From Leucobacter sp. 7(1) (GTDB lineage: Bacteria; Actinomycetota; Actinomycetes; Actinomycetales; Microbacteriaceae): a stretch of 64,000 bases of DNA. How positions within the stretch are numbered: the first letter of the stretch is position 1; each line of letters begins with the position of its first letter. The stretch covers positions 1-64,000 of the forward strand of contig NZ_FUID01000004.1 in the NCBI RefSeq assembly GCF_900163635.1. The letters are read 5' to 3'. Both the position numbers and the translations under genes were made by a program. Under the pieces are notes generated by a model that worked only from the letters and a program-made list of their open reading frames with translations, did not search any database and was not told where the DNA came from. Of the stretch, positions 1 through 64,000 are shown piece after piece.

Positions 1-57
1 CCCGGGACCACCCGCATCGGGGGTCTCGGGGAAGGGTGCGTCTCCGGTGAGCGTCAT
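1..57 (-). CDS. N-terminal fragment of a gene running off the window edge
   Basis: An ATG on the minus strand at 57 opens a frame that stays open to the window edge. Only 19 codons are visible, beginning MTLTGDAPFPETPD, rich in Pro, Gly and acidic residues, with no recognisable domain. The base context upstream is a weak TGGAAT hexamer six bases before the ATG and no clear ribosome binding site. The call rests on orientation and the open frame only; it could be chance. Confidence 0.3.
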   Translation of the reverse strand, partial: MTLTGDAPFPETPDAGGPG

Positions 58-199
58 GCGTCTATTCCAACACATGCCACTGACAATCAGGCCTCGAAAA
101 CCGTTGAAAACACGCGGAAGTTGGGCCAGAAAGTGGGGCCGCGGAAGGAACCCCTGATGGACATACTACGTTTTGAGGAGGCCACATTTTGATAACAGT

Positions 200-215
200 T
201 CGAAAGTGTGTTCGA
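200..215. promoter_or_regulatory. LexA-like (SOS) box in the first intergenic region
   Basis: TCGAA and TTCGA half-sites are separated by six bases (TCGAAAGTGTGTTCGA), giving the 16-base layout of the actinobacterial SOS box TCGAAC-N4-GTTCGA with one mismatch, at position 6. It lies 142 bases from the edge gene (minus strand, start 57) and 131 bases from the VOC gene, so the controlled gene is unclear. Confidence 0.4.
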
Positions 216-346
216 ATAGCTGGACGCCTGAGTCGCTTCGACCGCACGCGCCCCTCTCGGCGCGGGAAGTGACCTGAATTCGCCGAGTGCGCGACGTGTC
301 CGAATCGTTCAAGCCGTACGCTCAGCACCGGGCGTACGCTGAGTCC

Positions 347-751
347 ATGACAACACTCTCCTTCAACTTCATTGGCATTGTGACCCGCGACCTGGGTGCC
401 TCGCTCACCTTCTACCGCAGCCTGGGGCTCGACATCCCCGAAGGGCAGGACGACGCTCCGCACGTGGAGATCCAGCTCGCGGGCGGAGTGACGCTTGCCT
501 GGGATCCTCTCAGCACGATCCACGGCTTCAACCCTGACTTCGACTTCCCCGAGGGGCCGGGACGCGTGAGCTTCGCGTGCGAGGCTGCGAGCCCGGCCGC
601 GGTGGACGAGGCCTATGCCGCGGTGACCGCGGCGCGCGAGGCGTCCGCGCACACGGCCCCCTGGGATGCGCCCTGGGGGCAGCGCTACGCGACGGTGCAG
701 GATCCGGACGGCAACACTGTGGATCTGTACGCGCCGTTGACCGTGGCCTAA
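347..751 (+). CDS. VOC (glyoxalase/bleomycin-resistance fold) family protein
   Basis: A 134-residue single-domain protein of the vicinal-oxygen-chelate superfamily. The visible signature is a beta-alpha-beta-beta-beta module pair: an N-terminal strand followed by a short DLGASLTFYRSLGLDIP helix region, and a C-terminal QDPDGNTVDLY block that normally carries a metal or ligand position. I start it at the ATG at 347 because a TACGCT hexamer ends exactly six bases upstream, which fits a leaderless message, and because the preceding in-frame residues do not fit the family. It converges on the AraC gene with one base between the stops. Substrate is not predictable; such proteins include glyoxalases, dioxygenases and antibiotic-binding proteins. 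Confidence 0.8.
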   Translation: MTTLSFNFIGIVTRDLGASLTFYRSLGLDIPEGQDDAPHVEIQLAGGVTLAWDPLSTIHGFNPDFDFPEGPGRVSFACEAASPAAVDEAYAAVTAAREASAHTAPWDAPWGQRYATVQDPDGNTVDLYAPLTVA

Positions 752-752
752 T

Positions 753-1532
753 TCAGACGGGAACACCCGGGGTGCGGGCCGCTGCCCAGCGCCCCGGTGT
801 GGTGCCGGCGACAAGCGAAAACTCGCGGGTCAGGTGGGCTTGGTCGCTGAACCCGACCCGGAAGGCTACATCGCTCAGCGGCTGTCCTGCCGCAATCAAA
901 CGCTGTGCGCGCTCGGCGCGGAGCACCCGCCGCAGTGTGGCGACGCCGTAGCCGAATGCCGCATTCATGCGCCGCTGCAGCTGGCGATCTGAATATCCGA
1001 GCGCCCGGGCGATCTCGGTCGCGCTCTCGCCGCGCGAAGCCCCCAGGCGCGCCCGCCGAGTCCACCCTGGCTCCGCCACGCGATCACCGAAACCGGTTCC
1101 CACAGCAGTGCGCACTACCCGCAAGAGCTCCGATTCGACCGACGCCGACCGGCCCCGGCCCAGCTCCCTGTGGGAATCACCGGGTTCCGCTAGATCCCGG
1201 ATCCGCCGCAGCGTCTCGCTCCCGCGCCGCGCATCCGCGGGATCAAGTGCGGCCGATCCCGGCACCTGCGTGTCCCGCAGTGCCGCGGCATCCATCTGCA
1301 AGGCAGCCCCCGCGAGGCCCGGCAGGAAGCGGAGCCCAATCGTTGCGCCGGATCGGCTGCCCTGACCAGTGAAGGCGCGCGTCGAAGGCCCTGCGACGAG
1401 GAGTATGTCCTCGCGCAGGATCAGATCCGCACTGCCGTCCGCGGGAAGCGTGCGGGGTGCGCCGCCACCCGCGGCACGCCACACGACGCCGACGCCCGGG
1501 ACGACCCATTCCTCGTAGTTGGGCTGTGCCAT
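753..1532 (-). CDS. AraC family transcriptional regulator
   Basis: 259 residues. The C-terminal third is a double helix-turn-helix of AraC type: a first helix pair around ALGYSDRQLQRRMNAAFGYG and a second around LSDVAFRVGFSDQAHLTREF, followed by the usual GTTPGRW end. The N-terminal 150 residues (starting MAQPNYEEWVVPGV) look like the short cupin-type sensor found in many actinobacterial members. It lies 17 bases downstream of uvrB on the same strand and meets the VOC gene tail to tail, so regulation of the VOC gene or of an unlinked gene is possible. Effector unknown. Confidence 0.85.
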   Translation of the reverse strand: MAQPNYEEWVVPGVGVVWRAAGGGAPRTLPADGSADLILREDILLVAGPSTRAFTGQGSRSGATIGLRFLPGLAGAALQMDAAALRDTQVPGSAALDPADARRGSETLRRIRDLAEPGDSHRELGRGRSASVESELLRVVRTAVGTGFGDRVAEPGWTRRARLGASRGESATEIARALGYSDRQLQRRMNAAFGYGVATLRRVLRAERAQRLIAAGQPLSDVAFRVGFSDQAHLTREFSLVAGTTPGRWAAARTPGVPV

Positions 1533-1549
1533 GCTCCCCCCAGACTGAG

Positions 1550-3640
1550 CTACAGGTGCCCGGCGGCTTCCATGCTGCGGAGTTCACGCTTCAGCTCGGA
1601 AACCTCGTCGCGCAGGCGCGCAGCGAGCTCGAACTTGAGCTCCTCGGCAGCCGCGAGCATTTGCTCGTTGAGTTCCGAGATCAGCTCCTCGAGTTTCGCC
1701 GAGCCCTCCTCCGCAATCGCCCCGGCCCGTGCTGCGGCCTTGCCCTTGGCGCGCTGCGGGGAACCGGCCTTGCGCTGGGCGTGCGCCCCCGTGCGTGAGA
1801 GCACGTCCTCGGTGTCCGCCGCCTCCCGCGCGAGCATGGCCGTAATGTCGCCAATCTTCTTGCGCAGTGGCGTTGGATCGATGCCGTGCTCGGTGTTGTA
1901 GGCCACCTGGATCTCGCGCCGTCGATTCGTCTCGTCGATTGCCTCGCGCATTGACCGCGTGATGGTATCCGCATACATGTGGACCTCGCCGGACACGTTT
2001 CGGGCCGCTCGTCCAATTGTCTGGATGAGCGAGGTGCTGGATCGCAGGAAGCCCTCCTTGTCGGCGTCGAGGATCGCGACGAGTGACACCTCGGGAAGGT
2101 CGAGGCCCTCTCGGAGTAGGTTGATGCCGACGAGAACGTCGTAGACACCGGCACGGAGCTCGGTGAGGAGTTCCACGCGGCGCAGCGTGTCTACATCCGA
2201 GTGCAGGTAGCGGACGCGGACGCCAGCCTCCTCCATAAAGGTGGTGAGCTGCTCCGCCATCTTCTTGGTCAGGGTGGTGACAAGCACGCGCTCATCGCGA
2301 GCGGCGCGCACTCGCACTTCCTCAAGCAGATCATCGATCTGGCCCTCGCTCGGCTTCACCACAATCTCGGGGTCGATCAGGCCGGTCGGGCGGATGATCT
2401 GCTGCACGACTCCGTCGGCCTCCGCCAACTCGTACTTGCCTGGTGTGGCTGAGAGGTACACAACCTGGCCGACGCGGTCCTTGAACTCGCCAAAGGTCAA
2501 CGGCCGGTTATCGAGCGCACTCGGCAGCCGGAAACCGTGGTCCACGAGCGTGCGCTTCCGGGACGCGTCCCCCTCGTACATGGCACCGATCTGTGGCACC
2601 GTGACGTGCGACTCGTCGATCACGACAAGGAAGTCGTCGGGGAAGTAATCAAGCAAACAGTGCGGCGCCTCGCCGGGCTGTCGACCATCGATGTGCCGCG
2701 AATAGTTCTCGATACCGGAGCAGAATCCGATCTGCTCCATCATCTCCAGGTCGAAGGTTGTGCGCATGCGCAGCCGCTGCTCCTCGACGAGCTTCGTCTG
2801 GCGTTTGAGCTCTGAGAGCCTGCCATCGAGCTCCTCGGTAATCGCGCCCATTGCCCGGTTCATCACCTCGCGGCTGGCAACGTAGTGTGAGCCGGGGAAG
2901 ACAGACACGCTCTCCACCTGCTTGATGACGTCTCCGGTCACCGGGTGGAGGTAGTACAGCGCCTCGATCTCATCGCCGAAGAATTCGATTCGAATCGCGA
3001 GCTCCTCGTACATCGGGATGATCTCGACAGTGTCACCACGCACACGGAAGTTGCCGCGCACAAACTCGATGTCGTTGCGCTGGTACTGCATGTCCACGAA
3101 GCGGCGCAGCAGCACGTCCCGATTCAGCACATCGCCGACAACGAGCGGCACCATCGCCTCGTAATACTCTTCGGGCTTACCGAGGCCGTAGATGCACGAC
3201 ACCGTCGACACGACAATCGTGTCGCGCCGGCTGAGGAGCGCGTTTGTGGTGGAGTGCCGCAGCCGCTCCACTTCGGCGTTGACCGAGGAATCCTTCTCGA
3301 TGAAGGTGTCGGTCTGCGGCACATAGGCTTCGGGCTGGTAGTAGTCGTAGTAGGAGACGAAGTACTCAACCGCGTTGTTCGGAAACAGCTCCCGGAACTC
3401 ACTCGCGAGCTGTGCGGCGAGAGTCTTGTTGTGGGCAAGCACAAGCGTCGGGCGTTGCACCGCCTCAATCAACCAGGCCGTCGTTGCTGATTTGCCGGTA
3501 CCTGTCGCGCCCAGCAACACTACGTCGGTTTCGCCGGCGTTGATACGGTTCGCAAGCTGCTCGATCGCGTGGGGCTGATCACCGCTCGGCTCGTACTCGC
3601 TGATCACCTCGAATGGGCGGACGCTGCGCGTGGGTTCCAT
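1550..3640 (-). CDS. uvrB: UvrABC excinuclease subunit B
   Basis: UvrB is the damage-verifying helicase-like subunit of nucleotide excision repair, loaded by UvrA and then binding UvrC. The 696-residue protein starts [16 protein letters not shown] as in relatives. Walker A GATGTGKS is at residues 44-51, the damage-probing beta-hairpin region with [10 protein letters not shown] follows, helicase motifs include the DESH box, and a UVR domain closes the C-terminus ([12 protein letters not shown] onward). I prefer the ATG at 3640 over an in-frame ATG at 3670: a TATGCT hexamer ends seven bases before 3640, and the upstream ATG would collide with a LexA-like box. Its AraC neighbour downstream is probably unrelated in function. 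Confidence 0.97.
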
Positions 3641-3670
3641 GCCACTCAGCATAATCCGATCCGCCGACAT

Positions 3671-3686
3671 TCGAAACTTTGTTCGC
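3671..3686 (-). promoter_or_regulatory. LexA-like (SOS) box in the uvrB promoter
   Basis: On the minus strand the sequence GCGAACAAAGTTTCGA matches the actinobacterial SOS box TCGAAC-N4-GTTCGA with two mismatches. It overlaps the expected -35 region of the TATGCT (3648-3653) promoter of uvrB, where LexA binding would block transcription. uvrB is a classical SOS gene, which supports the call. Confidence 0.6.
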
Positions 3687-3751
3687 CTCCGGGAAACTCT
3701 CGGCGGTGTTCCGTAGTCTCACTTCCGGGGCACACACAGGAGCCAAAAGTT

Positions 3752-4597
3752 ATGACGCACACAGCACCTCAGACCATCGTATTGACGGGCGGCAGCGACG
3801 GAATCGGCGCCGCCGCCGCGCGCCTGCTCGCCGGCGGGCCGGCACGACTCATCATCGTGGGCCGTTCGCCCGCAAAAACGGCGGCAGTCGCTGCGGCTAC
3901 CCATGCCGAACACATTGTCGCCGACTATCGGAGCCTGGACGACGTCCGGTCCCTCGCCGCGACCCTGCACTCCCGCTGCGAACGCATCGACGTGCTCGCG
4001 CACAACGCTGGCGGGATGTTTGCGGGGCCGGTCCGGACTGGCGACGGTTTCGAGCGAACCTTTCAGGTGAATCATCTCGCACCCGTCCTACTCACCCGGC
4101 TGCTGTTGCCGCTTCTTCTGGAGAGTCGCGCGCGGATCGTGAGCACGGCGAGCGTCGGTGCGCGGCTCTTCGGGGACATCGACTTCGGCGACCTTGATAC
4201 GCAACGGGGTTTCACTCCGTCACGCGCCTACGGCAACGCGAAACTCGCGAACATTCTGTTCACGAAGGGACTGCATGCCCGATACGCCGAGCACGGGCTC
4301 GCCGCTGTGGCGTTTCATCCCGGGATGATCGCGACGAACTTCGCCGCGGACGCGGGCAGTACGTTCCAGCGGCTCTACCACGGCACGCTCACGCGGTTCT
4401 TGCGGGCACCCGAGCACGGTGGCGCACGGCTCGGGTACTTTATTCAGGGTTCCCCGGGCACCGACTGGACGTCCGGGGCGTACTACCGCTCCCCCGGACG
4501 GATCGGACGGAGCCACCGGCTTGCGTCGGATCCCACTGCGATCGACACGCACTGGTCTCAGAGCGCGGAAATGCTGGGTATTTCCTGGCCGGCGTAA
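3752..4597 (+). CDS. Short-chain dehydrogenase/reductase (SDR) family protein
   Basis: A 281-residue NAD(P)-dependent oxidoreductase of the classical/light-dependent-protochlorophyllide-reductase-like SDR branch. Cofactor motif TGGSDGIG is at residues 12-19, the NAG motif at 85-87, the catalytic Ser at 134 and the YxxxK pair at Tyr160/Lys164. The ATG at 3752 is preceded by an AGGAG-type binding site. Upstream is divergent uvrB; downstream the gene ends in a strong hairpin that overlaps its stop codon. It is transcribed alone. The substrate cannot be predicted; homologues act on retinol-like, steroid or other hydrophobic alcohols. Confidence 0.88.
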   Translation: MTHTAPQTIVLTGGSDGIGAAAARLLAGGPARLIIVGRSPAKTAAVAAATHAEHIVADYRSLDDVRSLAATLHSRCERIDVLAHNAGGMFAGPVRTGDGFERTFQVNHLAPVLLTRLLLPLLLESRARIVSTASVGARLFGDIDFGDLDTQRGFTPSRAYGNAKLANILFTKGLHARYAEHGLAAVAFHPGMIATNFAADAGSTFQRLYHGTLTRFLRAPEHGGARLGYFIQGSPGTDWTSGAYYRSPGRIGRSHRLASDPTAIDTHWSQSAEMLGISWPA

Positions 4598-4631
4598 CGA
4601 AGCGGCGAGGCACAGCGCCCCGCCGCTTCGT
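4597..4631. terminator. Bidirectional terminator between convergent genes
   Basis: A perfect 11-base inverted repeat (ACGAAGCGGCG at 4597-4607, CGCCGCTTCGT at 4621-4631) with a 13-base loop lies between the SDR gene and the minus-strand symporter operon. It begins at the last base of the SDR stop codon. Confidence 0.75.
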
Positions 4632-4639
4632 GAACGACA

Positions 4640-4777
4640 CTAAATGATCGAACGGCCCTCGCGCCGTGCGGCGAGCCATTCCTTCACAAAAGCGCGGACG
4701 ATCACGGTCAGCGTTCCCGTGACCAGGACCGGCCAGATGAGGACGTACACGGTCAGCAATACGGTGTTCCAGTTCAT
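4640..4777 (-). CDS. Small single-membrane-span protein, putative symporter small subunit
   Basis: A 45-residue protein, MNWNTVLLTVYVLIWPVLVT at its N-terminus, with one transmembrane helix (about residues 5-27) and a basic cytosolic tail (KEWLAARREGRS). It has a good binding site, AAAGGAG, before the ATG at 4777. It starts 22 bases after the stop of the sodium:solute symporter and so is co-transcribed with it. Actinobacterial secondary transporters often have such tiny partner proteins (for example MetS with MetP). I infer the same relationship here from position, length and topology; I see no catalytic motif. Confidence 0.75.
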   Translation of the reverse strand: MNWNTVLLTVYVLIWPVLVTGTLTVIVRAFVKEWLAARREGRSII

Positions 4778-4799
4778 GGAGTGCTCCTTTCGGGTGCGG

Positions 4800-6581
4800 T
4801 TATCGGGTGGCCGGCTCAGGATCCGCTGAGGGATCCAGTGAATCGTCGGGATCCAGTGAATCGTCGGGATCCAGTGCATCGTCGGGGTCTAGTGCATCGT
4901 CGCTGCGGGAGGTCCCGGGATCGGCGACACCGACCGCGGTGGCTTCCGCTTCGACAGGGTCGAAGTCACCCGTGCGTTCCTTGATGAGCGCGAAGTCGAA
5001 GCGCTCGTTTTTCATCATGGTGAGCGCGACACAGACGATCGTGCTCACGGCGTAGGCCACAAGCGATCCGGAGAGCACAGGGTACTGATGCAGGAATCCG
5101 ATCGCGAACGGCGCCGCGGCGAGCGTGGAAACCGTGCCAACGATCAGCGCAGCACGCTTCCCAAAGAACCCAAAGGCCATGAGCCCCAGAACCACGCCGA
5201 TGCCAATCGTCGCGAGCACGTCGCTCACGAGCCCCAGTCCACCGTTCAGATCAATCCACTCGAAGCGAACCGGGAGGAACGCCGCGAGCGCAACGATCAC
5301 GGACACTGTGAACGCCGCGTTCGTGACCCGGTTCCAGTAGAAGCTCGCGATCACCGGGAACACAAGCGCGCCCCAGAGTGCGCCGACGAAGACGAGCAGA
5401 TCGAGGATATTGAGCTGTGACCCCGCGAAGAAGACGCCAGCGGTGATCGCAACGATCATCGTGATTCTGCCAATCAGCACCATCGTGCGCGGGTTGGCGC
5501 GAGTTTTCCCCGCAATGTTCTGGCCATAGATATCAGCCATCACAATCGACGCGAGTGCGGTGAGATCCGCATCCGCCGTTGACGACAGCGAGCCGATGAT
5601 CATGATGAAGAACAGAGCGAGCAGTGCGGGGGTCAGATAGGTCGCCGCCATCTGCGGGATGAGGTTGTTGACATCGCCACCCACAGGCTCGATCCCGGCG
5701 TACAACGCGATGACGCCAAGCATACCGATGCCGATGATTGTGGCACCGTAGCCCACCGTAGCGGTGACAAATGTCTTCTTGATGAGGTCCTCACGGACGG
5801 CGAAGAGGCGTTGCGCGATCGTCTGGTTCCCGATTGCATAGGCGAGCACGGCTGCAATGTATGGCGCTCCCTGATTGAAGAACGCATCCGAGGAGAAGAA
5901 GTCGCCCTGTTGCGGGGTAAGGTTATGCGCCCCGGTCTCAAACAGGCCCGGGCCACCAGCCGCAAAGAACACCACGGGGATGATGATGACAACGGCGCCG
6001 AGCATGAACACAACCTGCACGAAGTCCGTGAGTACAGAGGCACGGAATCCGGCCCAGATCGTGTACAACAGCACGCCCGCACCGATGGCGATCACACCCT
6101 GCGTGAAGGTGAAGGGCGACAGCATGTCGATCAGCGCACCGCCGGCGATCAGGTTCGAGGTCAGGCTGATGATGCTGCCGAGGACGTTTGACCCGGCGAG
6201 CATCAGCTGGCTGGACCTGCCGTGACGGGCAAACATGACCTCGGCGATTGTGTGTGCACGCGGCGCAACCTGCCGGATCCGGCGCCCGAACGGGTAGATC
6301 AACAGGATCATCAGGGCTCCCCATAGCCCGTAGTGGATGGGGCCGGAGAGACCGTACTGGAAACCGGAGGTGGCGGATGCATACATCGAAGCGGCCCAGA
6401 TCCAGGTCGCGGTCATCGAGGCCGCGGAGATCCCGAAGCCGATCTGACCGCCGCCGGTCATGTAGCCGTCGGCGTTTTCGCGCTTGCGGCTGATTCGGAG
6501 CGAGATGATCAGGCTCGTGCCGAAGAAGAGAATGAAGAGACCGAGGACAACGGGGCCCGAAAGCTGTTGCAGGTCATTCAT
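4800..6581 (-). CDS. Sodium:solute symporter (SSS) family transporter
   Basis: A 593-residue polytopic membrane protein of the SSS family (PutP/ActP/PanF relatives), expected to couple Na+ entry to uptake of a small solute. The N-terminus (MNDLQQLSGPVVLGLFILFF) is the first helix, followed by family-typical stretches such as RISRKRENADGYMTGGG and GGALIDMLSPF. Roughly 12-13 hydrophobic helices can be counted. A binding site GAAAGGA precedes the ATG. The acidic cytosolic C-terminus (about residues 560-593) consists of pentapeptide repeats (LDPDD type) made by a 15-base DNA repeat. It is the first gene of an operon with the 45-residue protein. Substrate unknown; amino acids, short acids or polyamines are possible. 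Confidence 0.9.
   Translation of the reverse strand: MNDLQQLSGPVVLGLFILFFGTSLIISLRISRKRENADGYMTGGGQIGFGISAASMTATWIWAASMYASATSGFQYGLSGPIHYGLWGALMILLIYPFGRRIRQVAPRAHTIAEVMFARHGRSSQLMLAGSNVLGSIISLTSNLIAGGALIDMLSPFTFTQGVIAIGAGVLLYTIWAGFRASVLTDFVQVVFMLGAVVIIIPVVFFAAGGPGLFETGAHNLTPQQGDFFSSDAFFNQGAPYIAAVLAYAIGNQTIAQRLFAVREDLIKKTFVTATVGYGATIIGIGMLGVIALYAGIEPVGGDVNNLIPQMAATYLTPALLALFFIMIIGSLSSTADADLTALASIVMADIYGQNIAGKTRANPRTMVLIGRITMIVAITAGVFFAGSQLNILDLLVFVGALWGALVFPVIASFYWNRVTNAAFTVSVIVALAAFLPVRFEWIDLNGGLGLVSDVLATIGIGVVLGLMAFGFFGKRAALIVGTVSTLAAAPFAIGFLHQYPVLSGSLVAYAVSTIVCVALTMMKNERFDFALIKERTGDFDPVEAEATAVGVADPGTSRSDDALDPDDALDPDDSLDPDDSLDPSADPEPATR
4831..4902. repeat. 15-base tandem repeat encoding an acidic pentapeptide tail
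   Basis: About four to five imperfect 15-base units built around GGATCCAGTGAATCG lie in frame at the end of the symporter gene. They encode repeated xLDPD units with x being Ala or Ser. A length divisible by three means copy-number change would keep the frame. Confidence 0.85.
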
Positions 6582-7047
6582 GGTGAAATCCTTTCAAGTG
6601 ACGGAGGTCGGCAGCATTGCCGGAGAACCGAAGTGAAGGAGATCACGCTAAGTAGGAATGCAGCTTTTCGGGACGAACAGCTGCGAGCGGTCGATGAGGC
6701 GCCACTGGCGGCGCAGGCGAGCGGGTCGATGCGCGGGTGAGATAGATTTTCCTTCCGACGTGATGAGCCGAACCCGGGCGGGATGCACGGTGCGTCCCCG
6801 GTCTGGCGCGTGGGCCGGACGGTCCGACGGAAACCCGGCACGGGCCGCGAGAGAGGTGCGCGGCAGACGGTGGGGTCCCTCTCTATACCTAGTCGAATTC
6901 CTGGCTCGAGTCCAGTCGAGCAGCTCGAAGCTGCCGTGGTGTGACGTGACACACAAGCGTGGATCGCTGCCCACAGCAGGGATCCACGCGGCTTCATAAC
7001 GTTTGATCACAAGCTGAGTCGGCTGGACTCAGATCTGGCTCTCCGTG
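6582..7047. other. Gene-free interval between symporter and XRE/DUF2975 operons
   Basis: 466 bases with no supportable gene. It must hold the promoter of the minus-strand symporter operon and the 3' end of the minus-strand regulator operon. I see no clear terminator hairpin, riboswitch consensus or operator palindrome. The short frames here lack binding sites and domain features. Confidence 0.6.
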
Positions 7048-7287
7048 TCATGTGGAGCGAATCGAGAAGAGCTCCCCCGGGGTGCACTCAAGCTCGCGGC
7101 AGAGCGCGGAAAGCGTGGTGAAGCGGATGGCGCGGGCACGATTGTTCTTGAGGATTGAAAGATTCACCACGCTCATGTCCACGCGTCTGGCAAGCTCCGC
7201 GAGTGTCATATCGCGGCGCACAAGCAGCTCATCGAGCCGGCACTCGACGAGGTGATCGTTCTCCCCGGCAAGTTCGACGGGCGTCAT
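7048..7287 (-). CDS. XRE (Cro/CI) family helix-turn-helix regulator
   Basis: 79 residues, essentially one HTH domain: the recognition region is around MTLAELARRVDMSVVNLSIL, followed by the LSALCRELECTPGELF ending typical of the small YozG-like regulators. It overlaps the DUF2975 gene by four bases (ATGA), so the two are translated together. Small XRE proteins paired with DUF2975 membrane proteins are a recurring Gram-positive two-gene module in which the membrane protein may sense a signal and the HTH represses the operon. The inverted repeat at 7902-7946 in the shared promoter is the likely operator. Confidence 0.88.
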   Translation of the reverse strand: MTPVELAGENDHLVECRLDELLVRRDMTLAELARRVDMSVVNLSILKNNRARAIRFTTLSALCRELECTPGELFSIRST

Positions 7288-7898
7288 ACGGTCCCGACCT
7301 GGTCGCGGGCGATCCGCTGCCCGGCGCGCAGCATCGCCTCACACCAGCCCAGGCCCAGGAGGAGGAGAATGGCCAGGGTCAGCGGGAACTCACTCCCCGC
7401 CGGCCAGTGTGTGGCTTCCAGCCCGAATGCGTCGAGCCCGATGCGAGATCCCACACTGAGTGGAACGCGGGCACCGAGCACAAGCGCGAAAGCAAGCGTG
7501 TACGCGAGCTGAAGCCGCCGGATCGCGCCGCGATCGAACAGGCCGTGAGTGATCGCGCGTTGCGCGAGCCAGGTGACAAGGGCGACCGCGAGCGCGACCG
7601 CGAACAGGGGCAGGATCTCGCCGAGGCGCAGCCAGACAACCGCCGACCCCGGCAGATCCGACGTTGCGAGCTGCGTCGTGAGCGTGCCGCCGTGACCGAC
7701 GAGGTCCCCGCGTCCGCCAATGGGTTGGGGCACCTCGACGCTGACGCGCATCGGGAACGTCACGGTGGCACTCATACCGCGAATCACCGCATTGCACACG
7801 GCCCAGATCGCGATCCCGAGCGCGGCAACGATGCCGGCCCACTTGATGCGCCGCAGCTCGGTGCGCTCTGCCCGCAGAGGGTGAATTGTGGAAGACAT
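7284..7898 (-). CDS. DUF2975 family membrane protein
   Basis: 204 residues with four predicted membrane spans (about 20-40, 92-112, 130-150 and 170-192) and a charged N-terminus. Family assignment is by the four-span layout and by its partner XRE gene, which overlaps its stop. The ATG at 7898 has no ribosome binding site; a TTGTCG-N17-TACGCT promoter places the likely transcript start at the ATG itself, so translation is probably leaderless. Function of DUF2975 proteins is not established; an antagonist or sensor for the paired regulator is plausible. Confidence 0.8.
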   Translation of the reverse strand: MSSTIHPLRAERTELRRIKWAGIVAALGIAIWAVCNAVIRGMSATVTFPMRVSVEVPQPIGGRGDLVGHGGTLTTQLATSDLPGSAVVWLRLGEILPLFAVALAVALVTWLAQRAITHGLFDRGAIRRLQLAYTLAFALVLGARVPLSVGSRIGLDAFGLEATHWPAGSEFPLTLAILLLLGLGWCEAMLRAGQRIARDQVGTV

Positions 7899-7901
7899 GT
7901 T

Positions 7902-7946
7902 CTGAGCGTATCGCTTATCGATACTATCGACAAGCGATACGCTCAG
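7902..7946 (-). promoter_or_regulatory. Leaderless promoter inside a 15-base inverted repeat (operator)
   Basis: Perfect 15-base arms (7902-7916 and 7932-7946, core GAGCGTATCGCTT) flank a 15-base centre containing TATCGATA. Read on the minus strand the arms embed a -35 TTGTCG (7928-7933), a 17-base spacer and a -10 TACGCT (7905-7910) that ends six bases before the DUF2975 ATG. A repressor bound here would cover the whole promoter. It also follows the stop of the hydrolase gene, so it could double as a terminator, although no T tract is present. Confidence 0.65.
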
Positions 7947-7963
7947 GATCGAGCCCTGCGCTC

Positions 7964-9100
7964 TCAGATCTTGTGCCGGAACCAGTCCCCGAGACGGGCA
8001 CCAGCGACCGACATGTAGTCGTAACTGCAGTGCAGGGACCCCGCGCCGTCGTAAATGTCCACGGTCACGTCGTCGGTGGTGAGCGCCGCAATAAAGCGAC
8101 GTGCCCCGGCGATGTCCATGATGATGTCGGCGGTGCCGTGCATCACATACACGGGCACTGTGATCTTGTCAGCGACACCATCAAGGGTGAACTTCGCGAG
8201 CTTCGCTCGCGCCTCCGCATCGTCCTTCGACCCGGTTAACCACTGCAGCTGCTGCTGGAGTGGCGGGTAGAACTCGTAGAAGTCGGTCAAGATACTCCAC
8301 GTGCCGCACCACGCGGCCACCGCCTTAACGCGTGGCTCGAAGGCGGCGGCGCGCGGCGCGTAGTACCCGCCAAAACTGACGCCCGCGAGGCCCAAGCGAT
8401 CCGGGTCGACGTCGCTGCGCTGCTCCAGGAAATCGAGGATAGCGGCGACCGGGACCTCGTAGTCCGGACGGCTGTACATCTCCTTGAATCGGAGCGAGCT
8501 GCCACGTCCCGGGGTGTCAACCATCACCACGTTCATGTCGCGAGCCGGGAACTCGGTCCCGCCGAGGAAATACAGCTCCTCTGCCCAGGAGTCCGCGCCC
8601 CCGAGAAACAGCACGGTGGGGCGAGGGAGGCCGCTCGCGTCCGGCCGCACGATGTACCCCTCCATCTCTTGCCCCTCAAATGGGACGGCAATCTGCTCGA
8701 TCAGGCCGTCGCTGAGCGCAACGCCAGCGCGGAAATTCTCGCGCCCCGCGTCATACGCCTTGGTGCGGCGGGGGTCAGCGGAATCGAGGAAAAACTCGGA
8801 GTGGCGGAAATAGCTCATCGAGCGGAAAAACGCGCGACGTGCGGTGGTGCGGTCCCCCCGGTCGAGTGCCGATCGAGCGGCATCGCCGATCTCGTGACCG
8901 GTGCGACTCCACTCGCGATGCCAGACCTCGCCATCGGTGCTCTCCGTGCCGATGCGCGCGGCAGTCCGCGCACACTCGAATAGATCAGCACCGCCGACGG
9001 CGACCTGTGACAACAAGCGCATCGTCTGGAGCGACCAGTCTTCATCTTGAGGGAATAGTTCTATGAGCGAGAGGGCGTCGCCGGTGGATTGTGTGGTCAT
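7964..9100 (-). CDS. Alpha/beta-hydrolase, FrsA / 2,6-dihydroxypseudooxynicotine hydrolase-like
   Basis: 378 residues. An all-helical N-terminal part (about 1-130) precedes an alpha/beta-hydrolase core (about 135-378), the layout of the nicotine-pathway C-C hydrolase of Paenarthrobacter and of FrsA-like proteins. The nucleophile motif GVSFGG gives Ser242, the acid lies in HGTADIIMD (Asp325 or Asp329), and His357 in SLHCSYDY is the base. I use the ATG at 9100 because GGAG sits six to seven bases before it; the in-frame TTG at 9112 lacks such a site. It is the last gene of the minus-strand catabolic operon, 66 bases after the amidohydrolase. Likely role: hydrolysis of a C-C, ester or amide bond in a ring-opened intermediate (inference). 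Confidence 0.85.
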   Translation of the reverse strand: MTTQSTGDALSLIELFPQDEDWSLQTMRLLSQVAVGGADLFECARTAARIGTESTDGEVWHREWSRTGHEIGDAARSALDRGDRTTARRAFFRSMSYFRHSEFFLDSADPRRTKAYDAGRENFRAGVALSDGLIEQIAVPFEGQEMEGYIVRPDASGLPRPTVLFLGGADSWAEELYFLGGTEFPARDMNVVMVDTPGRGSSLRFKEMYSRPDYEVPVAAILDFLEQRSDVDPDRLGLAGVSFGGYYAPRAAAFEPRVKAVAAWCGTWSILTDFYEFYPPLQQQLQWLTGSKDDAEARAKLAKFTLDGVADKITVPVYVMHGTADIIMDIAGARRFIAALTTDDVTVDIYDGAGSLHCSYDYMSVAGARLGDWFRHKI

Positions 9101-9166
9101 GTGCGTCTCCAACTGTGTGGTGAGATATGGACTCGGTGAGGTGAGGCCGGGGTGAGTGCGCTCACG

Positions 9167-10369
9167 CTAGTGCGCGCCAGATTCGAGGTGTTCCATGCGC
9201 GGGGTGACGTGCGCCGCCTGGGCGGCTTGGGGCGTGTTGCGGCTGCGCAGTGTGCGTACGGTGCCCCCGGTAATCACCGCGGAGATCCCGGGGATGTCAC
9301 CGATCGCGAGGGCCCCGAGGGCATCTGATTGGGTGGAGCCCCAGGGGGCGTCCAACACGACGAGGTCCGCGGCCCTGCCAGGAGCGATCACCCCCGCGGG
9401 CAGATTCCAGACTCGGGCATTGTTGCCCGTCGCGGCGGCCCACACTTGTTCGGGAGGCACGCTTGTGAGCGACGACAGCTCGGCTACGGTCTTCAGCACT
9501 CCAAGCGGCATCACCCCGGTGCCCGTGGGGGTGTCGGAGCCAATCACGATCCGGTCAATGGCTCCGCGTTCCGCCGCGCGCTCGAGGATCCGAACGGCAG
9601 AACTCAGGTTCCCTGCCTGTACCAGCTGGAGCGCCAGCTCGGTCTCATCCATGATCCGGTCGACTCCGTCGGCATCGAGGGAGGTGGGGCCCCCATTCAC
9701 GTGACCGCACACGTCAGGTGCCAGGATACGCAGGTGTTCTGGGGTGATGGGCTGACTGCCCGGGATGCTCGCACCGCCTGAGTGGCACATCACGGTGATG
9801 CCGTACTGTTGCGCCCAGCGCACCTGCGGGAGTCCGTCGGCTGGATCCCGGTACCGGCCGAAGCCGAACTTTGCAAGCACGATCCCCGCCTCCTGCAGCT
9901 CGACGAAATCCTGCTCGTGCAGGGTCGGTTCCAGCACAACCGCACCGGCATGCACCGTCATCCCGTTCGGATTGAAATTCGCAAAGCACTCCTTGGCGGC
10001 GATCGCGAGGGCCTTCACGCCCCGGGCCGAGCTGGGTCGCCCGGGCGCGTGAATCTCCCCGGGCGACACCACACTCGTGATCCCGCCGTGCACATAGCTC
10101 GCGAGAAAGTCGACGGTTTTCTGCCGGGGCGTGTAGTCGCCGAGGACCACGTGGCAGTGGGAGTCGATCAACCCGGGGGCCACGGTCGTCCCGGCCGCGT
10201 CCACCCGAACATCGGACTGTTCCACGTCGCCACCCAGCTCAGCGGCTTGCCCCACAGCCGTGATCAGCCCGTCGCGCACGATGATCGTGTCCGCCCCGGC
10301 AATGACGGGGCTGCGCCAGTCGCCGGAAAGGATCGTCCCGGCACCGGTAACGGCAAGCGACCCCGTCAC
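9167..10369 (-). CDS. Enamidase-like amidohydrolase
   Basis: 400 residues, amidohydrolase superfamily. The whole length resembles what I recall of the Eubacterium barkeri enamidase, which opens the 6-oxo-tetrahydronicotinate ring in nicotinate fermentation; shared blocks include APGLIDSHCHV, GDYTPRQKTVDF, GHVNGGPTS, GSDTPTGTG and GDIPGISAV. Metal ligands expected: HxH at His71/His73, bridging residue Lys167 (LAKFGFG), His196 (MCHSGG), His223 and Asp279. It starts with GTG at 10369, overlapping the DUF1185 stop by four bases (GTGA). Likely reaction is hydrolysis of a cyclic enamide, lactam or related C-N bond. Its presence beside an extradiol dioxygenase is unusual. Alternative: another cyclic-amide or imine hydrolase. 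Confidence 0.85.
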   Translation of the reverse strand: MTGSLAVTGAGTILSGDWRSPVIAGADTIIVRDGLITAVGQAAELGGDVEQSDVRVDAAGTTVAPGLIDSHCHVVLGDYTPRQKTVDFLASYVHGGITSVVSPGEIHAPGRPSSARGVKALAIAAKECFANFNPNGMTVHAGAVVLEPTLHEQDFVELQEAGIVLAKFGFGRYRDPADGLPQVRWAQQYGITVMCHSGGASIPGSQPITPEHLRILAPDVCGHVNGGPTSLDADGVDRIMDETELALQLVQAGNLSSAVRILERAAERGAIDRIVIGSDTPTGTGVMPLGVLKTVAELSSLTSVPPEQVWAAATGNNARVWNLPAGVIAPGRAADLVVLDAPWGSTQSDALGALAIGDIPGISAVITGGTVRTLRSRNTPQAAQAAHVTPRMEHLESGAH

Positions 10370-10950
10370 AACCCCTTCTCCCTCGTTTCGGCGAGCGACA
10401 TCCCGCCGACCCGCGCGTTGATCCTGCCGCGGTTGGTGACCGCGGCGATCACCACGATCTCGTCAGGGTGCGGCGCGTCCGGGACCCGTACCTCGAGTGC
10501 GTCATAGTGTGATCGGACCCAGACCTCATCTTTGAACGCCGTCGGCACGTCAATCACGGTGCCCGCTCCCCCGGGTTTGGTGACCGAGGTGATCCAGGCC
10601 TCGCCGCCGCCGATTGCCGCACGGAATGCGTCGCCAAACACCGCGGTGAGGGCCGCGTTGACGTGCTCCTGTTCGCCGTCCGAACCCACAATCCCGGCTT
10701 TCCCGTAGCTCTCGACGGGGGCGCCGAGCAGGCGGAGGGCTTCGGCACCCAGCTGCGTGCCGATCTCCGCAGAGTTTTCAATCAGCTCAGTGAGATCAGC
10801 GACGTATCCGCCCCCGGCGTACGGGTTGCGGAGCACGACGCACACGGCAACCTTGCGCAGGGGGCCACCAGCATCGGTCGTTCCTGCGGCCGTCCGAATC
10901 TCCTCGACATGTGCGAAGGACTTTCGAATCTCAAGCGCGGATGCGGTCAT
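10366..10950 (-). CDS. Amino acid synthesis family protein (DUF1185)
   Basis: 194 residues, starting MTASALEIRKSFAHVEEIRT. Recognisable family blocks are VAVCVVLRNPYAGGG near residue 40, the GAPVESYGKAGIVG block near 80, GGGEAW near 115 and VWVRSHYDALEVRVPDAPHPDEIVV near 150. Solved members have a chorismate-mutase-like fold; no reaction is established, and the family name is historical. The ATG at 10950 overlaps the preceding aldolase stop by four bases, and its own stop overlaps the next GTG, so it is tightly coupled within the catabolic operon. I infer a role on a ring-opened or tautomeric intermediate rather than in amino acid synthesis. Confidence 0.82.
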   Translation of the reverse strand: MTASALEIRKSFAHVEEIRTAAGTTDAGGPLRKVAVCVVLRNPYAGGGYVADLTELIENSAEIGTQLGAEALRLLGAPVESYGKAGIVGSDGEQEHVNAALTAVFGDAFRAAIGGGEAWITSVTKPGGAGTVIDVPTAFKDEVWVRSHYDALEVRVPDAPHPDEIVVIAAVTNRGRINARVGGMSLAETREKGL

Positions 10951-11999
10951 CGTGCACCCGCCGGGTTGTCGGCTGTCGCTGCACGGGTCCCGAGACGCGC
11001 CGCGATCTCCGCACTGATCTGCTGGTACCGCACGACGTGCTCGGAGGTCGAGTCCCAGTGGCGCTGCGGCACAAGGTCCTCGGTGTAGGGCACACGGCTT
11101 TGACCCACGTGGATATAGCCGGCCTGGTTGACCCGGATCTTCTCGAGGGGGATGTTGTACTTCGCGAACTCGAAGAAGTCCTGGCCCACGATGAATGGTT
11201 CGTGCGCCCACCGCAACCGCTCGGTAAGCCAGCGCGCGTCCTCGGTGCGCCCCTGTTGGAGCGCATCGCGCAGGTGCAGCACGGGGTCCGGCCCCATCGC
11301 GGTTGTCGAGGACCACGCCATACCGACAAGTTCTTCGCCGTACATCTCCCAGGCCGGAAACCAGTCGGTTTCAATCGGCATCAGCGGGAACCGGGTTCCG
11401 GTGTGCGCCATGTCGTTGTGGTAGCGGAAGCCCACGGAAGCCCCACCAGCGTATTTCACCGCGACAACCTGCGGCAGTTGCACGAGCGTGCGGTACACGG
11501 TGCGCGGGATGATGCCCCCGAACGCCGCGGTGTTGTCGTACACCACCATCGCCATCTCGGGCACGGCCTCCGCAACGTCTCGATAGAACTTCTCCATGAC
11601 CGGGGCGACCATTTCGCCCCACATGGGACGTCCCAACAGGGTGCCGGTGGCCCCGAGCTCCGCCAAGAACCGCGTGCGTGCGATCGTTTCGCGCGTGCTC
11701 AGTGTGGTGGCGCCAACAAAGATGGGGAAGTCGGGGTCCACCGCGTGGGCGGTCTGAACGGTGCACTCAGCAAACGCTTTCCACTCGTCGAGTGTGAGGG
11801 TGGCCATCTCGCCGAGCGTGCCGTTCAACGCAATCGCATCGACGCCATCCGCAATGAGCTGTCGAATCATCCGCTCGCTCTCGACGAGATCGACGGTGTT
11901 CTGCGCTTCCACCTGATCTGCACCCGGGAGCGCGGGGGTGGGCGGATAGGACATCACGCCGCGCAAGTCGCGGCCGGTGATCCGGGGAAGGGTACTCAT
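10947..11999 (-). CDS. Dihydrodipicolinate synthase superfamily hydratase-aldolase (NahE-like)
   Basis: 350 residues, class I pyruvate-aldolase barrel. The GTLGEMATLT motif at residues 60-69 and the KYNIPLEKIRVNQAGY block near residue 308 are like the trans-o-hydroxybenzylidenepyruvate hydratase-aldolases of naphthalene degradation rather than DapA. Tyr154 (VVYDN) and the Schiff-base Lys182 (VVAVKYAGG) are present. In such pathways the enzyme splits a ring-fission product into pyruvate and an aldehyde. It lies between the ring-cleaving dioxygenase (72 bases upstream) and DUF1185 (four-base overlap). The predicted role here is retro-aldol cleavage of the LigAB product or a derivative; the true substrate is unknown. 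Confidence 0.87.
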   Translation of the reverse strand: MSTLPRITGRDLRGVMSYPPTPALPGADQVEAQNTVDLVESERMIRQLIADGVDAIALNGTLGEMATLTLDEWKAFAECTVQTAHAVDPDFPIFVGATTLSTRETIARTRFLAELGATGTLLGRPMWGEMVAPVMEKFYRDVAEAVPEMAMVVYDNTAAFGGIIPRTVYRTLVQLPQVVAVKYAGGASVGFRYHNDMAHTGTRFPLMPIETDWFPAWEMYGEELVGMAWSSTTAMGPDPVLHLRDALQQGRTEDARWLTERLRWAHEPFIVGQDFFEFAKYNIPLEKIRVNQAGYIHVGQSRVPYTEDLVPQRHWDSTSEHVVRYQQISAEIAARLGTRAATADNPAGAR

Positions 12000-12071
12000 G
12001 GTGTCCTGCTCTCTCTGAGGTGAATGGGAACCGCGAATGCGGCACCCGGGAAAGGGTGAAGCATCGGGTCA

Positions 12072-12917
12072 CTACCCGGGAAGACCCGGTGTCGCCGCCG
12101 CGACGGCGGTCCCAGTGAGCCACTCAGGAACGGGCTCGTAGGCCAGCACCTCGAAGGGTGCCCCGATGGCCCCGGCGGCCGCGATCCAGGTACGCACCTC
12201 GTGCGCACCGTTCCCGGCAGCATCGATTTCCTGCGGGGAGTAACTCTTCAACTGCGCAGGATCACCGCTTTCGATACGAGCGATGAAGTCGCGGTCGAAC
12301 TCCTCGTTCACTTGACCGGCTTCGGGCAGGCCAACCCAGTGCGAGAGGCCGCCGGTACCGAGGACCACAACGCGTTCAACCTCTGTCTGCGCCTCCACCG
12401 CGCGCCGGATCATCTCCCCGAACTCATAGCTGCGCTTGGCCGTGGGCCAGGGCGGGTTGACGCCGTTCACGATGATGGGCACGAGCGGGTATCGGGATGC
12501 GGGATCCAGGTGTTTCAGGGGGACGCAGAAGTTCTCGTCGAAGTCGAGTCCGCCCTCGACGAGCGCCGGATCGAACTCGTGCGCGATCGCGTACTCGTAA
12601 ATGTGGCGGCCAAGCGCACCGTTGCCCGGGTACTGGTGCTGCGGAACCTTGAGAAACTCGGCCATCTCGGGGGTCACAGGGCCCAGGTAAGAATCCGCCG
12701 TGGCGATAGCGAAAGCGGGAAGATTTCCAAAATTGAAGTTCGTGAAGTGTTCCACTGAGATCGCGACAATGGCGTCGGGCTGAAGCGCCTCGATGCGCCG
12801 GCTCGCCTCCCGGTAGGCAGCCTCGATGATCTCCCGCTTTCGTGGCTCGGCCCGTTCGGGCCAGCCAGTCACGCCCGGTGAATGTGACGCAGCAAACGCG
12901 CCGACGATTGTTCCCAT
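12072..12917 (-). CDS. LigB-like class III extradiol dioxygenase, catalytic subunit
   Basis: 281 residues, homologous to the beta subunit of protocatechuate 4,5-dioxygenase. Expected Fe(II) ligands are His12 (ASHSP), His57 (SVEHF) and Glu240 (NGAHEVRTW), and the catalytic base is His193 (LSHW). The second catalytic His, normally in a DHG..xPL motif, is replaced here: residues 127-134 read DENFCVPL, so Glu or Asn stands in its place. The start codon overlaps the LigA stop by one base (TAATG), implying coupled synthesis of the two subunits. The predicted reaction is oxygenative cleavage next to a hydroxyl pair of an aromatic acid. The altered acid residue hints at an atypical substrate such as an aminophenol or hydroxypyridine. 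Confidence 0.88.
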   Translation of the reverse strand: MGTIVGAFAASHSPGVTGWPERAEPRKREIIEAAYREASRRIEALQPDAIVAISVEHFTNFNFGNLPAFAIATADSYLGPVTPEMAEFLKVPQHQYPGNGALGRHIYEYAIAHEFDPALVEGGLDFDENFCVPLKHLDPASRYPLVPIIVNGVNPPWPTAKRSYEFGEMIRRAVEAQTEVERVVVLGTGGLSHWVGLPEAGQVNEEFDRDFIARIESGDPAQLKSYSPQEIDAAGNGAHEVRTWIAAAGAIGAPFEVLAYEPVPEWLTGTAVAAATPGLPG

Positions 12918-13168
12918 TAGTTCTTCTCCTCACGAATTTGCGCGTAGTAGTCCGCGCGGTCGACCTGCAGTTGGATGGCGCAGAAGTAGATCAGGTAGGG
13001 GTTTGCGCCGATCTCATGAAGCTTCTGGAAGTCGAGTTCGAGCATCGCCTCACGGGCTTCACCGGTCACGCCATACGCGTCGAGCGTCGGGTACGGGTTC
13101 TTGCGAAAACGCAGTGCGAGATCAGGATCTTTACGGATGTCCCACAACAATTGGTGCAGCTTGTACAC
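12917..13168 (-). CDS. LigA-like extradiol dioxygenase small subunit
   Basis: 83 residues, helical, starting with GTG (MYKLHQLLWDIRKDPDLALR). The FRKNPYPTLDAYGVTGEARE block is typical of the alpha subunit of protocatechuate 4,5-dioxygenase, which caps the active site of LigB. At 83 residues it is well short of the Sphingobium subunit (about 139). The binding site GAGGAGG lies five bases before the GTG. It is the first gene of the minus-strand operon, with a 5' leader of about 160 bases back to the promoter at 13336-13365. As LigA contributes to substrate binding, the shortening may reflect a different ring substrate. Confidence 0.85.
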   Translation of the reverse strand: MYKLHQLLWDIRKDPDLALRFRKNPYPTLDAYGVTGEAREAMLELDFQKLHEIGANPYLIYFCAIQLQVDRADYYAQIREEKN

Positions 13169-13335
13169 GTGAACCTCCTCGTTTGTCGAGGGCGTCGCGC
13201 CACGACCCCCTCACGGGCACCGCCCGGAAGTGCTCCGGAAACGGTCTGCGCGTGCCGTGAGTTCCTGGACGGGGCGTGTCCCCGGAGGTCGGGCCAAGTT
13301 GACTCGGGTTCCGCACGGCATCGGGCAGTGAGGTC

Positions 13336-13365
13336 AGCCTAGGAACAAATGTCGACAAAGATCAA
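13336..13365 (-). promoter_or_regulatory. Promoter of the ligAB operon with embedded TGTCGACA operator
   Basis: Minus strand: -35 TTGATC (13360-13365), 18-base spacer, -10 TAGGCT (13336-13341). The spacer contains the palindrome TGTCGACA (13350-13357), two bases after the -35 and eight before the -10. A repressor bound there would block RNA polymerase. The same layout occurs in front of the TRAP operon. Confidence 0.75.
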
Positions 13366-13516
13366 CGACCCGAGGCAAGTTCCAGGGAGGATCCGGAAAT
13401 TCAGCGCTTTGATGCCGGGGAAGGCGACAGCAATGACGCACGCTCAACGTCGGAACATCTTTGTTGATCGGGGAAAAGTCAGAACGCGCTCAACTGACAC
13501 ACAAGCACTGTCACAA

Positions 13517-13524
13517 TGTCGACA
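13517..13524. promoter_or_regulatory. TGTCGACA operator upstream of the GntR gene
   Basis: The palindrome in context AATGTCGACAAT lies 83 bases before the GntR ATG, with an AT-rich TATAGC hexamer just downstream that could be the -10. Autoregulation by the GntR protein is the simplest reading. Confidence 0.6.
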
Positions 13525-13606
13525 ATATAGCCGCAATGGCTGACGTGCGGGGCGACTCTCGATACACTCATTGGACACCGCCCAGCGAGTCAGGAGGTCC
13601 CCCGCA

Positions 13607-14311
13607 ATGGATCGTGTTGCCCCCGTGAGCTCGGATGAGCCCGATCGAAACTCCGCCTCGCTTCCCGGAACACTCAGGCGCGCGATCGCACTCGGTGAGT
13701 ACCCTCCGGGCGTGAAGCTCGTTGAGCGCGAGCTCGCGGACCGGTACGGCGTGGGCCGCACAGCCGTGCGGGACGCGATCCGCCACCTGGCCGCGGAGCG
13801 CATTCTCGTGCTCACTGAGAATCGCGGAGCGCGGGTGCGGGAACTGAACTACGCGGAGGCGGCGGACATTTATCAGGTCAGGAGCGTTCTTGAGGGGCTC
13901 GCCGGCGAGCTGTTCGCGGTGCGGGGCACGGCACGCGAACGAGTCGAGTTCGCGGCATCTCTCGATCCGATCCGCGCCGCACACGAGGGTGCGGATCTCG
14001 CGGAAATCCTCATCACCAGCGAGAGTTTCTATGCCCACCTCCTCGGTGGCTCGGGCAACGCAGAACTACACAACCTTGTCGAGGGGTTGCACGTGCGGAT
14101 CAATCAGATTCGGCGCGTGTCCCTGTCCATGCCGGAACGCAAGGTTCCGACGCTCGATGCACTCCAGCGCATCGTCGACGCAGTAGTTGTCGGAGACGCG
14201 GCCGGCGCCAAGCAGGCGTGCGTTGACCATGTGCATGCGTCTGCGGCGGCAACGCTGCCTGTGCTCGCGGCGCAGGCGCGCGGTGCGGTACTGCAGTCCA
14301 GCCGAAACTAG
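13607..14311 (+). CDS. GntR family regulator, FCD (FadR/VanR-like) subfamily
   Basis: 234 residues. The N-terminal winged helix (about 12-75) contains GVKLVERELADRYGVGRTAV, and the C-terminal FCD effector domain contains the metal-binding pattern with DIYQVRSVLEGLAG and a late HVHASA. The start at 13607 is set by AGGAGG nine bases upstream; a TTG at 13571 has no such site. It lies between the two catabolic operons and divergent to ligA. FCD regulators normally repress catabolic genes and are released by a carboxylate metabolite, and they favour short palindromes, so the four TGTCGACA sites are its probable targets. Its stop shares the bases CTAG with the LysR stop on the other strand. Confidence 0.92.
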   Translation: MDRVAPVSSDEPDRNSASLPGTLRRAIALGEYPPGVKLVERELADRYGVGRTAVRDAIRHLAAERILVLTENRGARVRELNYAEAADIYQVRSVLEGLAGELFAVRGTARERVEFAASLDPIRAAHEGADLAEILITSESFYAHLLGGSGNAELHNLVEGLHVRINQIRRVSLSMPERKVPTLDALQRIVDAVVVGDAAGAKQACVDHVHASAAATLPVLAAQARGAVLQSSRN

Positions 14312-15243
14312 GCCCCCGCCGCGCGAGCTCCCGGTGGCCCCGGAGTCAGAGCCGGTCGAACCAGGGAGCGGAGCGCGGCCCGTGCCGCGCGAGCGGAGGG
14401 GGTGAGCGCGCGTCCGCGCAGCCAGGCGCACGAGACAGGCGTGGGGTACGGGGCCGGGTCGAGTGGCCGCGCCACGACGGGGAGCCCCTCATACGACAGA
14501 TCCGACACTGGGCGCTGGATAACGAGCGAGTAGCCGATACCCCGCGCAACAAGGGAGCGGACAACTTCAAAGTCTTGAAAGCGAAAGGCCGGCCTGGGGG
14601 CAATTCCATGCGCGGCGAAATACACTCGCACATTCTCGGGGCCGGGCGAGGCGTCAAGCAAGATCAACGGTTCCGCGCGGAGCTGTTCCGGGCGCACGCG
14701 TTCTTCGGTGGCGAGTGGGCTATCGGCGGCGAGGATCACATGCATGGTGTCCTGGCTCAGTTCCTCTGTGTCAATGTCGCCATCTGGCTGAATGCCATAT
14801 CCCACCGCGAGCTCGATTTCCCCGGCACGAAGCAACCCGCCAAGCTCCTCTGCGCGCCCGGTGCGCACGTCCAAGCGAACCCCCGGAAACCGGGACCTGA
14901 ACGCGTCGAACAGTGTCGGCATGATCGTCGGTCCCAAAGACGTGAAACAGCCGATCCCGAGGCGCCCGGTGAGCTGGGTCCCAGAAAGCGACGTGGCTAT
15001 CCGCCCCGCACTCTCCATCATCTCGGTGCTGAGCTCAAACAGTTGTGTTCCGTAGGGCGTGAGGGCCACCCCTTTTGCCTTCTGCCGGGTGAATAGTCGG
15101 TACCCAAGCGCGGTCTCAAGATCGGAGACTGCAGCAGCGAGCGCCGAGCGGGATACCCGTTCCTTCTCAGCGGCGGCGCTGATGCTGCCGTGCTCAGCGG
15201 CAGCGCGAAAGTACTCGATCTGACGGAGTGTGAAGTTCAACAT
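14308..15243 (-). CDS. LysR family transcriptional regulator
   Basis: 311 residues. Winged helix at residues 1-60 (LRQIEYFRAAAEHGSISAAA; SRSALAAAVSDLE), then a periplasmic-binding-protein-like effector domain (about 90-300). I choose the ATG at 15243, preceded by GGAGG seven bases upstream, over an in-frame ATG at 15279. It is divergent to the TRAP operon, the normal arrangement for a LysR activator and its target, with a 324-base gap between the two starts. It is convergent with GntR and overlaps it by four bases. Probably an additional, pathway-specific activator for the TRAP/monooxygenase operon. Confidence 0.9.
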   Translation of the reverse strand: MLNFTLRQIEYFRAAAEHGSISAAAEKERVSRSALAAAVSDLETALGYRLFTRQKAKGVALTPYGTQLFELSTEMMESAGRIATSLSGTQLTGRLGIGCFTSLGPTIMPTLFDAFRSRFPGVRLDVRTGRAEELGGLLRAGEIELAVGYGIQPDGDIDTEELSQDTMHVILAADSPLATEERVRPEQLRAEPLILLDASPGPENVRVYFAAHGIAPRPAFRFQDFEVVRSLVARGIGYSLVIQRPVSDLSYEGLPVVARPLDPAPYPTPVSCAWLRGRALTPSARAARAALRSLVRPALTPGPPGARAAGA

Positions 15244-15300
15244 GTGTGGGCCTCCGGGGTCGCGGACCAGTGCGGTCATCCTGCCACAGCCCTCCGATAA

Positions 15301-15308
15301 TGTCGACA
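15301..15308. promoter_or_regulatory. TGTCGACA operator in the LysR/TRAP divergent region
   Basis: Third copy of the palindrome, in context TAATGTCGACAGTT, 58 bases upstream of the LysR ATG and 170 bases before the fourth copy. It could repress lysR or cooperate with the downstream site. The rest of the 324-base region shows no other clear element except the TRAP promoter. Confidence 0.55.
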
Positions 15309-15470
15309 GTTGAGGGCTGATCTCGTGTCCTCAGTGAAAGGAACCGCGGAGTGCTGCCCTTACTCAAGCGCGGAATCGTTGACGTCCGTACCGAAATCCT
15401 CCACGCTGACACGCAACGTGCGCTTTCCCACCATTGGATGACGGGATTCCCCTCAGCTGAGTGAAAGCGC

Positions 15471-15500
15471 TTGAAGAATGTCGACATTCGGGACTAGCCT
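15471..15500 (+). promoter_or_regulatory. Promoter of the TRAP/monooxygenase operon with embedded TGTCGACA operator
   Basis: -35 TTGAAG (15471-15476), 18-base spacer, -10 TAGCCT (15495-15500). TGTCGACA (15479-15486) starts two bases after the -35 and ends eight bases before the -10, exactly as in the ligAB promoter on the other strand. Confidence 0.75.
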
Positions 15501-15567
15501 CGCTGCCAAGCGAGTGCGGAATCTGACCGCTCGCGAGCGCCGCCCGCTCTGTTCAAAGGAGAACACA

Positions 15568-16602
15568 ATGATGCATCGACGACGCAATTTCGCGCTCACC
15601 CTGATGGGCGTGACCGCTCTGACGCTTGCGGGGTGCGCGAGTGCCCCGAATGACGCCGAGTCCGGAGGTGACACAATCACCCTCAGCTATGCATACTTCG
15701 CACCGGCGGTGTCGTTCCCCTCGGTCCAAATGGCCGAGTGGGCGCGGTTGCTCACGGAGCGTACCGATGGCCAGGTTGAGGTCGACCTCTTCTACGGCGG
15801 CACCCTGCTGGGCTCCGGGGACATCTACGAGGGGGTGAGTCAGGGTGTTGCCGATGTGGGCCTCGACTCCCCCGCGTATGACACCAGCCGGTTCCCGCTC
15901 TCCAGCGTGATCGCGGTCCCCCTCGGGCTGAGCGACCCCGTCGCTGCGTCCCACACGTTCCTCGATCTGCTGCTTGAGTTCGAACCCGAGGAGTACGATG
16001 ATTTTCAGATCATTACCGCGTTCACCACCGAGGCAGCCTACCTGCAGACCACGAAGCCTGTTACCACGCGCGACGAGGCCAAGGGGATGACGTTGCGCGG
16101 CTCCGCGGCCACAATCCCCGTCTTGGAACAGCTCGGGATCAGCCCGGTCGGCCTGCCCATGAACGAGGTCAGCGAGCAGCTCAGTACCGGAGTGATCGAC
16201 GGGTACGCAGCGTCGCGTGAGGTGCTCAAGGGCTTTGGCCTCGCCGAGCAAGTGTCGGCAATTACGGACTTCCCGCTCGGGATCGGGAACAGCTTTGTTG
16301 CGGTGATGGACCAGGCCAAGTTCGATGCGCTCCCCGAGAACGTGAAGGAGGTGATCCTTGAGCTCCGTGAAGAGATGGCGGAGTTCGCGGGCTCGCAGCA
16401 CCTCGCCGAAATCGCTGAGTCCGAGGAACTCGCGGAGAGCGAAGGTGTGGAAACTGTGACGGTTGCTGGCGCTGACGCCCCGGCGTGGCAAGCGATCCTC
16501 GATGAGCAGGCGGAAGCCTGGGTGCGTGACAACGCGGGCGCCCCCTTCGACGCTCGCGCGGTCCTCGAACGCACGCGCGAGCTCGCCGCCGAGAACGAGT
16601 GA
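15568..16602 (+). CDS. TRAP transporter solute-binding lipoprotein (DctP family)
   Basis: 344 residues; captures a carboxylate outside the membrane and delivers it to the Q-M permease. A signal peptide ends in the lipobox LAGC with Cys23, so the mature protein is lipid-anchored, as expected in a Gram-positive. DctP landmarks include the VDLFYGGTLLGSGDIYEGV strand-helix and the region GMTLRGSAATIPVLEQLGISP, where an Arg normally binds the substrate carboxylate (here Arg in TLRGS). AAAGGAG lies six bases before the ATG at 15568. First gene of the four-gene operon; its stop overlaps the dctQ GTG by four bases. The ligand is inferred to be the aromatic acid used by the island. Confidence 0.92.
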   Translation: MMHRRRNFALTLMGVTALTLAGCASAPNDAESGGDTITLSYAYFAPAVSFPSVQMAEWARLLTERTDGQVEVDLFYGGTLLGSGDIYEGVSQGVADVGLDSPAYDTSRFPLSSVIAVPLGLSDPVAASHTFLDLLLEFEPEEYDDFQIITAFTTEAAYLQTTKPVTTRDEAKGMTLRGSAATIPVLEQLGISPVGLPMNEVSEQLSTGVIDGYAASREVLKGFGLAEQVSAITDFPLGIGNSFVAVMDQAKFDALPENVKEVILELREEMAEFAGSQHLAEIAESEELAESEGVETVTVAGADAPAWQAILDEQAEAWVRDNAGAPFDARAVLERTRELAAENE

Positions 16603-17135
16603 GCCCCGTCATGCGGGGACTCACCCGGGTGATCCGCGGGATCACGCTGCTCAGCGTCACGGTGTCTGGCGTGATCCTCAACGTGGTCATGCTGCTGCTC
16701 GTGGCGAACGTGGTGTTGCGTCTGCTGAATCGCCCTATCCTCGGGCTCTACGAGGTGCTCACCGCGTGCACGGTCGTGTTGCTCGGGCTTAGCCTCGGAG
16801 ACTCCCAGCGGGAGAAGCAGCACGTCGCCATCGACCTTGTCACCGCACGTTTCCCGCCGCGGGTGCAGACGGGCCTCGTCGCGCTCACCACGGCGCTCTC
16901 AGTGATCGTGTTCACCATGATCGCCGTAGCGTTGCTGCGCTACGCCGCACTTCAGGTGCAGGCCGCGACCGCGTCAGAGATCCTCCGGATCCCCACGTGG
17001 CCGGCACTCGCCGCACTGATCTTCGGGATCTTCCTGCTCGTGAGTGTGCTCGCGGTGGACTTGATTCGCAGCACCCAGCGGGCGCTTCGCCCGGCACACC
17101 GCACCGCTGAGCCTGACTGGAAGGAGGCGTGGTGA
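16599..17135 (+). CDS. TRAP transporter small permease subunit (DctQ family)
   Basis: 178 residues with four membrane spans (about 18-38, 52-72, 92-115, 132-155). The LGLSLGDSQREKQHVAIDLV block around residue 62 contains the H-V-x-I/V-D feature seen in this family. Starts with GTG in a GTGA overlap with the binding-protein stop, and overlaps the large subunit gene the same way, so the three TRAP proteins are translationally linked. Works with DctM as the membrane part of an ion-driven importer. Confidence 0.9.
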   Translation: MSPVMRGLTRVIRGITLLSVTVSGVILNVVMLLLVANVVLRLLNRPILGLYEVLTACTVVLLGLSLGDSQREKQHVAIDLVTARFPPRVQTGLVALTTALSVIVFTMIAVALLRYAALQVQAATASEILRIPTWPALAALIFGIFLLVSVLAVDLIRSTQRALRPAHRTAEPDWKEAW

Positions 17136-18421
17136 GCGCACAATTGATTGCCCTAGCGGGGATCCTGCTCTTTTTTGTGCTGATCTCTCTCCGGATGCCC
17201 ATCGCGTATGCAATGGCGGGCGTCGGGTTGCTCGGAATGATCGTGCTCTCGGGCACCGAGTCCGCGATGCAACTGATCGCAGGGGACGTCTTTCGCCAGT
17301 TCAGTACTCTGAGCATGGCCGTGATCCCCCTCTTCATCTTCATGGGCCAGATCGTGTTCCACACCGGAATGAGCACAAAGCTATTCCACGCCGCCTACAC
17401 CTGGTTCGGCGCGATCCCAGGCGGCCTGGCTGCGACGACGCTCGTGTCGAGCGCACTCTTCTCCGCAGTTTCAGGCTCCAATTCAGCGGGCACCGCCACG
17501 ATCGGGGCCATTGTCCTCCCCGAAATGAAGAAGTACGGGTATCACAAGCGCTTTGCGAGCGGCACCGTCGCGATTGGCGGGACGCTGGGCATCCTCATCC
17601 CACCATCCACCGCGCTGATCATCGTGTCTGTGCAGGCCGAGCAGTCAATTGCCGCACTGTTCCGAGCCGCACTGCTCCCCGGATTCCTGATTACCGCGCT
17701 GCTCGTGATCACCGCTCTGCTCAGAGTACGGATCACCCCGGGTCTCGCGCCGCGCGGCCCAGGGGCGAGCTGGGGCGAGCGATTCCGCTCGCTCAGCGGC
17801 ACTGTCGAGATCGTGGTGCTCTTTGGCGTGTCGGTCGTCGGCATGCTGCTCGGTTGGTTCTCCCCCACTGAGGCGGCGGGGGTCGGCGCCGGGGGCGCAG
17901 TCCTCATCGGCGTGGTGACCCGGCAACTCACCTGGGAGAAGTTTCGCCGCGCCACGCTGGAGACACTCCGGATCACGGCGTTTGTGGTCATGCTGATCGT
18001 CTCAGCCGTGATCTTCGGCCGGTTCCTGACGATCACGCGGCTGCCCTTCGACCTCGCGAGTTGGGCGGCGGATATCCCCGTCGCCCCCATCGTTGTGCTC
18101 TTGCTTGTGCTCGGAATCTACCTGCTCGGCGGTGCGCTGATGGACGGACTCGGGTTTCTCGTGCTGAGCATTCCGCTCTTCTACCCGCTCCTCGCGGCGC
18201 TCGGCTACGACCTTGTCTGGGCAACGATCATTGTGGTGCTTGTCACCACGTTTGGCGCGGTCACACCACCCGTGGGCGTGAACGCGTTCATCGTGGCGGG
18301 TATCTCGCGCGACGTCAGCATCATCGACGTCTTCCGCGGTGTGCTGCCCTACTACATCCCCTACGCGGTAGTTATCGCCGCGTTCATTGCTTGGCCGGGG
18401 CTCATCACCTTCGCAGCCTGA
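17132..18421 (+). CDS. TRAP transporter large permease subunit (DctM family)
   Basis: 429 residues, about 12 spans, the ion-coupled transport subunit. Family blocks include the RMPIAYAMAGVGLLG start, SGSNSAGTATIGAIVLPEM near residue 112 and the late FGAVTPPVGVNAFIVAG repeat, which matches the two-fold internal symmetry of these proteins. A GTG at 17129 also exists, but AAGGAGG sits only one base before it; the second GTG at 17132 has four-base spacing and a GTGA overlap with dctQ, so I start there. The monooxygenase gene follows after 53 bases with no terminator. Confidence 0.92.
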   Translation: MSAQLIALAGILLFFVLISLRMPIAYAMAGVGLLGMIVLSGTESAMQLIAGDVFRQFSTLSMAVIPLFIFMGQIVFHTGMSTKLFHAAYTWFGAIPGGLAATTLVSSALFSAVSGSNSAGTATIGAIVLPEMKKYGYHKRFASGTVAIGGTLGILIPPSTALIIVSVQAEQSIAALFRAALLPGFLITALLVITALLRVRITPGLAPRGPGASWGERFRSLSGTVEIVVLFGVSVVGMLLGWFSPTEAAGVGAGGAVLIGVVTRQLTWEKFRRATLETLRITAFVVMLIVSAVIFGRFLTITRLPFDLASWAADIPVAPIVVLLLVLGIYLLGGALMDGLGFLVLSIPLFYPLLAALGYDLVWATIIVVLVTTFGAVTPPVGVNAFIVAGISRDVSIIDVFRGVLPYYIPYAVVIAAFIAWPGLITFAA

Positions 18422-18474
18422 GCACGGCCCCATCTCGCCGGCGTCCCTGTCGGCCCGAACAAGGAAGCAGAATC

Positions 18475-20379
18475 ATGCAGTTTCACCACCACGGATATGT
18501 CTCCGGTGACCCCCGACTTGAACCTGCCAGCGGCATCGGACTCACCCGCAGCCCTGAACTCCCCGCGGAGATCGACGTACTTATCGTGGGCTCCGGGCCG
18601 GCCGGAATTATCGCGACCGCACAGCTCGCCCAGTTTCCGGGCGTGGTCACCCGCACGATTGAGCGCCGGGATGGTCGCCTGCAGCAAGGCCAAGCGGACG
18701 GCATCCAGGCGCGGAGTCTGGAAACCTTTCAAGCCTTTGGATTCGCGGAGCAGGTGCGGCAAGAAGCGTTTCAGATCACCGAAATGGCCTTTTGGAAGCC
18801 AAACCCGGACGCCCTCAGCGAGGTCTCGCGCGCGGCAGTCACCATCGATGACGAGCACGGCATGAGCGAGTTCCCCCACGTCGCGGTCAACCAGGCCCGC
18901 GTCATCGACTACTTCGCGGATTTCGCCCGGCGATCCCCCGCCCGCGGGGACATCGACTACGGCTATGAGCTCGTGGACCTGGAAGTACTCGACCAGGGCG
19001 ACTACCCGATCCGGGTCGTGCTCCGCCACGAATCACCGGATCTCCCGGGGAAACTTCGCACAGTGCACGCGAAGTATGTTGTCGGCGCCGACGGGGCGCC
19101 TTCGAGCGTGCGCCACGCGATGGGCGCCAAACTCGTGGGCGACCGCTCACTCCATGCGTGGGGGGTCGCAGACGTGCTGGCGATCACGGATTTCCCCGAC
19201 GTCCGGAAGAAGTGCGCGATCCAGTCGCGGGACGGGGGCAACATCCTGCTGATCCCGCGCGAGGGAAATTACCTGTTCCGAATGTACGTGGACCTGGGCG
19301 AAGTCGGCCCCGAGGACCGCGGCGCCATCCGGCAGACCCCGCTCGAAGAGATCCTGGATCGCGCCCGCGCGATCATGCACCCGTACACACTAGAGGTGCG
19401 TGACGTGCCCTGGCATAGCGTCTACGAGGTAGCGCACCGCCTCGCCGATCGCTTCGACGACGCGGCGACCTCTCCCGACGGCACGCCACGCGTCTTCCTC
19501 ACCGGGGACGCCTGCCACACGCACAGCGCCAAGGCTGGCCAGGGCATGAACGTGTCGATCCAGGACGGCTGGAATATCGGGTGGAAACTCGGCTACGTTG
19601 TGTCGGGACGCAGTCCTGAAGTCCTGCTCGAGAGCTACGCGGCCGAGCGCCGTGTGATCGCGCAGGACCTCATCACCTTCGACCGCGAGTGGTCCACGAT
19701 GATGGCGAAGAAGCCACACGAATTCGCGTCGCCCTCCGAGCTTGAAGACTTCTACGTCGCCACAGCGGAGTTTCCGTTCGGTTTCATGACGCAGTACCGG
19801 GACCCGCTCCTCACCGGCCCCAACCGGCATCAGGCACTCGCCGCAGGGTTCCCACTGGGAAAGCGCTTCAAGTCCGCGCTCACCACACGCGTCGCCGACG
19901 GCGTGAGCCTCCACCTCGGCCACCACCATCGGGCCGACGGTCGCTTTCGGATCTACGCCTTTGCTGACGCTCAGGGTGACAATCTCACCGCGTGGGCACG
20001 GTGGATGCGCGACTCACCCGAGTCGCCTGTGCAGCGCAGCCGGGTTGCCGGGACGGACCTGGACGCCGTGCTCGATATCAAAGTGATCTACCCCCAGGAG
20101 CATCACGCGGTTGATCTGGGCGCGGTTCCCGACCTCTTCCTGCCCCGCTCCGGACCGTACGGGCTGATCGACTACGAGAAGGTCTACGCCGCGCAGCCGG
20201 GCGCGGACATTTTCGCGGAGCGCGGGATCGACCGCGGAGGAGTCGCGGTGCTTGTCCGGCCTGATCAGTACGTGTCGCACATCGTGCCGCTGAACCGTCC
20301 CGAGGAGCTTGCCACGTTCCTCCGGACCGTCCTCACGGACCGCGCAGCACAGCCCGCCTCCGTGGGTGCGGCCGTCTGA
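18475..20379 (+). CDS. FAD-dependent aromatic hydroxylase (MobA / phenol 2-monooxygenase-like)
   Basis: 634 residues, class A flavin monooxygenase. FAD dinucleotide motif GSGPAG is at 39-44, the DG motif (GADG) at 204-207 and the second FAD motif GDACHTHSAKAGQGMN at 344-359. A thioredoxin-like C-terminal domain (about 450-634) places it with 3-hydroxybenzoate 4-hydroxylase (about 639 residues) and phenol hydroxylase. AAGGA precedes the ATG at 18475. It is last in the TRAP operon, so uptake and hydroxylation are co-expressed. It should add a hydroxyl next to an existing one, making the diol that LigAB cleaves. The true ring, benzoate or hydroxypyridine type, cannot be read from the sequence. 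Confidence 0.9.
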   Translation: MQFHHHGYVSGDPRLEPASGIGLTRSPELPAEIDVLIVGSGPAGIIATAQLAQFPGVVTRTIERRDGRLQQGQADGIQARSLETFQAFGFAEQVRQEAFQITEMAFWKPNPDALSEVSRAAVTIDDEHGMSEFPHVAVNQARVIDYFADFARRSPARGDIDYGYELVDLEVLDQGDYPIRVVLRHESPDLPGKLRTVHAKYVVGADGAPSSVRHAMGAKLVGDRSLHAWGVADVLAITDFPDVRKKCAIQSRDGGNILLIPREGNYLFRMYVDLGEVGPEDRGAIRQTPLEEILDRARAIMHPYTLEVRDVPWHSVYEVAHRLADRFDDAATSPDGTPRVFLTGDACHTHSAKAGQGMNVSIQDGWNIGWKLGYVVSGRSPEVLLESYAAERRVIAQDLITFDREWSTMMAKKPHEFASPSELEDFYVATAEFPFGFMTQYRDPLLTGPNRHQALAAGFPLGKRFKSALTTRVADGVSLHLGHHHRADGRFRIYAFADAQGDNLTAWARWMRDSPESPVQRSRVAGTDLDAVLDIKVIYPQEHHAVDLGAVPDLFLPRSGPYGLIDYEKVYAAQPGADIFAERGIDRGGVAVLVRPDQYVSHIVPLNRPEELATFLRTVLTDRAAQPASVGAAV

Positions 20380-20389
20380 GACGGGGCCC

Positions 20390-21604
20390 TCAGGCCGCAG
20401 GGGGCGCTGCGGCCTCGAAGCGAGGGGGGAGCGGGAGATTCCCCACCCCGGACACGCGGACCTCACTGAGCCCCTGCCAGGCGGCGGCCTGAGCCAATAG
20501 CGCGCGGGCGGCTTCGCCGGCTCGAGCCGGGGCGCCGGGTTCTTGCCAGGCAGCCTGGACACGGAGCGCGCCGCCCGCTCGATCGGCTTTCAGATCGATC
20601 CGCCCGGCCAGCACGCCGCCGACGAGCAGCGGGAGGCAGTAGTACCCGAACTGCCGTTGGGCCTGCGGCGTGTAGATCTCGATCCGGTAGTGGAAGTCGA
20701 ACATTCGCTCGGCGCGTGGCCGGAACCAGACCACCGGATCAAACGGCGTGAGGAGTGCGTCCGGAGTGAGGCGGGAAGGCACGCGAGCGTCACGGTGCAG
20801 CCAGGCCTCCTGCGGCTTCCCGGTACGGTCGTCCCAGCCCCGGACCCGCACGGGCACGAGCTCCCCGAGGTCTTCCAGAGCGCGCACGGAGACACGCGCC
20901 TCGGCAGTTTTGAGCCGATGATAGTCGGCAAGATCGTGTAGCGTCGCCACACCCAGTGAGCGAGCGGCCTGAGCAACGAGTCTGCGCTGTGCCGCCGCCC
21001 GGCTGGGCGGGCTCACGAGGAGCTCCGGTGCCAACACCTGCTCCGCGAGCGCGTAGCGCCGCTGGAATCCCTCGCGCCCGGCCGAAACGACCTCACCCGT
21101 GGCGAACAGCAGCTCGACAGCGTGCTTCGTTTCGCTCCAGTCCCACCACGGGCCCCGGACAGCACGAGGGCCGTCTTCGAGGTCCCGGACCAGGCTCGGC
21201 CCGCCATCGCCGAGCTGTTCGCGCACCCGGGCGAGGGCCGGAGCGAGCTCTGTGGCCCGACCGGTCCGCTCAGCGCGCTCACGGAAGTCAGCCATCCGCC
21301 AGGTGAAGAGCGGGCGGTCGCCGACAGGGATGAAGGCGGCCTCGTGTGCCCAGTACTCAGTGAACTCGCCACTGTGCCACAGCAGCCGGTCGAGCGCACC
21401 GGGATCGTACACACCGTGGCGGGAGAAGACGGGTAAGTAGTGGCTCCGCGCAAATACGTTGACGGAGTCGATCTGCAGCACGTGCAGGCGCGACAGCGCC
21501 GGATCGAACGGCCGGCGCTGTCGCAACCGCGGAGTCTGCGTGAACCCCTGCGCCGCGAGCGCGACGCGGCGGGCCTCAGCGGCGCTCAGCGTATCGCGAC
21601 TCAT
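20390..21604 (-). CDS. Winged-helix DNA glycosylase of the AlkX/YcaQ (HTH_42) family
   Basis: 404 residues of three tandem winged helices. Members unhook DNA interstrand crosslinks. The catalytic Q-x-D motif that marks the AlkX branch (AlkZ proteins have Q-x-Q) is present as LQIDSV, residues 43-48, with the preceding LSRLHV helix. Other family features are EYWAHEAAFIP near residue 83 and the LTPFDPVVWFRPRAERMFDF block near residue 292. It starts 22 bases after the ndk stop on the same strand and is unrelated to the island. It has no obvious binding site and may be translated from the ndk message. Confidence 0.85.
   Translation of the reverse strand: MSRDTLSAAEARRVALAAQGFTQTPRLRQRRPFDPALSRLHVLQIDSVNVFARSHYLPVFSRHGVYDPGALDRLLWHSGEFTEYWAHEAAFIPVGDRPLFTWRMADFRERAERTGRATELAPALARVREQLGDGGPSLVRDLEDGPRAVRGPWWDWSETKHAVELLFATGEVVSAGREGFQRRYALAEQVLAPELLVSPPSRAAAQRRLVAQAARSLGVATLHDLADYHRLKTAEARVSVRALEDLGELVPVRVRGWDDRTGKPQEAWLHRDARVPSRLTPDALLTPFDPVVWFRPRAERMFDFHYRIEIYTPQAQRQFGYYCLPLLVGGVLAGRIDLKADRAGGALRVQAAWQEPGAPARAGEAARALLAQAAAWQGLSEVRVSGVGNLPLPPRFEAAAPPAA
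20392..20415. terminator. Hairpin at the convergent end of the monooxygenase operon
   Basis: Nine-base perfect arms (AGGCCGCAG / CTGCGGCCT) with a six-base loop, starting 12 bases after the monooxygenase stop and lying inside the last codons of the convergent AlkX-like gene. No T tract; likely terminator for the plus-strand operon. Confidence 0.45.
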
Positions 21605-21625
21605 CGACAGCGTTGGTGTGGGGGC

Positions 21626-22042
21626 TTAGGCGAACCAGAGGGCGAGCTCGCGCTCAGCCGACAGTGTCGAATCGGAGCCGTGCACCAGGTTCTGCTGCAC
21701 CGCAACGCCCCAGTCGCGACCCAGATCCCCGCGGATCGTGCCGGGAGCGGCGGTCGTCGGATCGGTGGCACCCGCGAGTGAGCGGAAGCCTTCGATGACC
21801 CGGTCACCCTCGGCGCGCACGGCGACGATCGGGCCCGAGGACATGAACTCGAGCAGCGGCGCGAAGAAGGGCTTACCCTCGTGTTCGGCGTAGTGCTCGG
21901 CCAGCAACTCTCGGCTCGCGGTGACCATGCGCAGATCTGTGATGCGGTAGCCCTTCGCTTCAACGCGGCGAAGGATCTCGCCGCTCAGGCCACGGGCCAC
22001 GCCGTCGGGCTTGACAAGGATGAGGGTTTCTTCAGCGGACAT
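21626..22042 (-). CDS. ndk: Nucleoside-diphosphate kinase
   Basis: 138 residues, the normal length. Transfers the gamma phosphate between nucleoside triphosphates and diphosphates through a phosphohistidine. The N-terminal ETLILVKPDGVARGLSGEI and the active-site NLVHGSDS with His121 are intact. GAGGAG lies five bases before the ATG. In relatives ndk is near the folC-ileS cluster, as here, but a CorA gene and a DUF4233 gene lie between. Confidence 0.97.
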   Translation of the reverse strand: MSAEETLILVKPDGVARGLSGEILRRVEAKGYRITDLRMVTASRELLAEHYAEHEGKPFFAPLLEFMSSGPIVAVRAEGDRVIEGFRSLAGATDPTTAAPGTIRGDLGRDWGVAVQQNLVHGSDSTLSAERELALWFA

Positions 22043-22154
22043 GCAGCTCCTCGTGTGCGAAAGTGTCGTGGGCGCACCGCGCCCCACCGTCCAGTCTAGT
22101 CGTGGCCTCGTCGCCAAGCCGGACCACGTGCGGCGGATGCCCTACGCTGAGGCT

Positions 22155-23192
22155 ATGTTTGGCACTACCACCCGGAGAACCCGCTACATCGTTGACGGGC
22201 ACCTCACGCCTGCGCCACAGGACGTCAGCATCACAGAAGCCCTGACCTTTGCCGAGCGCACACCCGGCGGCACCGCGCTGTGTTTGTTTCCACGGGCCAC
22301 AGGGCAGGAGATCGCGGAGCTTGCGGCTGCCTGGCACCTCCATCCACTGCTCGCCGAGGATCTGCGGGACGCGGGTCAGCGCCCCAAGCTCGAGAGATAC
22401 GGGGACGTGCTCTTCGTGGTGGTCCGTGCCGCACACTACATCGATGCTTCGGAAGACGTGAAGCTGTCGGAGTTTCACGTGCTGGTACGGCCGGGCACCA
22501 TCGCCGTCGTGTGCCAGGACGGGCGGTGGATCGACGGGAGCGACGCAGCCGATCTGCCAGAAAACACCGTGGATACCGTGGCGCGCGGAGATGAGACGCT
22601 ACTCGATGATCCGCGCCTCCTGATGCTGGGGCCTGAAGCGGTGCTGTACCGCCTCCTGGGTGCCATCGTTGACGGGTACGACCCGGTATTGCGGGGACTC
22701 ACCGTCGATCGTGAGGAGATAGAGTCCCAAGTATTCGGTGGTGACACCGCGGCCGCGGAGCGGATCTATCACCTGAGTCGCGAGGTCATCGAACTGCAAC
22801 ACGCGTCGTCATCTCTTGCAGACATCATCGCCTCGCTCCGGGCGGGGTTTGACCGCCACAGCACGCCGACCCCGTTGCAGACGTATGTGCAGGATGTCGC
22901 CGATCATCTGGCGCGCGTATCGACCCGCGTTGCGGAGCTGCGCGAAGCCCTCTCGCAGATCCTCAACGTGAACGGCACCCTCGTGGCGCAGCGTCAGAAC
23001 GAGGACATGAAAAAGATTTCGGGCTGGGCGGCAATCCTGTTTGCCCCGACACTGATCGGTGCGATCTACGGCATGAACTTCGATGTCATGCCCGAACTGC
23101 ACTGGGCGCTCGGCTACCCGCTCGCGCTTGGGGCGATGGCGGCGCTGGGCGGGACCCTGTACGCCGTGTTCAAATTGAAGAAATGGATGTAG
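22155..23192 (+). CDS. CorA-type divalent cation transporter
   Basis: 345 residues. A cytosolic alpha/beta domain and a long helix (to about residue 285) precede two C-terminal spans, with the signature GMN (IYGMNFDVMPELHW) at about residue 306 and a basic KLKKWM tail. CorA pentamers pass Mg2+ or Co2+; a related branch exports Zn2+. The ATG at 22155 has no ribosome binding site, but TACGCT ends six bases before it, suggesting leaderless translation. Divergent to ndk and transcribed alone, ending in a strong bidirectional hairpin. Confidence 0.92.
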   Translation: MFGTTTRRTRYIVDGHLTPAPQDVSITEALTFAERTPGGTALCLFPRATGQEIAELAAAWHLHPLLAEDLRDAGQRPKLERYGDVLFVVVRAAHYIDASEDVKLSEFHVLVRPGTIAVVCQDGRWIDGSDAADLPENTVDTVARGDETLLDDPRLLMLGPEAVLYRLLGAIVDGYDPVLRGLTVDREEIESQVFGGDTAAAERIYHLSREVIELQHASSSLADIIASLRAGFDRHSTPTPLQTYVQDVADHLARVSTRVAELREALSQILNVNGTLVAQRQNEDMKKISGWAAILFAPTLIGAIYGMNFDVMPELHWALGYPLALGAMAALGGTLYAVFKLKKWM

Positions 23193-23226
23193 CTCGTGGG
23201 ACGGACGCTCCGCCCGTCCCACGAGC
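23192..23226. terminator. Bidirectional terminator between corA-like gene and DUF4233-folC-ileS
   Basis: Perfect 13-base arms (GCTCGTGGGACGG at 23192-23204 and its complement at 23214-23226) with a nine-base loop between two convergent stops. Confidence 0.8.
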
Positions 23227-23232
23227 GTAGCC

Positions 23233-23706
23233 TTAGCTGTTGGCCGCGATCCAGGCGGCCCGGTCTCGATCCATCTGGCTGCCCTTCACCATGCAGTACA
23301 CCCACAGCGCGGTGAACAGGATCCCCACGATCAGAGCCATCGGGAGCAGGAACGCGGTGGCGAGCATCAGCCCGTGCACCACCCAGCCGATCGTGATGCC
23401 GACCCGGTCGCGGCGCATCAACGCCAGGCCGAGGATGATCACCACGGCGAGCCCGCCGCCCAAATACAGGCCAAGCTCCCGCGGCTCAAGCGTGCCGAGA
23501 CCGTACAGCGTCAGCCCAATGAGCACAACCACAATGAGCTCGAATCCGAGCACAATTGAGGCGAGCGAGCGTTGTGTCGAGGTTCCACCACGGGTGGATC
23601 CGGAGATCCGCATCGCGGAGTTGTGGGCCATCGTCTCGGACGGCGAGAGCACAAGCTCCGGCTCGTTCGGATCCTCCGGCAGGCCGGGGCGTTGCGTGCC
23701 ACTCAT
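23233..23706 (-). CDS. DUF4233 family membrane protein
   Basis: 157 residues with four spans in its C-terminal two thirds (about 50-68, 78-97, 105-120, 125-142). The N-terminus is soluble and acidic-polar. The ATG at 23706 overlaps the folC stop by four bases. ileS-folC-DUF4233 is a conserved actinobacterial order, which supports the assignment. No function is known. Confidence 0.85.
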   Translation of the reverse strand: MSGTQRPGLPEDPNEPELVLSPSETMAHNSAMRISGSTRGGTSTQRSLASIVLGFELIVVVLIGLTLYGLGTLEPRELGLYLGGGLAVVIILGLALMRRDRVGITIGWVVHGLMLATAFLLPMALIVGILFTALWVYCMVKGSQMDRDRAAWIAANS

Positions 23707-25049
23707 GCGGTCCCCCATCCCTCGGCGCGGGCAAAGGCGATTGCCTCGCCAGCGAGCACAACCGATCCGACGACGAGCACGCCGCGTCCGGGCGAGCGGC
23801 CCGCCCACGCGCGAGCCTCGTCGAGGGCTTCCGGCAGCGACTCCGCGAGCTCTACCGGCGTATCGGGAATCTCGGTGAGCGCGATCTCCCGGAGCTCCGA
23901 CGCGCTGCTCGAGCGCGACGAATCGACGGGCGTGAGGGTGACCCGATGCGCGATCGGTGCGAGGGCGCGGAGCACGCCCGCGGCGTCCTTCTCAGCCAGC
24001 ACCCCTACCACCAGCGCAAGCTCCTCGAAGTTGAACGATTCCGCGACTGCCCGTGCCAGCGCTTCAGCGCCGTGCGGGTTGTGCGCAGCATCAACGTAGA
24101 CGACGGGCTCCGTGCCGATGAGTTGCAGACGTCCGGGCGAGACCAACTGCCCGAAGCCCTCTTCGAGTACCTCCTCCGAGATCGCTCGTTCCCCGCCGAA
24201 GAACGCCTCAACCGCGGCAATCGCGAGCACGGCATTCTCTGCCTGGTGATGGCCGAAGAGCGGCACAAAGGTGGGCGCGTAGCTCCCCCCGGTCAATCCG
24301 GATACCGTGATCACCCGACCGCCGACGGCGAGCTTGTCGTCGAGGAGCGCAAATTGCTCGCCCGCGACCGCGATGCCGGCGCTGTGCTGCTCTGCCGCGG
24401 CGCGCAACTCGGCGAGGGCCGCCGGATCCTGCGCTGCGGTCACCACGATGCTGCCCGGCTTGATGATTCCAGCCTTTGTGCGCGCAATCGTCTCGACATC
24501 GTGGCCAAGGATTGCGGTGTGGTCGAGGTCGATGGGGGTAATGACCGCGACCTGAGCAGTGGCGATATTCGTCGCGTCCCATTCGCCACCCATTCCGACC
24601 TCGATCACGGCGACGTCGACGGGGGCGTCGGCAAAGGCGGCAAACGCCAACACCGCAAGGGCCTCGAAAAACGTGATCGGGCCTTGCCCGTCAGCTCTCA
24701 GCTCTGCGTCCACGAGTGCGAGCGGAGCCTGGAGCTCGGCCCAAGCCTCGGCGAGCGGCTCCGCGGCAATCGGCGAGCCGTCGAGCTGGAAGCGTTCGGT
24801 GAAATCGACAAGGTGCGGGCTCGTGAAGAGCCCAGTGCGCAGGCCGTGCGCGCGCAGCAGAGACTCGATCGCGCGGGCCGTCGAAGTCTTGCCGTTCGTG
24901 CCGGCTACCTGCACCACCGGGAAGGAGAGCTGCGGCGATCCCGCGAGCTCGGCGAGCCGGCGTACAGGCTCGATTCGGGGTCGCGGATTCGCCTCACCAA
25001 CACGCTCGAGCAGTTCTGCGTAGACGCGGCTTGCGGGGTCCTGAGTCAT
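23703..25049 (-). CDS. folC: Bifunctional folylpolyglutamate / dihydrofolate synthase
   Basis: 448 residues, Mur-ligase fold. Adds glutamates to folates, and in many bacteria also makes dihydrofolate from dihydropteroate. The ATP loop GTNGKTS is at residues 50-56, followed by [19 protein letters not shown], the folate/omega-loop region, and the central [12 protein letters not shown] block. The ATG at 25049 overlaps the ileS stop by four bases (ATGA), so expression probably depends on the ileS T-box upstream. Length is normal. Confidence 0.96.
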
Positions 25050-28000
25050 CGTGCGTCTCCCTGGGTCCAGCCCTCGGGCGCGTCCAGGCCCGTGGTGTCG
25101 ATCGTGATGATGAGCGGGGCCTTCGTGGCTCCGAGGGCCTGTGCCCCCGTGATGAAGACACCGCCGCCCGGGGAGACGAGATCGTTCACGACAAACTCGA
25201 TGCCGGATGTCCCCTCCACCGCAAAGCCGGAAGCAAGCGTCTCGGCCGCAATGAGCTGCGCATGGGTCCGCAGCGCGTCGACGTGCTCGGGTTCCGCGTT
25301 GAGCGCCAGGACGATCCGGTCGCTCACATCAAGGCCAGCCTGCTTGCGAGCTTCTTGCACCGCACGGATCGCGTCGCGGGCGATCCCCTCGGCCTCGAGC
25401 TCACTCGTGGTCTCGGTATCGAGCAGCACGAAGCCGCCACCCGGGAGCAGCCCGAGCGCGGGGCCAGCGTCAGTGTCGTCGCCGGCGCGCAGTGTGAGTT
25501 CGTATTCGTGGGGTTCCAGGGCGATTCCGCCCGCAACAACCACGCCGTCGGTCTCTGACCAGTCGCCAGACTTCGCCGCCTTGATCGCGGCCTGCACCTG
25601 CTTGCCGAGGCGCGGACCCGCAGCACGGGCGTTCACCGCGAGGGTGTGGACGATCCCGTGATCGGCAGCGCTCGTGGGTGTCTGCGCGATCAACCGCACG
25701 GCCTTCACATTGAGTTCTTCGCGGAGGATCTGGGTAAACGGCTCGAGGGCCGCGGGATTTGCGGTGACGACGGTCAGCTCGGCGAGCGGTAGGCGCACAC
25801 GGAGACGACGCGATTTGCGCAGCGACAGCGCCTGGGAGGTGACCTGACGCACCTCATCCATCGCGTCGACAAGCTCAGGAGCGCTCGGGAACTCCGCAGC
25901 GTCCGGCCAATCGGTCAGGTGCACCGAGCGGCCACCGGTGAGCCCGCGCCACAGCTCCTCTGTCACGAGCGGCGCCAGCGGGGCGGCCACCCGAGCCACG
26001 GTCTCCAGGACCGTGAACAGCGTATTGAAGGCCTGCGCGTTCTCTGGTGTGCCATTCTCGCCCTGCGTACCCTCCCAGAACCGGTCACGGGATCGCCGCA
26101 CGTACCAGTTCGTCAGCACCTCGGCGAAGGCCCGCAGCGACTCGGCAGCGGAGGTCGTATCGAGTCCCTCGTAGTGCCGCTCGGTGTCCCGAACCAAGTC
26201 GCCTGTTTTCGCGAGGATGTAGCGATCCAGCGGATCGGTGGAGTCGGTGCGGCGCTCTGCGGTGACGCCGTCCGCATTCGCGTACAGACTGAAGAAGTAC
26301 CAACTGCTCCAGAGCGGGAGGATGAACTGCCGAACGCCCTCACGGATCCCCTCCTCCGTGACGATGAGGTTGCCCCCACGCACCACGGGCGACGCCATGA
26401 GGAACCAACGCATCGCGTCGGATCCGTCGCGCGTAAACACCTCGTTGACGTCCGGGTAGTTCTGCAGCGACTTCGACATCTTGTTGCCGTCGGAGCCGAG
26501 CACGATGCCGTGACTGATCACATTCTTGAACGCGGGTCGGTCGAACAGGGCTGTGGCCAGCACGTGCTGCACGTAGAACCAGCCGCGGGTCTGCCCGATG
26601 TACTCAACGATGAAGTCTGCGGGCTGGTGGGTGTCGAACCAGTCCTGATTCTCGAACGGGTAGTGTGCCTGGGCAAACGGCATCGAGGCGGAATCGAACC
26701 AGACGTCGAGGACGTCCTCGATCCGGCGCATCGTGGATGCGCCACTCGGGTCGTCCGGGTTCGGACGCGTCAGATCATCAATGTACGGGCGATGCAGATC
26801 GACCTCGCCCGCCGCGTTGCGCGGCAGGGTACCGAAGTCGGCTTCAAGCTCTGCGATCGAGCCATAGACGTCGACCCGCGGAAAGTCAGGGTTATCGCTC
26901 TTCCAGACCGGAATCGGGCTCCCCCAGAAGCGGTTGCGGCTGATCGACCAGTCACGCGCGCCCTCGAGCCATTTCCCAAACTGCCCATGCTTGACGTTCT
27001 CGGGGACCCAGGTGATGTCTTCGTTCACCTCGAGCAGCCGATCCTTGATCTCGGCCACGCGGACAAACCAGCTCGAGACCGCCTTGTAGATCAGCGGGTT
27101 CCTGCAGCGCCAGCAATGCGGGTAGGAGTGCTCGTAGCTGGCCTCGCGGAGCAGCCGACCGCGCTCGCGCAGCAGCCGGATGATCGGACGGTTCGCGTCC
27201 ATCCAGAGCTCGCCCGCGACGTCAGTCACGGCGTTCAGGAAGCGTCCGCCGTCATCAACGCTCACAATTGTCGGGATCCCTGCGGCGGATCCGATGCGCT
27301 GATCGTCTTCACCGTAGGCCGGGGCCTGGTGCACGATGCCAGTGCCGTCGCTTGTGGACACGTAGTCATCAACAAGGATCTGCCAGGCATGCTCCGTGCC
27401 CCACACCTCGGTGTCGGCGTAGTAGTCGAACAGGCGCTCGTAGGTGACTCCTGCAAGCTCGGCACCCGAGATCGTGCGCTCGACGGCCGCGTTCGCTTCC
27501 TCGGCCGAGTCGTAGCCGAGATCCTTCGCGTGTGCACCAACAAGGTCGATCGCGAGCAGGTAGCGCGAGCTGCCCGCTTCGCCGCCGTCGTGCGCGCCAG
27601 CCGGGCCGGCGGGGAGAACTGCGTAGGCGATGGCGGGCCCGACGGCCAGCGCAAAGTTCGTGGGCAGGGTCCAGGGGGTGGTTGTCCAGGCGAGCGCCCG
27701 CACCCCGGAGATCTCGAGCGCCGCGGCGCGCTCACCTGTAAGCGGGAACGTCGCAGTCACCGAGGGATCCTGGCGCATCTGGTAGACGTCGTCATCCATC
27801 CGCAGCTCGTGATTGGAGAGCGGAGTCTCGTCGCGCCAGCAGTAGGGCAGGATCCGCTTGCCCTCATAGGCAAGTCCCTTGTCGTAGAGCTGCTTAAACG
27901 CCCAGATGACGCTCTCCATATAACCCAGGTTCAGCGTCTTGTAGCCGTGCTCGAAGTCGACCCAGCGGGCCTGCCGCGTGACGTAGTTCTCCCACTCGCC

Positions 28001-28447
28001 GACGTACTTGAGCACGGATTCTCGCGCCTGCTCGTTGAAGGCCGCGACGCCCATCTCCTCGATCTGGGCCTTCTCGGTGATCCCGAGCTGCTTCATCGCC
28101 TCGAGCTCCGCGGGGAGCCCGTGGGTGTCCCACCCGAAGCGACGCTCCACCTTGCGGCCGCGCATTGTTTGGAAGCGCGGGAACACGTCCTTCGCGTAGC
28201 CCGTGAGGAGGTGCCCGTAGTGCGGGAGACCGTTCGCGAACGGCGGTCCGTCGTTGAAAACCCATTCGTCAGCACCCTCGCGCTGACGAATCGATTCCTG
28301 GAAGGTGTCGTCCGCGGCCCAGAACTGCAGCACGCGTTCTTCGAGGGCGGGAAGCTGCGGGGAAGGCGCAACGCCAAATGCGCTGCCGGGCTGCGCGGCA
28401 TCCTGCTGAGATGCGGAAGCTCCGGTGGGCTGCTGAGGGTACGGCAT
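25046..28447 (-). CDS. ileS: Isoleucyl-tRNA synthetase
   Basis: 1133 residues, the long eukaryote-like IleRS type common in actinobacteria and associated with mupirocin insensitivity. HIGH-class motif HYGH is at 76-79 ([13 protein letters not shown]), the KMSKS loop at about 656-660, and the editing (CP1) domain lies between. A long helical anticodon-binding C-terminal region follows. I start at the ATG at 28447 because AAAGGA lies six bases upstream; an upstream in-frame start at 28480 falls within the riboswitch. The first 25 residues are low-complexity and not conserved. Expression is controlled by the adjoining T-box leader. folC and DUF4233 are downstream in the same operon. Confidence 0.97.
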
Positions 28448-28680
28448 CGGGGTCCTTTGGTCCGGCGTGGCTACGATCACTCACTGCTGGGACGAGCCGT
28501 GAGGCCCGCGGTACCACCCTGCTTGCCACCCCTCCAGAGAGAAGTGACCCCTTCGTTCGGGCGATAACGGGCCCAGACGTTCGGTTCTACTGCGCATGGC
28601 CCGAGGGCGGTGCGGTTCTTCCGAAAACTCCCCGGTGATAGCCGGATCGCAGTCGATATAGCCAGTGTAGCGCAGCTCCC
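28448..28680 (-). promoter_or_regulatory. T-box riboswitch leader of ileS (isoleucine, actinobacterial type)
   Basis: The minus strand carries the T-box core AGGGTGGTACCGCGG (28506-28520), which pairs with the uncharged tRNA acceptor end. Upstream, in the Stem I region, GGCTATCACCGGG provides the specifier ATC (28637-28639), an isoleucine codon, and an AG-rich bulge-like GGGGAGTTTTCGGAAGAAC segment follows. There is no terminator T tract before ileS; the SD-like AAAGGA lies between the T-box and the ATG, which fits the translational mechanism described for actinobacterial ileS leaders. Ends of the element are approximate. Confidence 0.95.
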
Positions 28681-29086
28681 GGTGGAGCCCCTGAATGCAG
28701 CCGGGGTGCCAGCTTTCACGCAAAAGGAGCGCGGCAGATAACGAAGCCGTAACGAAGCCCTGTAGCCAAAACCCCTGATCAGAGCGATCTTGTTTCGGGA
28801 ATATGGACGTAGTTCGCGCTTTGGAACCTTGCACTATTCATTGAAACCTTGTTAGCGTCAATGACAGCGTTGAGTGCGATTCAGCCTTGGCGCGCCGACT
28901 GCCAACCAGGTCCACCGTCGAGAGCCGACGGCCTGAGTCAGTGCAGCGGTGCCCACTGAGTTCCGCCCCGCAATACGAGATCAGGCCAGTCGAATGGCCC
29001 CCGGGGAGCCGTGTGCCCTGCCGCGCTTCCGTGCGCGGCGCGCGCTTCCCCTCGCATCGTCGTAGCACCAGATGGAGGAGTACTGA
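28681..29086. other. Divergent promoter interval between ileS leader and proV
   Basis: 406 bases with no gene. It must contain the ileS promoter (minus) and that of the betaine transporter (plus). The stretch around 28780-28870 is AT-richer than its surroundings and is the likely promoter area. The ribosome binding site for proV (GGAGGAG) is at 29074-29080. I see no convincing operator. Confidence 0.6.
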
Positions 29087-30493
29087 GTGACCCATACAAC
29101 TGAACAGGCCGGATCCCCGGCCCCCGAAAATTCGGAAGCTCCGAGCTCCCACGGCCCCACGGCCGCTTCGGCCGCCGCCACTCCCCCCGCAATTACAGTG
29201 TCACACGCGTACAAGGTCTTTGGACGCCGCCCACGCGAGGTTGTCAAACGGCTCCGCGGCGGCGCGAGCCGCGACGAGCTCCGCGGCCAGGGCACGGCCG
29301 CGGTCATCGACGCAAACTTTGAGGTCAAGCCCGGCGAGATCTTCGTCGTGATGGGCTTGTCTGGCTCCGGCAAGTCGACGCTCATCCGCATGCTGAATGG
29401 CCTGAACGATACCACCGAGGGCTCAATCACGGTGTTCGGAACCGAGGTCGTGAAGCTGGGTGCGCCGGAACTGCGCAAGCTCCGCCGCGACCGGATGTCC
29501 ATGGTGTTTCAGCACTTCGCGCTGCTGCCCCACCGCACCGTGATCGACAACGTTGCCTACGGCCTTGAGTTGCAGGGTGCCAGCCTTGCGGATCGTCGAG
29601 ACCGGGCAAAGTACTGGCTCAAGCGCGTTGGACTACAGGGTTGGGAGGACCGGCTCCCGAGCGAACTCTCCGGCGGCATGCAGCAGCGTGTCGGCATTGC
29701 CCGCGCCTTTGCGGCAGATACTGACATCCTGCTCATGGATGAGGCGTTCTCCGCGCTGGATCCGCTGATCCGCCGTGAGATGCAGGAGCAGCTTGTGGAG
29801 CTCCAACAGGAGCTGAAGAAAACGATCGTCTTCATTACTCACGACTTGAACGAGGCAATGTTCCTCGGCGACCGGATCGCGGTGATGCGCGACGGGAAGA
29901 TCGTGCAGGTCGGAACCCCGAACGACATCCTCACAGACCCAGCAAACGACTACGTTGCCCAGTTTGTGCAAGACGTTGACCGAGCACGCGTGCTCACCGC
30001 GGGCGACGTCATGGAGCCGCCGCGCGCGGTGATCCCGGCGTCTGCGGGCCCCCGGGCTGCACTGCGCCTCATGCGGGATCTGCAGACTTCGGCGTGCTTT
30101 GTCGTCACCAACGGCCGCAAGCTGTTGGGCGTCGTACGCGACCGTGACATGCTCCGTGAGGTGCGCGCCGGCGGCACGGACCTCACCGACAAGTTGCGCC
30201 CGACACCGTCGATCGTGCACCGCGATCAGCTCATTGCCGACCTTTTTGAGCTCGCTGTTGAGAGCCCGCTGCCCGTGGCGGTCACGGACGACCAGGACCG
30301 GCTGATCGGGGTGGTGCCGCGCGTCACGCTCCTTGCGTCGCTCGCCAACGTTCCCGCCGTCACCACGGAGATACCCATTATCGAGCCCACCCCTGACGTC
30401 CCCATGGCCGTGATCACGGAAACACTCGCGCAGACCCGCCCGGGAGTCGCGCCCGAAGCCCCGACCGGCAGCCCTGAGGAGGTGCAGGCATGA
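29087..30493 (+). CDS. proV: Glycine betaine/proline-type ABC transporter ATP-binding protein with CBS pair
   Basis: 468 residues, starting with GTG behind GGAGGAG. The ABC domain follows a 40-residue low-complexity N-terminus: Walker A GLSGSGKST near residue 89, Q-loop FQHFALLPHRT, signature LSGGMQQRVGIARAFA and Walker B LLMDEAFSALDPL. Two CBS domains (about 305-425) follow and normally sense ionic strength in OpuA. A unique Pro-rich tail ends the protein. Powers import of compatible solutes through ProW. proW overlaps by four bases (ATGA). Symbol by homology; opuAA would be equally valid. Confidence 0.95.
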   Translation: MTHTTEQAGSPAPENSEAPSSHGPTAASAAATPPAITVSHAYKVFGRRPREVVKRLRGGASRDELRGQGTAAVIDANFEVKPGEIFVVMGLSGSGKSTLIRMLNGLNDTTEGSITVFGTEVVKLGAPELRKLRRDRMSMVFQHFALLPHRTVIDNVAYGLELQGASLADRRDRAKYWLKRVGLQGWEDRLPSELSGGMQQRVGIARAFAADTDILLMDEAFSALDPLIRREMQEQLVELQQELKKTIVFITHDLNEAMFLGDRIAVMRDGKIVQVGTPNDILTDPANDYVAQFVQDVDRARVLTAGDVMEPPRAVIPASAGPRAALRLMRDLQTSACFVVTNGRKLLGVVRDRDMLREVRAGGTDLTDKLRPTPSIVHRDQLIADLFELAVESPLPVAVTDDQDRLIGVVPRVTLLASLANVPAVTTEIPIIEPTPDVPMAVITETLAQTRPGVAPEAPTGSPEEVQA

Positions 30494-31374
30494 ACGACAT
30501 CACACTTCCCCTCGGCCAGGGCGCGGAGGCCGTCGTCAACTGGCTGACGGACTCGGCCGGAGGCCTGTTCGATGTCCTGAGCACCCTCTTTAAGGGGGCC
30601 TACGCTGGGCTCGACTGGATCCTGGCAACCCCTCCGTTTTGGGTTGTCATCCTCGTCATCGTTGCACTCGCGTGGCTTGCCAAGGGCTGGAAGCTCGCCC
30701 TCGGCACCGCGATCGGCCTCGGCGTGATCGTGGGTGTTGGCCAGTGGGGCAACGCGATGGACACCCTCGCGCTTGTCCTGCTCGCAAGTATCATCGCCCT
30801 CGTGATCGCGATTCCGCTTGGCATCCTCGCCGCGCGAAATGATACGGCGTCCAAGATCATCCGGCCGCTGCTGGACTTCCTGCAGACAATGCCCGCCTTT
30901 GTGTACCTCATTCCGGCGCTCATGTTCTTCGGCGTGGGCGTGGTGCCCGGCATCGTGGCAACAATTGTCTTCGCTCTCGCTCCCGGTGTGCGGCTCACCG
31001 AGCTCGGCATTCGCGGGGTCGACCCCGAGGTCGTTGAGGCCGGATACGCTTTCGGTTCGAAGCCCGGCCGGATCCTGCGCCAGATCCAGCTTCCGCTCGC
31101 CCTCCCCTCCATCATGGCGGGCATGAACCAGGTGATCATGCTCTCGCTCTCGATGGTCGTTATCGCCGGCATGGTCGGTGCCGGCGGACTCGGTGGCGAG
31201 GTCGTGAAGGCACTGAACCGGATTGATATCGGCCTGGGCTTCGAAGCCGGCGTCTCGGTCGTGATCCTCGCAATGATCCTCGACCGAACCACAGGCGCTC
31301 TCGGCTCGCTCGGTTCACGCAAGCGCAAGCGGAACGCCGAAGCGGCCCCGGCCGCGGTTGACGTCGCCGCCTAA
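30490..31374 (+). CDS. proW: Glycine betaine/proline-type ABC transporter permease
   Basis: 294 residues, six or seven membrane spans. The permease signature (EAA loop) is in DPEVVEAGYAFGSKPGRILRQIQLPLALPSIMAG (split here across about residues 178-212), and the coupling helix contacts ProV. Overlaps proV by four bases. Followed after 77 bases by two binding-protein genes, so the operon encodes a full importer with an extra receptor. The C-terminal 20 residues are Lys/Arg then Ala-rich and not conserved. Confidence 0.95.
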   Translation: MNDITLPLGQGAEAVVNWLTDSAGGLFDVLSTLFKGAYAGLDWILATPPFWVVILVIVALAWLAKGWKLALGTAIGLGVIVGVGQWGNAMDTLALVLLASIIALVIAIPLGILAARNDTASKIIRPLLDFLQTMPAFVYLIPALMFFGVGVVPGIVATIVFALAPGVRLTELGIRGVDPEVVEAGYAFGSKPGRILRQIQLPLALPSIMAGMNQVIMLSLSMVVIAGMVGAGGLGGEVVKALNRIDIGLGFEAGVSVVILAMILDRTTGALGSLGSRKRKRNAEAAPAAVDVAA

Positions 31375-31451
31375 GACTCGCGGGTGCGTGTCGCCTCAGC
31401 GTGCGACGCGCACCCCACACACCACCCCCGAATCCACACGAAAGGAACACC

Positions 31452-32342
31452 ATGAAGACACGCATGATGACCGGAGTCCTCGCGCTCGGAGCCGCTGCTG
31501 CGCTCGCGCTGACGGGCTGCTCAAGCGACGCGGGTGCCGGCGGTGGCGACGCCGATTCGAAGGGTACCGTCACCTTCGGCATGTTCAACTGGGATGAGGG
31601 CATCGCGGTCACCAACCTCTGGAAGGCCATCCTGGAAGAGGAAGGCTACGAGGTCAAGATCGAGACCGCGGACCCGGCACCCGTGTACAAGGGCGTCGCC
31701 GACGGTGATTACGACGCGATGCTTGACGTCTGGCTCCCGCTCACGCACGCCAGCTACATTGAGCAGTACGGCGACGACATCGTTGAACTCGGTGCCTGGA
31801 ACGACGAGGCGAAGCTGACAATCGCGGTCAACGCGGATGCACCTATCGATTCGCTCGACGAGCTTGCGGCCAACGCTGACGTGTTCGGAAACAAGCTCGT
31901 GGGCATCGAGGCTGGCGCCGGACTCACCGAGACCACGGAAAACGCCGTGATCCCCGGCTATGGCCTCGAAAAGCTCGACTACGTGATCTCGTCGACCCCG
32001 GCGATGCTCACTGAGCTCGACACCGCAATGAAAAACGGTGACGATGTCGCCGTCACACTCTGGAAGCCGCACTGGGCATATAACGCCTACGACCTGAAGG
32101 ACCTTGAGGATCCGAAGGGCACCCTCGGCGAAGCCGAGAGCATCTACTCGTATGGCAGCACCGACTTCAAGGAGAAGTTCCCCGAGGTTGCGCAGTGGCT
32201 GACGGACTTCAAGATGGATTCCGATCTGCTGCACTCGCTCGAGGACGCGATGTTCAACGAGTATGACGGCAGCGACTACGAGCCGATCATCGAAAAGTGG
32301 ATCAGCGAAAACCAGGAGTACGTGGACTCGCTCACCGCGTAA
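31452..32342 (+). CDS. proX: Glycine betaine-binding lipoprotein (first of two)
   Basis: 296 residues. Lipoprotein signal peptide with LTGC, Cys23. The OpuAC/ProX fold is clear: FNWDEGIAVTNLWKAILEE, DVWLPLTHASYIEQYG, AKLTIAVN and VTLWKPHWAYNAYDLK. The Trp residues in NWDE, VWLP and LWKPHW are those that form the aromatic cage for quaternary ammonium groups, so betaine or a close analogue is likely. AAAGGAAC lies ahead of the ATG. A hairpin follows the gene, which may reduce expression of the second receptor. Confidence 0.93.
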   Translation: MKTRMMTGVLALGAAAALALTGCSSDAGAGGGDADSKGTVTFGMFNWDEGIAVTNLWKAILEEEGYEVKIETADPAPVYKGVADGDYDAMLDVWLPLTHASYIEQYGDDIVELGAWNDEAKLTIAVNADAPIDSLDELAANADVFGNKLVGIEAGAGLTETTENAVIPGYGLEKLDYVISSTPAMLTELDTAMKNGDDVAVTLWKPHWAYNAYDLKDLEDPKGTLGEAESIYSYGSTDFKEKFPEVAQWLTDFKMDSDLLHSLEDAMFNEYDGSDYEPIIEKWISENQEYVDSLTA

Positions 32343-32363
32343 CCACCCCTGCCGCACAATCCA

Positions 32364-32406
32364 GAGGGCGCCATCCCACTCATTCCTGAGTTGGGGCGGC
32401 GCCCTC
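32364..32406 (+). terminator. Hairpin between the two betaine-binding protein genes
   Basis: Nine-base perfect outer arms (GAGGGCGCC / GGCGCCCTC) with an imperfect inner stem (CCCACTCA / TGAGTTGGG) and only a short TTCC tail. Works as a terminator or as an attenuator or stability element setting the ratio of the two receptors. Confidence 0.65.
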
Positions 32407-32463
32407 TTCCACAGAAACACGACCCGCGCGGCGCATCCGCGCGGGGGAAACGAACAGGAGACC

Positions 32464-33363
32464 ATGACCACGCACCGCGCCACCACACTGGCTCGACGGA
32501 CCACCGCACTGCTCGCCGGGGGCGTCGCCGCACTGCTCGCCCTCACAGGGTGCAGCGCCCCCGGAGACGACGCGGGAAGCACCGAAGTTCATATTGCGCA
32601 GTTTGCCGGGTGGGGTGAATCCATCGTCACCAGCGAACTGTGGAAGCTCGCGCTCGAAGACGAGGGCTACGACGTCACGATCACCGCCGCGGACGTGAGC
32701 CCGGTGTTCATGGGACTCGCAGACGGGAGCTTCGACTTCGCTACCCAGGTCACCCTCCCGCAGATCCACCGAGCCTTTGTTGATGAGTACGGCGACGACC
32801 TCGTTGACCTCGGGGCCTGGTACGACGAAACCCGTATTACGGTCGCCGTGAACGCTGACGCTCCCATCGACTCCCTCACCGAGCTCGCCGCCCACGCGGA
32901 CGCCTTCGGGAACCAGCTCGTCGGAATCGAGGCCGGTGCCGGGCAGACGATCCTGATGGAGGAGACCGTGATTCCCGGCTATGGGCTGCAGGATATGAAC
33001 TTCGTGACCTCCTCCACTGCGGCGATGCTCTCGGCACTCAAGGGCGCTACGGACACCGGTGCGAACATCGCCGTGTCACTCTGGGAGCCGCACTGGGCCT
33101 ATCTCGAGTACCCGATCAAGAACCTCGAGGACCCGAAGGGTCTGCTCGGGGAGACCGAGGCGGAGCACGTGTACGCGAGCACCGCGTTTGCCGAGGGCCA
33201 GCCGGAGGTGGCGCAGTGGCTCCAGGACTTCAGTATGACAACCGAGGAGCTCATGGAGTTGGAGCGCCAGGTGTTTGTCGTGCACGGCGACGAGAAGCCC
33301 GCGGTTGGTGTTGCGGAGTGGGCGAAGGCGAACCCCGAGTTCATGCGCGCACTCACAGCGTAA
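32464..33363 (+). CDS. Second betaine-type substrate-binding lipoprotein
   Basis: 299 residues, a clear paralogue of the preceding protein, with lipobox LTGC at Cys30 and the same order of motifs (VAVNADAPIDSL, GIEAGAGQT, VSLWEPHWAYLEY). The cage differs: the first receptor's NWDE is GWGE here and its DVWLPLTH is TQVTLPQIH, so one Trp is lost. This suggests a different ligand. AGGAG sits just before the ATG at 32464. It shares the single ProVW translocator with the first receptor. Confidence 0.9.
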   Translation: MTTHRATTLARRTTALLAGGVAALLALTGCSAPGDDAGSTEVHIAQFAGWGESIVTSELWKLALEDEGYDVTITAADVSPVFMGLADGSFDFATQVTLPQIHRAFVDEYGDDLVDLGAWYDETRITVAVNADAPIDSLTELAAHADAFGNQLVGIEAGAGQTILMEETVIPGYGLQDMNFVTSSTAAMLSALKGATDTGANIAVSLWEPHWAYLEYPIKNLEDPKGLLGETEAEHVYASTAFAEGQPEVAQWLQDFSMTTEELMELERQVFVVHGDEKPAVGVAEWAKANPEFMRALTA

Positions 33364-33382
33364 TGCCGCCCCTGATCGGGCA

Positions 33383-33411
33383 TTGACGGCTCGGTGGCGG
33401 CGTGACACGAT
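33383..33411 (+). promoter_or_regulatory. Leaderless promoter of the GyrI-like gene
   Basis: TTGACG (33383-33388), 17-base spacer, CACGAT (33406-33411), then six bases to the ATG at 33418. No ribosome binding site is present. Confidence 0.65.
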
Positions 33412-33417
33412 TCCCCT

Positions 33418-33903
33418 ATGAGCGCCACACCGAGCCCCTTCCCCGCGCCAGAGATCGTCGAGGTGCCCGCCCAAGACCTTGCCGTGGTCCGCGAGCGGGT
33501 CGCCTTCGACGCGATCCCCGAACTCTATGATCGGGCGTTCCCGCTCATCTTTGCGACGCTGGATCGGCTTGGACTTGCGCCGGTCGCGCCGCCCTGCGGC
33601 GTGATCCGGGGCGAGCCGGGGACAGAACTCGACCTGGGCGTGGCCGTGCCGGTCGCGGCCCCGCTTCCCACCGCCGACACCGGCGAGGTGCGGAGCGAGA
33701 TCCTGCCGGGCGGCCGCGTGGCAACGCTGCTCGTGCGTGGCGACTACGCCCTGCTCGGCGCCGCGTACGAGCACCTGTATGCCTGGCTCGCATCCTCCGG
33801 CGAAACTCCGAGTGGAGTTGCCTGGGAGCAGTACCTCACCGAGCCCACGCCAGACGGGGATCCCGCACAGAACGAAACGCTGCTCGCCGTGCATCTCTCC
33901 TGA
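33418..33903 (+). CDS. GyrI-like small-molecule-binding domain protein
   Basis: 161 residues, matching the effector-binding domain of BmrR/AraC-type regulators (SHS2-type fold) without a DNA-binding part. Visible blocks are LAVVRERVAFDAIPELYDRAF near residue 21, a PPCGVIRGEPG turn, RVATLLVRGDYALLGAAYEHLYAWL near residue 100 and the terminal WEQYLTEPTPDGDP. Such stand-alone proteins bind or hydrolyse hydrophobic compounds. Leaderless start at 33418. It stands alone between the betaine operon and valS. Confidence 0.8.
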   Translation: MSATPSPFPAPEIVEVPAQDLAVVRERVAFDAIPELYDRAFPLIFATLDRLGLAPVAPPCGVIRGEPGTELDLGVAVPVAAPLPTADTGEVRSEILPGGRVATLLVRGDYALLGAAYEHLYAWLASSGETPSGVAWEQYLTEPTPDGDPAQNETLLAVHLS

Positions 33904-34033
33904 TCCGATCGGGCCGGGTAGACTAGAGCGGTTGACACTCAGGCACCAGGCCGCGCGCGGTGACACGCGAGCGGCCGACTACGCGGTGCCGCCCACATCG
34001 AACGACCTCGCGTCGAGACACGGAGCAGCTGCA

Positions 34034-36637
34034 ATGAGCGCCATCCCCGACAAGCCGGCACTAGAAGGCCTCGAAGCGAAGTGGGGGGCGGTCTGGGAAT
34101 CCTCCGGCACCTACGCCTTCCCGCGTGAGGGTGCCACGGCTGCCGAGGTCTTCAGCATTGATACGCCCCCGCCCACGGCCTCGGGGTCGCTCCACGTCGG
34201 CCACGTGTTCTCCTACACGCACACCGACACGGTGGCGCGCTACCAGCGCATGCAGGGCAAGCGCGTCTTCTACCCGATGGGCTGGGACGACAACGGCCTC
34301 CCGACTGAGCGTCGTGTACAGAACTACTACGGCGTGCGCTGCGATCCGTCGCTCCCCTACGTCGCCGAGTACGTGCCGCCGCACGAGGGCGGCGACGGGA
34401 AGAGCATCAAGGCTGCAGATCAGCAGCCGATCTCCCGCCGCAACTTCATCGAGCTCTGCGAGCGACTCACGATCGAAGACGAGAAGCAGTTCGAAGAACT
34501 GTGGCGCACCCTCGGGCTCTCCGTGGACTGGACGCAGAGCTACCGCACGATCGGGCAGGACTCGCTTCGCGCCTCGCAGCTCGCCTTCATCCGCAACGTT
34601 GAGCGCGGCGAGGCATACCAGGCCCAGGCCCCGACGCTGTGGGACGTGACGTTCCGCACCGCCGTCGCCCAGGCCGAGCTCGAGGACCGCGAGCAGCCGA
34701 GCGCGTACCACACACTGTCCTTCCACCGCACCGACGGTGCCGGCGATATCCTGATCGACACGACACGTCCCGAGCTGCTCGCAGCCTGTGTTGCGCTCGT
34801 AGCCCACCCGGACGACGAACGCTACCAGCCGCTGTTCGGCACCACAGTGCGTACGCCGATCTTCGATGTCGAGGTGCCCATCGTGGCGCATCACCTCGCG
34901 AAGCAAGACAAGGGCACTGGCATCGCGATGATCTGCACCTTCGGTGACGTCACCGACGTGATCTGGTGGCGCGAACTCGATCTCCCCAACCGCGCAATCC
35001 TCGGTTTCGACGGCCGCGTGCTGCAGGACGCGCCCGAGGTGATCACCTCCGAAGCCGGCCGCGACGCCTACGCGCAGATCGCCGGAAAGACCGTATTCAG
35101 CGCGAAGCAGACAATAGTCGAGCTGCTGCAGGCCTCGGGCGAATTGACGGGTGAGATCCGCAAGATCTCCCACCCCGTCAAATTCTTCGAGAAGGGCGAC
35201 AAGCCCCTCGAAATCGTCTCAACCCGCCAGTGGTACATCATCAACGGCGCCCGCGATGAGCAGCTCCGTGAGCGGCTTCTCGCACATGGCCGGGAACTGA
35301 ACTGGCACCCCGACTTCATGCGCGTGCGCTACGAGAACTGGGTCGAGGGCCTGTCCGGTGATTGGCTGATCTCGCGCCAGCGCTTCTTCGGAGTCCCGAT
35401 CCCCGTCTGGTATCCGCTCGACGCTGAGGGCAACCCCGTCTTCGACGAGCCGATCATCCCGGGTGAGGCGGCGCTGCCCGTCGACCCCTCGAGCGATGTT
35501 CCCACCGGCTACACCGAGGAGCAGCGCGGCGTCCCCGGTGGCTTCCAGGGTGAGGTCGACGTGATGGACACCTGGGCGACCTCTTCGCTAACCCCGCAGC
35601 TCGCGGGCGGGTGGGAGCGAGACCAGGAGCTCTACGATCTTGTGTACCCGTACAGCCTGCGGCCCCAGGGCCAGGACATCATCCGCACCTGGTTGTTCTC
35701 CACGCTGCTCCGCTCCGAACTGGAGTGCGGTCAGCTGCCCTGGAAGAACGCCGGCATCTCAGGCTGGATCCTCGATCCGGATCGCAAGAAGATGTCGAAG
35801 TCCAAGGGCAACGTGGTCACCCCGGCCGGAATGCTCGAGCAGCACGGCTCCGACGCGGTCCGGTACTGGGCTGCATCGGCCAAGCTCGGCACCGATGCTT
35901 CCTTCGACCCGCAGAACCCGACCCAGATCAAGATCGGTCGTCGCCTCGCGATCAAGCTGCTGAACGCGGCGAAGTTCACGCTTGGCTTCGACACGAGCGG
36001 CGTCGGAACGGTGTCCGAGCCGCTCGATCGAGCTATGCTCGCGGGGCTCGCAACTGTTGTCGAAGACGCCACGCGCGCATTCGAGAACTACGATCATGCG
36101 CGGGCGCTCGAGCTGACTGAGTCGTACTTCTGGACTTTCTGCGACGACTACCTCGAACTTGTGAAGGAACGCGCGCACGGCGCTGCGGGAGACGACGGCA
36201 CCGGCCAGCCCCGCGCCTCGGCGGTCACGGCGCTCCGCGCCGCGCTGTCGGTGTTCGTGCGCCTACTCGCACCGTTCCTCCCCTACGCGACCGAGGAGGT
36301 CTGGTCCTGGTTCGAGTCCGGCTCCGTGCACCAGGCGGCCTGGCCTGTCGCCGCGGACACCCGCGAACTCGCGGGCGCTGACGCAGACCCGGGTCTGCTG
36401 GCGCTCGTGGGCGGTGCCCTCATCGGAATCCGCGGGGCAAAGACGGATGCGAAGGCCTCGCAGAAGACCCCCGTCACGCTCGCAGTGGTCCACGCACCCG
36501 CGGGGGATCGCGATCGCCTCGTGCTCGCGGCTCCGGACCTCGCCGCGGTGGGCCGGATCGCCGAGCTGCGGATCGACGCGGCCGAGGTCGACTCGGTCAT
36601 CGTCGCCGAGATCCAGCTCGAGCAGGCGGAAGGCTAG
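34034..36637 (+). CDS. valS: Valyl-tRNA synthetase
   Basis: 867 residues, normal length for the actinobacterial form. HIGH motif is HVGH at 54-57 (SGSLHVGHVFS), KMSKS at 586-590, with the CP1 editing domain between and an anticodon-binding helical domain in the C-terminal third. The start at 34034 has a GGAG sequence about nine bases upstream and fits family N-termini (PALEGLEAKWGAVWESSGTY). The next gene begins two bases after the stop. No T-box core is visible upstream, unlike ileS. Confidence 0.97.
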   Translation: MSAIPDKPALEGLEAKWGAVWESSGTYAFPREGATAAEVFSIDTPPPTASGSLHVGHVFSYTHTDTVARYQRMQGKRVFYPMGWDDNGLPTERRVQNYYGVRCDPSLPYVAEYVPPHEGGDGKSIKAADQQPISRRNFIELCERLTIEDEKQFEELWRTLGLSVDWTQSYRTIGQDSLRASQLAFIRNVERGEAYQAQAPTLWDVTFRTAVAQAELEDREQPSAYHTLSFHRTDGAGDILIDTTRPELLAACVALVAHPDDERYQPLFGTTVRTPIFDVEVPIVAHHLAKQDKGTGIAMICTFGDVTDVIWWRELDLPNRAILGFDGRVLQDAPEVITSEAGRDAYAQIAGKTVFSAKQTIVELLQASGELTGEIRKISHPVKFFEKGDKPLEIVSTRQWYIINGARDEQLRERLLAHGRELNWHPDFMRVRYENWVEGLSGDWLISRQRFFGVPIPVWYPLDAEGNPVFDEPIIPGEAALPVDPSSDVPTGYTEEQRGVPGGFQGEVDVMDTWATSSLTPQLAGGWERDQELYDLVYPYSLRPQGQDIIRTWLFSTLLRSELECGQLPWKNAGISGWILDPDRKKMSKSKGNVVTPAGMLEQHGSDAVRYWAASAKLGTDASFDPQNPTQIKIGRRLAIKLLNAAKFTLGFDTSGVGTVSEPLDRAMLAGLATVVEDATRAFENYDHARALELTESYFWTFCDDYLELVKERAHGAAGDDGTGQPRASAVTALRAALSVFVRLLAPFLPYATEEVWSWFESGSVHQAAWPVAADTRELAGADADPGLLALVGGALIGIRGAKTDAKASQKTPVTLAVVHAPAGDRDRLVLAAPDLAAVGRIAELRIDAAEVDSVIVAEIQLEQAEG

Positions 36638-36639
36638 TC

Positions 36640-36978
<339 letters not shown>

Positions 36979-37009
36979 ACTCAGCGCTCGGAAGGTCGAA
37001 GCGGAACGG

Positions 37010-38281
37010 TTAGGCGCTTTCGCGGCCGCCGTGTGCCTGGAGCACCCGCGGCGGGGCCTCCCCCAACACTGCTTCACGGGTCACGATAACCTTCGCGACT
37101 TCTTCGCTGGAGGGCACGTCGAACATCACGTCGCCGAGCACGCGTTCCAGGATCGAACGGAGTCCGCGCGCACCTGTTTTCCGCTCCACGGCGAGTTCCG
37201 CGACAGCCTCAAGTGCGGCGTCCTCAAATTCAAGGCCGACGCCGTCGAGCTCGAACATTCGCTGATACTGCTTCACGAGCGCGTTGCGGGGTTCCACGAG
37301 GATCCGAGTGAGCGCGGGGACGTCAAGCGGATCGACAGTCGCCACAACCGGAAGCCGCCCAATGAACTCGGGGATCAGCCCGAACTTGTGCAGGTCCTCA
37401 GGCTCGACCTTGGCGAACAGGCTGTCGTCATCGCGTCGGCTCGACACGGGCGCACCGAAACCGATGCCTCCCTTACCGAGGCGCGATCCGATGATCTCCT
37501 CGAGACCGGCAAACGCGCCCGCAACGATAAATAGGATGTTGGTGGTGTCGAGCTGCAGAAACTCTTGATTGGGATGTTTACGTCCGCCCTGGGGCGGGAT
37601 CGAGGCGACGGTGCCTTCGAGGATCTTGAGAAGTGCCTGCTGCACACCCTCGCCGGAAACATCACGAGTGATCGAGGGGTTTTCCGCCTTGCGCGAGATC
37701 TTGTCAATCTCGTCGATGTAAATGATGCCGGTCTCCGCGCGCTGCACGTCGAAGTCAGCGGATTGGAGGAGCTTCAAGAGGATGTTTTCCACGTCCTCGC
37801 CCACGTACCCGGCCTCGGTGAGGGCCGTCGCGTCGGCGACGGCGAAGGGAACGCCGAGCTGGCGTGCGAGTGACTGTGCGAGGTACGTTTTACCGCAGCC
37901 GGTGGGGCCGATCAGCAAGATATTCGACTTCTCGATCTCCACCTGTTCCGAGGCCACGTCAGCGCTCGTGAGCGTTGCCGCCGAACGTACCCGCTTGTAG
38001 TGGTTGTAGACCGCAACGGCGAGCGACTGCTTGGCACGCTCCTGGCCGATCACGTACTCGTCGAGGAAATCGGAGATTTCACGCGGCTTATGCAGCGTGA
38101 AATCGGAGGACTCGCTCGTCTGCGTTTCCGCGACGCGCTCCTCGATGATTTCGTTGCACAGCGCCACGCACTCGTCGCAGATATAGATCTGCGGTCCCGC
38201 GATGAGCTGCTGCACCTGCTTCTGAGACTTCCCACAGAAGGAGCACTTCAGCAGCTCGCTGCTTTCGCCGATCTTCGCCAT
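37010..38281 (-). CDS. clpX: ATP-dependent protease ATP-binding subunit ClpX
   Basis: 423 residues. Hexameric AAA+ unfoldase that feeds ClpP. The N-terminal zinc-binding domain has Cys13, Cys16, Cys35 and Cys38 ([15 protein letters not shown]). Walker [15 protein letters not shown] lies near residue 120, Walker [11 protein letters not shown] follows, and the IGF-type loop for ClpP contact (GIGFGAP) is around residue 270. AAGGAG precedes the ATG. It follows clpP1-clpP2 on the same strand, but a strong hairpin after clpP2 suggests its own promoter. Confidence 0.97.
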
Positions 38282-38360
38282 CCTGCGGCTCCTTCACACT
38301 CGGTTGTGGGGACTCTTTCGAGACTAGCGGCCACCTCCGACATTCGGCTGCGGCACGCCG

Positions 38361-38390
38361 CGGGCCCCGGGGTGTGTCCCCCGGGGCCCG
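38361..38390 (-). terminator. Strong hairpin between clpP2 and clpX
   Basis: Perfect 12-base GC-only arms (CGGGCCCCGGGG / CCCCGGGGCCCG) with a six-base loop, starting six bases past the clpP2 stop. No T tract. Confidence 0.7.
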
Positions 38391-38396
38391 TCGTGA

Positions 38397-39092
38397 CTAC
38401 TGCGGGAGAACCGCTTGCGGGTTCTTCCGGCTGGTGAGGACCTGATCCACAAGGCCGTACTCCAGCGCTTCCTGTGCGCTCAGGATCTTATCTCGGTCGA
38501 TATCCCGGTGCACTTCCTCGATCGAACGCTTCGAGTGCTTCGACAGTGTCTCCTCGAGCCACTCGCGCATGCGCATGATCTCGCGCGCCTGGATCTCGAT
38601 GTCCGAGGCCTGGCCGTGACCACCCTGCCCGGTGGAGGGCTGATGGATGAGGACGCGGGCGTTCGGCAGCGCCAGGCGCTTGCCCGGTGTGCCGCCAGCG
38701 AGCAGCACAGCTGCGGCCGAGGCCGCCTGGCCGAGGCACACTGTCTGCACGTGCGGACGGATGTACTGCATCGTGTCGTAGATCGCCGTCATCGCGGTGA
38801 ACGAGCCACCGGGTGAATTGATGTACATCGTGATGTCGCGCTCGGGGTCCTGGCTTTCCAGCACGAGCAGCTGAGCCATAACGTCGTCAGCCGACGCATC
38901 GTCGACCTGCACGCCGAGGAAAATGATGCGATCCTCGAAGAGCTTTGCGTAAGGGTCCTGGCGTTTGTATCCGTACGCGGTGCGCTCCTCAAAAGTGGGG
39001 AGAACGTAGCGGGATTCGGGCATCTGCAGGCGAGAGCCGCCCGCCATTGGCATCTGTGAAGTCGTCATCGAAAAGCTTGCTTCCTGTCCCAT
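38397..39092 (-). CDS. clpP2: ATP-dependent Clp protease proteolytic subunit ClpP2
   Basis: 231 residues including a 35-residue N-terminal extension. Serine protease; the catalytic Ser is in [11 protein letters not shown] and His in LIHQPS. The GQAASAAAV variant and the C-terminal extension are typical of the second actinobacterial ClpP, which forms a mixed 14-mer with ClpP1 and docks ClpX or ClpC. It starts three bases after the clpP1 stop. An in-frame ATG at 39068 is an alternative start. Confidence 0.95.
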
Positions 39093-39095
39093 GGT

Positions 39096-39680
39096 TTAGC
39101 GCTGCGTTCCGCCGCCACCGATGACGTCAGTCGCGGTGTCGCGGATGTAGTCAACGAAGCCGTATTCCAGAGCTTCTTCTGCGGAGAACCAGCGATCGCG
39201 GTCGCCGTCCTCGTTGATCTGTTCAAGCGACTTCCCCGTCTGCGACGCGGTGATCTCCGCGAGGCGGTTTTTCATCGAGGTGATGAGAGCCGCTTGCGTC
39301 TGAATGTCACTGGCCGTGCCGCCAAAGCCACCGTGGGGCTGGTGCAGCAGCACGCGCGCGTTCGGCGTGATGTAGCGCTTGCCCTTGGTGCCAGCGGTCA
39401 GCAGGAACTGACCCATCGAGGCCGCCATGCCGATGCCGACGGTGACGATATCGTTCGGGACAAAGGACATCGTGTCGTAGATCGCCATGCCCGCAGTGAT
39501 CGAGCCACCGGGCGAGTTGATGTACAGGTAGATGTCGGCTTCTGGGTCCTCCGCTGCGAGCAGCAGGATCTTCGCGCAGATCTCGTTCGCGTTGTCGTCA
39601 CGCACTTCGGATCCCAGCCAGATGATGCGATCCTTCAGCAGGCGTTCGAACACACTGTTCGGTGGCGTCTGTTCTGCCAT
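39096..39680 (-). CDS. clpP1: ATP-dependent Clp protease proteolytic subunit ClpP1
   Basis: 194 residues starting [20 protein letters not shown]. Catalytic Ser89 (GMAASMG) and His113 (LLHQPHGG) are present. I prefer the ATG at 39680 to an in-frame start at 39692 because it matches relatives and has TTGGAG upstream. First gene of the clpP1-clpP2 pair, about 155 bases downstream of the tig stop with a hairpin between. Works as part of the mixed ClpP1P2 chamber. Confidence 0.95.
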
Positions 39681-39786
39681 TCGGCGCTCCAATCGTTGTT
39701 TCTTGATTCGAGAGTATCGAGTTGCGGGCCCGCCCGCGTGATTGTTCGCCGTCGGCGCATGCGTGGCGTGGGACGCAGCGGACGAC

Positions 39787-39817
39787 GGAAGCCCCCGCCC
39801 GACGGGCGAGGGCTTCC
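39787..39817 (-). terminator. Terminator downstream of tig
   Basis: A long GC-rich hairpin (GGAAGCCC ... GGGCTTCC outer arms, GCCCG/CGGGC inside) lies 18 bases after the tig stop and before clpP1. Confidence 0.7.
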
Positions 39818-39835
39818 GATCATGCGGCGGGAGAA

Positions 39836-41344
39836 CTACTCCGCAGCCTCCGCAGCAGCCTTCTTGGCGGCACGGGTTGCGGCAGCCTTCTTCGCTGCGG
39901 CCGAGCGTGCAGCCTTCTTAGCAGCCTCGTCGTCCTCAGCATCGGCGGTCTCGGCCGACGCAGCGGGCTTCTCAGCCTTCTTCGCTGCAGCCTTCTTGGC
40001 CGGAGCCTTCTTCTTCGCGGGCGCCTCCTCAGCGGGAGCGTCCTCCGAATCGGTGTCGTCGTCGGTGTCCACGGCGGTGAACTCGCTCAGGTCGACAGCC
40101 TTGCCGTCCTTGTCCACCACGGTGGCCTTCGCGAGTGCAATCGCGAGCGCCTTGTTGCGGGTGACCTCGCCCAGCACGATGTTCATCTGGTTGCCCTGGC
40201 TGATTGCCTGCAGGAACTGCGTGGGCTCCATGCCGTACTGCTGCGCGGACTGGAAGATGTACTGCGAGAGCTCGTTCTGGGTCGGGGTGACCTCTTCGGC
40301 CTCCACAATCGCGTCGAGCAGCAGCTGCAGCTGGATCTGCTTCTCCGAGGAGATGCGGACCTCAGCGCGGTGCTCGTCGTCCTCGAGGCGGCCTTCGCCC
40401 TCAAGGTGACGATGCACTTCTTCTTCGACGAGCTCCTCGGAGACCGGGATACCGGCCTGTTCGATGAGGGTCTCGGTGAAGATGTCGCGCGCCTGCTGGC
40501 CCTGCGCGAACACGCTGGCACGGCCGACCTGCTCCTGCAGGCTCTCGCGGAGCTCAGCGATGGTGTCGAACTCGCTCGCGAGCTGTGCGAACTCGTCGTC
40601 TGCCTCGGGAAGCTCGCGCTCCTTGACGGCGGTCAGCGTGACGGAAACCTCAGCCTCGCGGCCCTCGTGCTCGCCGCCGAGCAGCTGCGAGCTGAAGGTT
40701 GTGGACTCGCCAGCGGTGAGCGTCTCCACTGCCTCATCGGTGCCCTCAAGCAGGTTGCCGGCTCCGATTTCGTAGGAGACGCCGCTTGCCTGGTCGACCT
40801 CTTCGCCGTCAACCTTGGCGATCAGGTCGAGCTCAACGAAGTCGCCCTTCGCTGCCGGGCGATCAACGGTGACGAGGGTGCCGAAGCGCTCGCGCAGCTT
40901 GGTGAGCTCGAGCTCAACCGCTGCCTCGTCAACCTCAGCGTTGTCAACGGTCACGGTGATGCCGTCGTAGCTGGGGAGCGTGAACTCGGGGCGAACCTCG
41001 ACCTCGAAGACCAGGCCGAGCGTGCTCGACTTGTCCGCTGCGTCGGGCCAGTTTGCGACATCTGCGGTCGGGCGACCCATGGGGCGCTCGTTCGACTCAG
41101 CGAGAGCGGTCTGGTAGAAGTCGTCGAGCGAGGCGTTGACGGCCTCCTGGATGACTGCCTCACGGCCGACGCGCTGATCGATGATCGGAGCCGGGACCTT
41201 GCCCTTGCGGAATCCGGGCACCGAGACCTGCTCGGAGATCGTCTTGTACGCCTGCTTGAGGTAGGGCTCCAGCTCGTCGAGCGTGACCTCCACGCTGAAC
41301 TTGGCGCGGGTCGGAGTGAGCTTCTCAGCTGTCGTCTTCGGCAA
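39836..41344 (-). CDS. tig: Trigger factor
   Basis: 502 residues. Ribosome-bound chaperone and peptidyl-prolyl isomerase. The N-terminal ribosome-binding signature [10 protein letters not shown] is at about residues 42-51, the FKBP-like domain spans about 155-245, and the helical arms follow. It is some 70 residues longer than the E. coli protein: the C-terminus (about 430-502) is Asp/Glu-rich, then a Lys-Ala repeat region ([12 protein letters not shown]) resembling histone H1 tails. tRNA-Pro lies just upstream on the same strand. Genomic order tig-clpP1-clpP2-clpX is conserved. Confidence 0.96.
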
Positions 41345-41403
41345 TTTGGCCTCTCAATGATCGAAATCGTGCTGCAATACCAGCTCGTCGGGTCGGGTGA
41401 CCC

Positions 41404-41481
41404 TGGTCGGGGCGACAGGATTCGAACCTGCGACCTCCCGCTCCCAAAGCGGGCGCTCTAGCCAAGCTGAGCTACGCCCCG
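41404..41481 (-). tRNA. tRNA-Pro (anticodon TGG)
   Basis: Cloverleaf on the minus strand: acceptor CGGGGCG pairs with CGCCCCG, D-arm TAGCTCAGCTTGGCTAGAG, anticodon loop CTTTGGGAG with TGG, T-arm GGTTCGAATCC. The 3' CCA is encoded (41404-41406). It is 59 bases upstream of tig. Confidence 0.97.
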
Positions 41482-41762
41482 AAACCGTCAGGTTCCTCTG
41501 CGAAACGCACGTCTCCGCGCGCAACCTGAGCAAGTCTAGCTGAAATCGACTGTTCGGTGCACACAGGCGCGGCTCGGCGTGGATCTCGCCAAGAACTCCG
41601 GAGCGTTGCGGGCTGTTCCTTGCGGGCCCTTGCCGGGCCCTGCCCGTCTATAGGCACCGACTCCGCACTCTCGCACCGTTTGTCCCCCAGCAACGCACAA
41701 TACTGCGGTCTCGGAGGAAAGAGGGGTGAGCAGAGAATGTGACAAGCAGAGGGTGAAACACC
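41482..41762. other. Gene-free interval between tRNA-Pro and tRNA-Gly
   Basis: 281 bases (312 up to the tRNA) with no supportable gene. A TAGACT hexamer on the minus strand (41533-41538), about 50 bases before tRNA-Pro, is a possible -10 for that tRNA. The short frames here show no domain or binding site. Confidence 0.55.
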
Positions 41763-41790
41763 ACAGGGCCCCGCGTCTGCGAGGCCCTGT
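41763..41790 (-). terminator. Terminator downstream of tRNA-Gly(TCC)
   Basis: Eight-base perfect arms (ACAGGGCC / GGCCCTGT) with a 12-base loop, directly after the tRNA 3' end on the minus strand. Confidence 0.6.
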
Positions 41791-41793
41791 ACA

Positions 41794-41867
41794 TGGAGGG
41801 GATGACGGGAATCGAACCCGCGTAATCTGTTTGGAAGACAGAGGCTCTACCATTGAGCTACATCCCC
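41794..41867 (-). tRNA. tRNA-Gly (anticodon TCC)
   Basis: Acceptor GGGGATG pairs with CATCCCC, D-arm AGCTCAATGGTAGAG, anticodon stem-loop CTGTCTTCCAAACAG with TCC, T-arm GGTTCGATTCC. CCA is encoded at 41794-41796. Confidence 0.96.
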
Positions 41868-41892
41868 GTGTGTGCGTTTCGCACCTCACCGA

Positions 41893-42495
41893 TCATAGTG
41901 CATCGGGTGCGGCCGCTTCCATCTCGTCGCTCGTGCCGCGTGTCGCGGCCCGGTGCAGCTCGGTGTAACCGAGATAGGCCGCGGCATTCTCCGCGAGCGA
42001 GTCGCGCTCGTCCGAACTCAGTTCCCGCACGACTCGGGCTGGGAGACCGGCGACGAGGGAGTGAGGCGGGATTACAACCCCCTGCGGCACCAGTGCCCCC
42101 GCGGCGACGAGCGATCCGGTGCCCACGGTGGCACCGTTCAGGACGGTGGCACTCATCCCGATCAGGCAGCCGTCCTCGATGGTGGCACCGTGGACCACGG
42201 CGTTGTGGCCGATCGAAACGTCTGCGCCGATAATTGCAGGGTGCCCGCCGCGGTGCGTGTGGATCACGACACCGTCCTGCAGGTTCGCACGCGCGCCAAT
42301 TTCGATCGCATCCGAATCGCCACGCAACACAGAGTGATACCAAACGCTCGCATCCTCAGCGATGCGCACGGCGCCCACCACAACGGACCCGGGGGCTAGC
42401 CAGGCGCTCTCGGCCACGACTGGCGTGCGCTCCGCGTCGAGGGCGATCACCAGCCCCTGCGGCCCGCCGGAGCCCTGTCCCTGCTGTGCGTTCAT
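41893..42495 (-). CDS. Gamma-carbonic anhydrase-like (left-handed beta-helix) protein
   Basis: 200 residues made of hexapeptide repeats forming a left-handed beta-helix trimer. The putative zinc ligands are His in VVIHTHRGG and in SIGHNAVVHG, as in gamma-CA and PaaY/YrdA proteins. Reaction would be CO2 hydration, or none, since many homologues are inactive or act as thioesterases. The ATG at 42495 has GGAGGG six bases upstream. The gene lies between two tRNAs, apparently transcribed alone. C-terminal helix (SLAENAAAYLGYTELHRA) normally packs on the barrel. Confidence 0.9.
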   Translation of the reverse strand: MNAQQGQGSGGPQGLVIALDAERTPVVAESAWLAPGSVVVGAVRIAEDASVWYHSVLRGDSDAIEIGARANLQDGVVIHTHRGGHPAIIGADVSIGHNAVVHGATIEDGCLIGMSATVLNGATVGTGSLVAAGALVPQGVVIPPHSLVAGLPARVVRELSSDERDSLAENAAAYLGYTELHRAATRGTSDEMEAAAPDAL

Positions 42496-42516
42496 CTGAC
42501 ACCCTCCTGAGAAACG

Positions 42517-42546
42517 AAAAACCCCCACCGATTCGGTGGGGGTTTT
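42517..42546 (-). terminator. Rho-independent terminator after tRNA-Asn
   Basis: Perfect stem (ACCCCCACCG / CGGTGGGGGT) with a three-base loop, followed on the minus strand by a T run (GGGGGTTTTTCGTTT). Confidence 0.88.
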
Positions 42547-42551
42547 GTTCG

Positions 42552-42624
42552 CTCCCCCGGCTGGGCTCGAACCAGCGACATCCTGATTAACAGTCAAGCG
42601 CTCTGCCAACTGAGCTACAGGGGA
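42552..42624 (-). tRNA. tRNA-Asn (anticodon GTT)
   Basis: Acceptor TCCCCTG pairs with CGGGGGA (one G-T wobble), D-arm TAGCTCAGTTGGCAGAG, anticodon loop ACTGTTAATC with GTT, T-arm GGTTCGAGCCC. CCA is not encoded. Confidence 0.96.
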
Positions 42625-42704
42625 TCATTGCGTTGCAACTCGTTTACTGTACCAACTCCGCGGAAGCCGGTGCAAATCCGAGTCGCCCGTCCGGGCGCGC
42701 CGCC

Positions 42705-43553
42705 CTACTCCTCGGCGATCTCGTCGTACGCGGTCGCCCGAAGCGCCTGGGCGAGTCGCTGCACGTAGCCGTGGTCGGCGTTCCGGAAAATCTCGTTGAT
42801 CTCACCATGCCCGACGAGGTGCCCCTCCTGCATCACGAGAACGTCTTGCACGAGCGCTTCGAGCATGCCGATGTCGTGGCTGATGAGCAGCATCGTCGCG
42901 GAGGTCCGCTCCCGGTACCAGCGCAGAAGCTCCACGATCCGGGGCCGGTTGTTCGCATCAACGCCCAGCGTGGGCTCGTCGGCGACAAGCAGCGCCGGAT
43001 CGAGCATGAGCGAGCGCATGACGGCGACCCGTTGCCGCTGTCCCTTTGAGAGTTCGTAGGGGTACTCCTGCAGCTTCGCGAGCGGCAGCGCGACGATGTC
43101 CATCATCTCCGCGATGCGCTCGCCGAGTTCTTCGCGGTCGAAGTGCTTGCTCCGCTCGACGATGGGTTCGAACAGAATGTCGCCGACGTTCAGTTCCGGG
43201 GTGAGCTTCGCCCCCGCATCCTGCGAGAGGTGTCCCACATAGGCGGTGAGCTGGGAACGGGCGCGTCGGCCGAGACGACGCATCGGCACGTCAAACACTG
43301 TTGCCGCCCCACCCGTCAACTTGATTCGTGCGGACTTCTCCCCCGTGTCAGCCGCGCGCCCTGCGAGGAACCGCGCAAGGGTCGACTTTCCGGAGCCGCT
43401 CTCTCCCAGCAGCGCCACGACCTCGCCCCGGGGCACATCGAAGCTCACTCCCTCGACGGCCTCGAACTCCCGACCACCGGCGTGAGCGGGGTATGACAGC
43501 GAAAGGTCAGAAACACGGATTGCAGTGTCCGTGTCGAGGTCGGGGTGAGCCAT
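42705..43553 (-). CDS. Orphan ABC transporter ATP-binding protein
   Basis: 282 residues. Walker A GESGSGKST near residue 51, Q-loop (GHLSQDAG), signature ELSKGQRQRVAVMRS (a variant of LSGGQ) and Walker B ALLVADEPTLGVD. Similar to dipeptide/phosphonate-type ATPases (DppD/PhnK). It has GAGGAG before the ATG. No permease or binding protein is nearby, and the next gene on the strand upstream is dnaG, 105 bases away. It may serve an unlinked permease. Confidence 0.85.
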   Translation of the reverse strand: MAHPDLDTDTAIRVSDLSLSYPAHAGGREFEAVEGVSFDVPRGEVVALLGESGSGKSTLARFLAGRAADTGEKSARIKLTGGAATVFDVPMRRLGRRARSQLTAYVGHLSQDAGAKLTPELNVGDILFEPIVERSKHFDREELGERIAEMMDIVALPLAKLQEYPYELSKGQRQRVAVMRSLMLDPALLVADEPTLGVDANNRPRIVELLRWYRERTSATMLLISHDIGMLEALVQDVLVMQEGHLVGHGEINEIFRNADHGYVQRLAQALRATAYDEIAEE

Positions 43554-43658
43554 ATGACTTGCTCCTCGGGGTGTGGCGAATCGGGGTCACGCGTTTCCGC
43601 GTGTGCCCACACTATCGACCGCCGAGTCCGCTGTCGGGGTGTGCGCCGGTATGCCGCA

Positions 43659-45527
43659 CTATTCGTCGCGGAGTCCGCGTCGCGCGGCTTCGAGGGCCAC
43701 GAGCTGTTCTTGCAGCCTGCGGGAGGACGGATCCGAGGAGTCCCCAATGCGCTGCATCCGCGCCAGGAGCTCCTGTTTCAGGCCCACCAGATCCCGGTCG
43801 AGGAGAGACACAATCACGTCCTTCGCGTAGACGGCGAGCTGATCCGCGCGTCGTTCGGGCATGGGGACCACCGCGAGTTCGCGCACCAGTCCTTGGTGCG
43901 ACTCCGGGGTTGCCGCGACAACCTGATCCACCCAGGATGGGGTCCCTAGCGCAGGCAGCGCCGCCCCGAGCGCGTCCCGGACGACCCGGAGGTTCGGCTC
44001 GAACACCTGCGCGGTCACCGCCTGGTGCACGAGCTCGAGGCCGACAGCATCGCCCTGCTGCAGCATCGCCATGAGCGCGTCACGCTCGAGTCGAGTCGTG
44101 GCGCTGTTGCGGAGCGCCGAGAGGCCAAGTACCGGGCCAGGTGGCGCTGCCGCCCCGGGCGCGCCACTCGACCGCGGCGGTTCTGGCGGCAGTTCGCGCG
44201 TGCTCCGCGGATCACGTTCCGCAGTGCGCACCGCCTGTTGCACCTCTGCAAGCTCGACGCCGAGCATGCGCGCGAGCTCGCGCGCATACCCGGGCCGCAG
44301 CGAGGGATCCTTGATCTCAGCAACGATGGGGGCCGCGGTGCGCAGTGCCGACACACGTCCCTCAACTGAATTCAGATCAAAGCGGGCGACCGCCTGACGC
44401 AGCGCGAACTCGAACAGCGGCTGTTTCCGGGTGAACAACTCGCGCACGGCCTCGTCACCCCGGTGCAGGCGGAGATCCGCCGGATCGAAGCCCTCCGGGG
44501 CGACCGCCACGTAGGTCTGGGCAGTGAACCGCTTTTCTTCGCTAAATGCGCGCAATGCGGCCTTTTGGCCGGCCTCGTCGGGGTCAAAGGTGAACACGAC
44601 CTCGGCGGCAGAATCGTCACCCATGATCCGACGAAGGATCGAAATGTGATCCTTCCCGAAGGCGGTGCCACAGGTTGCAACGGCGGTGTCGATGCCCGCG
44701 AGGTGGCAGGCCATCACGTCGGTGTACCCTTCCACGACGACCGCGCGCTTGCCGCGGGAGATCGCCTTCTTAGCGAGGTCGAGCCCGTAGAGCACCTGCG
44801 ACTTGTGATACACCGGCGACTCGGGTGTGTTGAGGTACTTGGGGCCGCTATCGTCCTCGTAGAGCTTCCGCGCACCGAAGCCGAGCGTCTGGCCGCTCGT
44901 GTCCCGGATCGGCCACACCACACGCCCGCGGAAGCGGTCGTACACCCCGCGCTGCCCCTCCGATACCAAGCCCGCCTGGGTGAGTTCGGCCGGCGTGTAG
45001 CCCTGAGACTTCAGATAGTCCGTCAGGCCGTTCCAGCCGCGCGGTGCGTAGCCCACACCGAAGCGTTCGATTGCGGCGGCGTCGAAACCTCGCTGTTCAA
45101 GGAAGGTACGGCCAGCGGTGCCCTCTTCGCCGGCGAGCTGCCCCACATAGAACGCTGCGGCAGCCTGATTCGCCGCGAGCAGACGCGCGCGGTTGGGGCC
45201 CTCCTCACGCGCGTAGCCGCCCTCCTCATAGGTCAGACCGTAGTGGATCCGTGCGGCCAGGCGCTCCACCGACTCCGCGAAAGTGAGGTGGTCCATCCGC
45301 TGCAAAAACGTGAAGGCGTCACCGGATTCACCACAGCCGAAGCAGTGGTAATACCCCAGCGCCGGGCGGACGTGAAAGCTCGGGCTGCGTTCGTCGTGGA
45401 ATGGGCAGAGCCCCTTCATCGAGTCGATTCCCGCGTTCTTCAGAGTGACGTAGTCGCCCACGAGGTCGCCCAGGTTGGTGCGTCGTTTCACTTCCTCTAC
45501 GTCGCTCGCGCGGATCCGGCCTGCCAT
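43659..45527 (-). CDS. dnaG: DNA primase
   Basis: 622 residues. CHC2 zinc domain with Cys41, His44, Cys62 and Cys65 (CPFHDE, HCFGCGE), RNA-polymerase core with the toprim motif VVEGYTDVMA near residue 270 and a helical DnaB-binding C-terminus. The protein start MAGRIRASDVEEVKRRTNL agrees with relatives. A TAAGCT hexamer ends seven bases before the ATG at 45527, so a leaderless promoter in the dgt-dnaG gap is likely. Makes RNA primers at the replication fork. Confidence 0.96.
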   Translation of the reverse strand: MAGRIRASDVEEVKRRTNLGDLVGDYVTLKNAGIDSMKGLCPFHDERSPSFHVRPALGYYHCFGCGESGDAFTFLQRMDHLTFAESVERLAARIHYGLTYEEGGYAREEGPNRARLLAANQAAAAFYVGQLAGEEGTAGRTFLEQRGFDAAAIERFGVGYAPRGWNGLTDYLKSQGYTPAELTQAGLVSEGQRGVYDRFRGRVVWPIRDTSGQTLGFGARKLYEDDSGPKYLNTPESPVYHKSQVLYGLDLAKKAISRGKRAVVVEGYTDVMACHLAGIDTAVATCGTAFGKDHISILRRIMGDDSAAEVVFTFDPDEAGQKAALRAFSEEKRFTAQTYVAVAPEGFDPADLRLHRGDEAVRELFTRKQPLFEFALRQAVARFDLNSVEGRVSALRTAAPIVAEIKDPSLRPGYARELARMLGVELAEVQQAVRTAERDPRSTRELPPEPPRSSGAPGAAAPPGPVLGLSALRNSATTRLERDALMAMLQQGDAVGLELVHQAVTAQVFEPNLRVVRDALGAALPALGTPSWVDQVVAATPESHQGLVRELAVVPMPERRADQLAVYAKDVIVSLLDRDLVGLKQELLARMQRIGDSSDPSSRRLQEQLVALEAARRGLRDE

Positions 45528-45572
45528 ACCCGCCAGCTTAGCGCCGCGGGCCCGGTGACCACGCACAGCCGC

Positions 45573-46832
45573 CTAGACGAGCGGAATGTCGCAGAACTGC
45601 TTGTGCCAAGCGATCGCCGACTGGTCGGTGAGCGAGGCCACCTGATCGACAACCGCGCGCCGCGCCCCCGCCTCATCTGCAGCCGCCCGGAAGTCGGCGG
45701 CAAACGCCGGTTCCAAGCCCTCCGCACCAGCGGCCCAGAGCGCCTCGAGCAGCTCGGAAAGCAACTCACGCTGACGCCGATAGGTCGGTTGACGACGGCC
45801 GCTCGACATCACGAACGCTGCGACGATGCCCTTGAGCACTGCAATCTCCGCGCGGATCTCCGCGGGCACCACGATCGGCGCCCCGTAGCGGGCAAGCGGT
45901 GTGCCATCAGCAGATTCGAGCGTCGCGGCGACGGAAGCGCGGGCGAAGCGGCCGATCATGTCACTCGTGAAATTCTTCAGTTGGGCCTGGTGGCCGCGTG
46001 AAGCGTCCCACCGCGTCAACCAGGTCTGGGTCTCGGAGATCCGGTCATAGGCGGCACCGAGATCGTCTCCGGAAAAGTCGCCGCCAGCCCACTCCGCAAC
46101 CGCACGGATCAGCGAGTCGTGACCGGAACGCGCCGTGAGGATCTCCGGGTCGATGAATTCGCTGACGATCGCGTCCTCAAAGTCATGCACCGAATAGGCG
46201 ATGTCGTCCGACAGGTCCATCACCTGAGCTTCAGCGCACTTGACCCGGTCCGGAGCGCCCGCGCGCAGCCACGCAAATACAGGCTCGTCGTCCGCGAAGT
46301 ACCCAAACTTCATGCTCCCGGGCACCGCCTCTGGCAGGCTCCACGGGTACTTGCAACTTGCATCGAGCGTGGCCCGTGTGAGGTTGAGCCCCAGACTTGA
46401 TCCGTCAGGCGCGACGCGCTTGGGTTCGAGTCGCGTCAGCACGCGCAGTGTCTGCGCGTTCCCCTCGAATCCCCCCGCGTCAGCCGCCCACTCATTGAGT
46501 GCCTTCTCGCCGTTGTGCCCAAACGGCGGGTGCCCGAGATCATGGGCCAGGCATGCCGTGTCGACAACATCCTGGGCGAGGCCCAGAGTCACCGCAAGTT
46601 CCCGGCCGATCTGCGCGACCTCGAGCGAGTGAGTGAGGCGATTTCGCGCGAAATCGATCCCCGCAGTAGGACTCAGTACCTGCGTCTTCGCCGCTAAGCG
46701 GCGCCAGCCGCTCGAGTGCAGCACTCGGGCGCGATCGCGTGCGAAGTCGCTGCGCACGCCACTGTGAGTCTCTGAGGCAAAGCGTTCGGCGTCCGCGGGG
46801 CCATAGCCCGGCGGCAGCCCGAGGTTACCCAC
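45573..46832 (-). CDS. dgt: Deoxyguanosinetriphosphate triphosphohydrolase-like protein
   Basis: 419 residues, HD-domain phosphohydrolase that cleaves dNTPs to nucleoside and triphosphate. Metal ligands are His68 (RLTHSLEVAQ), His97-Asp98 (LAHDLGHPPFGHNGEKAL) and a later Asp in VMDLSDDIAYSVHD. Starts with GTG, eight bases inside the dusB gene, so it is coupled to it. dusB-dgt-dnaG order is conserved in actinobacteria. dnaG begins 45 bases after its stop. Confidence 0.93.
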   Translation of the reverse strand: MGNLGLPPGYGPADAERFASETHSGVRSDFARDRARVLHSSGWRRLAAKTQVLSPTAGIDFARNRLTHSLEVAQIGRELAVTLGLAQDVVDTACLAHDLGHPPFGHNGEKALNEWAADAGGFEGNAQTLRVLTRLEPKRVAPDGSSLGLNLTRATLDASCKYPWSLPEAVPGSMKFGYFADDEPVFAWLRAGAPDRVKCAEAQVMDLSDDIAYSVHDFEDAIVSEFIDPEILTARSGHDSLIRAVAEWAGGDFSGDDLGAAYDRISETQTWLTRWDASRGHQAQLKNFTSDMIGRFARASVAATLESADGTPLARYGAPIVVPAEIRAEIAVLKGIVAAFVMSSGRRQPTYRRQRELLSELLEALWAAGAEGLEPAFAADFRAAADEAGARRAVVDQVASLTDQSAIAWHKQFCDIPLV

Positions 46833-48012
46833 CGGAATCGTCTCGCTCGGCCTCGGCCAAGTCCGCGTAGTTGATGCTGTCGCTTGTGCGGCTGTTCAGC
46901 CAGCCGTCCGGCAGGTGCACCCGCTTCGGTGATCCTGCGCGGCCGCGCTGCCCCTCGGCGCCCTCACCGGGGTACGGGATCGAGCCGTCCATCGTCGCGA
47001 AGATCTCATCCATCTGCTCGAGTGACTCCACCGCGGCCAGGGCGCGACGGGTATCGCCGCCGACACCATAGCCCTTGTAGTACCAAGCGACGTGCTTGCG
47101 GATGTCGCGGCAGGCGCGATCCTCCTCGCCGTCGAAAAACTCAACGAGGAGTTCCGTGTGTCGGCGCATCGCGGCCATCACGAAGCCAAGCGGCGGCCGC
47201 GCGATCGCTGCTTCAGCCTCGGCGGCGCTGATTTCCCCAGCCTCGGCCCGGAACGCAGCGGCGAGATCGCCGAACAGCCACGGACGACCCAAGCAACCGC
47301 GGCCCACCACGACACCGTCGCAGCCCGTCTCTCGCATCATGCGGATCGCGTCATCCGCGGCCCAGATGTCGCCGTTGCCGAGGATCGGCACACTCGTGAT
47401 CGTTTCCTTGAGCGTCGCGATCGCCGACCAGTCGGCGTGGCCCGAGTAGAACTCGTTCGCGGTGCGCCCGTGGAGGGCAATGGCGGCGACGCCAGCACCT
47501 TCCGCGGCACGCGCCGCGTCCAAATAGGTGAGGTGATCCTCGTCGATGCCCTTGCGCATTTTTATCGTGAGGGGGATGTCCCCCGCCGCGCGCACCGCGC
47601 CCGAGACGATCGCCTCGAACAGGTCGCTCTTCCAAGGCAGGGCTGATCCGCCGCCCTTGCGAGTCACTTTCGGGACGGGACAGCCGAAGTTCAGGTCGAT
47701 GTGATCGGCGAGATCCTCATCAACAAGGAATTTCACCGCCTCCGACACTGTCTTGGGGTCGACACCGTAGAGCTGGATCGAGCGCGGCGTTTCGCTCTCG
47801 TGGTGCTTGATCAGGCGCAGCGACGCGGGCGTGCGTTCTACGAGCGCGCGGCTCGTAATCATCTCGCTCACGTATACACCAGCGCCGTACTCACGGCACA
47901 GGCGACGGAACGCCGTATTCGTAATGCCCGCCATGGGGGCCAACACCACCGGCACGTCGAGCTCGAGCGGCCCGATCCGCAGCCGGGAATCGCGGAGAGT
48001 CTGGGAAGTCAT
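46825..48012 (-). CDS. dusB: tRNA-dihydrouridine synthase (DusB-like)
   Basis: 395 residues. FMN-dependent reduction of uridines in tRNA D-loops. N-terminal TIM barrel with LAPMAGITNTAFRRLC at 24-39 and the catalytic Cys111 in NFGCPVPKVTRKGGGSAL; FMN-binding GNGDIW and GVVVGRGCLGRPWLF follow, then the helical tRNA-binding domain. GGGAG is located just before the ATG. The C-terminal 40 residues are a non-conserved basic and polar tail. First gene of the dusB-dgt pair. Confidence 0.95.
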   Translation of the reverse strand: MTSQTLRDSRLRIGPLELDVPVVLAPMAGITNTAFRRLCREYGAGVYVSEMITSRALVERTPASLRLIKHHESETPRSIQLYGVDPKTVSEAVKFLVDEDLADHIDLNFGCPVPKVTRKGGGSALPWKSDLFEAIVSGAVRAAGDIPLTIKMRKGIDEDHLTYLDAARAAEGAGVAAIALHGRTANEFYSGHADWSAIATLKETITSVPILGNGDIWAADDAIRMMRETGCDGVVVGRGCLGRPWLFGDLAAAFRAEAGEISAAEAEAAIARPPLGFVMAAMRRHTELLVEFFDGEEDRACRDIRKHVAWYYKGYGVGGDTRRALAAVESLEQMDEIFATMDGSIPYPGEGAEGQRGRAGSPKRVHLPDGWLNSRTSDSINYADLAEAERDDSGG

Positions 48013-48041
48013 ATCGCTCCCATTCTCTCATGCGGCGCGGA

Positions 48042-48836
48042 CTACTTCGCGGTGCCCGGCGTGGGCGCGTCGGTGGCCCCACCAAAGCGCCGATCCCGAT
48101 CATGGTAGACCTGAATGGCGCGCCATAATTCCTGCCGGCTGAAGTCCGGCCAGAGGGTGTCAAGGAACACCATTTCGGAGTACGCGGATTGCCACAGCAT
48201 GAAGTTGCTTGTGCGCTGCTCCCCTGAGCTTCGCAGGAACAGATCGACGTCGGGCAGTTCCGGCACGTACAGGTGGCGTTCGATCGTGCGCTCGGTGATC
48301 CCCATAGGGGTGAGCCGACCCGACTCAATGTCGGCGGCAATCGCTCGCACAGCGTCCACGAGCTCATTGCGGCCCCCGTAGTTCACGCACATCGTGAGCG
48401 TCAGGCCTGTGTTTGCCGCAGTCACCCGCTCCGAGGCGCGCAACTCGTTGATCACGGAGCCCCAGAGTTTTGGCTTGCGGCCGGCCCAGCGCATCCGGAC
48501 GTTCCAGGCGTGGAGCTGTGCCCGTCGGCGTCGCAGCACGTCGCGGTTGAAGCCCATGAGGAAGCGCACCTCGTCGGGCGACCGGCGCCAGTTCTCAGTG
48601 GAGAACGCGTACACGGAGAGGTGGGTGACGCCCGCCTGGATCGCGCCGGCGACGACGTCGAGCAGCGCCTGCTCGCCCGCCCGGTGCCCCTCGACCCGAG
48701 TGAGGCCCCGCTGATTTGCCCAGCGCCCGTTCCCGTCCATCACTATCGCGACGTGTTTCGGCACGGGGCCCGCGAACCGTGGCGGCGTTTCGCCCGTCCA
48801 GTTGACCGGGACGAGAGTATCGGGGGCAGCGCGCAT
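48042..48836 (-). CDS. uppS: Isoprenyl (undecaprenyl/decaprenyl) diphosphate synthase
   Basis: 264 residues, cis-prenyltransferase. Makes the polyprenyl carrier lipid for cell-wall synthesis. Region [13 protein letters not shown] (33-45, Asp34) is the catalytic site and [14 protein letters not shown] the diphosphate-binding region. The start at 48836 is preceded by TAGACT seven bases upstream that overlaps the recO stop. It may be both leaderless and read through from recO, from which it is separated by 10 bases. recO-uppS order is a common actinobacterial pairing. Confidence 0.94.
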
Positions 48837-48846
48837 ACCCAGCAGT

Positions 48847-49569
48847 CTAAAGCCGCGGGGTGCTGAACGAGCGCAGCCCGCGCTCCAGGTGCCACTGCGT
48901 GTACGCCGCCGTAATCCCCGCCGCCTGACCGCGCTCCCGTTCCGACGCGGCCAGCGCGTCATCCCAGTCGCCGGCGAGCAACGCCCGCAGCAGAAGCACG
49001 CTGCCCGGATCCAACCGCGGAGATCCGGGCGCGCGGCAGGCTTCGCAAGTCACGCCGCCGAGCTGCACGTTGACGGCGGTGTGCGGACCGGGCGCGCCGC
49101 AGCGCACACAGTCCACGAGTCCAGGCGTCCAGCCCGCAACCGACATCGCACGGAGGAGGTAGCCATCGCGCACAAGCTCGGCCGGGATTTTCGCCGCGGC
49201 GAGTGTGCGCAGGGCACCCACGAGGAGCGAGTACTGGGCGGGGCTGGGGTCGCCCTCCGCCAGGCGCTCCGCGGTTTCCACAATGACCGAGCCAGAGCGG
49301 TAGCGTTCGTAGTCTGCACTGATCGCAGGCCCGTACGCGCCCAGCGTTTCGGCCTGCGTCACTGTGTCAAGCGTTCGGCCTTCAAAGCACTGGATGTCCG
49401 CAACCATGAACGGCTCGAGGCGAGCCCCAAACTTCGACGAGGTGCGGCGCACCCCCTTCGCAACCGCGCGGAGGAGCCCCCGACCGCGAGTAAAGAACGT
49501 CACAATGCGATCGGCCTCGCCCAGCTTGTGTGTGCGGAGCACCACACCTTGGTCACGATAGAGAGGCAC
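48847..49569 (-). CDS. recO: DNA repair protein RecO
   Basis: 240 residues. OB-fold N-terminus ([20 protein letters not shown]), helical middle and a Cys4 zinc finger, CVRCGAP with CEACRAPG. RecO loads RecA with RecR during gap repair. I take the GTG at 49569 as the start (MPLYRDQG, matching relatives), because GATACT ends six bases before it. An in-frame ATG at 49587 has no usable binding site. Divergent from the TRIC-like gene. Confidence 0.9.
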
Positions 49570-49621
49570 CCCCCTAGTATCCCGCATCTCCAGATCCCGC
49601 GTCGGATGGGACAATAGCGAG

Positions 49622-50542
49622 GTGATTGACGAGACGTTCCAAACCCCACTCCCACTCGACCTCGTGGCCGTCGGCGTGGGCAGTCTGCAGGGTGCGATGT
49701 TCGCCGCCGGATTCAAACGAATCGATCTCCTCGGAGTCGCGATCATCGGTATCGCCTCCGGCATCGGCGGCGGCTTCCTACGCGATATCCTGCTCGGCGT
49801 CACCCCGGCCGCGTTCTCGGACAATCTGTACCTTGTCGTGGCGACCGGTGCGGCGTTCATTGGCATGCTCCTCCCCCGGTTGCTCCAGAAAGTGGATCCG
49901 GTCATCACCGTCCTCGATGCGCTCAGCATCGGCATGTTTGGGGCGATCGGAACAACCAAAGCACTTGCCATGGGCATGCCGGTAATTCCCGCCCTGTTCA
50001 TCGGGACAGTGTCCGCCGTCGGCGGCGGTGTGCTGCGCGACGTGATGCTCAACATCCCGATCGCCCTCATGCACGTTGGCTCGCTCTACGCGGTGGCAAG
50101 CCTCGTCGGTGTCGCCACACTCGCGACGCTCGTGGCCCTCGGAGTTCCGGTCCTGATCGCAGGCATCGTGTGCGTGATCGTCACCGCAGTACTTCGCCTG
50201 CTTGCCGTCCGCTTTGGCTGGAGCCTGCCCGAACAGCGTGCGCTCAGTCGGATTCGACTGCGCCGCCAACGCCAGGTGGAGCAGGTCATCGAGGAGGCTC
50301 TGCACACGGGAGCGATCACGCTGCCCATCGACCTGGCCCATCTGGAAGATCTCGGCGAGGACGACGACTTCTCGACGCGTGAGGCGGAGGGGCCACGGGC
50401 TGGGAGCGCAGGATCCGGCACCGCTGTCTCGGGTTCTGGTTCTGGTCAGCGACGCAGCCCAGACGTGCATCCGGATCCGCTGTGGAACATGCGGCCGAAT
50501 CCGGCGGACGATACGCCGCCGGCCCGGGATCCCGAGGCTTAG
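49622..50542 (+). CDS. Trimeric intracellular cation channel (TRIC/UPF0126) family protein
   Basis: 306 residues. Seven spans in the first 200 residues built from two homologous halves, each with a glycine motif followed by Arg-Asp (GGGFLRD near 50, GGGVLRD near 137). Bacterial TRIC proteins conduct K+ or other monovalent ions; some UPF0126 members may carry amino acids. The cytosolic C-terminal 100 residues are unusual, a helical Arg/Gln part followed by a Gly/Ser-rich disordered tail. Starts with GTG; GACAAT lies six bases before it. Its stop overlaps the ruvC stop by four bases. Confidence 0.87.
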
Positions 50543-51132
50543 CCGCGCGGACCGCTCCGTCGGCGGCCGACCTTCGCCTCGGCTTCACGCCAGGCGCGCT
50601 GAGCGGGTGTTTCTCCGGCCGGTGCGGCGGCAGCGTTCTGCCTGTCGGCGGCACCACCACGGCCAAGGTGCCATGCGTGCGTGATCGCGAGCGCAAGCGC
50701 ATCCGCAGCGTCCGCGGGCTTGGGCGGAGCGGCGAGCCCCAGGAGGCGGGTCACCATTGTGGTCACCTGAGCCTTGTCCGCGGCACCATACCCGGTGACC
50801 TGGGACTTCACCTCGTTCGGGGTGTACATCGCGACGGGGATCCCGCGCTCTTCAGCCAGGTACATGACAACCCCGCTAATCTGTGCGACACCCATAACAC
50901 TCGCCACGTTCTGTTGCGCGAAGACGCGTTCGAGCGCGATCCCGTCAGGGCGCTCACCATCGAGCAAGCGCTTGATGCTGGATCCCAGTTGATGCAGCCG
51001 GGCCGGAAGCGGTGCTCCAGCCGGGCTCCCCAGAACCTCAACGTGCTGAAACTCCACGCGCCGCCCGGCACCCGCTGTGACAATACCGATGCCACAGCGG
51101 GTGAGACCCGGGTCGATCCCGATGATGCGCAC
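50539..51132 (-). CDS. ruvC: Holliday junction resolvase RuvC
   Basis: 197 residues. Structure-specific endonuclease that resolves Holliday junctions. The acidic active site is intact: Asp7 (GIDPGLTRCG), Glu68 (ALERVF), Asp141 and Asp144 (DAADALALAI). The last 40 residues are an alanine- and arginine-rich extension. It follows yebC after 29 bases. ruvA and ruvB, its usual downstream partners, are not here; a convergent channel gene takes their place. Confidence 0.95.
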   Translation of the reverse strand: MRIIGIDPGLTRCGIGIVTAGAGRRVEFQHVEVLGSPAGAPLPARLHQLGSSIKRLLDGERPDGIALERVFAQQNVASVMGVAQISGVVMYLAEERGIPVAMYTPNEVKSQVTGYGAADKAQVTTMVTRLLGLAAPPKPADAADALALAITHAWHLGRGGAADRQNAAAAPAGETPAQRAWREAEAKVGRRRSGPRG

Positions 51133-51161
51133 GTCGGCTCCGCGGAACGCGTCCGTGTCGA

Positions 51162-51926
51162 CTATTCGTCGTTCGCGAGCTCGGCCTGAACCTCGGGGGT
51201 CAGGTCGAAGTTCGAGTAGACGTTCTGTACATCGTCGCTGTCCTCGAGCGCGTCGATGAGTCGGAACACGGAGCGGGCAGTGTCCGCATCGATCTCGATC
51301 TTCACGTTCGGCACGAACTCCGCGTCAGCGGAATCGTAATCAATTCCGGCCTCGACGAGCGCGGTGCGAGCCGCCACGAGCTCAGACGGGTCCGTCAACA
51401 CTTCAAAGGCTTCACCGTTGGGCGTCGGGGTGACCTCTTCTGCGCCGGCCTCAAGCACAGCCATGAGCACATCGTCCTCGGTCGTGCCCTCAGCCGGAAC
51501 CGTGAGCACACCCTTCCGCGCGAAGTTGTATGCAACCGAGCCGGGATCGGCCAGGGTTCCACCGTTGCGGTTCAACGCCGTCCGCACCTCGGCGGCCGCG
51601 CGATTCTTGTTATCGGTGAGGCACTCGATCATCAGCGCGACGCCATTCGGGCCGTAGCCTTCGTACATGATCGTCGTGTACTCGACGGCCTCGCCATCGA
51701 GTCCGGCGCCTCGCTTGATCGCGCGATCGATGTTGTCTCCGGGAACGGAGTTCTTCTTTGCCTTCTGTACAGCGTCCACAAGCGCCGGGTTGCCCTGCAT
51801 ATCGGGTCCGCCGATGCGGGCAGCAACCTCGATGACCTTAATGTACTTCGCGAACGCTTTCGCGCGACGCGAGTCGAGGATTGCCTTCTTGTGCTTCGTG
51901 GTCGCCCACTTGGAGTGTCCGGACAT
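51162..51926 (-). CDS. YebC/PmpR family protein
   Basis: 254 residues, normal length. N-terminal [24 protein letters not shown] is the family signature. YebC proteins bind DNA as regulators, or act on ribosomes to relieve stalling at proline runs; which applies here is not shown. AAGGAG lies before the ATG. Linked to ruvC downstream and HIT-thrS upstream, a common actinobacterial neighbourhood. Confidence 0.95.
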
Positions 51927-51981
51927 GGGGACTCCTTCTCGATGAAAATACTGCGGTGAATTTCAGGATAGGTACGTGGCG

Positions 51982-52539
51982 CTACTCGGCGGAATCCGGG
52001 GGGTCAGCCCAGGCCGTCGCCAGCTTCTCGCGCACCTCTCCAAGGAGCTGCGGCAGCGCCTTCGTCTTCGCGATAATCGGGAAAAAGTTTGCATCCGAGC
52101 CCCACCGGGGCACGATGTGTTGGTGCAGGTGCGCGGCGACCCCGGCCCCGGCGATCGCGCCCTGGTTCATCCCGAGGTTAAAACCGTCGCAGCCCATCAC
52201 CTCGCGAGCGATCCGCATCGCCCGCTGGGTGAGGGCACCGATCTCGGCGACCTCTTCCGGGTTCGCCTCGTCGTAGCCGGCGATATGCCGATACGGGCAT
52301 ACAAGCATGTGCCCAGTGTTATAGGGGAACAGATTCAGGATCACATACGCCGTCGTGCCACGCGCCACAATCAACGCGTCCTCGTCGGACTTCGTGGGAG
52401 CCTCGCAGAACGGGCAGTCCCGGTGATCAGGCTGGTGATGATCTTTGACGTACACCATACGGTGCGGCACCCACAGACGCTCCATATCGTCCGGGGTGCC
52501 CACCGCAGCGGTGGAGCTGAGATCTTCTATGCGGTCCAC
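51982..52539 (-). CDS. HIT domain nucleotide hydrolase/transferase
   Basis: 185 residues. The His triad HLHQH is at 137-141, and a CPFC pair near residue 42 with upstream His residues suggests a zinc site. HIT proteins hydrolyse or transfer nucleotides from phosphoramidate or dinucleotide polyphosphates; actinobacterial members of this branch resemble Ap4A phosphorylases. Starts with GTG 13 bases inside the thrS gene, so it is translationally coupled to it. An ATG at residue 19 is an alternative start. Confidence 0.9.
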
Positions 52540-54494
52540 GCCGTCGACACCTGTTCGTGCGCCGCGATCGCACCGGTAATGCGTTCGATGGCTTCGGCAA
52601 CCGGAACACCGTTCAGCTGTGTGCCGTCGCGGAAGCGGAACGACACGGCGTTCGCCGCGCGATCATCCTCGCCCGCAATGAGCTGGAACGGCACCTTTGC
52701 TTTGGTGTGGTTGCGGATCTTCTTCGGCATCCGGTCGTCACTGTGATCAACCTCGGCACGAACGCCCTGGGCCCGCAGCTGCGCGATCACGCCGTCCAGG
52801 TACTCGCCGTACTGCTCGGCGACCGGGATCCCAACAACCTGAGTCGGCGACAGCCAGACCGGGAAGGCGCCGGCGTAGTGCTCAAGCAGGATCGCAAAGA
52901 ACCGCTCGACCGAGCCCAGCAGGGCGCGGTGAATCATGACCGGCTGCTTCCGGGTCCCGTCCGCTGCAGCGTACTCAAGCTCGAACAACTCGGGCTGATT
53001 GAAGTCGAGCTGCACGGTCGACAGCTGCCAGGTGCGGCCGATTGCGTCGCGCGCCTGCACCGAAATCTTCGGGCCGTAGAACGCAGCGCCCCCCGGATCC
53101 GCGACGAGCTCGAGCCCGGACTCCTCGCCGACCTCGCGCAACGTCTGTTCGGCCTCAGCCCACTGCTCCGCCGTGCCCACCGACTTCTCGGAGTCACGCG
53201 TCGAGAGCTCCAGGTAGAAATCATTCAGGCCGTAGGCGCGCAGCGTCTCGAACACGAACTCGAGCTGAGTCTTGATCTCGCCCTTGACCTGCTCGTCGGT
53301 GACGTAAATGTGTGCGTCGTCCTGCGTCAGGCCGCGCACTCGGGTCAGGCCAGACAGGGTGCCCGACTTCTCGTAGCGATACACCGTGCCAAACTCGGCC
53401 AGGCGAAGGGGAAGCTCGCGGTAGCTGCGCGAGCGGGCACGGAAGATCAGGTTATGGAACGGGCAGTTCATGGGCTTCAGGTAGTAGTCCTGGCCCTGCT
53501 TTGTGACGTTGCCCTCTGCGTCCACGACCTCATCGAGGTGCATGGCCGGGAACATACCGTCCTTGTACCAGTTGAGGTGCTGGCTGGTTTCAAACAGTGA
53601 GCCCTTGGTGATGTGCGGGCTGTTCACGACCTCGTAGCCGTTTTTCAGCAGCTCCGTACGCATGAAGTTTTCGATTTCATGGCGGATGATGCCGCCACGC
53701 GGATGGAACACCGCGAGGCCCGAACCGATCTCGTCGGGGAAGCTAAACAGATCCATCTCGACGCCCAGCTTGCGGTGGTCGCGCTTCGCGGCCTCCTCGA
53801 GGCGCGTTTGGTAGGCGCGCAGCTCGTCCTTTGTCGGCCAGGCGGTGCCGTAGATGCGCTGCAGCATCGGGTTCGCCTCGCTGCCGCGCCAGTATGCCCC
53901 GGCGCTGCGCATCAGAGCCCAGCCGTTGCCAATGACGCGAGTGCTCGGCACGTGCGGGCCGCGGCACAGATCCTTCCAGCAGACTTCGCCTGTTTTGGGG
54001 TCGACGTTGTCGTAGATCGTGAGCTCGGCACCGCCGACCTCAACGCTCTCGTTGTCGCCGCCCTCGGCGGCACCGCCCTTGAGGCCAATCAGTTCGAGCT
54101 TGTAGGGCTCGTTCGCGAGTTCTGCGCGTGCCTCATCCTCGGTCACAACTCGACGCACAAAGCGTTGGCCCTGCTTCACGATCTTCTGCATCTCACTGGA
54201 GATCGCCTTCAGGTCCTCTGGCGTAAACGGCTCAGCGGGATCGAAGTCATAGTAGAAGCCATCGGTGATGGGCGGCCCGATGCCGAGCGTAGTCTCCGGG
54301 TCAATTCGCTGCACTGCCTGCGCGAGCACGTGCGCCGCGGAGTGACGCAGGATACTCAGCCCGTCCTCGGAATCGACCGAAACGGGCTCAACCGTGTCCG
54401 TTTCCGTGACCTCCGTTGCCAGGTCGCGGAGCTCGCCATTGAGTCGCATTGCGACAATCGAGCGATCGGTAAACAGGGAGAAGCCATCGGCCAC
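52527..54494 (-). CDS. thrS: Threonyl-tRNA synthetase
   Basis: 655 residues. A short TGS-like N-terminal region, the editing/SAD domain ([15 protein letters not shown] near residue 47), class II motifs with zinc ligands (KPMNCPFH Cys and His) and the anticodon-binding domain at the end. I start at the GTG at 54494, since AAGGAG ends nine bases before it; an in-frame TTG at 54512 would place that site inside the gene. Overlaps HIT by 13 bases. No T-box core is visible in the 100 bases upstream. Confidence 0.96.
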
Positions 54495-54598
54495 AGGGGC
54501 ACACTCCTTCAATACGGTGACACGGACCCCGCAATTCTATCGCGGGAGCGCGTCCCGAGATGGCACCATGCCCCAGAGTCCTGGAAACACCCCGCTAT

Positions 54599-55042
54599 TT
54601 ACGGGCGGGCCGCGGAAACCAGGCGCGGCAATCGACAGGCGAGCACCACGCCGGCGATCCCGCAGCCCACGATCACGACGATCGAGAGTGGGAGGTGAAA
54701 TTCTTCGCGGCCGAACAGTGCAAAGCCAAGATGCAGCATCGCCGTGACAATGCCGAGCCCACCGCACACCGCCACGCTGAGTGCCGCGCGGCGCCCACCC
54801 ATGAGAACTTCCCGATACCCGAGAATCAGTACGCCAACTGCAAGCGCATTGAACACAAGGAACCCTTGGACTCCCCCGGGCACACCAAACATGGCCCACT
54901 CCTGCCAGTAGGCTGCGTCGATCTGGTGCACCACGAGCAACAGCATCGTCACCGCGTACCAGTGGCTTGTCCCCGCAGAAACACGTTGTGTGGCGTGTTG
55001 CGCTTCGGAGTGTGCGGGGAGGGAACTGTCGCTGGGAGGCAT
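54599..55042 (-). CDS. Four-span membrane protein (DUF6713-like)
   Basis: 147 residues with four membrane spans (about 32-50, 58-77, 87-107, 113-133). WYAVTMLLLVVHQIDAAYWQEW contains the His-Gln-Ile-Asp and Trp positions I associate with DUF6713, but this is from memory. GATACT ends six bases before the ATG at 55042, so leaderless translation from here is likely rather than from the in-frame ATG at 55060. Lies alone between tRNA-Val and thrS. Function unknown. Confidence 0.7.
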   Translation of the reverse strand: MPPSDSSLPAHSEAQHATQRVSAGTSHWYAVTMLLLVVHQIDAAYWQEWAMFGVPGGVQGFLVFNALAVGVLILGYREVLMGGRRAALSVAVCGGLGIVTAMLHLGFALFGREEFHLPLSIVVIVGCGIAGVVLACRLPRLVSAARP

Positions 55043-55103
55043 GGCGTCAGTATCTCGCATCGATGCTGCCCCGGAGAAACCGAACTGATCGCGGGAGAAC
55101 GAC

Positions 55104-55134
55104 GAAACCCCCGGCTAGGTGAGCCGAGGGTTTC
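55104..55134 (-). terminator. Terminator after tRNA-Val(CAC)
   Basis: Stem-loop with outer arms GAAACCC / GGGTTTC and inner arms CGGCT / AGCCG, directly downstream of the tRNA on the minus strand. Confidence 0.8.
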
Positions 55135-55140
55135 TCTGTG

Positions 55141-55213
55141 TGGGCGATACCAGACTCGAACTGATGACCTCTTCCGTGTGAAGGAAGCGCGCTACCAACT
55201 GCGCCAATCGCCC
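55141..55213 (-). tRNA. tRNA-Val (anticodon CAC)
   Basis: Acceptor GGGCGAT pairs with ATCGCCC, D-arm TGGCGCAGTTGGTAGCGC, anticodon loop CCTTCACACGG with CAC, T-arm with AGTTCGAGTC. CCA is not encoded. Confidence 0.96.
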
Positions 55214-55285
55214 GTTTCGCTGCTCGTTTCCGTGCTGCGCCAACCTGACCGATAGTACACGGATTGATCACGCCACGTGACGCCA

Positions 55286-56305
55286 CTACTCTGTCGGGCG
55301 TGTCGTCACAGGGGCCAGATCACTGTTGAGGTGCTGATCTAATGCGGAGCTCACCTCGCTCAACGCGGTGAGCTGATCACGGAGCGCGTTATAGCGATCA
55401 ATGTCCCCTTGGAGCGCAGTCAACGTGGCCTCAAGCTCAGTGCGACGCCACTCGAGATCGGCACGCACCTGTTCGAACGCGGACGGCGAATCAGAGAACT
55501 CGAAGCGTTCGTTCCGCGCACTGAAGTCAGCGGCATCGGCGTTGAACTGTTCGACGGCAGTGCCGTACTCAACCTTGCGGCGTTCCACGTCTTCACGCAG
55601 GGTCGTCATCTCATCCTGGATCCCGTCCGCCTGCCGCTGCAGGTCCACGAAGACGGCGTGATACCTCGCGAACGTATCCGCAATCGCCCCGCGATCCTGG
55701 AACCACTTCGCGTAGTGAGCCTCAAGATCCTCCGACAGTGCCGCAACCTCAGTCCCCAGCACGGAGTGCAGCTCATTTGCAAATGCACTATCGGAGAGGT
55801 GCTCGTACACCGACATGCGCTCGCGCAACTCCGCGTCGTCAACGCTGAGGCGGTCGTACTCCTGCCGGAGCTTCGCGGTCAGGGCGGCACGATCCCCCTC
55901 CCCGAGACGCGCAAAGGTCGCATGCAGCAACTCGTGGGCGGCCGTCACCTCCACAATGCCCGTCACCCGCTCATCCGTGACGTCGTACAGGTGGATTCGA
56001 TCCTGCGTAAAGCAGCCGAGCACATGGCCCTGCTCCGAATGATCAACGCCCGCACACTGGGCATTGAAGTGCTGACTGCCGTCCACCGTGGGATGCGTCG
56101 CCAGGAACACGCGCTCCCCCGCCTCTGACAACCGGAGGTCATCAAGGACCTCGGAGACGCGCGAACTCGGTTCGAACGCAATCGCCGCAAAGTGATCCTT
56201 GATGTGCTGCCGGAAGCTCACCGCCAGGCAGACCGCGACAATGAGCACCCCAAAGAACGCGATCCACAGGCCCCGACAGAGCGTGGAGCGGGCGTTCTTC
56301 ACCAT
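55286..56305 (-). CDS. Membrane-anchored zincin-like protein with coiled coil
   Basis: 339 residues. A short basic N-terminus, one membrane span (about 13-31), an extracellular domain (about 40-180) with HELLH at 124-128, the HEXXH zinc-protease signature, and a long heptad-rich coiled coil (about 200-330). Three Cys residues occur near the HELLH (84, 98 and one earlier). I use the ATG at 56305, preceded by TACTGT six bases upstream. An in-frame start at 56461 would add 52 unlikely residues. No family I can name; a cell-envelope metalloprotease is the inference. Confidence 0.75.
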   Translation of the reverse strand: MVKNARSTLCRGLWIAFFGVLIVAVCLAVSFRQHIKDHFAAIAFEPSSRVSEVLDDLRLSEAGERVFLATHPTVDGSQHFNAQCAGVDHSEQGHVLGCFTQDRIHLYDVTDERVTGIVEVTAAHELLHATFARLGEGDRAALTAKLRQEYDRLSVDDAELRERMSVYEHLSDSAFANELHSVLGTEVAALSEDLEAHYAKWFQDRGAIADTFARYHAVFVDLQRQADGIQDEMTTLREDVERRKVEYGTAVEQFNADAADFSARNERFEFSDSPSAFEQVRADLEWRRTELEATLTALQGDIDRYNALRDQLTALSEVSSALDQHLNSDLAPVTTRPTE

Positions 56306-56475
56306 GCGTCCACAGTAACCGGCACCACCGACACTCGGGCCAAAAAATGCGGATCGGCGGGAAAAAGGGGAAATTCCGGGCGTCCCGAACCCGGCACGCC
56401 CGGGCGCTTGATCAGAATTTGCGTGGGCTACCGGGCACCCCCTATAGTCATTCAAGTACACGGCAACGTGAACGT

Positions 56476-56547
56476 GCGGATGTAGCGCAGCGGTAGCGCA
56501 TCACCTTGCCAAGGTGAGGGTCGCGAGTTCGAATCTCGTCATCCGCT
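56476..56547 (+). tRNA. tRNA-Gly (anticodon GCC)
   Basis: Acceptor GCGGATG pairs with CATCCGC, D-arm TAGCGCAGCGGTAGCGC, anticodon loop CCTTGCCAAGG with GCC, T-arm GTTCGAATC. CCA is not encoded. First of three plus-strand tRNAs. Confidence 0.96.
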
Positions 56548-56604
56548 CTGGGAGTAGGCTTCTGGCCAACTGCCTTGCAATATGAATAGGTGGCAACACC
56601 ATAC

Positions 56605-56675
56605 GGTGGCGTGGCCGAGAGGCGAGGCAGCGGCCTGCAAAGCCGTATACACGGGTTCGAATCCCGTCGCCACCT
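56605..56675 (+). tRNA. tRNA-Cys (anticodon GCA)
   Basis: Acceptor GGTGGCG pairs with CGCCACC, anticodon loop CCTGCAAAGC with GCA, T-arm GGGTTCGAATCCC. Only 57 bases after tRNA-Gly. Confidence 0.95.
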
Positions 56676-56701
56676 CTCAATAAATGAATAGCCTCATGTA
56701 G

Positions 56702-56773
56702 GCGCGATTGGCGCAGCGGTAGCGCGCTTCCCTGACACGGAAGAGGTCACTGGTTCGATCCCAGTATCGCGCA
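56702..56773 (+). tRNA. tRNA-Val (anticodon GAC)
   Basis: Acceptor GCGCGAT pairs with ATCGCGC, D-arm TGGCGCAGCGGTAGCGC, anticodon loop CCTGACACGG with GAC, T-arm CTGGTTCGATCCCAG. The T-arm and acceptor 3' strand are repeated twice more downstream. Confidence 0.96.
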
Positions 56774-56780
56774 CTCCCGA

Positions 56781-56806
56781 AGACCCGGCCCAGGCCGGGT
56801 CTTTTT
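56781..56806 (+). terminator. Rho-independent terminator of the tRNA-Gly-Cys-Val cluster
   Basis: Ten-base arms AGACCCGGCC / GGCCGGGTCT, two-base loop and a T5 run. Placed eight bases after tRNA-Val. Confidence 0.92.
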
Positions 56807-56913
56807 CATTCCCCCAGGAGAGCTCTGAGCCAGTGACCTCGCGGCACTCGCGAACGCTTCGCGTCCGCCCCAGAGTGCCACGCTGGTTCGATCCCAGTAT
56901 CGCGCACTCCCGA

Positions 56914-56939
56914 AGACCCGGCCCAGGCCGGGTCTTTTT
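56914..56939 (+). terminator. Second copy of the tRNA terminator
   Basis: Same arms and T run as the first copy, 133 bases downstream. Confidence 0.85.
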
Positions 56940-57048
56940 CATTCCCCCAGGAGAAGATCTGACCCAGTGACCTCGCGGCTCTCGCGAACGCTTCGCGTCC
57001 GCCCCGAGAGTGCCACGCTGGTTCGATCCCAGTATCGCGCACTCCCAA

Positions 57049-57074
57049 AGACCCGGCCCAGGCCGGGTCTTTTT
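57049..57074 (+). terminator. Third copy of the tRNA terminator
   Basis: Same arms and T run, 135 bases after the second copy. It also lies 61 bases beyond the stop of the convergent P-loop gene. Confidence 0.85.
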
Positions 57075-57134
57075 CATTCCCCCAAGGAGCAGACCTGACC
57101 CAGTGGCCTCGCGGCACTCGCGAACGCTGCAGAT

Positions 57135-57785
57135 TCACCGTGGGTCACGAATGGGGAGACCCGCTAGCCAGTTCCGCGCCTCCCTCGGGGTACGCAGCCG
57201 CACCACGGTGAGGTGCGGGTTGCGGGCGAGGGCAGCCGGCATTTTGGCGCGCCAGGAGTGCATCGTCTTGGTCTGCCAGGCGAGGATGTTCCGCTCGGGG
57301 TTGCGCGAGAACATGCGCCACACACTCCCCTCTCGGTTCCCGTTCCACAGCGACTTCCGGGCAAAACTGCGTGCGAAGGTACGTCGGAAGAGACGCCAGC
57401 GCACCACGGAGCGCGAATAGTCGAGCCACACGGCAAGTTGCGCACGCGGCTCCAGGATCTCCCCGGCTCCCTTGCTTATGTATTGCCACTCCGTGACCCA
57501 GCGCTCCTCCCCCGCAAACCGCTCCACATCCGCGAGAAACTCGGGTCGGGGTACCCAGTTCGGCCCGTGGTAGAGCGCATCAATCTCCGTATGCCGCAGC
57601 GCCCACCGATCCCCTAGCGCGCGGGCCAAGGTTGTCTTCCCCGACCCACTCACCCCACAGACGAGCACACGATCCGCCGGCACAGGAATCCTCGCCTCTA
57701 CGTTGAGAAGTTGAGATGCCCTGGGAGTCCGGTGCAACGCTGATTGTGATTCGTCGCCGTCCCCGCCAATCATGCTCGTCAGCAT
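57135..57785 (-). CDS. P-loop kinase-like protein (adenylate kinase/FlaR-type)
   Basis: 216 residues. Walker A GVSGSGKTT near residue 44, then LRHTEIDALYHGPNWVPRPEF, the lid-like region rich in Arg with WRLFRRTFARSF, and a terminal HLTVVRLRTPREARNWL. This matches small actinobacterial proteins annotated as adenylate kinase or DNA topology modulation protein. The phosphate acceptor is unknown. The first 30 residues are non-conserved; an in-frame ATG at 57773 is an alternative start. It ends against the tRNA repeat array. Confidence 0.82.
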   Translation of the reverse strand: MLTSMIGGDGDESQSALHRTPRASQLLNVEARIPVPADRVLVCGVSGSGKTTLARALGDRWALRHTEIDALYHGPNWVPRPEFLADVERFAGEERWVTEWQYISKGAGEILEPRAQLAVWLDYSRSVVRWRLFRRTFARSFARKSLWNGNREGSVWRMFSRNPERNILAWQTKTMHSWRAKMPAALARNPHLTVVRLRTPREARNWLAGLPIRDPR

Positions 57786-57839
57786 AGCTCTGCGGCACGA
57801 CGCTCGGGAAAGTCATTTCCATGCGCGCAAGCGGCAGGA

Positions 57840-58457
57840 TCAGACAGTCGGATCCTCGACCGCCGCGAGCAACGCTTGGATACCTGAGTGCAGAAGCCGC
57901 TCTGGGTCGAGCCCCTGTGCGGCGTGCAGCTCCGCGTAGCGCGGCGCGCGGTCCCCCGGGATCGGAGCCGCGAGTTCGGACGCCGCCATCGGTGTGGTGG
58001 TGGCGCTGCCGATGACAAAGTTTGAAACCGTATACGCCGTCGCGAGTGGGTCGGTCGCACCTCGTGCTTCGAGCAGCACCACCATACGTTCGGAGAGGGC
58101 GAGATAGTGCGGACCTCGCGGGGCGCGAGCCGCAATCACCTGGCAAGCCCAGGGATGCCGTACGAGATGCCGGTAGTACGCGCCCATCAGCTCCGCGAAG
58201 TTGGTCCCCGCGATCGCGGCCGCACATTCCACGTCCGCGCCAAGGGTGGCGTCGAGCGCGAGATCGAACAGATCGTCGACGCCGCGTACACGCGAGTAGA
58301 GGCTCGCAGGGGTGACCTCGAGCCGTGCCGCGACCGCGCGGACGGTGAGTGCTCGGAGTCCGCCCGCATCGAGTAGCGCGGCCGCGGCTTCCGAGAGCGC
58401 GACCAGATCCACCGCCCTGCGGCGCTGAATCGGTTTCATGTGTTCCCAGTAACTCAC
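57840..58457 (-). CDS. TetR/AcrR family transcriptional regulator
   Basis: 205 residues. HTH in residues 20-65 (LRALTVRAVAARLEVTPASL, YSRVRGVDDLFDLAL) and a helical ligand domain of the TetR_C type. I take the GTG at 58457, because TATGGT ends six bases before it on the minus strand; an ATG at 58439 is the alternative. It is divergent from a two-domain acetyltransferase, with only 36 bases between, so the two promoters overlap and mutual control is likely. Confidence 0.88.
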   Translation of the reverse strand: MSYWEHMKPIQRRRAVDLVALSEAAAALLDAGGLRALTVRAVAARLEVTPASLYSRVRGVDDLFDLALDATLGADVECAAAIAGTNFAELMGAYYRHLVRHPWACQVIAARAPRGPHYLALSERMVVLLEARGATDPLATAYTVSNFVIGSATTTPMAASELAAPIPGDRAPRYAELHAAQGLDPERLLHSGIQALLAAVEDPTV

Positions 58458-58493
58458 GGCTTCACCATAACCGAACTATGTTAACTTTAGAAA
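58458..58493. promoter_or_regulatory. Overlapping divergent leaderless promoters with TetR operator candidate
   Basis: Plus strand: TAACTT (58482-58487) ends six bases before the GNAT ATG. Minus strand: TATGGT (58464-58469) ends six bases before the TetR GTG. Between them TAACCGAACTATGTTA has TAAC/GTTA ends and may be the operator. Confidence 0.5.
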
Positions 58494-59600
58494 ATGCTCG
58501 ACGCAACACTCTTGCCCTTCACAGCAGTCCACGCCAGCCTCCGCCTCATGCACCACGGGGACGCAACGGCCTACGCCCAAGGTGCTGAAGATCCGGTCAC
58601 GCGGGCCTGGGCCCAGCTCCCCGAACCGCGGTATACCCCCGAGTCGGTGACTGCGCTCATCGCCGGACCAATTGCCGAGGGCCTCGCCAATGGCACCCTC
58701 TTCGTACTCACAATCGCGGATCCCGACACGGACGAGTTCGCGGGAAGCCTGGTCCTGTTCAATGTCGCTGATACTGAGCTTGGCCGCACCGCCGAAGTCG
58801 GCTTCTGGGTGCATCCGGCGCACCGGGGAAAGGGCCGCGCACGCGCCGCGCTCTTTCTTGCCGCGGAGCTGGCCCGGCGCAGCGGCATTGAGATCCTCAC
58901 CGCGCGCACAATCCCGGAAAACACGGCGTCCGCGCGGAGCTTGGAAGGCGCGGGATTCCGTTCGACGGGCGAAGGCAACAGCACGACGCCCGCCGGTGCG
59001 ACCGCACGCACACGCCACTACTCGCGGGACCTCACCCCTGAGGCGGAGCTCCGAATCTCGACGGATCGACTGATCCTGCGCCCGCACAAGCTCGCTGACA
59101 CCGAAGCCCTCTACAACGTGTACCGTCAACCTGGCGTCGCACGCTACCTCCTAGAAGAGCCTTGGAGCCCCACGGACGCCGACCGCCAGGTCGCCAAGCG
59201 CCTCCCGCAGGTGTCCTTGACAAGCGGCGATCACGCGGTTTCCCTAGTGATCGAGCATGATGGCCGCGTCGTCGGCGACGTGCAATTGTGGCTCACAGAA
59301 CCAGAGCGCGGCCAAGCTGAGATCGGCTGGGTGCTGGATCCGGCCGCCGGCGGTTCGGGGCTCGCAACTGAAGCGGTTTCGGCGGTGCTCACGTGGGCGT
59401 TCGAAACGCACAAGCTCCACCGAATTGTTGCACAACTCGATGCCCGCAATACGGCCTCCGCGCGCCTCGCTCAACGCGTCGGGCTACGTAGGGAGGCCCA
59501 CTTCTTGCAGAACTGGTGGAGCAAAGGAGAGTGGACGGACACACTTGTCTACGCCGCACTCCAAGCGGATCTCACGCAACCAGGGCACACACAGATTTAG
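58494..59600 (+). CDS. Two-domain GNAT acetyltransferase
   Basis: 368 residues, two GNAT domains. The first (about 14-180) contains AEVGFWVHPAHRGKGRARAA, the second (about 185-360, RimJ-like) contains QAEIGWVLDPAAGGSGLATE and the NTASARLAQRVGLRREAHF ending. Acetyl-CoA pyrophosphate loops (RGKGRA, GGSGLA) are visible in both. Likely amino or aminoglycoside-like acceptor, not predictable. Divergent from the TetR gene and leaderless. Confidence 0.87.
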   Translation: MLDATLLPFTAVHASLRLMHHGDATAYAQGAEDPVTRAWAQLPEPRYTPESVTALIAGPIAEGLANGTLFVLTIADPDTDEFAGSLVLFNVADTELGRTAEVGFWVHPAHRGKGRARAALFLAAELARRSGIEILTARTIPENTASARSLEGAGFRSTGEGNSTTPAGATARTRHYSRDLTPEAELRISTDRLILRPHKLADTEALYNVYRQPGVARYLLEEPWSPTDADRQVAKRLPQVSLTSGDHAVSLVIEHDGRVVGDVQLWLTEPERGQAEIGWVLDPAAGGSGLATEAVSAVLTWAFETHKLHRIVAQLDARNTASARLAQRVGLRREAHFLQNWWSKGEWTDTLVYAALQADLTQPGHTQI

Positions 59601-59632
59601 GGCAGCTGTCCCCCATCGGCTCTCATGCCCAC

Positions 59633-59872
59633 TCAGTCGACCGCGGGACCGCCAATCCCAAGCTGCCCCTGACCGGCATCGACGACCGCATTGATGTTTC
59701 CTGTCACGGTGGCCGCTGCGAGGATCAAGGTCAGCGCACGGCCCCAGAGGACCGAAGCCCCGTTCCAAGACGCCGAGAAATAGGTCACAGCGCACCCCAG
59801 CAGGACTCCCCTGAAGAACATTCCGGCGGCAATCTTGCTCCGGATTTCGCGGTCACCTGTCTCGCCCTTCAC
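59633..59872 (-). CDS. Small two-span membrane protein, hypothetical
   Basis: 79 residues, starting with GTG (MKGETGDREIRSKIAAGMFF). Two hydrophobic stretches at about 14-32 and 42-60. GGAGG lies 10 bases before the GTG, which supports the frame. Downstream of the small antitoxin-like gene and convergent with the GNAT gene. No family recognised. Confidence 0.5.
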   Translation of the reverse strand: MKGETGDREIRSKIAAGMFFRGVLLGCAVTYFSASWNGASVLWGRALTLILAAATVTGNINAVVDAGQGQLGIGGPAVD

Positions 59873-59896
59873 GACGGCACCGCCTCCGGGAACAGA

Positions 59897-59937
59897 CGAG
59901 CGGGCCAGGCCCCCGAAAAGGTGACCCGGCCCGCTCG
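59897..59937. terminator. Hairpin after the antitoxin-like gene
   Basis: Ten-base perfect arms (CGAGCGGGCC / GGCCCGCTCG) with a 21-base centre, 10 bases past the stop of the small helical gene. Confidence 0.6.
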
Positions 59938-59946
59938 GTTGTTGAG

Positions 59947-60183
59947 TTACTGATTCCCGATCTTGCCGTCGAGGTTGTCGCGAACCTCGGCGATCTTGTC
60001 GGCGTGGCTGCCGCCGGTCACCTTGTTGGCGAGGTCAGCGGCACCGTCGAGGATCTTGTCGCTGATCGACTCGGCCTGGTCGCTCTTGAGTGCCTCACTG
60101 ACCTTGTCAGCGTTCTCCTTCGCAAACTCGCCCACCTTGCCAGCAACTTCGCCGGCCTTTTTGCTGAGATCTTCGATGCTCAT
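59947..60183 (-). CDS. Rv0909-type small helical antitoxin-like protein
   Basis: 78 residues of helical, Lys/Asp/Ala-rich repeats (DLSKKAGEVAGKVGEFAKEN). The pattern resembles the MT0933-type antitoxin family of mycobacteria. AAGGATGG precedes the ATG. No SRPBCC-like toxin partner is adjacent; the neighbours are a small membrane protein and a VOC gene. A stress or structural protein is an equally possible role. Confidence 0.7.
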   Translation of the reverse strand: MSIEDLSKKAGEVAGKVGEFAKENADKVSEALKSDQAESISDKILDGAADLANKVTGGSHADKIAEVRDNLDGKIGNQ

Positions 60184-60376
60184 CTGCCCATCCTTCGCAT
60201 GTGACGCGCCGCCGAACGATTCGACCGCTTGAGGCTATTATGGCGCGTTCCGTAGTGTCTGAAAAGGTTTTGTACAGGGAAGTCGAACTGTGACTGCGGG
60301 CCGTAGGCAATTGAGGGGTGACGAGCGTGGGTTTTCCCGCCACACTAGAGGCACAACGCGCACGAGAGGATCGCAG

Positions 60377-60742
60377 ATGAGCGACGCACGACCGATCGGT
60401 TCCCTCACAGGAGTGATCTTCGATTGCCCTGACCCCGTCTCCCTCGCGGAGTTCTATCGTGGCGTACTCGGCGGGGTGATCGAACCGGACGGTGACGACT
60501 GGGTCGACCTCATCCTTCCCGGCGGTGGACTCCGGATCGGGTTCCAATTGGTGCCGGGCTATGAGCCACCCGTGTGGCCTGGCGAAACGGGTGCACAGCA
60601 GCTGCATCTCGACATTGCGGTGCCGGATCTGGCCTCGGCGGAGGACCCGCTTCTCGATTTGGGGGCGCGGCTCGTTGATTCCCAGGATGGATTCCGGGTC
60701 TATCTCGATCCGGTCGGACATCCGTTCTGCACGATCCACTAG
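60377..60742 (+). CDS. VOC family protein
   Basis: 121 residues. One VOC module pair: GVIFDCPDPVSLAEFYRGVL at the N-terminus, LHLDIAVPDL in the middle and VYLDPVGHPFCTIH at the end. The GHPFC ending is common in actinobacterial glyoxalase-like proteins. GAGAGGA precedes the ATG at 60377. Unrelated to the first VOC protein of the window. Substrate unknown. Confidence 0.85.
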   Translation: MSDARPIGSLTGVIFDCPDPVSLAEFYRGVLGGVIEPDGDDWVDLILPGGGLRIGFQLVPGYEPPVWPGETGAQQLHLDIAVPDLASAEDPLLDLGARLVDSQDGFRVYLDPVGHPFCTIH

Positions 60743-60775
60743 CCGGGTCCCCCACGCAACCGGGGTAGTGGGCGA

Positions 60776-61423
60776 CTAGCCTGACAGTCCGCGAGCGCGC
60801 AGCAGTGCGGCCACTGCGGGCTCAAACCGTTCGCGAGGCAGCACGGTGCCTTCACGCCGCATGCCGTCGTGTGTCACGCGAAGCAGACGCTCCGGGGAGA
60901 GGAAGCTCTCCCGACCCTGGCTATCCCACGGGCCGGATCCGATCGACACGAAGTCACGATGCTGTTTGGTGCTCAGGTAGCACCCCGCCGTGGTATCGAC
61001 GTCGAGCCGGGCAATGATGAGCACCGGCCGGTCCTTGCCGCGGCCGTCATTTTCGACGTAGGGCACCCAGGTCCAGACGATTTCGCCGGGATCAGGGTCC
61101 CCGTCAACCTGCGGCGCATAGCTCACGCGCAGCCCGCGAGTCTCGGCCGCGGTGAGGTCGCGGGTCGCCCCGTCGCCATATTGGCCGGGGCTTTCGGAGT
61201 AGTCATAGTCGCGTTCCGTGGCGCCGGATCGAACCCCCGAACGCTCGGCGGTATCCGAGGGCTTCGGTGCCCCTCCGGTCCGCCGACCGGACGGCGTTTT
61301 CCCGGATTTCGTTTTCCCAGGCTGCGCGTTCCCAGGCTGCTCAGTCCCCTTCCGGGCGGCGCGAAGAAACGCGTCGAGGAATGACCTCAAGAAGTCAGCC
61401 CACCGCCCGGAAGAGCCGCTCAT
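60776..61423 (-). CDS. PemK/MazF-like protein with long disordered N-terminus
   Basis: 215 residues. Residues 100-215 resemble the PemK/MazF barrel (PGEIVWTWVPYVENDG, GKDRPVLIIARL, then the late LSPERLLRV block). Residues 10-95 are low complexity, rich in Gly, Lys, Ser and Pro. No antitoxin is adjacent; it overlaps zapE by four bases. Catalytic activity as an endoribonuclease is uncertain. Widespread as a solo gene near zapE in this family, from memory. Confidence 0.75.
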   Translation of the reverse strand: MSGSSGRWADFLRSFLDAFLRAARKGTEQPGNAQPGKTKSGKTPSGRRTGGAPKPSDTAERSGVRSGATERDYDYSESPGQYGDGATRDLTAAETRGLRVSYAPQVDGDPDPGEIVWTWVPYVENDGRGKDRPVLIIARLDVDTTAGCYLSTKQHRDFVSIGSGPWDSQGRESFLSPERLLRVTHDGMRREGTVLPRERFEPAVAALLRARGLSG

Positions 61424-62481
61424 GCCGCGGTCTCGCTCGCGGTCAGTGCATTCAAGCGGGAGATGCAGCGCAGGTACTTCTTGCGGTACCCACCGTCGAT
61501 CATGCCCCCGCCAAAGATGGAGGTCAGTGAGACTCCCGTGGCACGGATCGGAATCTGCGCATCGTAGACACGGTCGATGAACGCGACGAAGCGAAGCGCG
61601 GCCGACTGATCAGTGAGCTCGTGTACGTCGCGGAGCCCGATGCAGTCGACTCCGGTGAGCAACCCCGAGTACGCGGACGGGTGCACCGTCGCGAGGTGTG
61701 CGGTGAGCTCCGAGAAGTCATCGTCGGTCATGCGCTCGCCCGATGCGGCAACGTCCGCGAGCGCGAAACGGTAGGCGTCAGGCTCGAGCACCCGGGCATC
61801 ACCTTGAATGTCGCGCTGGCGATAGTCCACACCGTCGATCCGGATCGTGCGGAATCGATCCGACATCGCCTGGATCTCGCGCATGAAATCTGAGGCGGCG
61901 AAGCGGCCCTCTCCGAGGGCGTTGGGCGGCGTGTTCGAGGTCGCGACGATCCGCGATCCCGTGGACGTGAGATCCCCGATCAGACGCGTCATGAGCATCG
62001 TGTCGCCCGGGTCGTCGAGCTCGAATTCATCGATGCAGATGAGGCGGGCACCCTGCAAGACGCCGACGGCACCCGCGTAACCGAGCGCGCCCACGAGTGC
62101 CGTGTACTCGATGAACGTTCCGAAGTATTTGCGACCGGCCGTGGCATGCCAGGTCGCCGCGAGGAGGTGGGTCTTGCCCACGCCAAAGCCACCGTCAAGG
62201 TAGACGCCAGGCTTGGGTGCCTCCACTGGGGCCGCCTGCTTCTTGCGCCCGAACCCGAAAAGACCACCGCTGCGCGCCGCGGGAGCACCGGATCCGGCAA
62301 ACGCCTGCAGGAGGTCCCGCGCTTCCGCTTGAGACGGGTGATCGGGATCCGGTCGGTACGACTCGAAGGAGGCGTGATCGAACTGTCGTGGCGGCACCAG
62401 TGTCGCCACGATTTCTGTTCCCGAGATTGTGGGCCGTCGATCGACGAGGCGCGCGGCGCTGTGCTGCTGTTCAGTGGACAT
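61420..62481 (-). CDS. zapE: Cell division protein ZapE / AFG1-like ATPase
   Basis: 353 residues. Walker A GGFGVGKTH is at about 97-105, Walker B LICIDEFELDDPGD, then sensor VATSNTPPNALGEGRF. In E. coli ZapE affects Z-ring dynamics under stress. The insert near residue 70-90 (GLFGFGRKK) is lineage-specific. Its stop overlaps the PemK-like start by four bases. Confidence 0.9.
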   Translation of the reverse strand: MSTEQQHSAARLVDRRPTISGTEIVATLVPPRQFDHASFESYRPDPDHPSQAEARDLLQAFAGSGAPAARSGGLFGFGRKKQAAPVEAPKPGVYLDGGFGVGKTHLLAATWHATAGRKYFGTFIEYTALVGALGYAGAVGVLQGARLICIDEFELDDPGDTMLMTRLIGDLTSTGSRIVATSNTPPNALGEGRFAASDFMREIQAMSDRFRTIRIDGVDYRQRDIQGDARVLEPDAYRFALADVAASGERMTDDDFSELTAHLATVHPSAYSGLLTGVDCIGLRDVHELTDQSAALRFVAFIDRVYDAQIPIRATGVSLTSIFGGGMIDGGYRKKYLRCISRLNALTASETAA

Positions 62482-62487
62482 CGCGAA

Positions 62488-63696
62488 TTAGTCTAGCCGC
62501 ACGGGCGGTGTGGGGAGTTCCCCGCGCCAGGCTGGACGCGGCAGGGCACGTACAAACTGTTCGGTGGCCCGCTCCCACGACTCCGGATCCGTATTCCAGA
62601 GCCGCACGTGCTCCCCCTCGCGCTGCAGCCGCAGCTGAACAAGTTCTGGCCGGGCCGCAGCCAACTCCTCGGCTCCGGCACTCGGGACAAACGTGTCCCC
62701 GCGGCTTGCGTGAATCAGCGTCGGGACCTGCAACGCCTCGGCCACACGCTCGGGGCTCAGACTGGGAAAGTCGATGCCACCGGGCTCCCCGGCCTTCACG
62801 AGACCCCGCTGCAGGAGCTCGATCCCAACCTCCGCAAACGGGCGCGGAACCGGCACCCCCGCGGCCTGATGCCGCAGCAACGCAGGCCAATCGACCGCGG
62901 GCGAGTCCAAGATGAGTCCGTCAATGAGCGCCGCATACGGACCCGTCGTGGCGGATCGCAGCACCGCGGTTCCGCCCATCGACCACCCGAACAGCGTCAC
63001 ACGTTCGGCCCCGCGACGCCGCACTTCTGCGAGCGCAGCATCGACGTCCCGACTTTCGGCAACCCCGACACCGTAGCGCCCAAACTCGCCCCCTGGGGCT
63101 CCTGGGTCGTTGCGGTAGGAAATGACAAGACTCGAGACGCCCGCTCGGGCCAACGGCGGCACGCCGCGAAGCGTCTCTTCGGGAAGTGCCCCACGTCCGT
63201 GTACGTGCACTGCCCAGCGTCCTCGCTTGGCGCGGCGCGGTCGCAGCACCCAGGCCTCGGCATCGCCCAGCTCGGTGGGGTAGGTGATCCGCTCGCAACT
63301 GAGTCCCAATGCTTCGGGATCCGAGTACCACCACCCTGTCAGTCGGCCGCGCAGTCCCGGTGTGAGGCTCCCCCGATCCACCTGAAGTACTTCTCGCGCC
63401 GTGCCATCGACACCCTGCTGCGCGACCGGACCTAGGCGCGCGTGCCCGTGACCCCTGTCAAAAAGCAAGGAGTACTGCCCGGGGAGTTCCGCGTGGTGCC
63501 CGGTCAGCCACACAAGCACTCGTTCACCGTCCCGGGAAATCCGTGTCACGGTGACGGGCTCGGCTGCCGTGAGTTCAGGCGTGACCACTCGGCGCGCCAG
63601 CGCCGTTCCGCCCGCGAGCAGTCCCGCGGCACCCACCGCCACCGCGCCGACACCGATTCCGATCGCGCGACCCACCGCCCGTTCCCAGTTCCGCAT
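62488..63696 (-). CDS. Alpha/beta-hydrolase, membrane-anchored
   Basis: 402 residues, start MRNWERAVGRAIGIGVGAVA. One N-terminal membrane span (about 10-32) followed by a divergent domain (to about 140) and an alpha/beta-hydrolase core. Nucleophile motif GWSMGG (near residue 250), with Asp in SRGDTFVPS and His in GEHVRLW completing the triad. Peptidase or esterase of the S9/DUF family. Upstream of zapE, seven bases apart, so co-transcribed. Confidence 0.85.
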   Translation of the reverse strand: MRNWERAVGRAIGIGVGAVAVGAAGLLAGGTALARRVVTPELTAAEPVTVTRISRDGERVLVWLTGHHAELPGQYSLLFDRGHGHARLGPVAQQGVDGTAREVLQVDRGSLTPGLRGRLTGWWYSDPEALGLSCERITYPTELGDAEAWVLRPRRAKRGRWAVHVHGRGALPEETLRGVPPLARAGVSSLVISYRNDPGAPGGEFGRYGVGVAESRDVDAALAEVRRRGAERVTLFGWSMGGTAVLRSATTGPYAALIDGLILDSPAVDWPALLRHQAAGVPVPRPFAEVGIELLQRGLVKAGEPGGIDFPSLSPERVAEALQVPTLIHASRGDTFVPSAGAEELAAARPELVQLRLQREGEHVRLWNTDPESWERATEQFVRALPRPAWRGELPTPPVRLD

Positions 63697-63817
63697 ACCG
63701 TCAACCTTCCCCGACCCTGCCCGAGTGGCGCACCCCGACACACCGCCGCCGCGGTGATCCGACGCTCCGCGGCGTGGCTTCGCCCGATGATTCACAGAGA
63801 ACTCTAGTCTCACGAGT

Positions 63818-64000
63818 GTGATGGCAATGATCGGCGGACCCACGCTCGAATTCAGCGTCGCCGCCGAACAGCTGAGGACTGCGCGGCTGCGTAGCGAGCT
63901 CGTGTGCCAGGAGATCGCGCCCCCCGAGCGGGTGGCACCAGACTCCATGGCCCTCGCTGCTGGAGTGGCGCGTGGTCCCCGTCGCGGTCACGCCGCGGAC
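63818..64000 (+). CDS. N-terminal fragment of a plus-strand protein, hypothetical
   Basis: GTG at 63818 (then ATG at 63821) opens a frame without a stop to the window end, 61 codons, starting MMAMIGGPTLEFSVAAEQLR. TAGTCT ends seven bases before the GTG, matching the leaderless pattern. No domain can be named from this fragment. It is divergent from the hydrolase. Confidence 0.55.
   Translation, partial: MMAMIGGPTLEFSVAAEQLRTARLRSELVCQEIAPPERVAPDSMALAAGVARGPRRGHAAD

Follow-up and report, generated by a model that had tools for sequence, protein, structure and literature searches.

We found that a 12.46-kb island in the DNA of Leucobacter sp. 7(1) carries two coupled operons, ligA-ligB-aldolase-DUF1185-enamidase-FrsA and TRAP-MobA, together with GntR and LysR regulator genes. 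Our leading reading, held with a confidence just short of even, is that the island may enable the cell to take up a hydroxylated quinoline carboxylate and to degrade it one ring after the other, the likeliest substrate being xanthurenic acid (8-hydroxykynurenic acid). The order of the enzymes is fairly well supported and the substrate is what we infer, all steps of the pathway having been assigned from protein families and gene context. The preliminary description of this DNA had placed import, hydroxylation, LigAB cleavage, aldolase action and nitrogen removal in that order, which we judged to be sensible.

The island occupies positions 7949..20406 of the window, the whole stretch of 64,000 nucleotides that was analyzed. 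When positions 6401-22200 were compared by blastn with locus L110 of G015, the closest same-genus genome among those examined, the flanks were alignable at 82% and 7949-20406 was unmatched, 12.46 kb here standing against 69 bases there. The 12.4-kb block is inserted in the Leucobacter window and absent from one close relative. A comparison of the island edges with each other found no direct repeat of at least 7 bases, and no kynurenine-pathway gene was recognized among the flanking genes read or scanned. All named island genes are uninterrupted open frames. The genes of the minus-strand operon overlap or lie at most 72 bases apart, and the gaps in the plus-strand operon are at most 53 bases. 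Open frames, HMM families and solved-structure matches agree with the earlier account of two coupled operons and of all the genes named in them, GntR and LysR included.

The putative ring-cleaving enzyme is encoded on the minus strand by genes for a LigA-type small subunit (12917..13168; PF07746, 34.2 bits by HMM, cut-off 25.3), with a corrected start at a GTG codon at 13168, and a LigB-type catalytic subunit of an extradiol dioxygenase (12072..12917; PF02900, 129.6 bits by HMM). H12, H57, H193 and E240 of LigB were invariant in the eight rows aligned, window included; we take H12, H57 and E240 to be the iron ligands (two His and one Glu), and H193 to be the catalytic His. These residues make LigB a candidate class III extradiol dioxygenase. 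LigB scored 94.6 bits against NF009912, the fused protocatechuate 4,5-dioxygenase (cut-off 837), and 100.2 bits against NF009903 (cut-off 317); it is far under the curated protocatechuate and gallate cut-offs and does not reach the protocatechuate 4,5-dioxygenase model. Pfam and NCBIfam HMM scans recognized no LigC-, LigI-, LigJ- or LigK-type genes within the island's own genes. The earlier claim that the island does not fit standard protocatechuate 4,5-cleavage is borne out by the low LigB scores, and also by an intradiol dioxygenase pair encoded elsewhere in the genome.

The hydratase-aldolase of the PhdJ/NahE type (10947..11999, minus strand; DHDPS, PF00701) found its best solved-structure match in PhdJ (6dan, 246 bits; 6dao, 199 bits). 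PhdJ and the hydroxybenzylidenepyruvate enzymes scored 198-246 bits, as compared with 59 for the next DHDPS entry. K182 and Y154 were invariant in the six rows aligned, window included, and K182, by analogy with the family, would be the Schiff-base Lys. This specific similarity, together with the Lys, suggests an arylidenepyruvate hydratase-aldolase (NahE/PhdJ). Since such an aldolase implies an arylidenepyruvate intermediate, the substrate would be bicyclic, with its benzene ring opened first.

A search for the same operon in other genomes, which had been recommended at the outset, found orthologous clusters at 19 other actinobacterial loci. All 19 carry Rieske alpha, Rieske beta and SDR genes, and the window alone is without them; no Rieske alpha homologue was found in G000 at E ≤ 1e-5, in a search run without a positive control. 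The Rieske alpha of L002 had naphthalene dioxygenase as its best solved match (2b1x, 390 bits), and the top NCBIfam models for the SDR of L003 were cis-dihydrodiol dehydrogenases, below cut-off. LigB, aldolase, enamidase, DUF1185 and FrsA share 72-91% identity with their counterparts in L002-L004, so the same intermediates are expected. A cluster MobA occurs in two of the 20 loci, the window, which lacks the Rieske genes, and Salinibacterium L003, where the match to Rieske alpha runs through three frames (a single frame in the other 18 loci), owing to draft errors or decay. Because of this interruption, L003 is no proof of two entry routes in one strain. The Rieske and SDR genes of the relatives and the MobA of the window suggest that LigAB probably cleaves a diol from either entry, which Rieske and SDR would produce where the substrate is unhydroxylated, and MobA where it already bears a hydroxyl. 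We are fairly confident that the Rieske form and the window form share this diol; on the best-fitting scheme, the Rieske form would start from kynurenate and the window form from xanthurenate, and both would reach 7,8-dihydroxykynurenate. The kynurenate-route trio of ring dioxygenase, dihydrodiol dehydrogenase and extradiol dioxygenase is incomplete in the window, where MobA replaces the first two, and all three types occur in the 19 relatives, the Rieske alpha of L003 being the interrupted one.

The idea that LigAB acts on a hydroxypyridine ring in the manner of the mimosine (pyd) route had also been raised, and finds no support here. The naphthalene-dioxygenase-like Rieske enzyme and the SDR of the relatives, with the arylidenepyruvate-type aldolase, point to a bicycle instead. 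A monocyclic hydroxypyridine carboxylate, hydroxylated and then cleaved by LigAB, would accord with the nitrogen-handling enzymes of the island and with the assignment of PydA to PF02900 in PMC7356986; however, it would make the arylidenepyruvate aldolase superfluous, and if LigAB opened the N-ring, no cyclic enamide would remain for the enamidase. We consider this scheme highly improbable.

The plus-strand operon begins with genes for the TRAP solute-binding protein DctP (15568..16602; PF03480), the small permease DctQ (16599..17135) and the large permease DctM (17129..18421; TIGR00786, 282 bits, cut-off 268). The DctP frame is open from 15478, and its start is probably at 15568, ahead of which lies a purine-rich, RBS-like stretch. 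DctQ, to which the NCBIfam models gave no match, was assigned from its position and because cluster loci have homologues (34-40%) at the place between DctP and DctM. The last gene (18475..20379, plus strand, corrected start at 18475) encodes a MobA-like flavin hydroxylase with FAD_binding_3 and Phe_hydrox_dim domains (NF006144, 906 bits), which we propose to be a xanthurenate 7-hydroxylase. Its best solved-structure match was 3-hydroxybenzoate hydroxylase (2dkh, 593 bits). In the alignment, it keeps D75, H135, K247 and Y271 of 2dkh, presumably the residues binding 3-hydroxybenzoate, and so could be a 3-hydroxybenzoate hydroxylase; the L003 MobA has Arg at the H135 position. A route in which MobA converts 3-hydroxybenzoate to protocatechuate, followed by LigAB cleavage and an unusual lower route, would draw on these residues and on the family membership of LigAB. 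Nevertheless, we regard it as quite unlikely, given the LigB score of 94.6 bits set against a cut-off of 837, the intradiol pair elsewhere in the genome, the LigAB and aldolase orthologues that accompany Rieske/SDR in 19/19 other loci, and the lack of an evident role for an arylidenepyruvate aldolase or an enamidase.

In the tree, the window MobA lies on a long branch (end branch 0.67, as compared with a median of 0.14; L076, an ordinary row, had 0.66), sister to a paralogue of its own genome, and at 41 alignment columns it departs from a residue shared by at least 93% of the 30 other rows. It thus does not appear to be an ordinary member of the MobA-like group evolving at the usual rate. The window and L003 proteins both show changes at positions 137 and 232. 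An ancestry shared by these two apart from other MobA genes was contradicted by the tree. MobA-like genes occur in many genomes of the order (123 of 396), and this frequency, like the sister paralogue, would suit a chance pairing of a degraded cluster, its Rieske genes lost, with a TRAP-MobA operon that has another job. We think that such an unrelated neighborhood is unlikely, since the island frames are uninterrupted, the L003 cluster likewise has a MobA, DctM homologues (44-60%) lie near Rieske-type clusters in L007-L010, L105 and L109, and one palindrome precedes both operons. This palindrome, TGTCGACA, occurs five times in the window, four of these upstream of the two operons: at 13350..13357 and 13517..13524, as candidate GntR operators, at 15301..15308, upstream of the TRAP-MobA operon, and at 15479..15486, upstream of the likely DctP start. 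L002, L003 and L004 each have two copies in the stretch from the gntR homology to ligA. It is also present outside the cluster, a same-genus stretch without the island (L113) having two WTGTCGACAW sites in 19.8 kb. With this palindrome ahead of each, the two operons are probably controlled as a single regulon, for which we propose as regulator the GntR/FCD protein (13571..14311, plus strand; GntR and FCD by HMM; 58-67% homologues in L002, L003 and L004). A LysR regulator is encoded beside it (14308..15279, minus strand; LysR by HMM), with a 61% homologue beside GntR in L004.

The remaining minus-strand genes suggest how the second ring might be handled. The enamidase homologue, an amidohydrolase (9167..10369; Amidohydro_1; 2vun, 395 bits), is the proposed opener of a leftover pyridone ring. 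H71, H73, K167, H196, H223 and D279 were invariant in the seven rows aligned, window included; full-length similarity and metal-binding residues are consistent with a candidate enamidase activity. Its presence in the cluster (an orthologue in eight of the nine cluster genomes tested) suggests that an oxo-pyridine ring is still left after cleavage of the benzo ring. The DUF1185 gene (10366..10950, minus strand; AA_synth/DUF1185, PF06684, 203.9 bits by HMM; structure matches 2qtp and 3byq) adjoins the enamidase gene in every locus where both were found. Two other roles for this protein were considered. That of a RidA-like enamine deaminase found no support, since its AlphaFold model (pLDDT 76.6) matched DUF1185 structures alone at E ≤ 0.001 (three chains among the 295 matches at E ≤ 10). 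For a stand-in for the NahD isomerase, its position beside the enamidase would be less apt, favoring a later step.

The FrsA/DHPON-hydrolase-like alpha/beta hydrolase (7964..9100, minus strand; PF06500, 42.8 bits; 2jbw, 82 bits), for which a start at 9100 is more likely than the TTG at 9112, is proposed to be a putative C-C hydrolase (deformylase). S242, D325 and H357 were invariant in the five rows aligned, window included, and this Ser-Asp-His triad, together with the similarity to 2jbw, in an alignment that reaches the Ser and ends short of the His, would fit a DHPON-type C-C hydrolase. An FrsA orthologue was found in 14/14 loci without a cluster Mo-hydroxylase (window included) and in 0/6 with one. 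Since the two did not occur together at these loci, both may serve to remove the aldehyde made by the aldolase. The best NCBIfam model for the cluster Mo-hydroxylase was glyceraldehyde dehydrogenase alpha (676 bits, cut-off 790), CO dehydrogenase models being a close second and likewise under cut-off. Its occurrence where FrsA is missing and this best model led us to set aside, not to exclude, a role as a quinaldate 4-oxidoreductase that supplies kynurenate.

Most of the enzymes would also fit other benzo-fused N-heterocycles. With the same architecture, an 8-hydroxylated 2-quinolone, 8-hydroxyquinaldate or another such bicycle could yield, once the aldolase has acted, 3-formyl-2,6-dihydroxypyridine or a similar compound. 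The Rieske enzyme and the aldolase indicate a bicycle and nothing narrower, and among solved structures FrsA is nearest to the hydrolase of a 3-acyl-2,6-dihydroxypyridine. However, import by a TRAP transporter points to an acid, and the enamidase would need an N-acyl enamine, which 4,6-dihydroxypicolinate fits better than the imide-like 2,6-dihydroxypyridine. We hold such a substrate to be rather unlikely.

According to the preferred xanthurenate reading, the TRAP transporter would import xanthurenic acid, and the MobA-like hydroxylase would add a 7-hydroxyl to give 7,8-dihydroxykynurenate. Cleavage between C8 and C8a by LigAB would yield 5-(3-carboxy-3-oxopropenyl)-4,6-dihydroxypicolinate, an arylidenepyruvate matching the PhdJ-type aldolase, which would split it into pyruvate and 5-formyl-4,6-dihydroxypicolinate. 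The FrsA-like hydrolase may then take off the formyl group as formate by a retro-Claisen reaction, by analogy with 2,6-dihydroxypseudooxynicotine hydrolase, and the enamidase, perhaps aided by DUF1185, may open the lactam to ammonia and 2,4-dioxoadipate, for which the island encodes no further step. The relatives, with a Rieske oxygenase and a dihydrodiol-dehydrogenase-like SDR, would be expected to use kynurenate.

Kynurenic and xanthurenic acids derive from tryptophan and are active in the host. How bacteria remove them is old biochemistry, for which the cluster supplies expressible gene candidates for each step. The presence of a Rieske system or of MobA predicts which acid, kynurenic or xanthurenic, a strain consumes, and the swap of an alpha/beta hydrolase for a molybdenum hydroxylase is unusual and may mark one pathway step. 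To our knowledge, kynurenate oxygenase, dihydrodiol dehydrogenase and 8,8a-dioxygenase have been known since the 1960s as enzyme activities only. Among the matches listed in our literature search, which covered titles and abstract beginnings and had most subscription journals outside its scope, no gene cluster for kynurenate or xanthurenate degradation was described. The chemistry of the route is partly known, and no named genes for it were found in the literature searched. It is possible, though we advance it cautiously and as somewhat doubtful, that the island is the first gene set for xanthurenic acid mineralization, that the relatives hold the first genes for those three kynurenate enzymes, and that aldolase, retro-Claisen deformylase (or Mo-oxidase) and enamidase form a new lower route.

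Among known systems, the Pseudomonas kynurenate route of the Hayaishi school is matched by the relatives in ring dioxygenase, diol dehydrogenase and extradiol cleavage beside the N-ring. The later steps of that route reduce the side chain and use no aldolase, and the window differs further in that it would begin from a hydroxylated substrate with MobA. 7,8-Dihydroxykynurenic acid appears in the kynurenate route in the work of Taniuchi and Hayaishi 1963, as cited in PMC5610271. The mimosine pyd pathway is alike in having PydA in PF02900, and the 4-hydroxypyridine kpi pathway in using a flavin hydroxylase and then oxidative opening of an N-aromatic ring, whereas both cleave the N-ring and not a benzo ring; the available sections of PMC7356986, on which this comparison draws, do not contain the aldolase-enamidase-FrsA set. 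DUF1185 relatives act in heterocycle catabolism as TgnF (trigonelline) and HcdD (7-hydroxycoumarin), and TgnF reportedly stimulates an aldehyde oxidation, according to PMC7913881; the enzymes surrounding them in those pathways are other than those of the island. The enamidase of Eubacterium barkeri nicotinate fermentation (2vun) is similar over nearly the whole length of the island protein, which conserves its presumed metal ligands save for a Glu to Lys change, although the island enamidase lies within an aerobic aromatic cluster and has another predicted ring substrate. 2,6-Dihydroxypseudooxynicotine hydrolase (2jbw) is likewise an alpha/beta hydrolase, its N-terminal part matching FrsA, which has the Ser/Asp/His triad; it differs in that the similarity is weak and that FrsA is proposed to remove a formyl and not a longer acyl group. 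The naphthalene/phenanthrene upper pathway (NahE, PhdJ) is alike in its Rieske dioxygenase, dihydrodiol dehydrogenase, extradiol enzyme and hydratase-aldolase, and differs in that NahC stands there in place of LigAB, whereas here no NahD-type isomerase was recognized and a nitrogen-removing lower part is encoded.

Reading frames and family models placed 12 genes at 7964-20379, in two coupled operons flanking two regulators, which bears out the pair of coupled operons with GntR and LysR claimed in the preliminary description and leaves the gene island close to certain as an observation. The minus-strand operon is transcribed in the order ligA (12917-13168), ligB (12072-12917), a hydratase-aldolase gene (10947-11999), a DUF1185 gene (10366-10950), an enamidase gene (9167-10369) and, last, a gene for an FrsA-like hydrolase (7964-9100). 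The plus-strand operon carries the TRAP P, Q and M genes upstream of a gene for a MobA-like flavin hydroxylase (18475-20379), at its end, and gntR (13571-14311) and lysR (14308-15279) lie between the two operons. The whole genome (3.92 Mb, 106 contigs) gave one LigB-family match.

By sequence comparison, the island looks like an insertion. Every one of 41 genomes of the genus, that of the window included, has a homologue of the right-hand flank gene, and the regions around it were fetched from four same-genus genomes. In L110, the locus with the nearest copy (86%), the flanks 6401-7948 and 20407-22099 align at approximately 82% and lie 69 bases apart, with 7949-20406 absent. For the remaining three regions (L111-L113), no left-hand flank gene was detected next to the right-hand one, so that these loci are uninformative on insertion. 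No shared repeat of at least 7 bases was found at the island edges. Orthologous LigB (E <= 1e-60) occurred in 1/60 relatives, 1/396 genomes of the order, 3/396 of the phylum and 7/394 of the class, the window's genome being counted in each of these overlapping samples.

A search for the operon in other genomes had been proposed, and we found orthologous clusters at 19 distinct loci. The scan of genome contigs returned 41 loci, 12 of which (L002-L013) encode a LigB 62-88% identical together with LigA and the aldolase; L046, L047, L079, L105, L106, L107 and L109 were added to these (L108 repeats L012). The other 29 (LigB 28-46%) were left aside, save for a look at L014 and L021. L021 belongs to a Burkholderiales MAG and encodes an aldolase (38%) near a LigB (37%) at 8693-10807, along with a GntR (39%); no enamidase or FrsA match was found in the locus, which perhaps represents a related pathway without nitrogen.

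All 19 relatives carry Rieske alpha and beta genes, a small ferredoxin-like frame and an SDR gene, and the window is the sole locus of the 20 without Rieske alpha/beta and SDR. The Rieske alpha match lies in one frame in 18 of the 19; in L003 (Salinibacterium sp. PAMC 21357) it extends over three frames at 11972-13280, with no internal stops, as a result of either draft errors or decay. The solved structure nearest to the L002 Rieske alpha is naphthalene dioxygenase (2b1x), and the nearest models for the L003 SDR are cis-dihydrodiol dehydrogenases, at scores below their cut-offs. The L079 Rieske genes (48-60%) are some 10 kb away, on the opposite strand; this locus is on Rhodococcus sp. USK13 plasmid NZ_CP069241.1, with IS4/transposase genes downstream of the cluster, suggesting cluster mobility. 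No Rieske alpha homologue was found in the window's genome, in a search without a positive control whose empty answer alone shows nothing. A tree of LigB and aldolase puts the window in one group with L002-L004 (100/100), and the change in the window therefore looks recent. L004, which bears a Rieske-type cluster, is from Candidatus Leucobacter sulfamidivorax, a sulfonamide-degrading actinobacterium according to the title of PMC6868719. Beside the cluster, L002 (4398-8881) and L004 (3215-7597) have genes for an amino acid permease, an aldehyde dehydrogenase and a class III aminotransferase, in identical order across the two genera.

Of the 20 loci, just two, the window and L003, were found to have a MobA gene in the cluster (after gntR in L003), and neither has an uninterrupted Rieske alpha. 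MobA-like proteins occur in 123/396 genomes of the order. A 32-protein tree, built from the window and L003 sequences, the paralogue in the window's genome and the 29 others among the listed loci, makes the window MobA the sister of that paralogue, encoded on contig C58 (100/99), and places the L003 MobA elsewhere. The end branches of the window and L003 proteins are long (0.67 and 0.71; median 0.14), as is that of an ordinary member, L076 (0.66). The sequences thus suggest that MobA was recruited on two separate occasions, perhaps under altered selection. The residues associated with 3-hydroxybenzoate binding are present in the window MobA, and this counts against a new substrate; L003 has Arg at the His135 position. 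At positions 137/232, the window has Ala/Ala and L003 Thr/Ile, as compared with Ile (28/30) and Met (30/30) in the others. The paralogue gene (L078, C58:58000-77500, at 8954-10846) has as neighbours a gene that looks IclR-like by eye and one for a TPP enzyme (34% to the L003 enzyme); TPP enzymes are also found in cluster loci L009, L010, L012, L105, L106, L107 and L109. Two adjoining intradiol dioxygenase matches (L138, L139) at C88:79781-80727 of the same genome are possibly protocatechuate 3,4-dioxygenase subunits.

The palindrome TGTCGACA has five copies in the 64-kb window, where base composition predicts 0.67. Two lie between ligA and gntR (13350, 13517), two ahead of the likely TRAP-MobA operon start (15301, 15479) and one at 46559. 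The stricter form WTGTCGACAW occurs three times against 0.24 expected, a count reached in 1/100 shuffles. L002-L004, whose GntR is common with the window, have exactly two copies of TGTCGACA each and no other in about 20.8 kb, between, or edging, the gntR homology and ligA; one copy in L002 and one in L003 fall within the longest possible gntR frame. In 23 further cluster loci, including second stretches of the same genomes, a single WTGTCGACAW site was found, in L107 at a distance of some 9 kb from ligA, and L011 and L105 have one bare copy each. Among five same-genus island-free controls, L113 has two WTGTCGACAW, L111 and L112 one bare copy each, and L078 and L110 none, so that the motif alone is not specific and its placement is the evidence. 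Both operons probably form a single regulon, and we infer that GntR is the protein binding the palindrome.

The window core enzymes are 72-91% identical to their L002-L004 counterparts, so the diol should match, whether formed by dioxygenation and dehydrogenation or by MobA ortho-hydroxylation of a phenol. The aldolase belongs to the PhdJ/NahE type, scoring 198-246 bits with these enzymes and 59 with the next DHDPS entry. This family is established to split aryl-CH=CH-CO-COO-, the product formed when a bicyclic 1,2-diol undergoes extradiol cleavage adjoining the ring fusion. The enamidase homologue keeps the presumed metal residues, so its substrate is probably a cyclic N-acyl enamine. A quinoline fits both enzymes: on C8-C8a cleavage, C8a would become the lactam carbonyl of the leftover pyridone. 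Degradation of a bicyclic N-heterocycle via a shared diol is probable. Enamidase orthologues were found in eight of nine cluster genomes tested; the one without a match, G891, is assembled into 320 contigs, and its cluster is cut off at the end of a 17.8 kb contig. In G652, a DUF1185-enamidase pair (L132, 7931-9693) is distant from LigAB, with ABC transporter-like genes nearby, by eye.

Counting only a Mo-hydroxylase in the cluster itself, the FrsA orthologue (69-88%) was present in 14/14 loci or genomes without that enzyme (window; L002-L010, L079; G453, G1018, G1149) and in 0/6 genomes with it (G960, G900, G891, G832, G1148, G652), G652 having a relative at 30% only. The large subunit directly follows the SDR in 6/6, and the medium subunit and an ECH-family gene adjoin DUF1185-enamidase in 4/6 (G1148, which is L011, G960, G900 and G832). 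The chance of this complementarity would be 2.6e-5 if loci were independent, which they are not: three pairs exceed 94% identity, and two changes suffice on the tree, a single one also being compatible with its well-supported branches. The simplest reading is that both enzymes act on the aldehyde from the aldolase. FrsA would remove it by retro-Claisen deformylation, a role we consider rather likely, and the Mo-enzyme would oxidize it, with decarboxylation perhaps by ECH.

A passage of PMC5610271 states that what becomes of kynurenic acid in yeast or higher eukaryotes is not known, and mentions a degradation pathway suggested for Pseudomonas fluorescens; it cites Taniuchi and Hayaishi (1963) for the enzymatic formation of 7,8-dihydroxykynurenic acid. 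We lean slightly towards the kynurenate family as the substrate class, and tentatively propose xanthurenate for the window. Xanthurenate, which is 8-hydroxykynurenate, would reach the same diol through a single ortho-hydroxylation by MobA. Activities known from kynurenate degradation are those of a 7,8-oxygenase acting on kynurenate, a dihydrodiol dehydrogenase and an 8,8a-dioxygenase, which forms 5-(3-carboxy-3-oxopropenyl)-4,6-dihydroxypicolinate. Once the aldolase has acted, two ring carbonyls would flank the formyl group, making deformylation easy, and the resulting 4,6-dihydroxypicolinate has the N-acyl-enamine form required by an enamidase. We infer that the kynurenate/xanthurenate route runs through to dioxoadipate, for which the carbon would balance (C10 = pyruvate C3 + formate C1 + dioxoadipate C6). 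The Rieske-type relatives bear the oxygenase, dihydrodiol dehydrogenase and extradiol enzyme classes of the kynurenate route.
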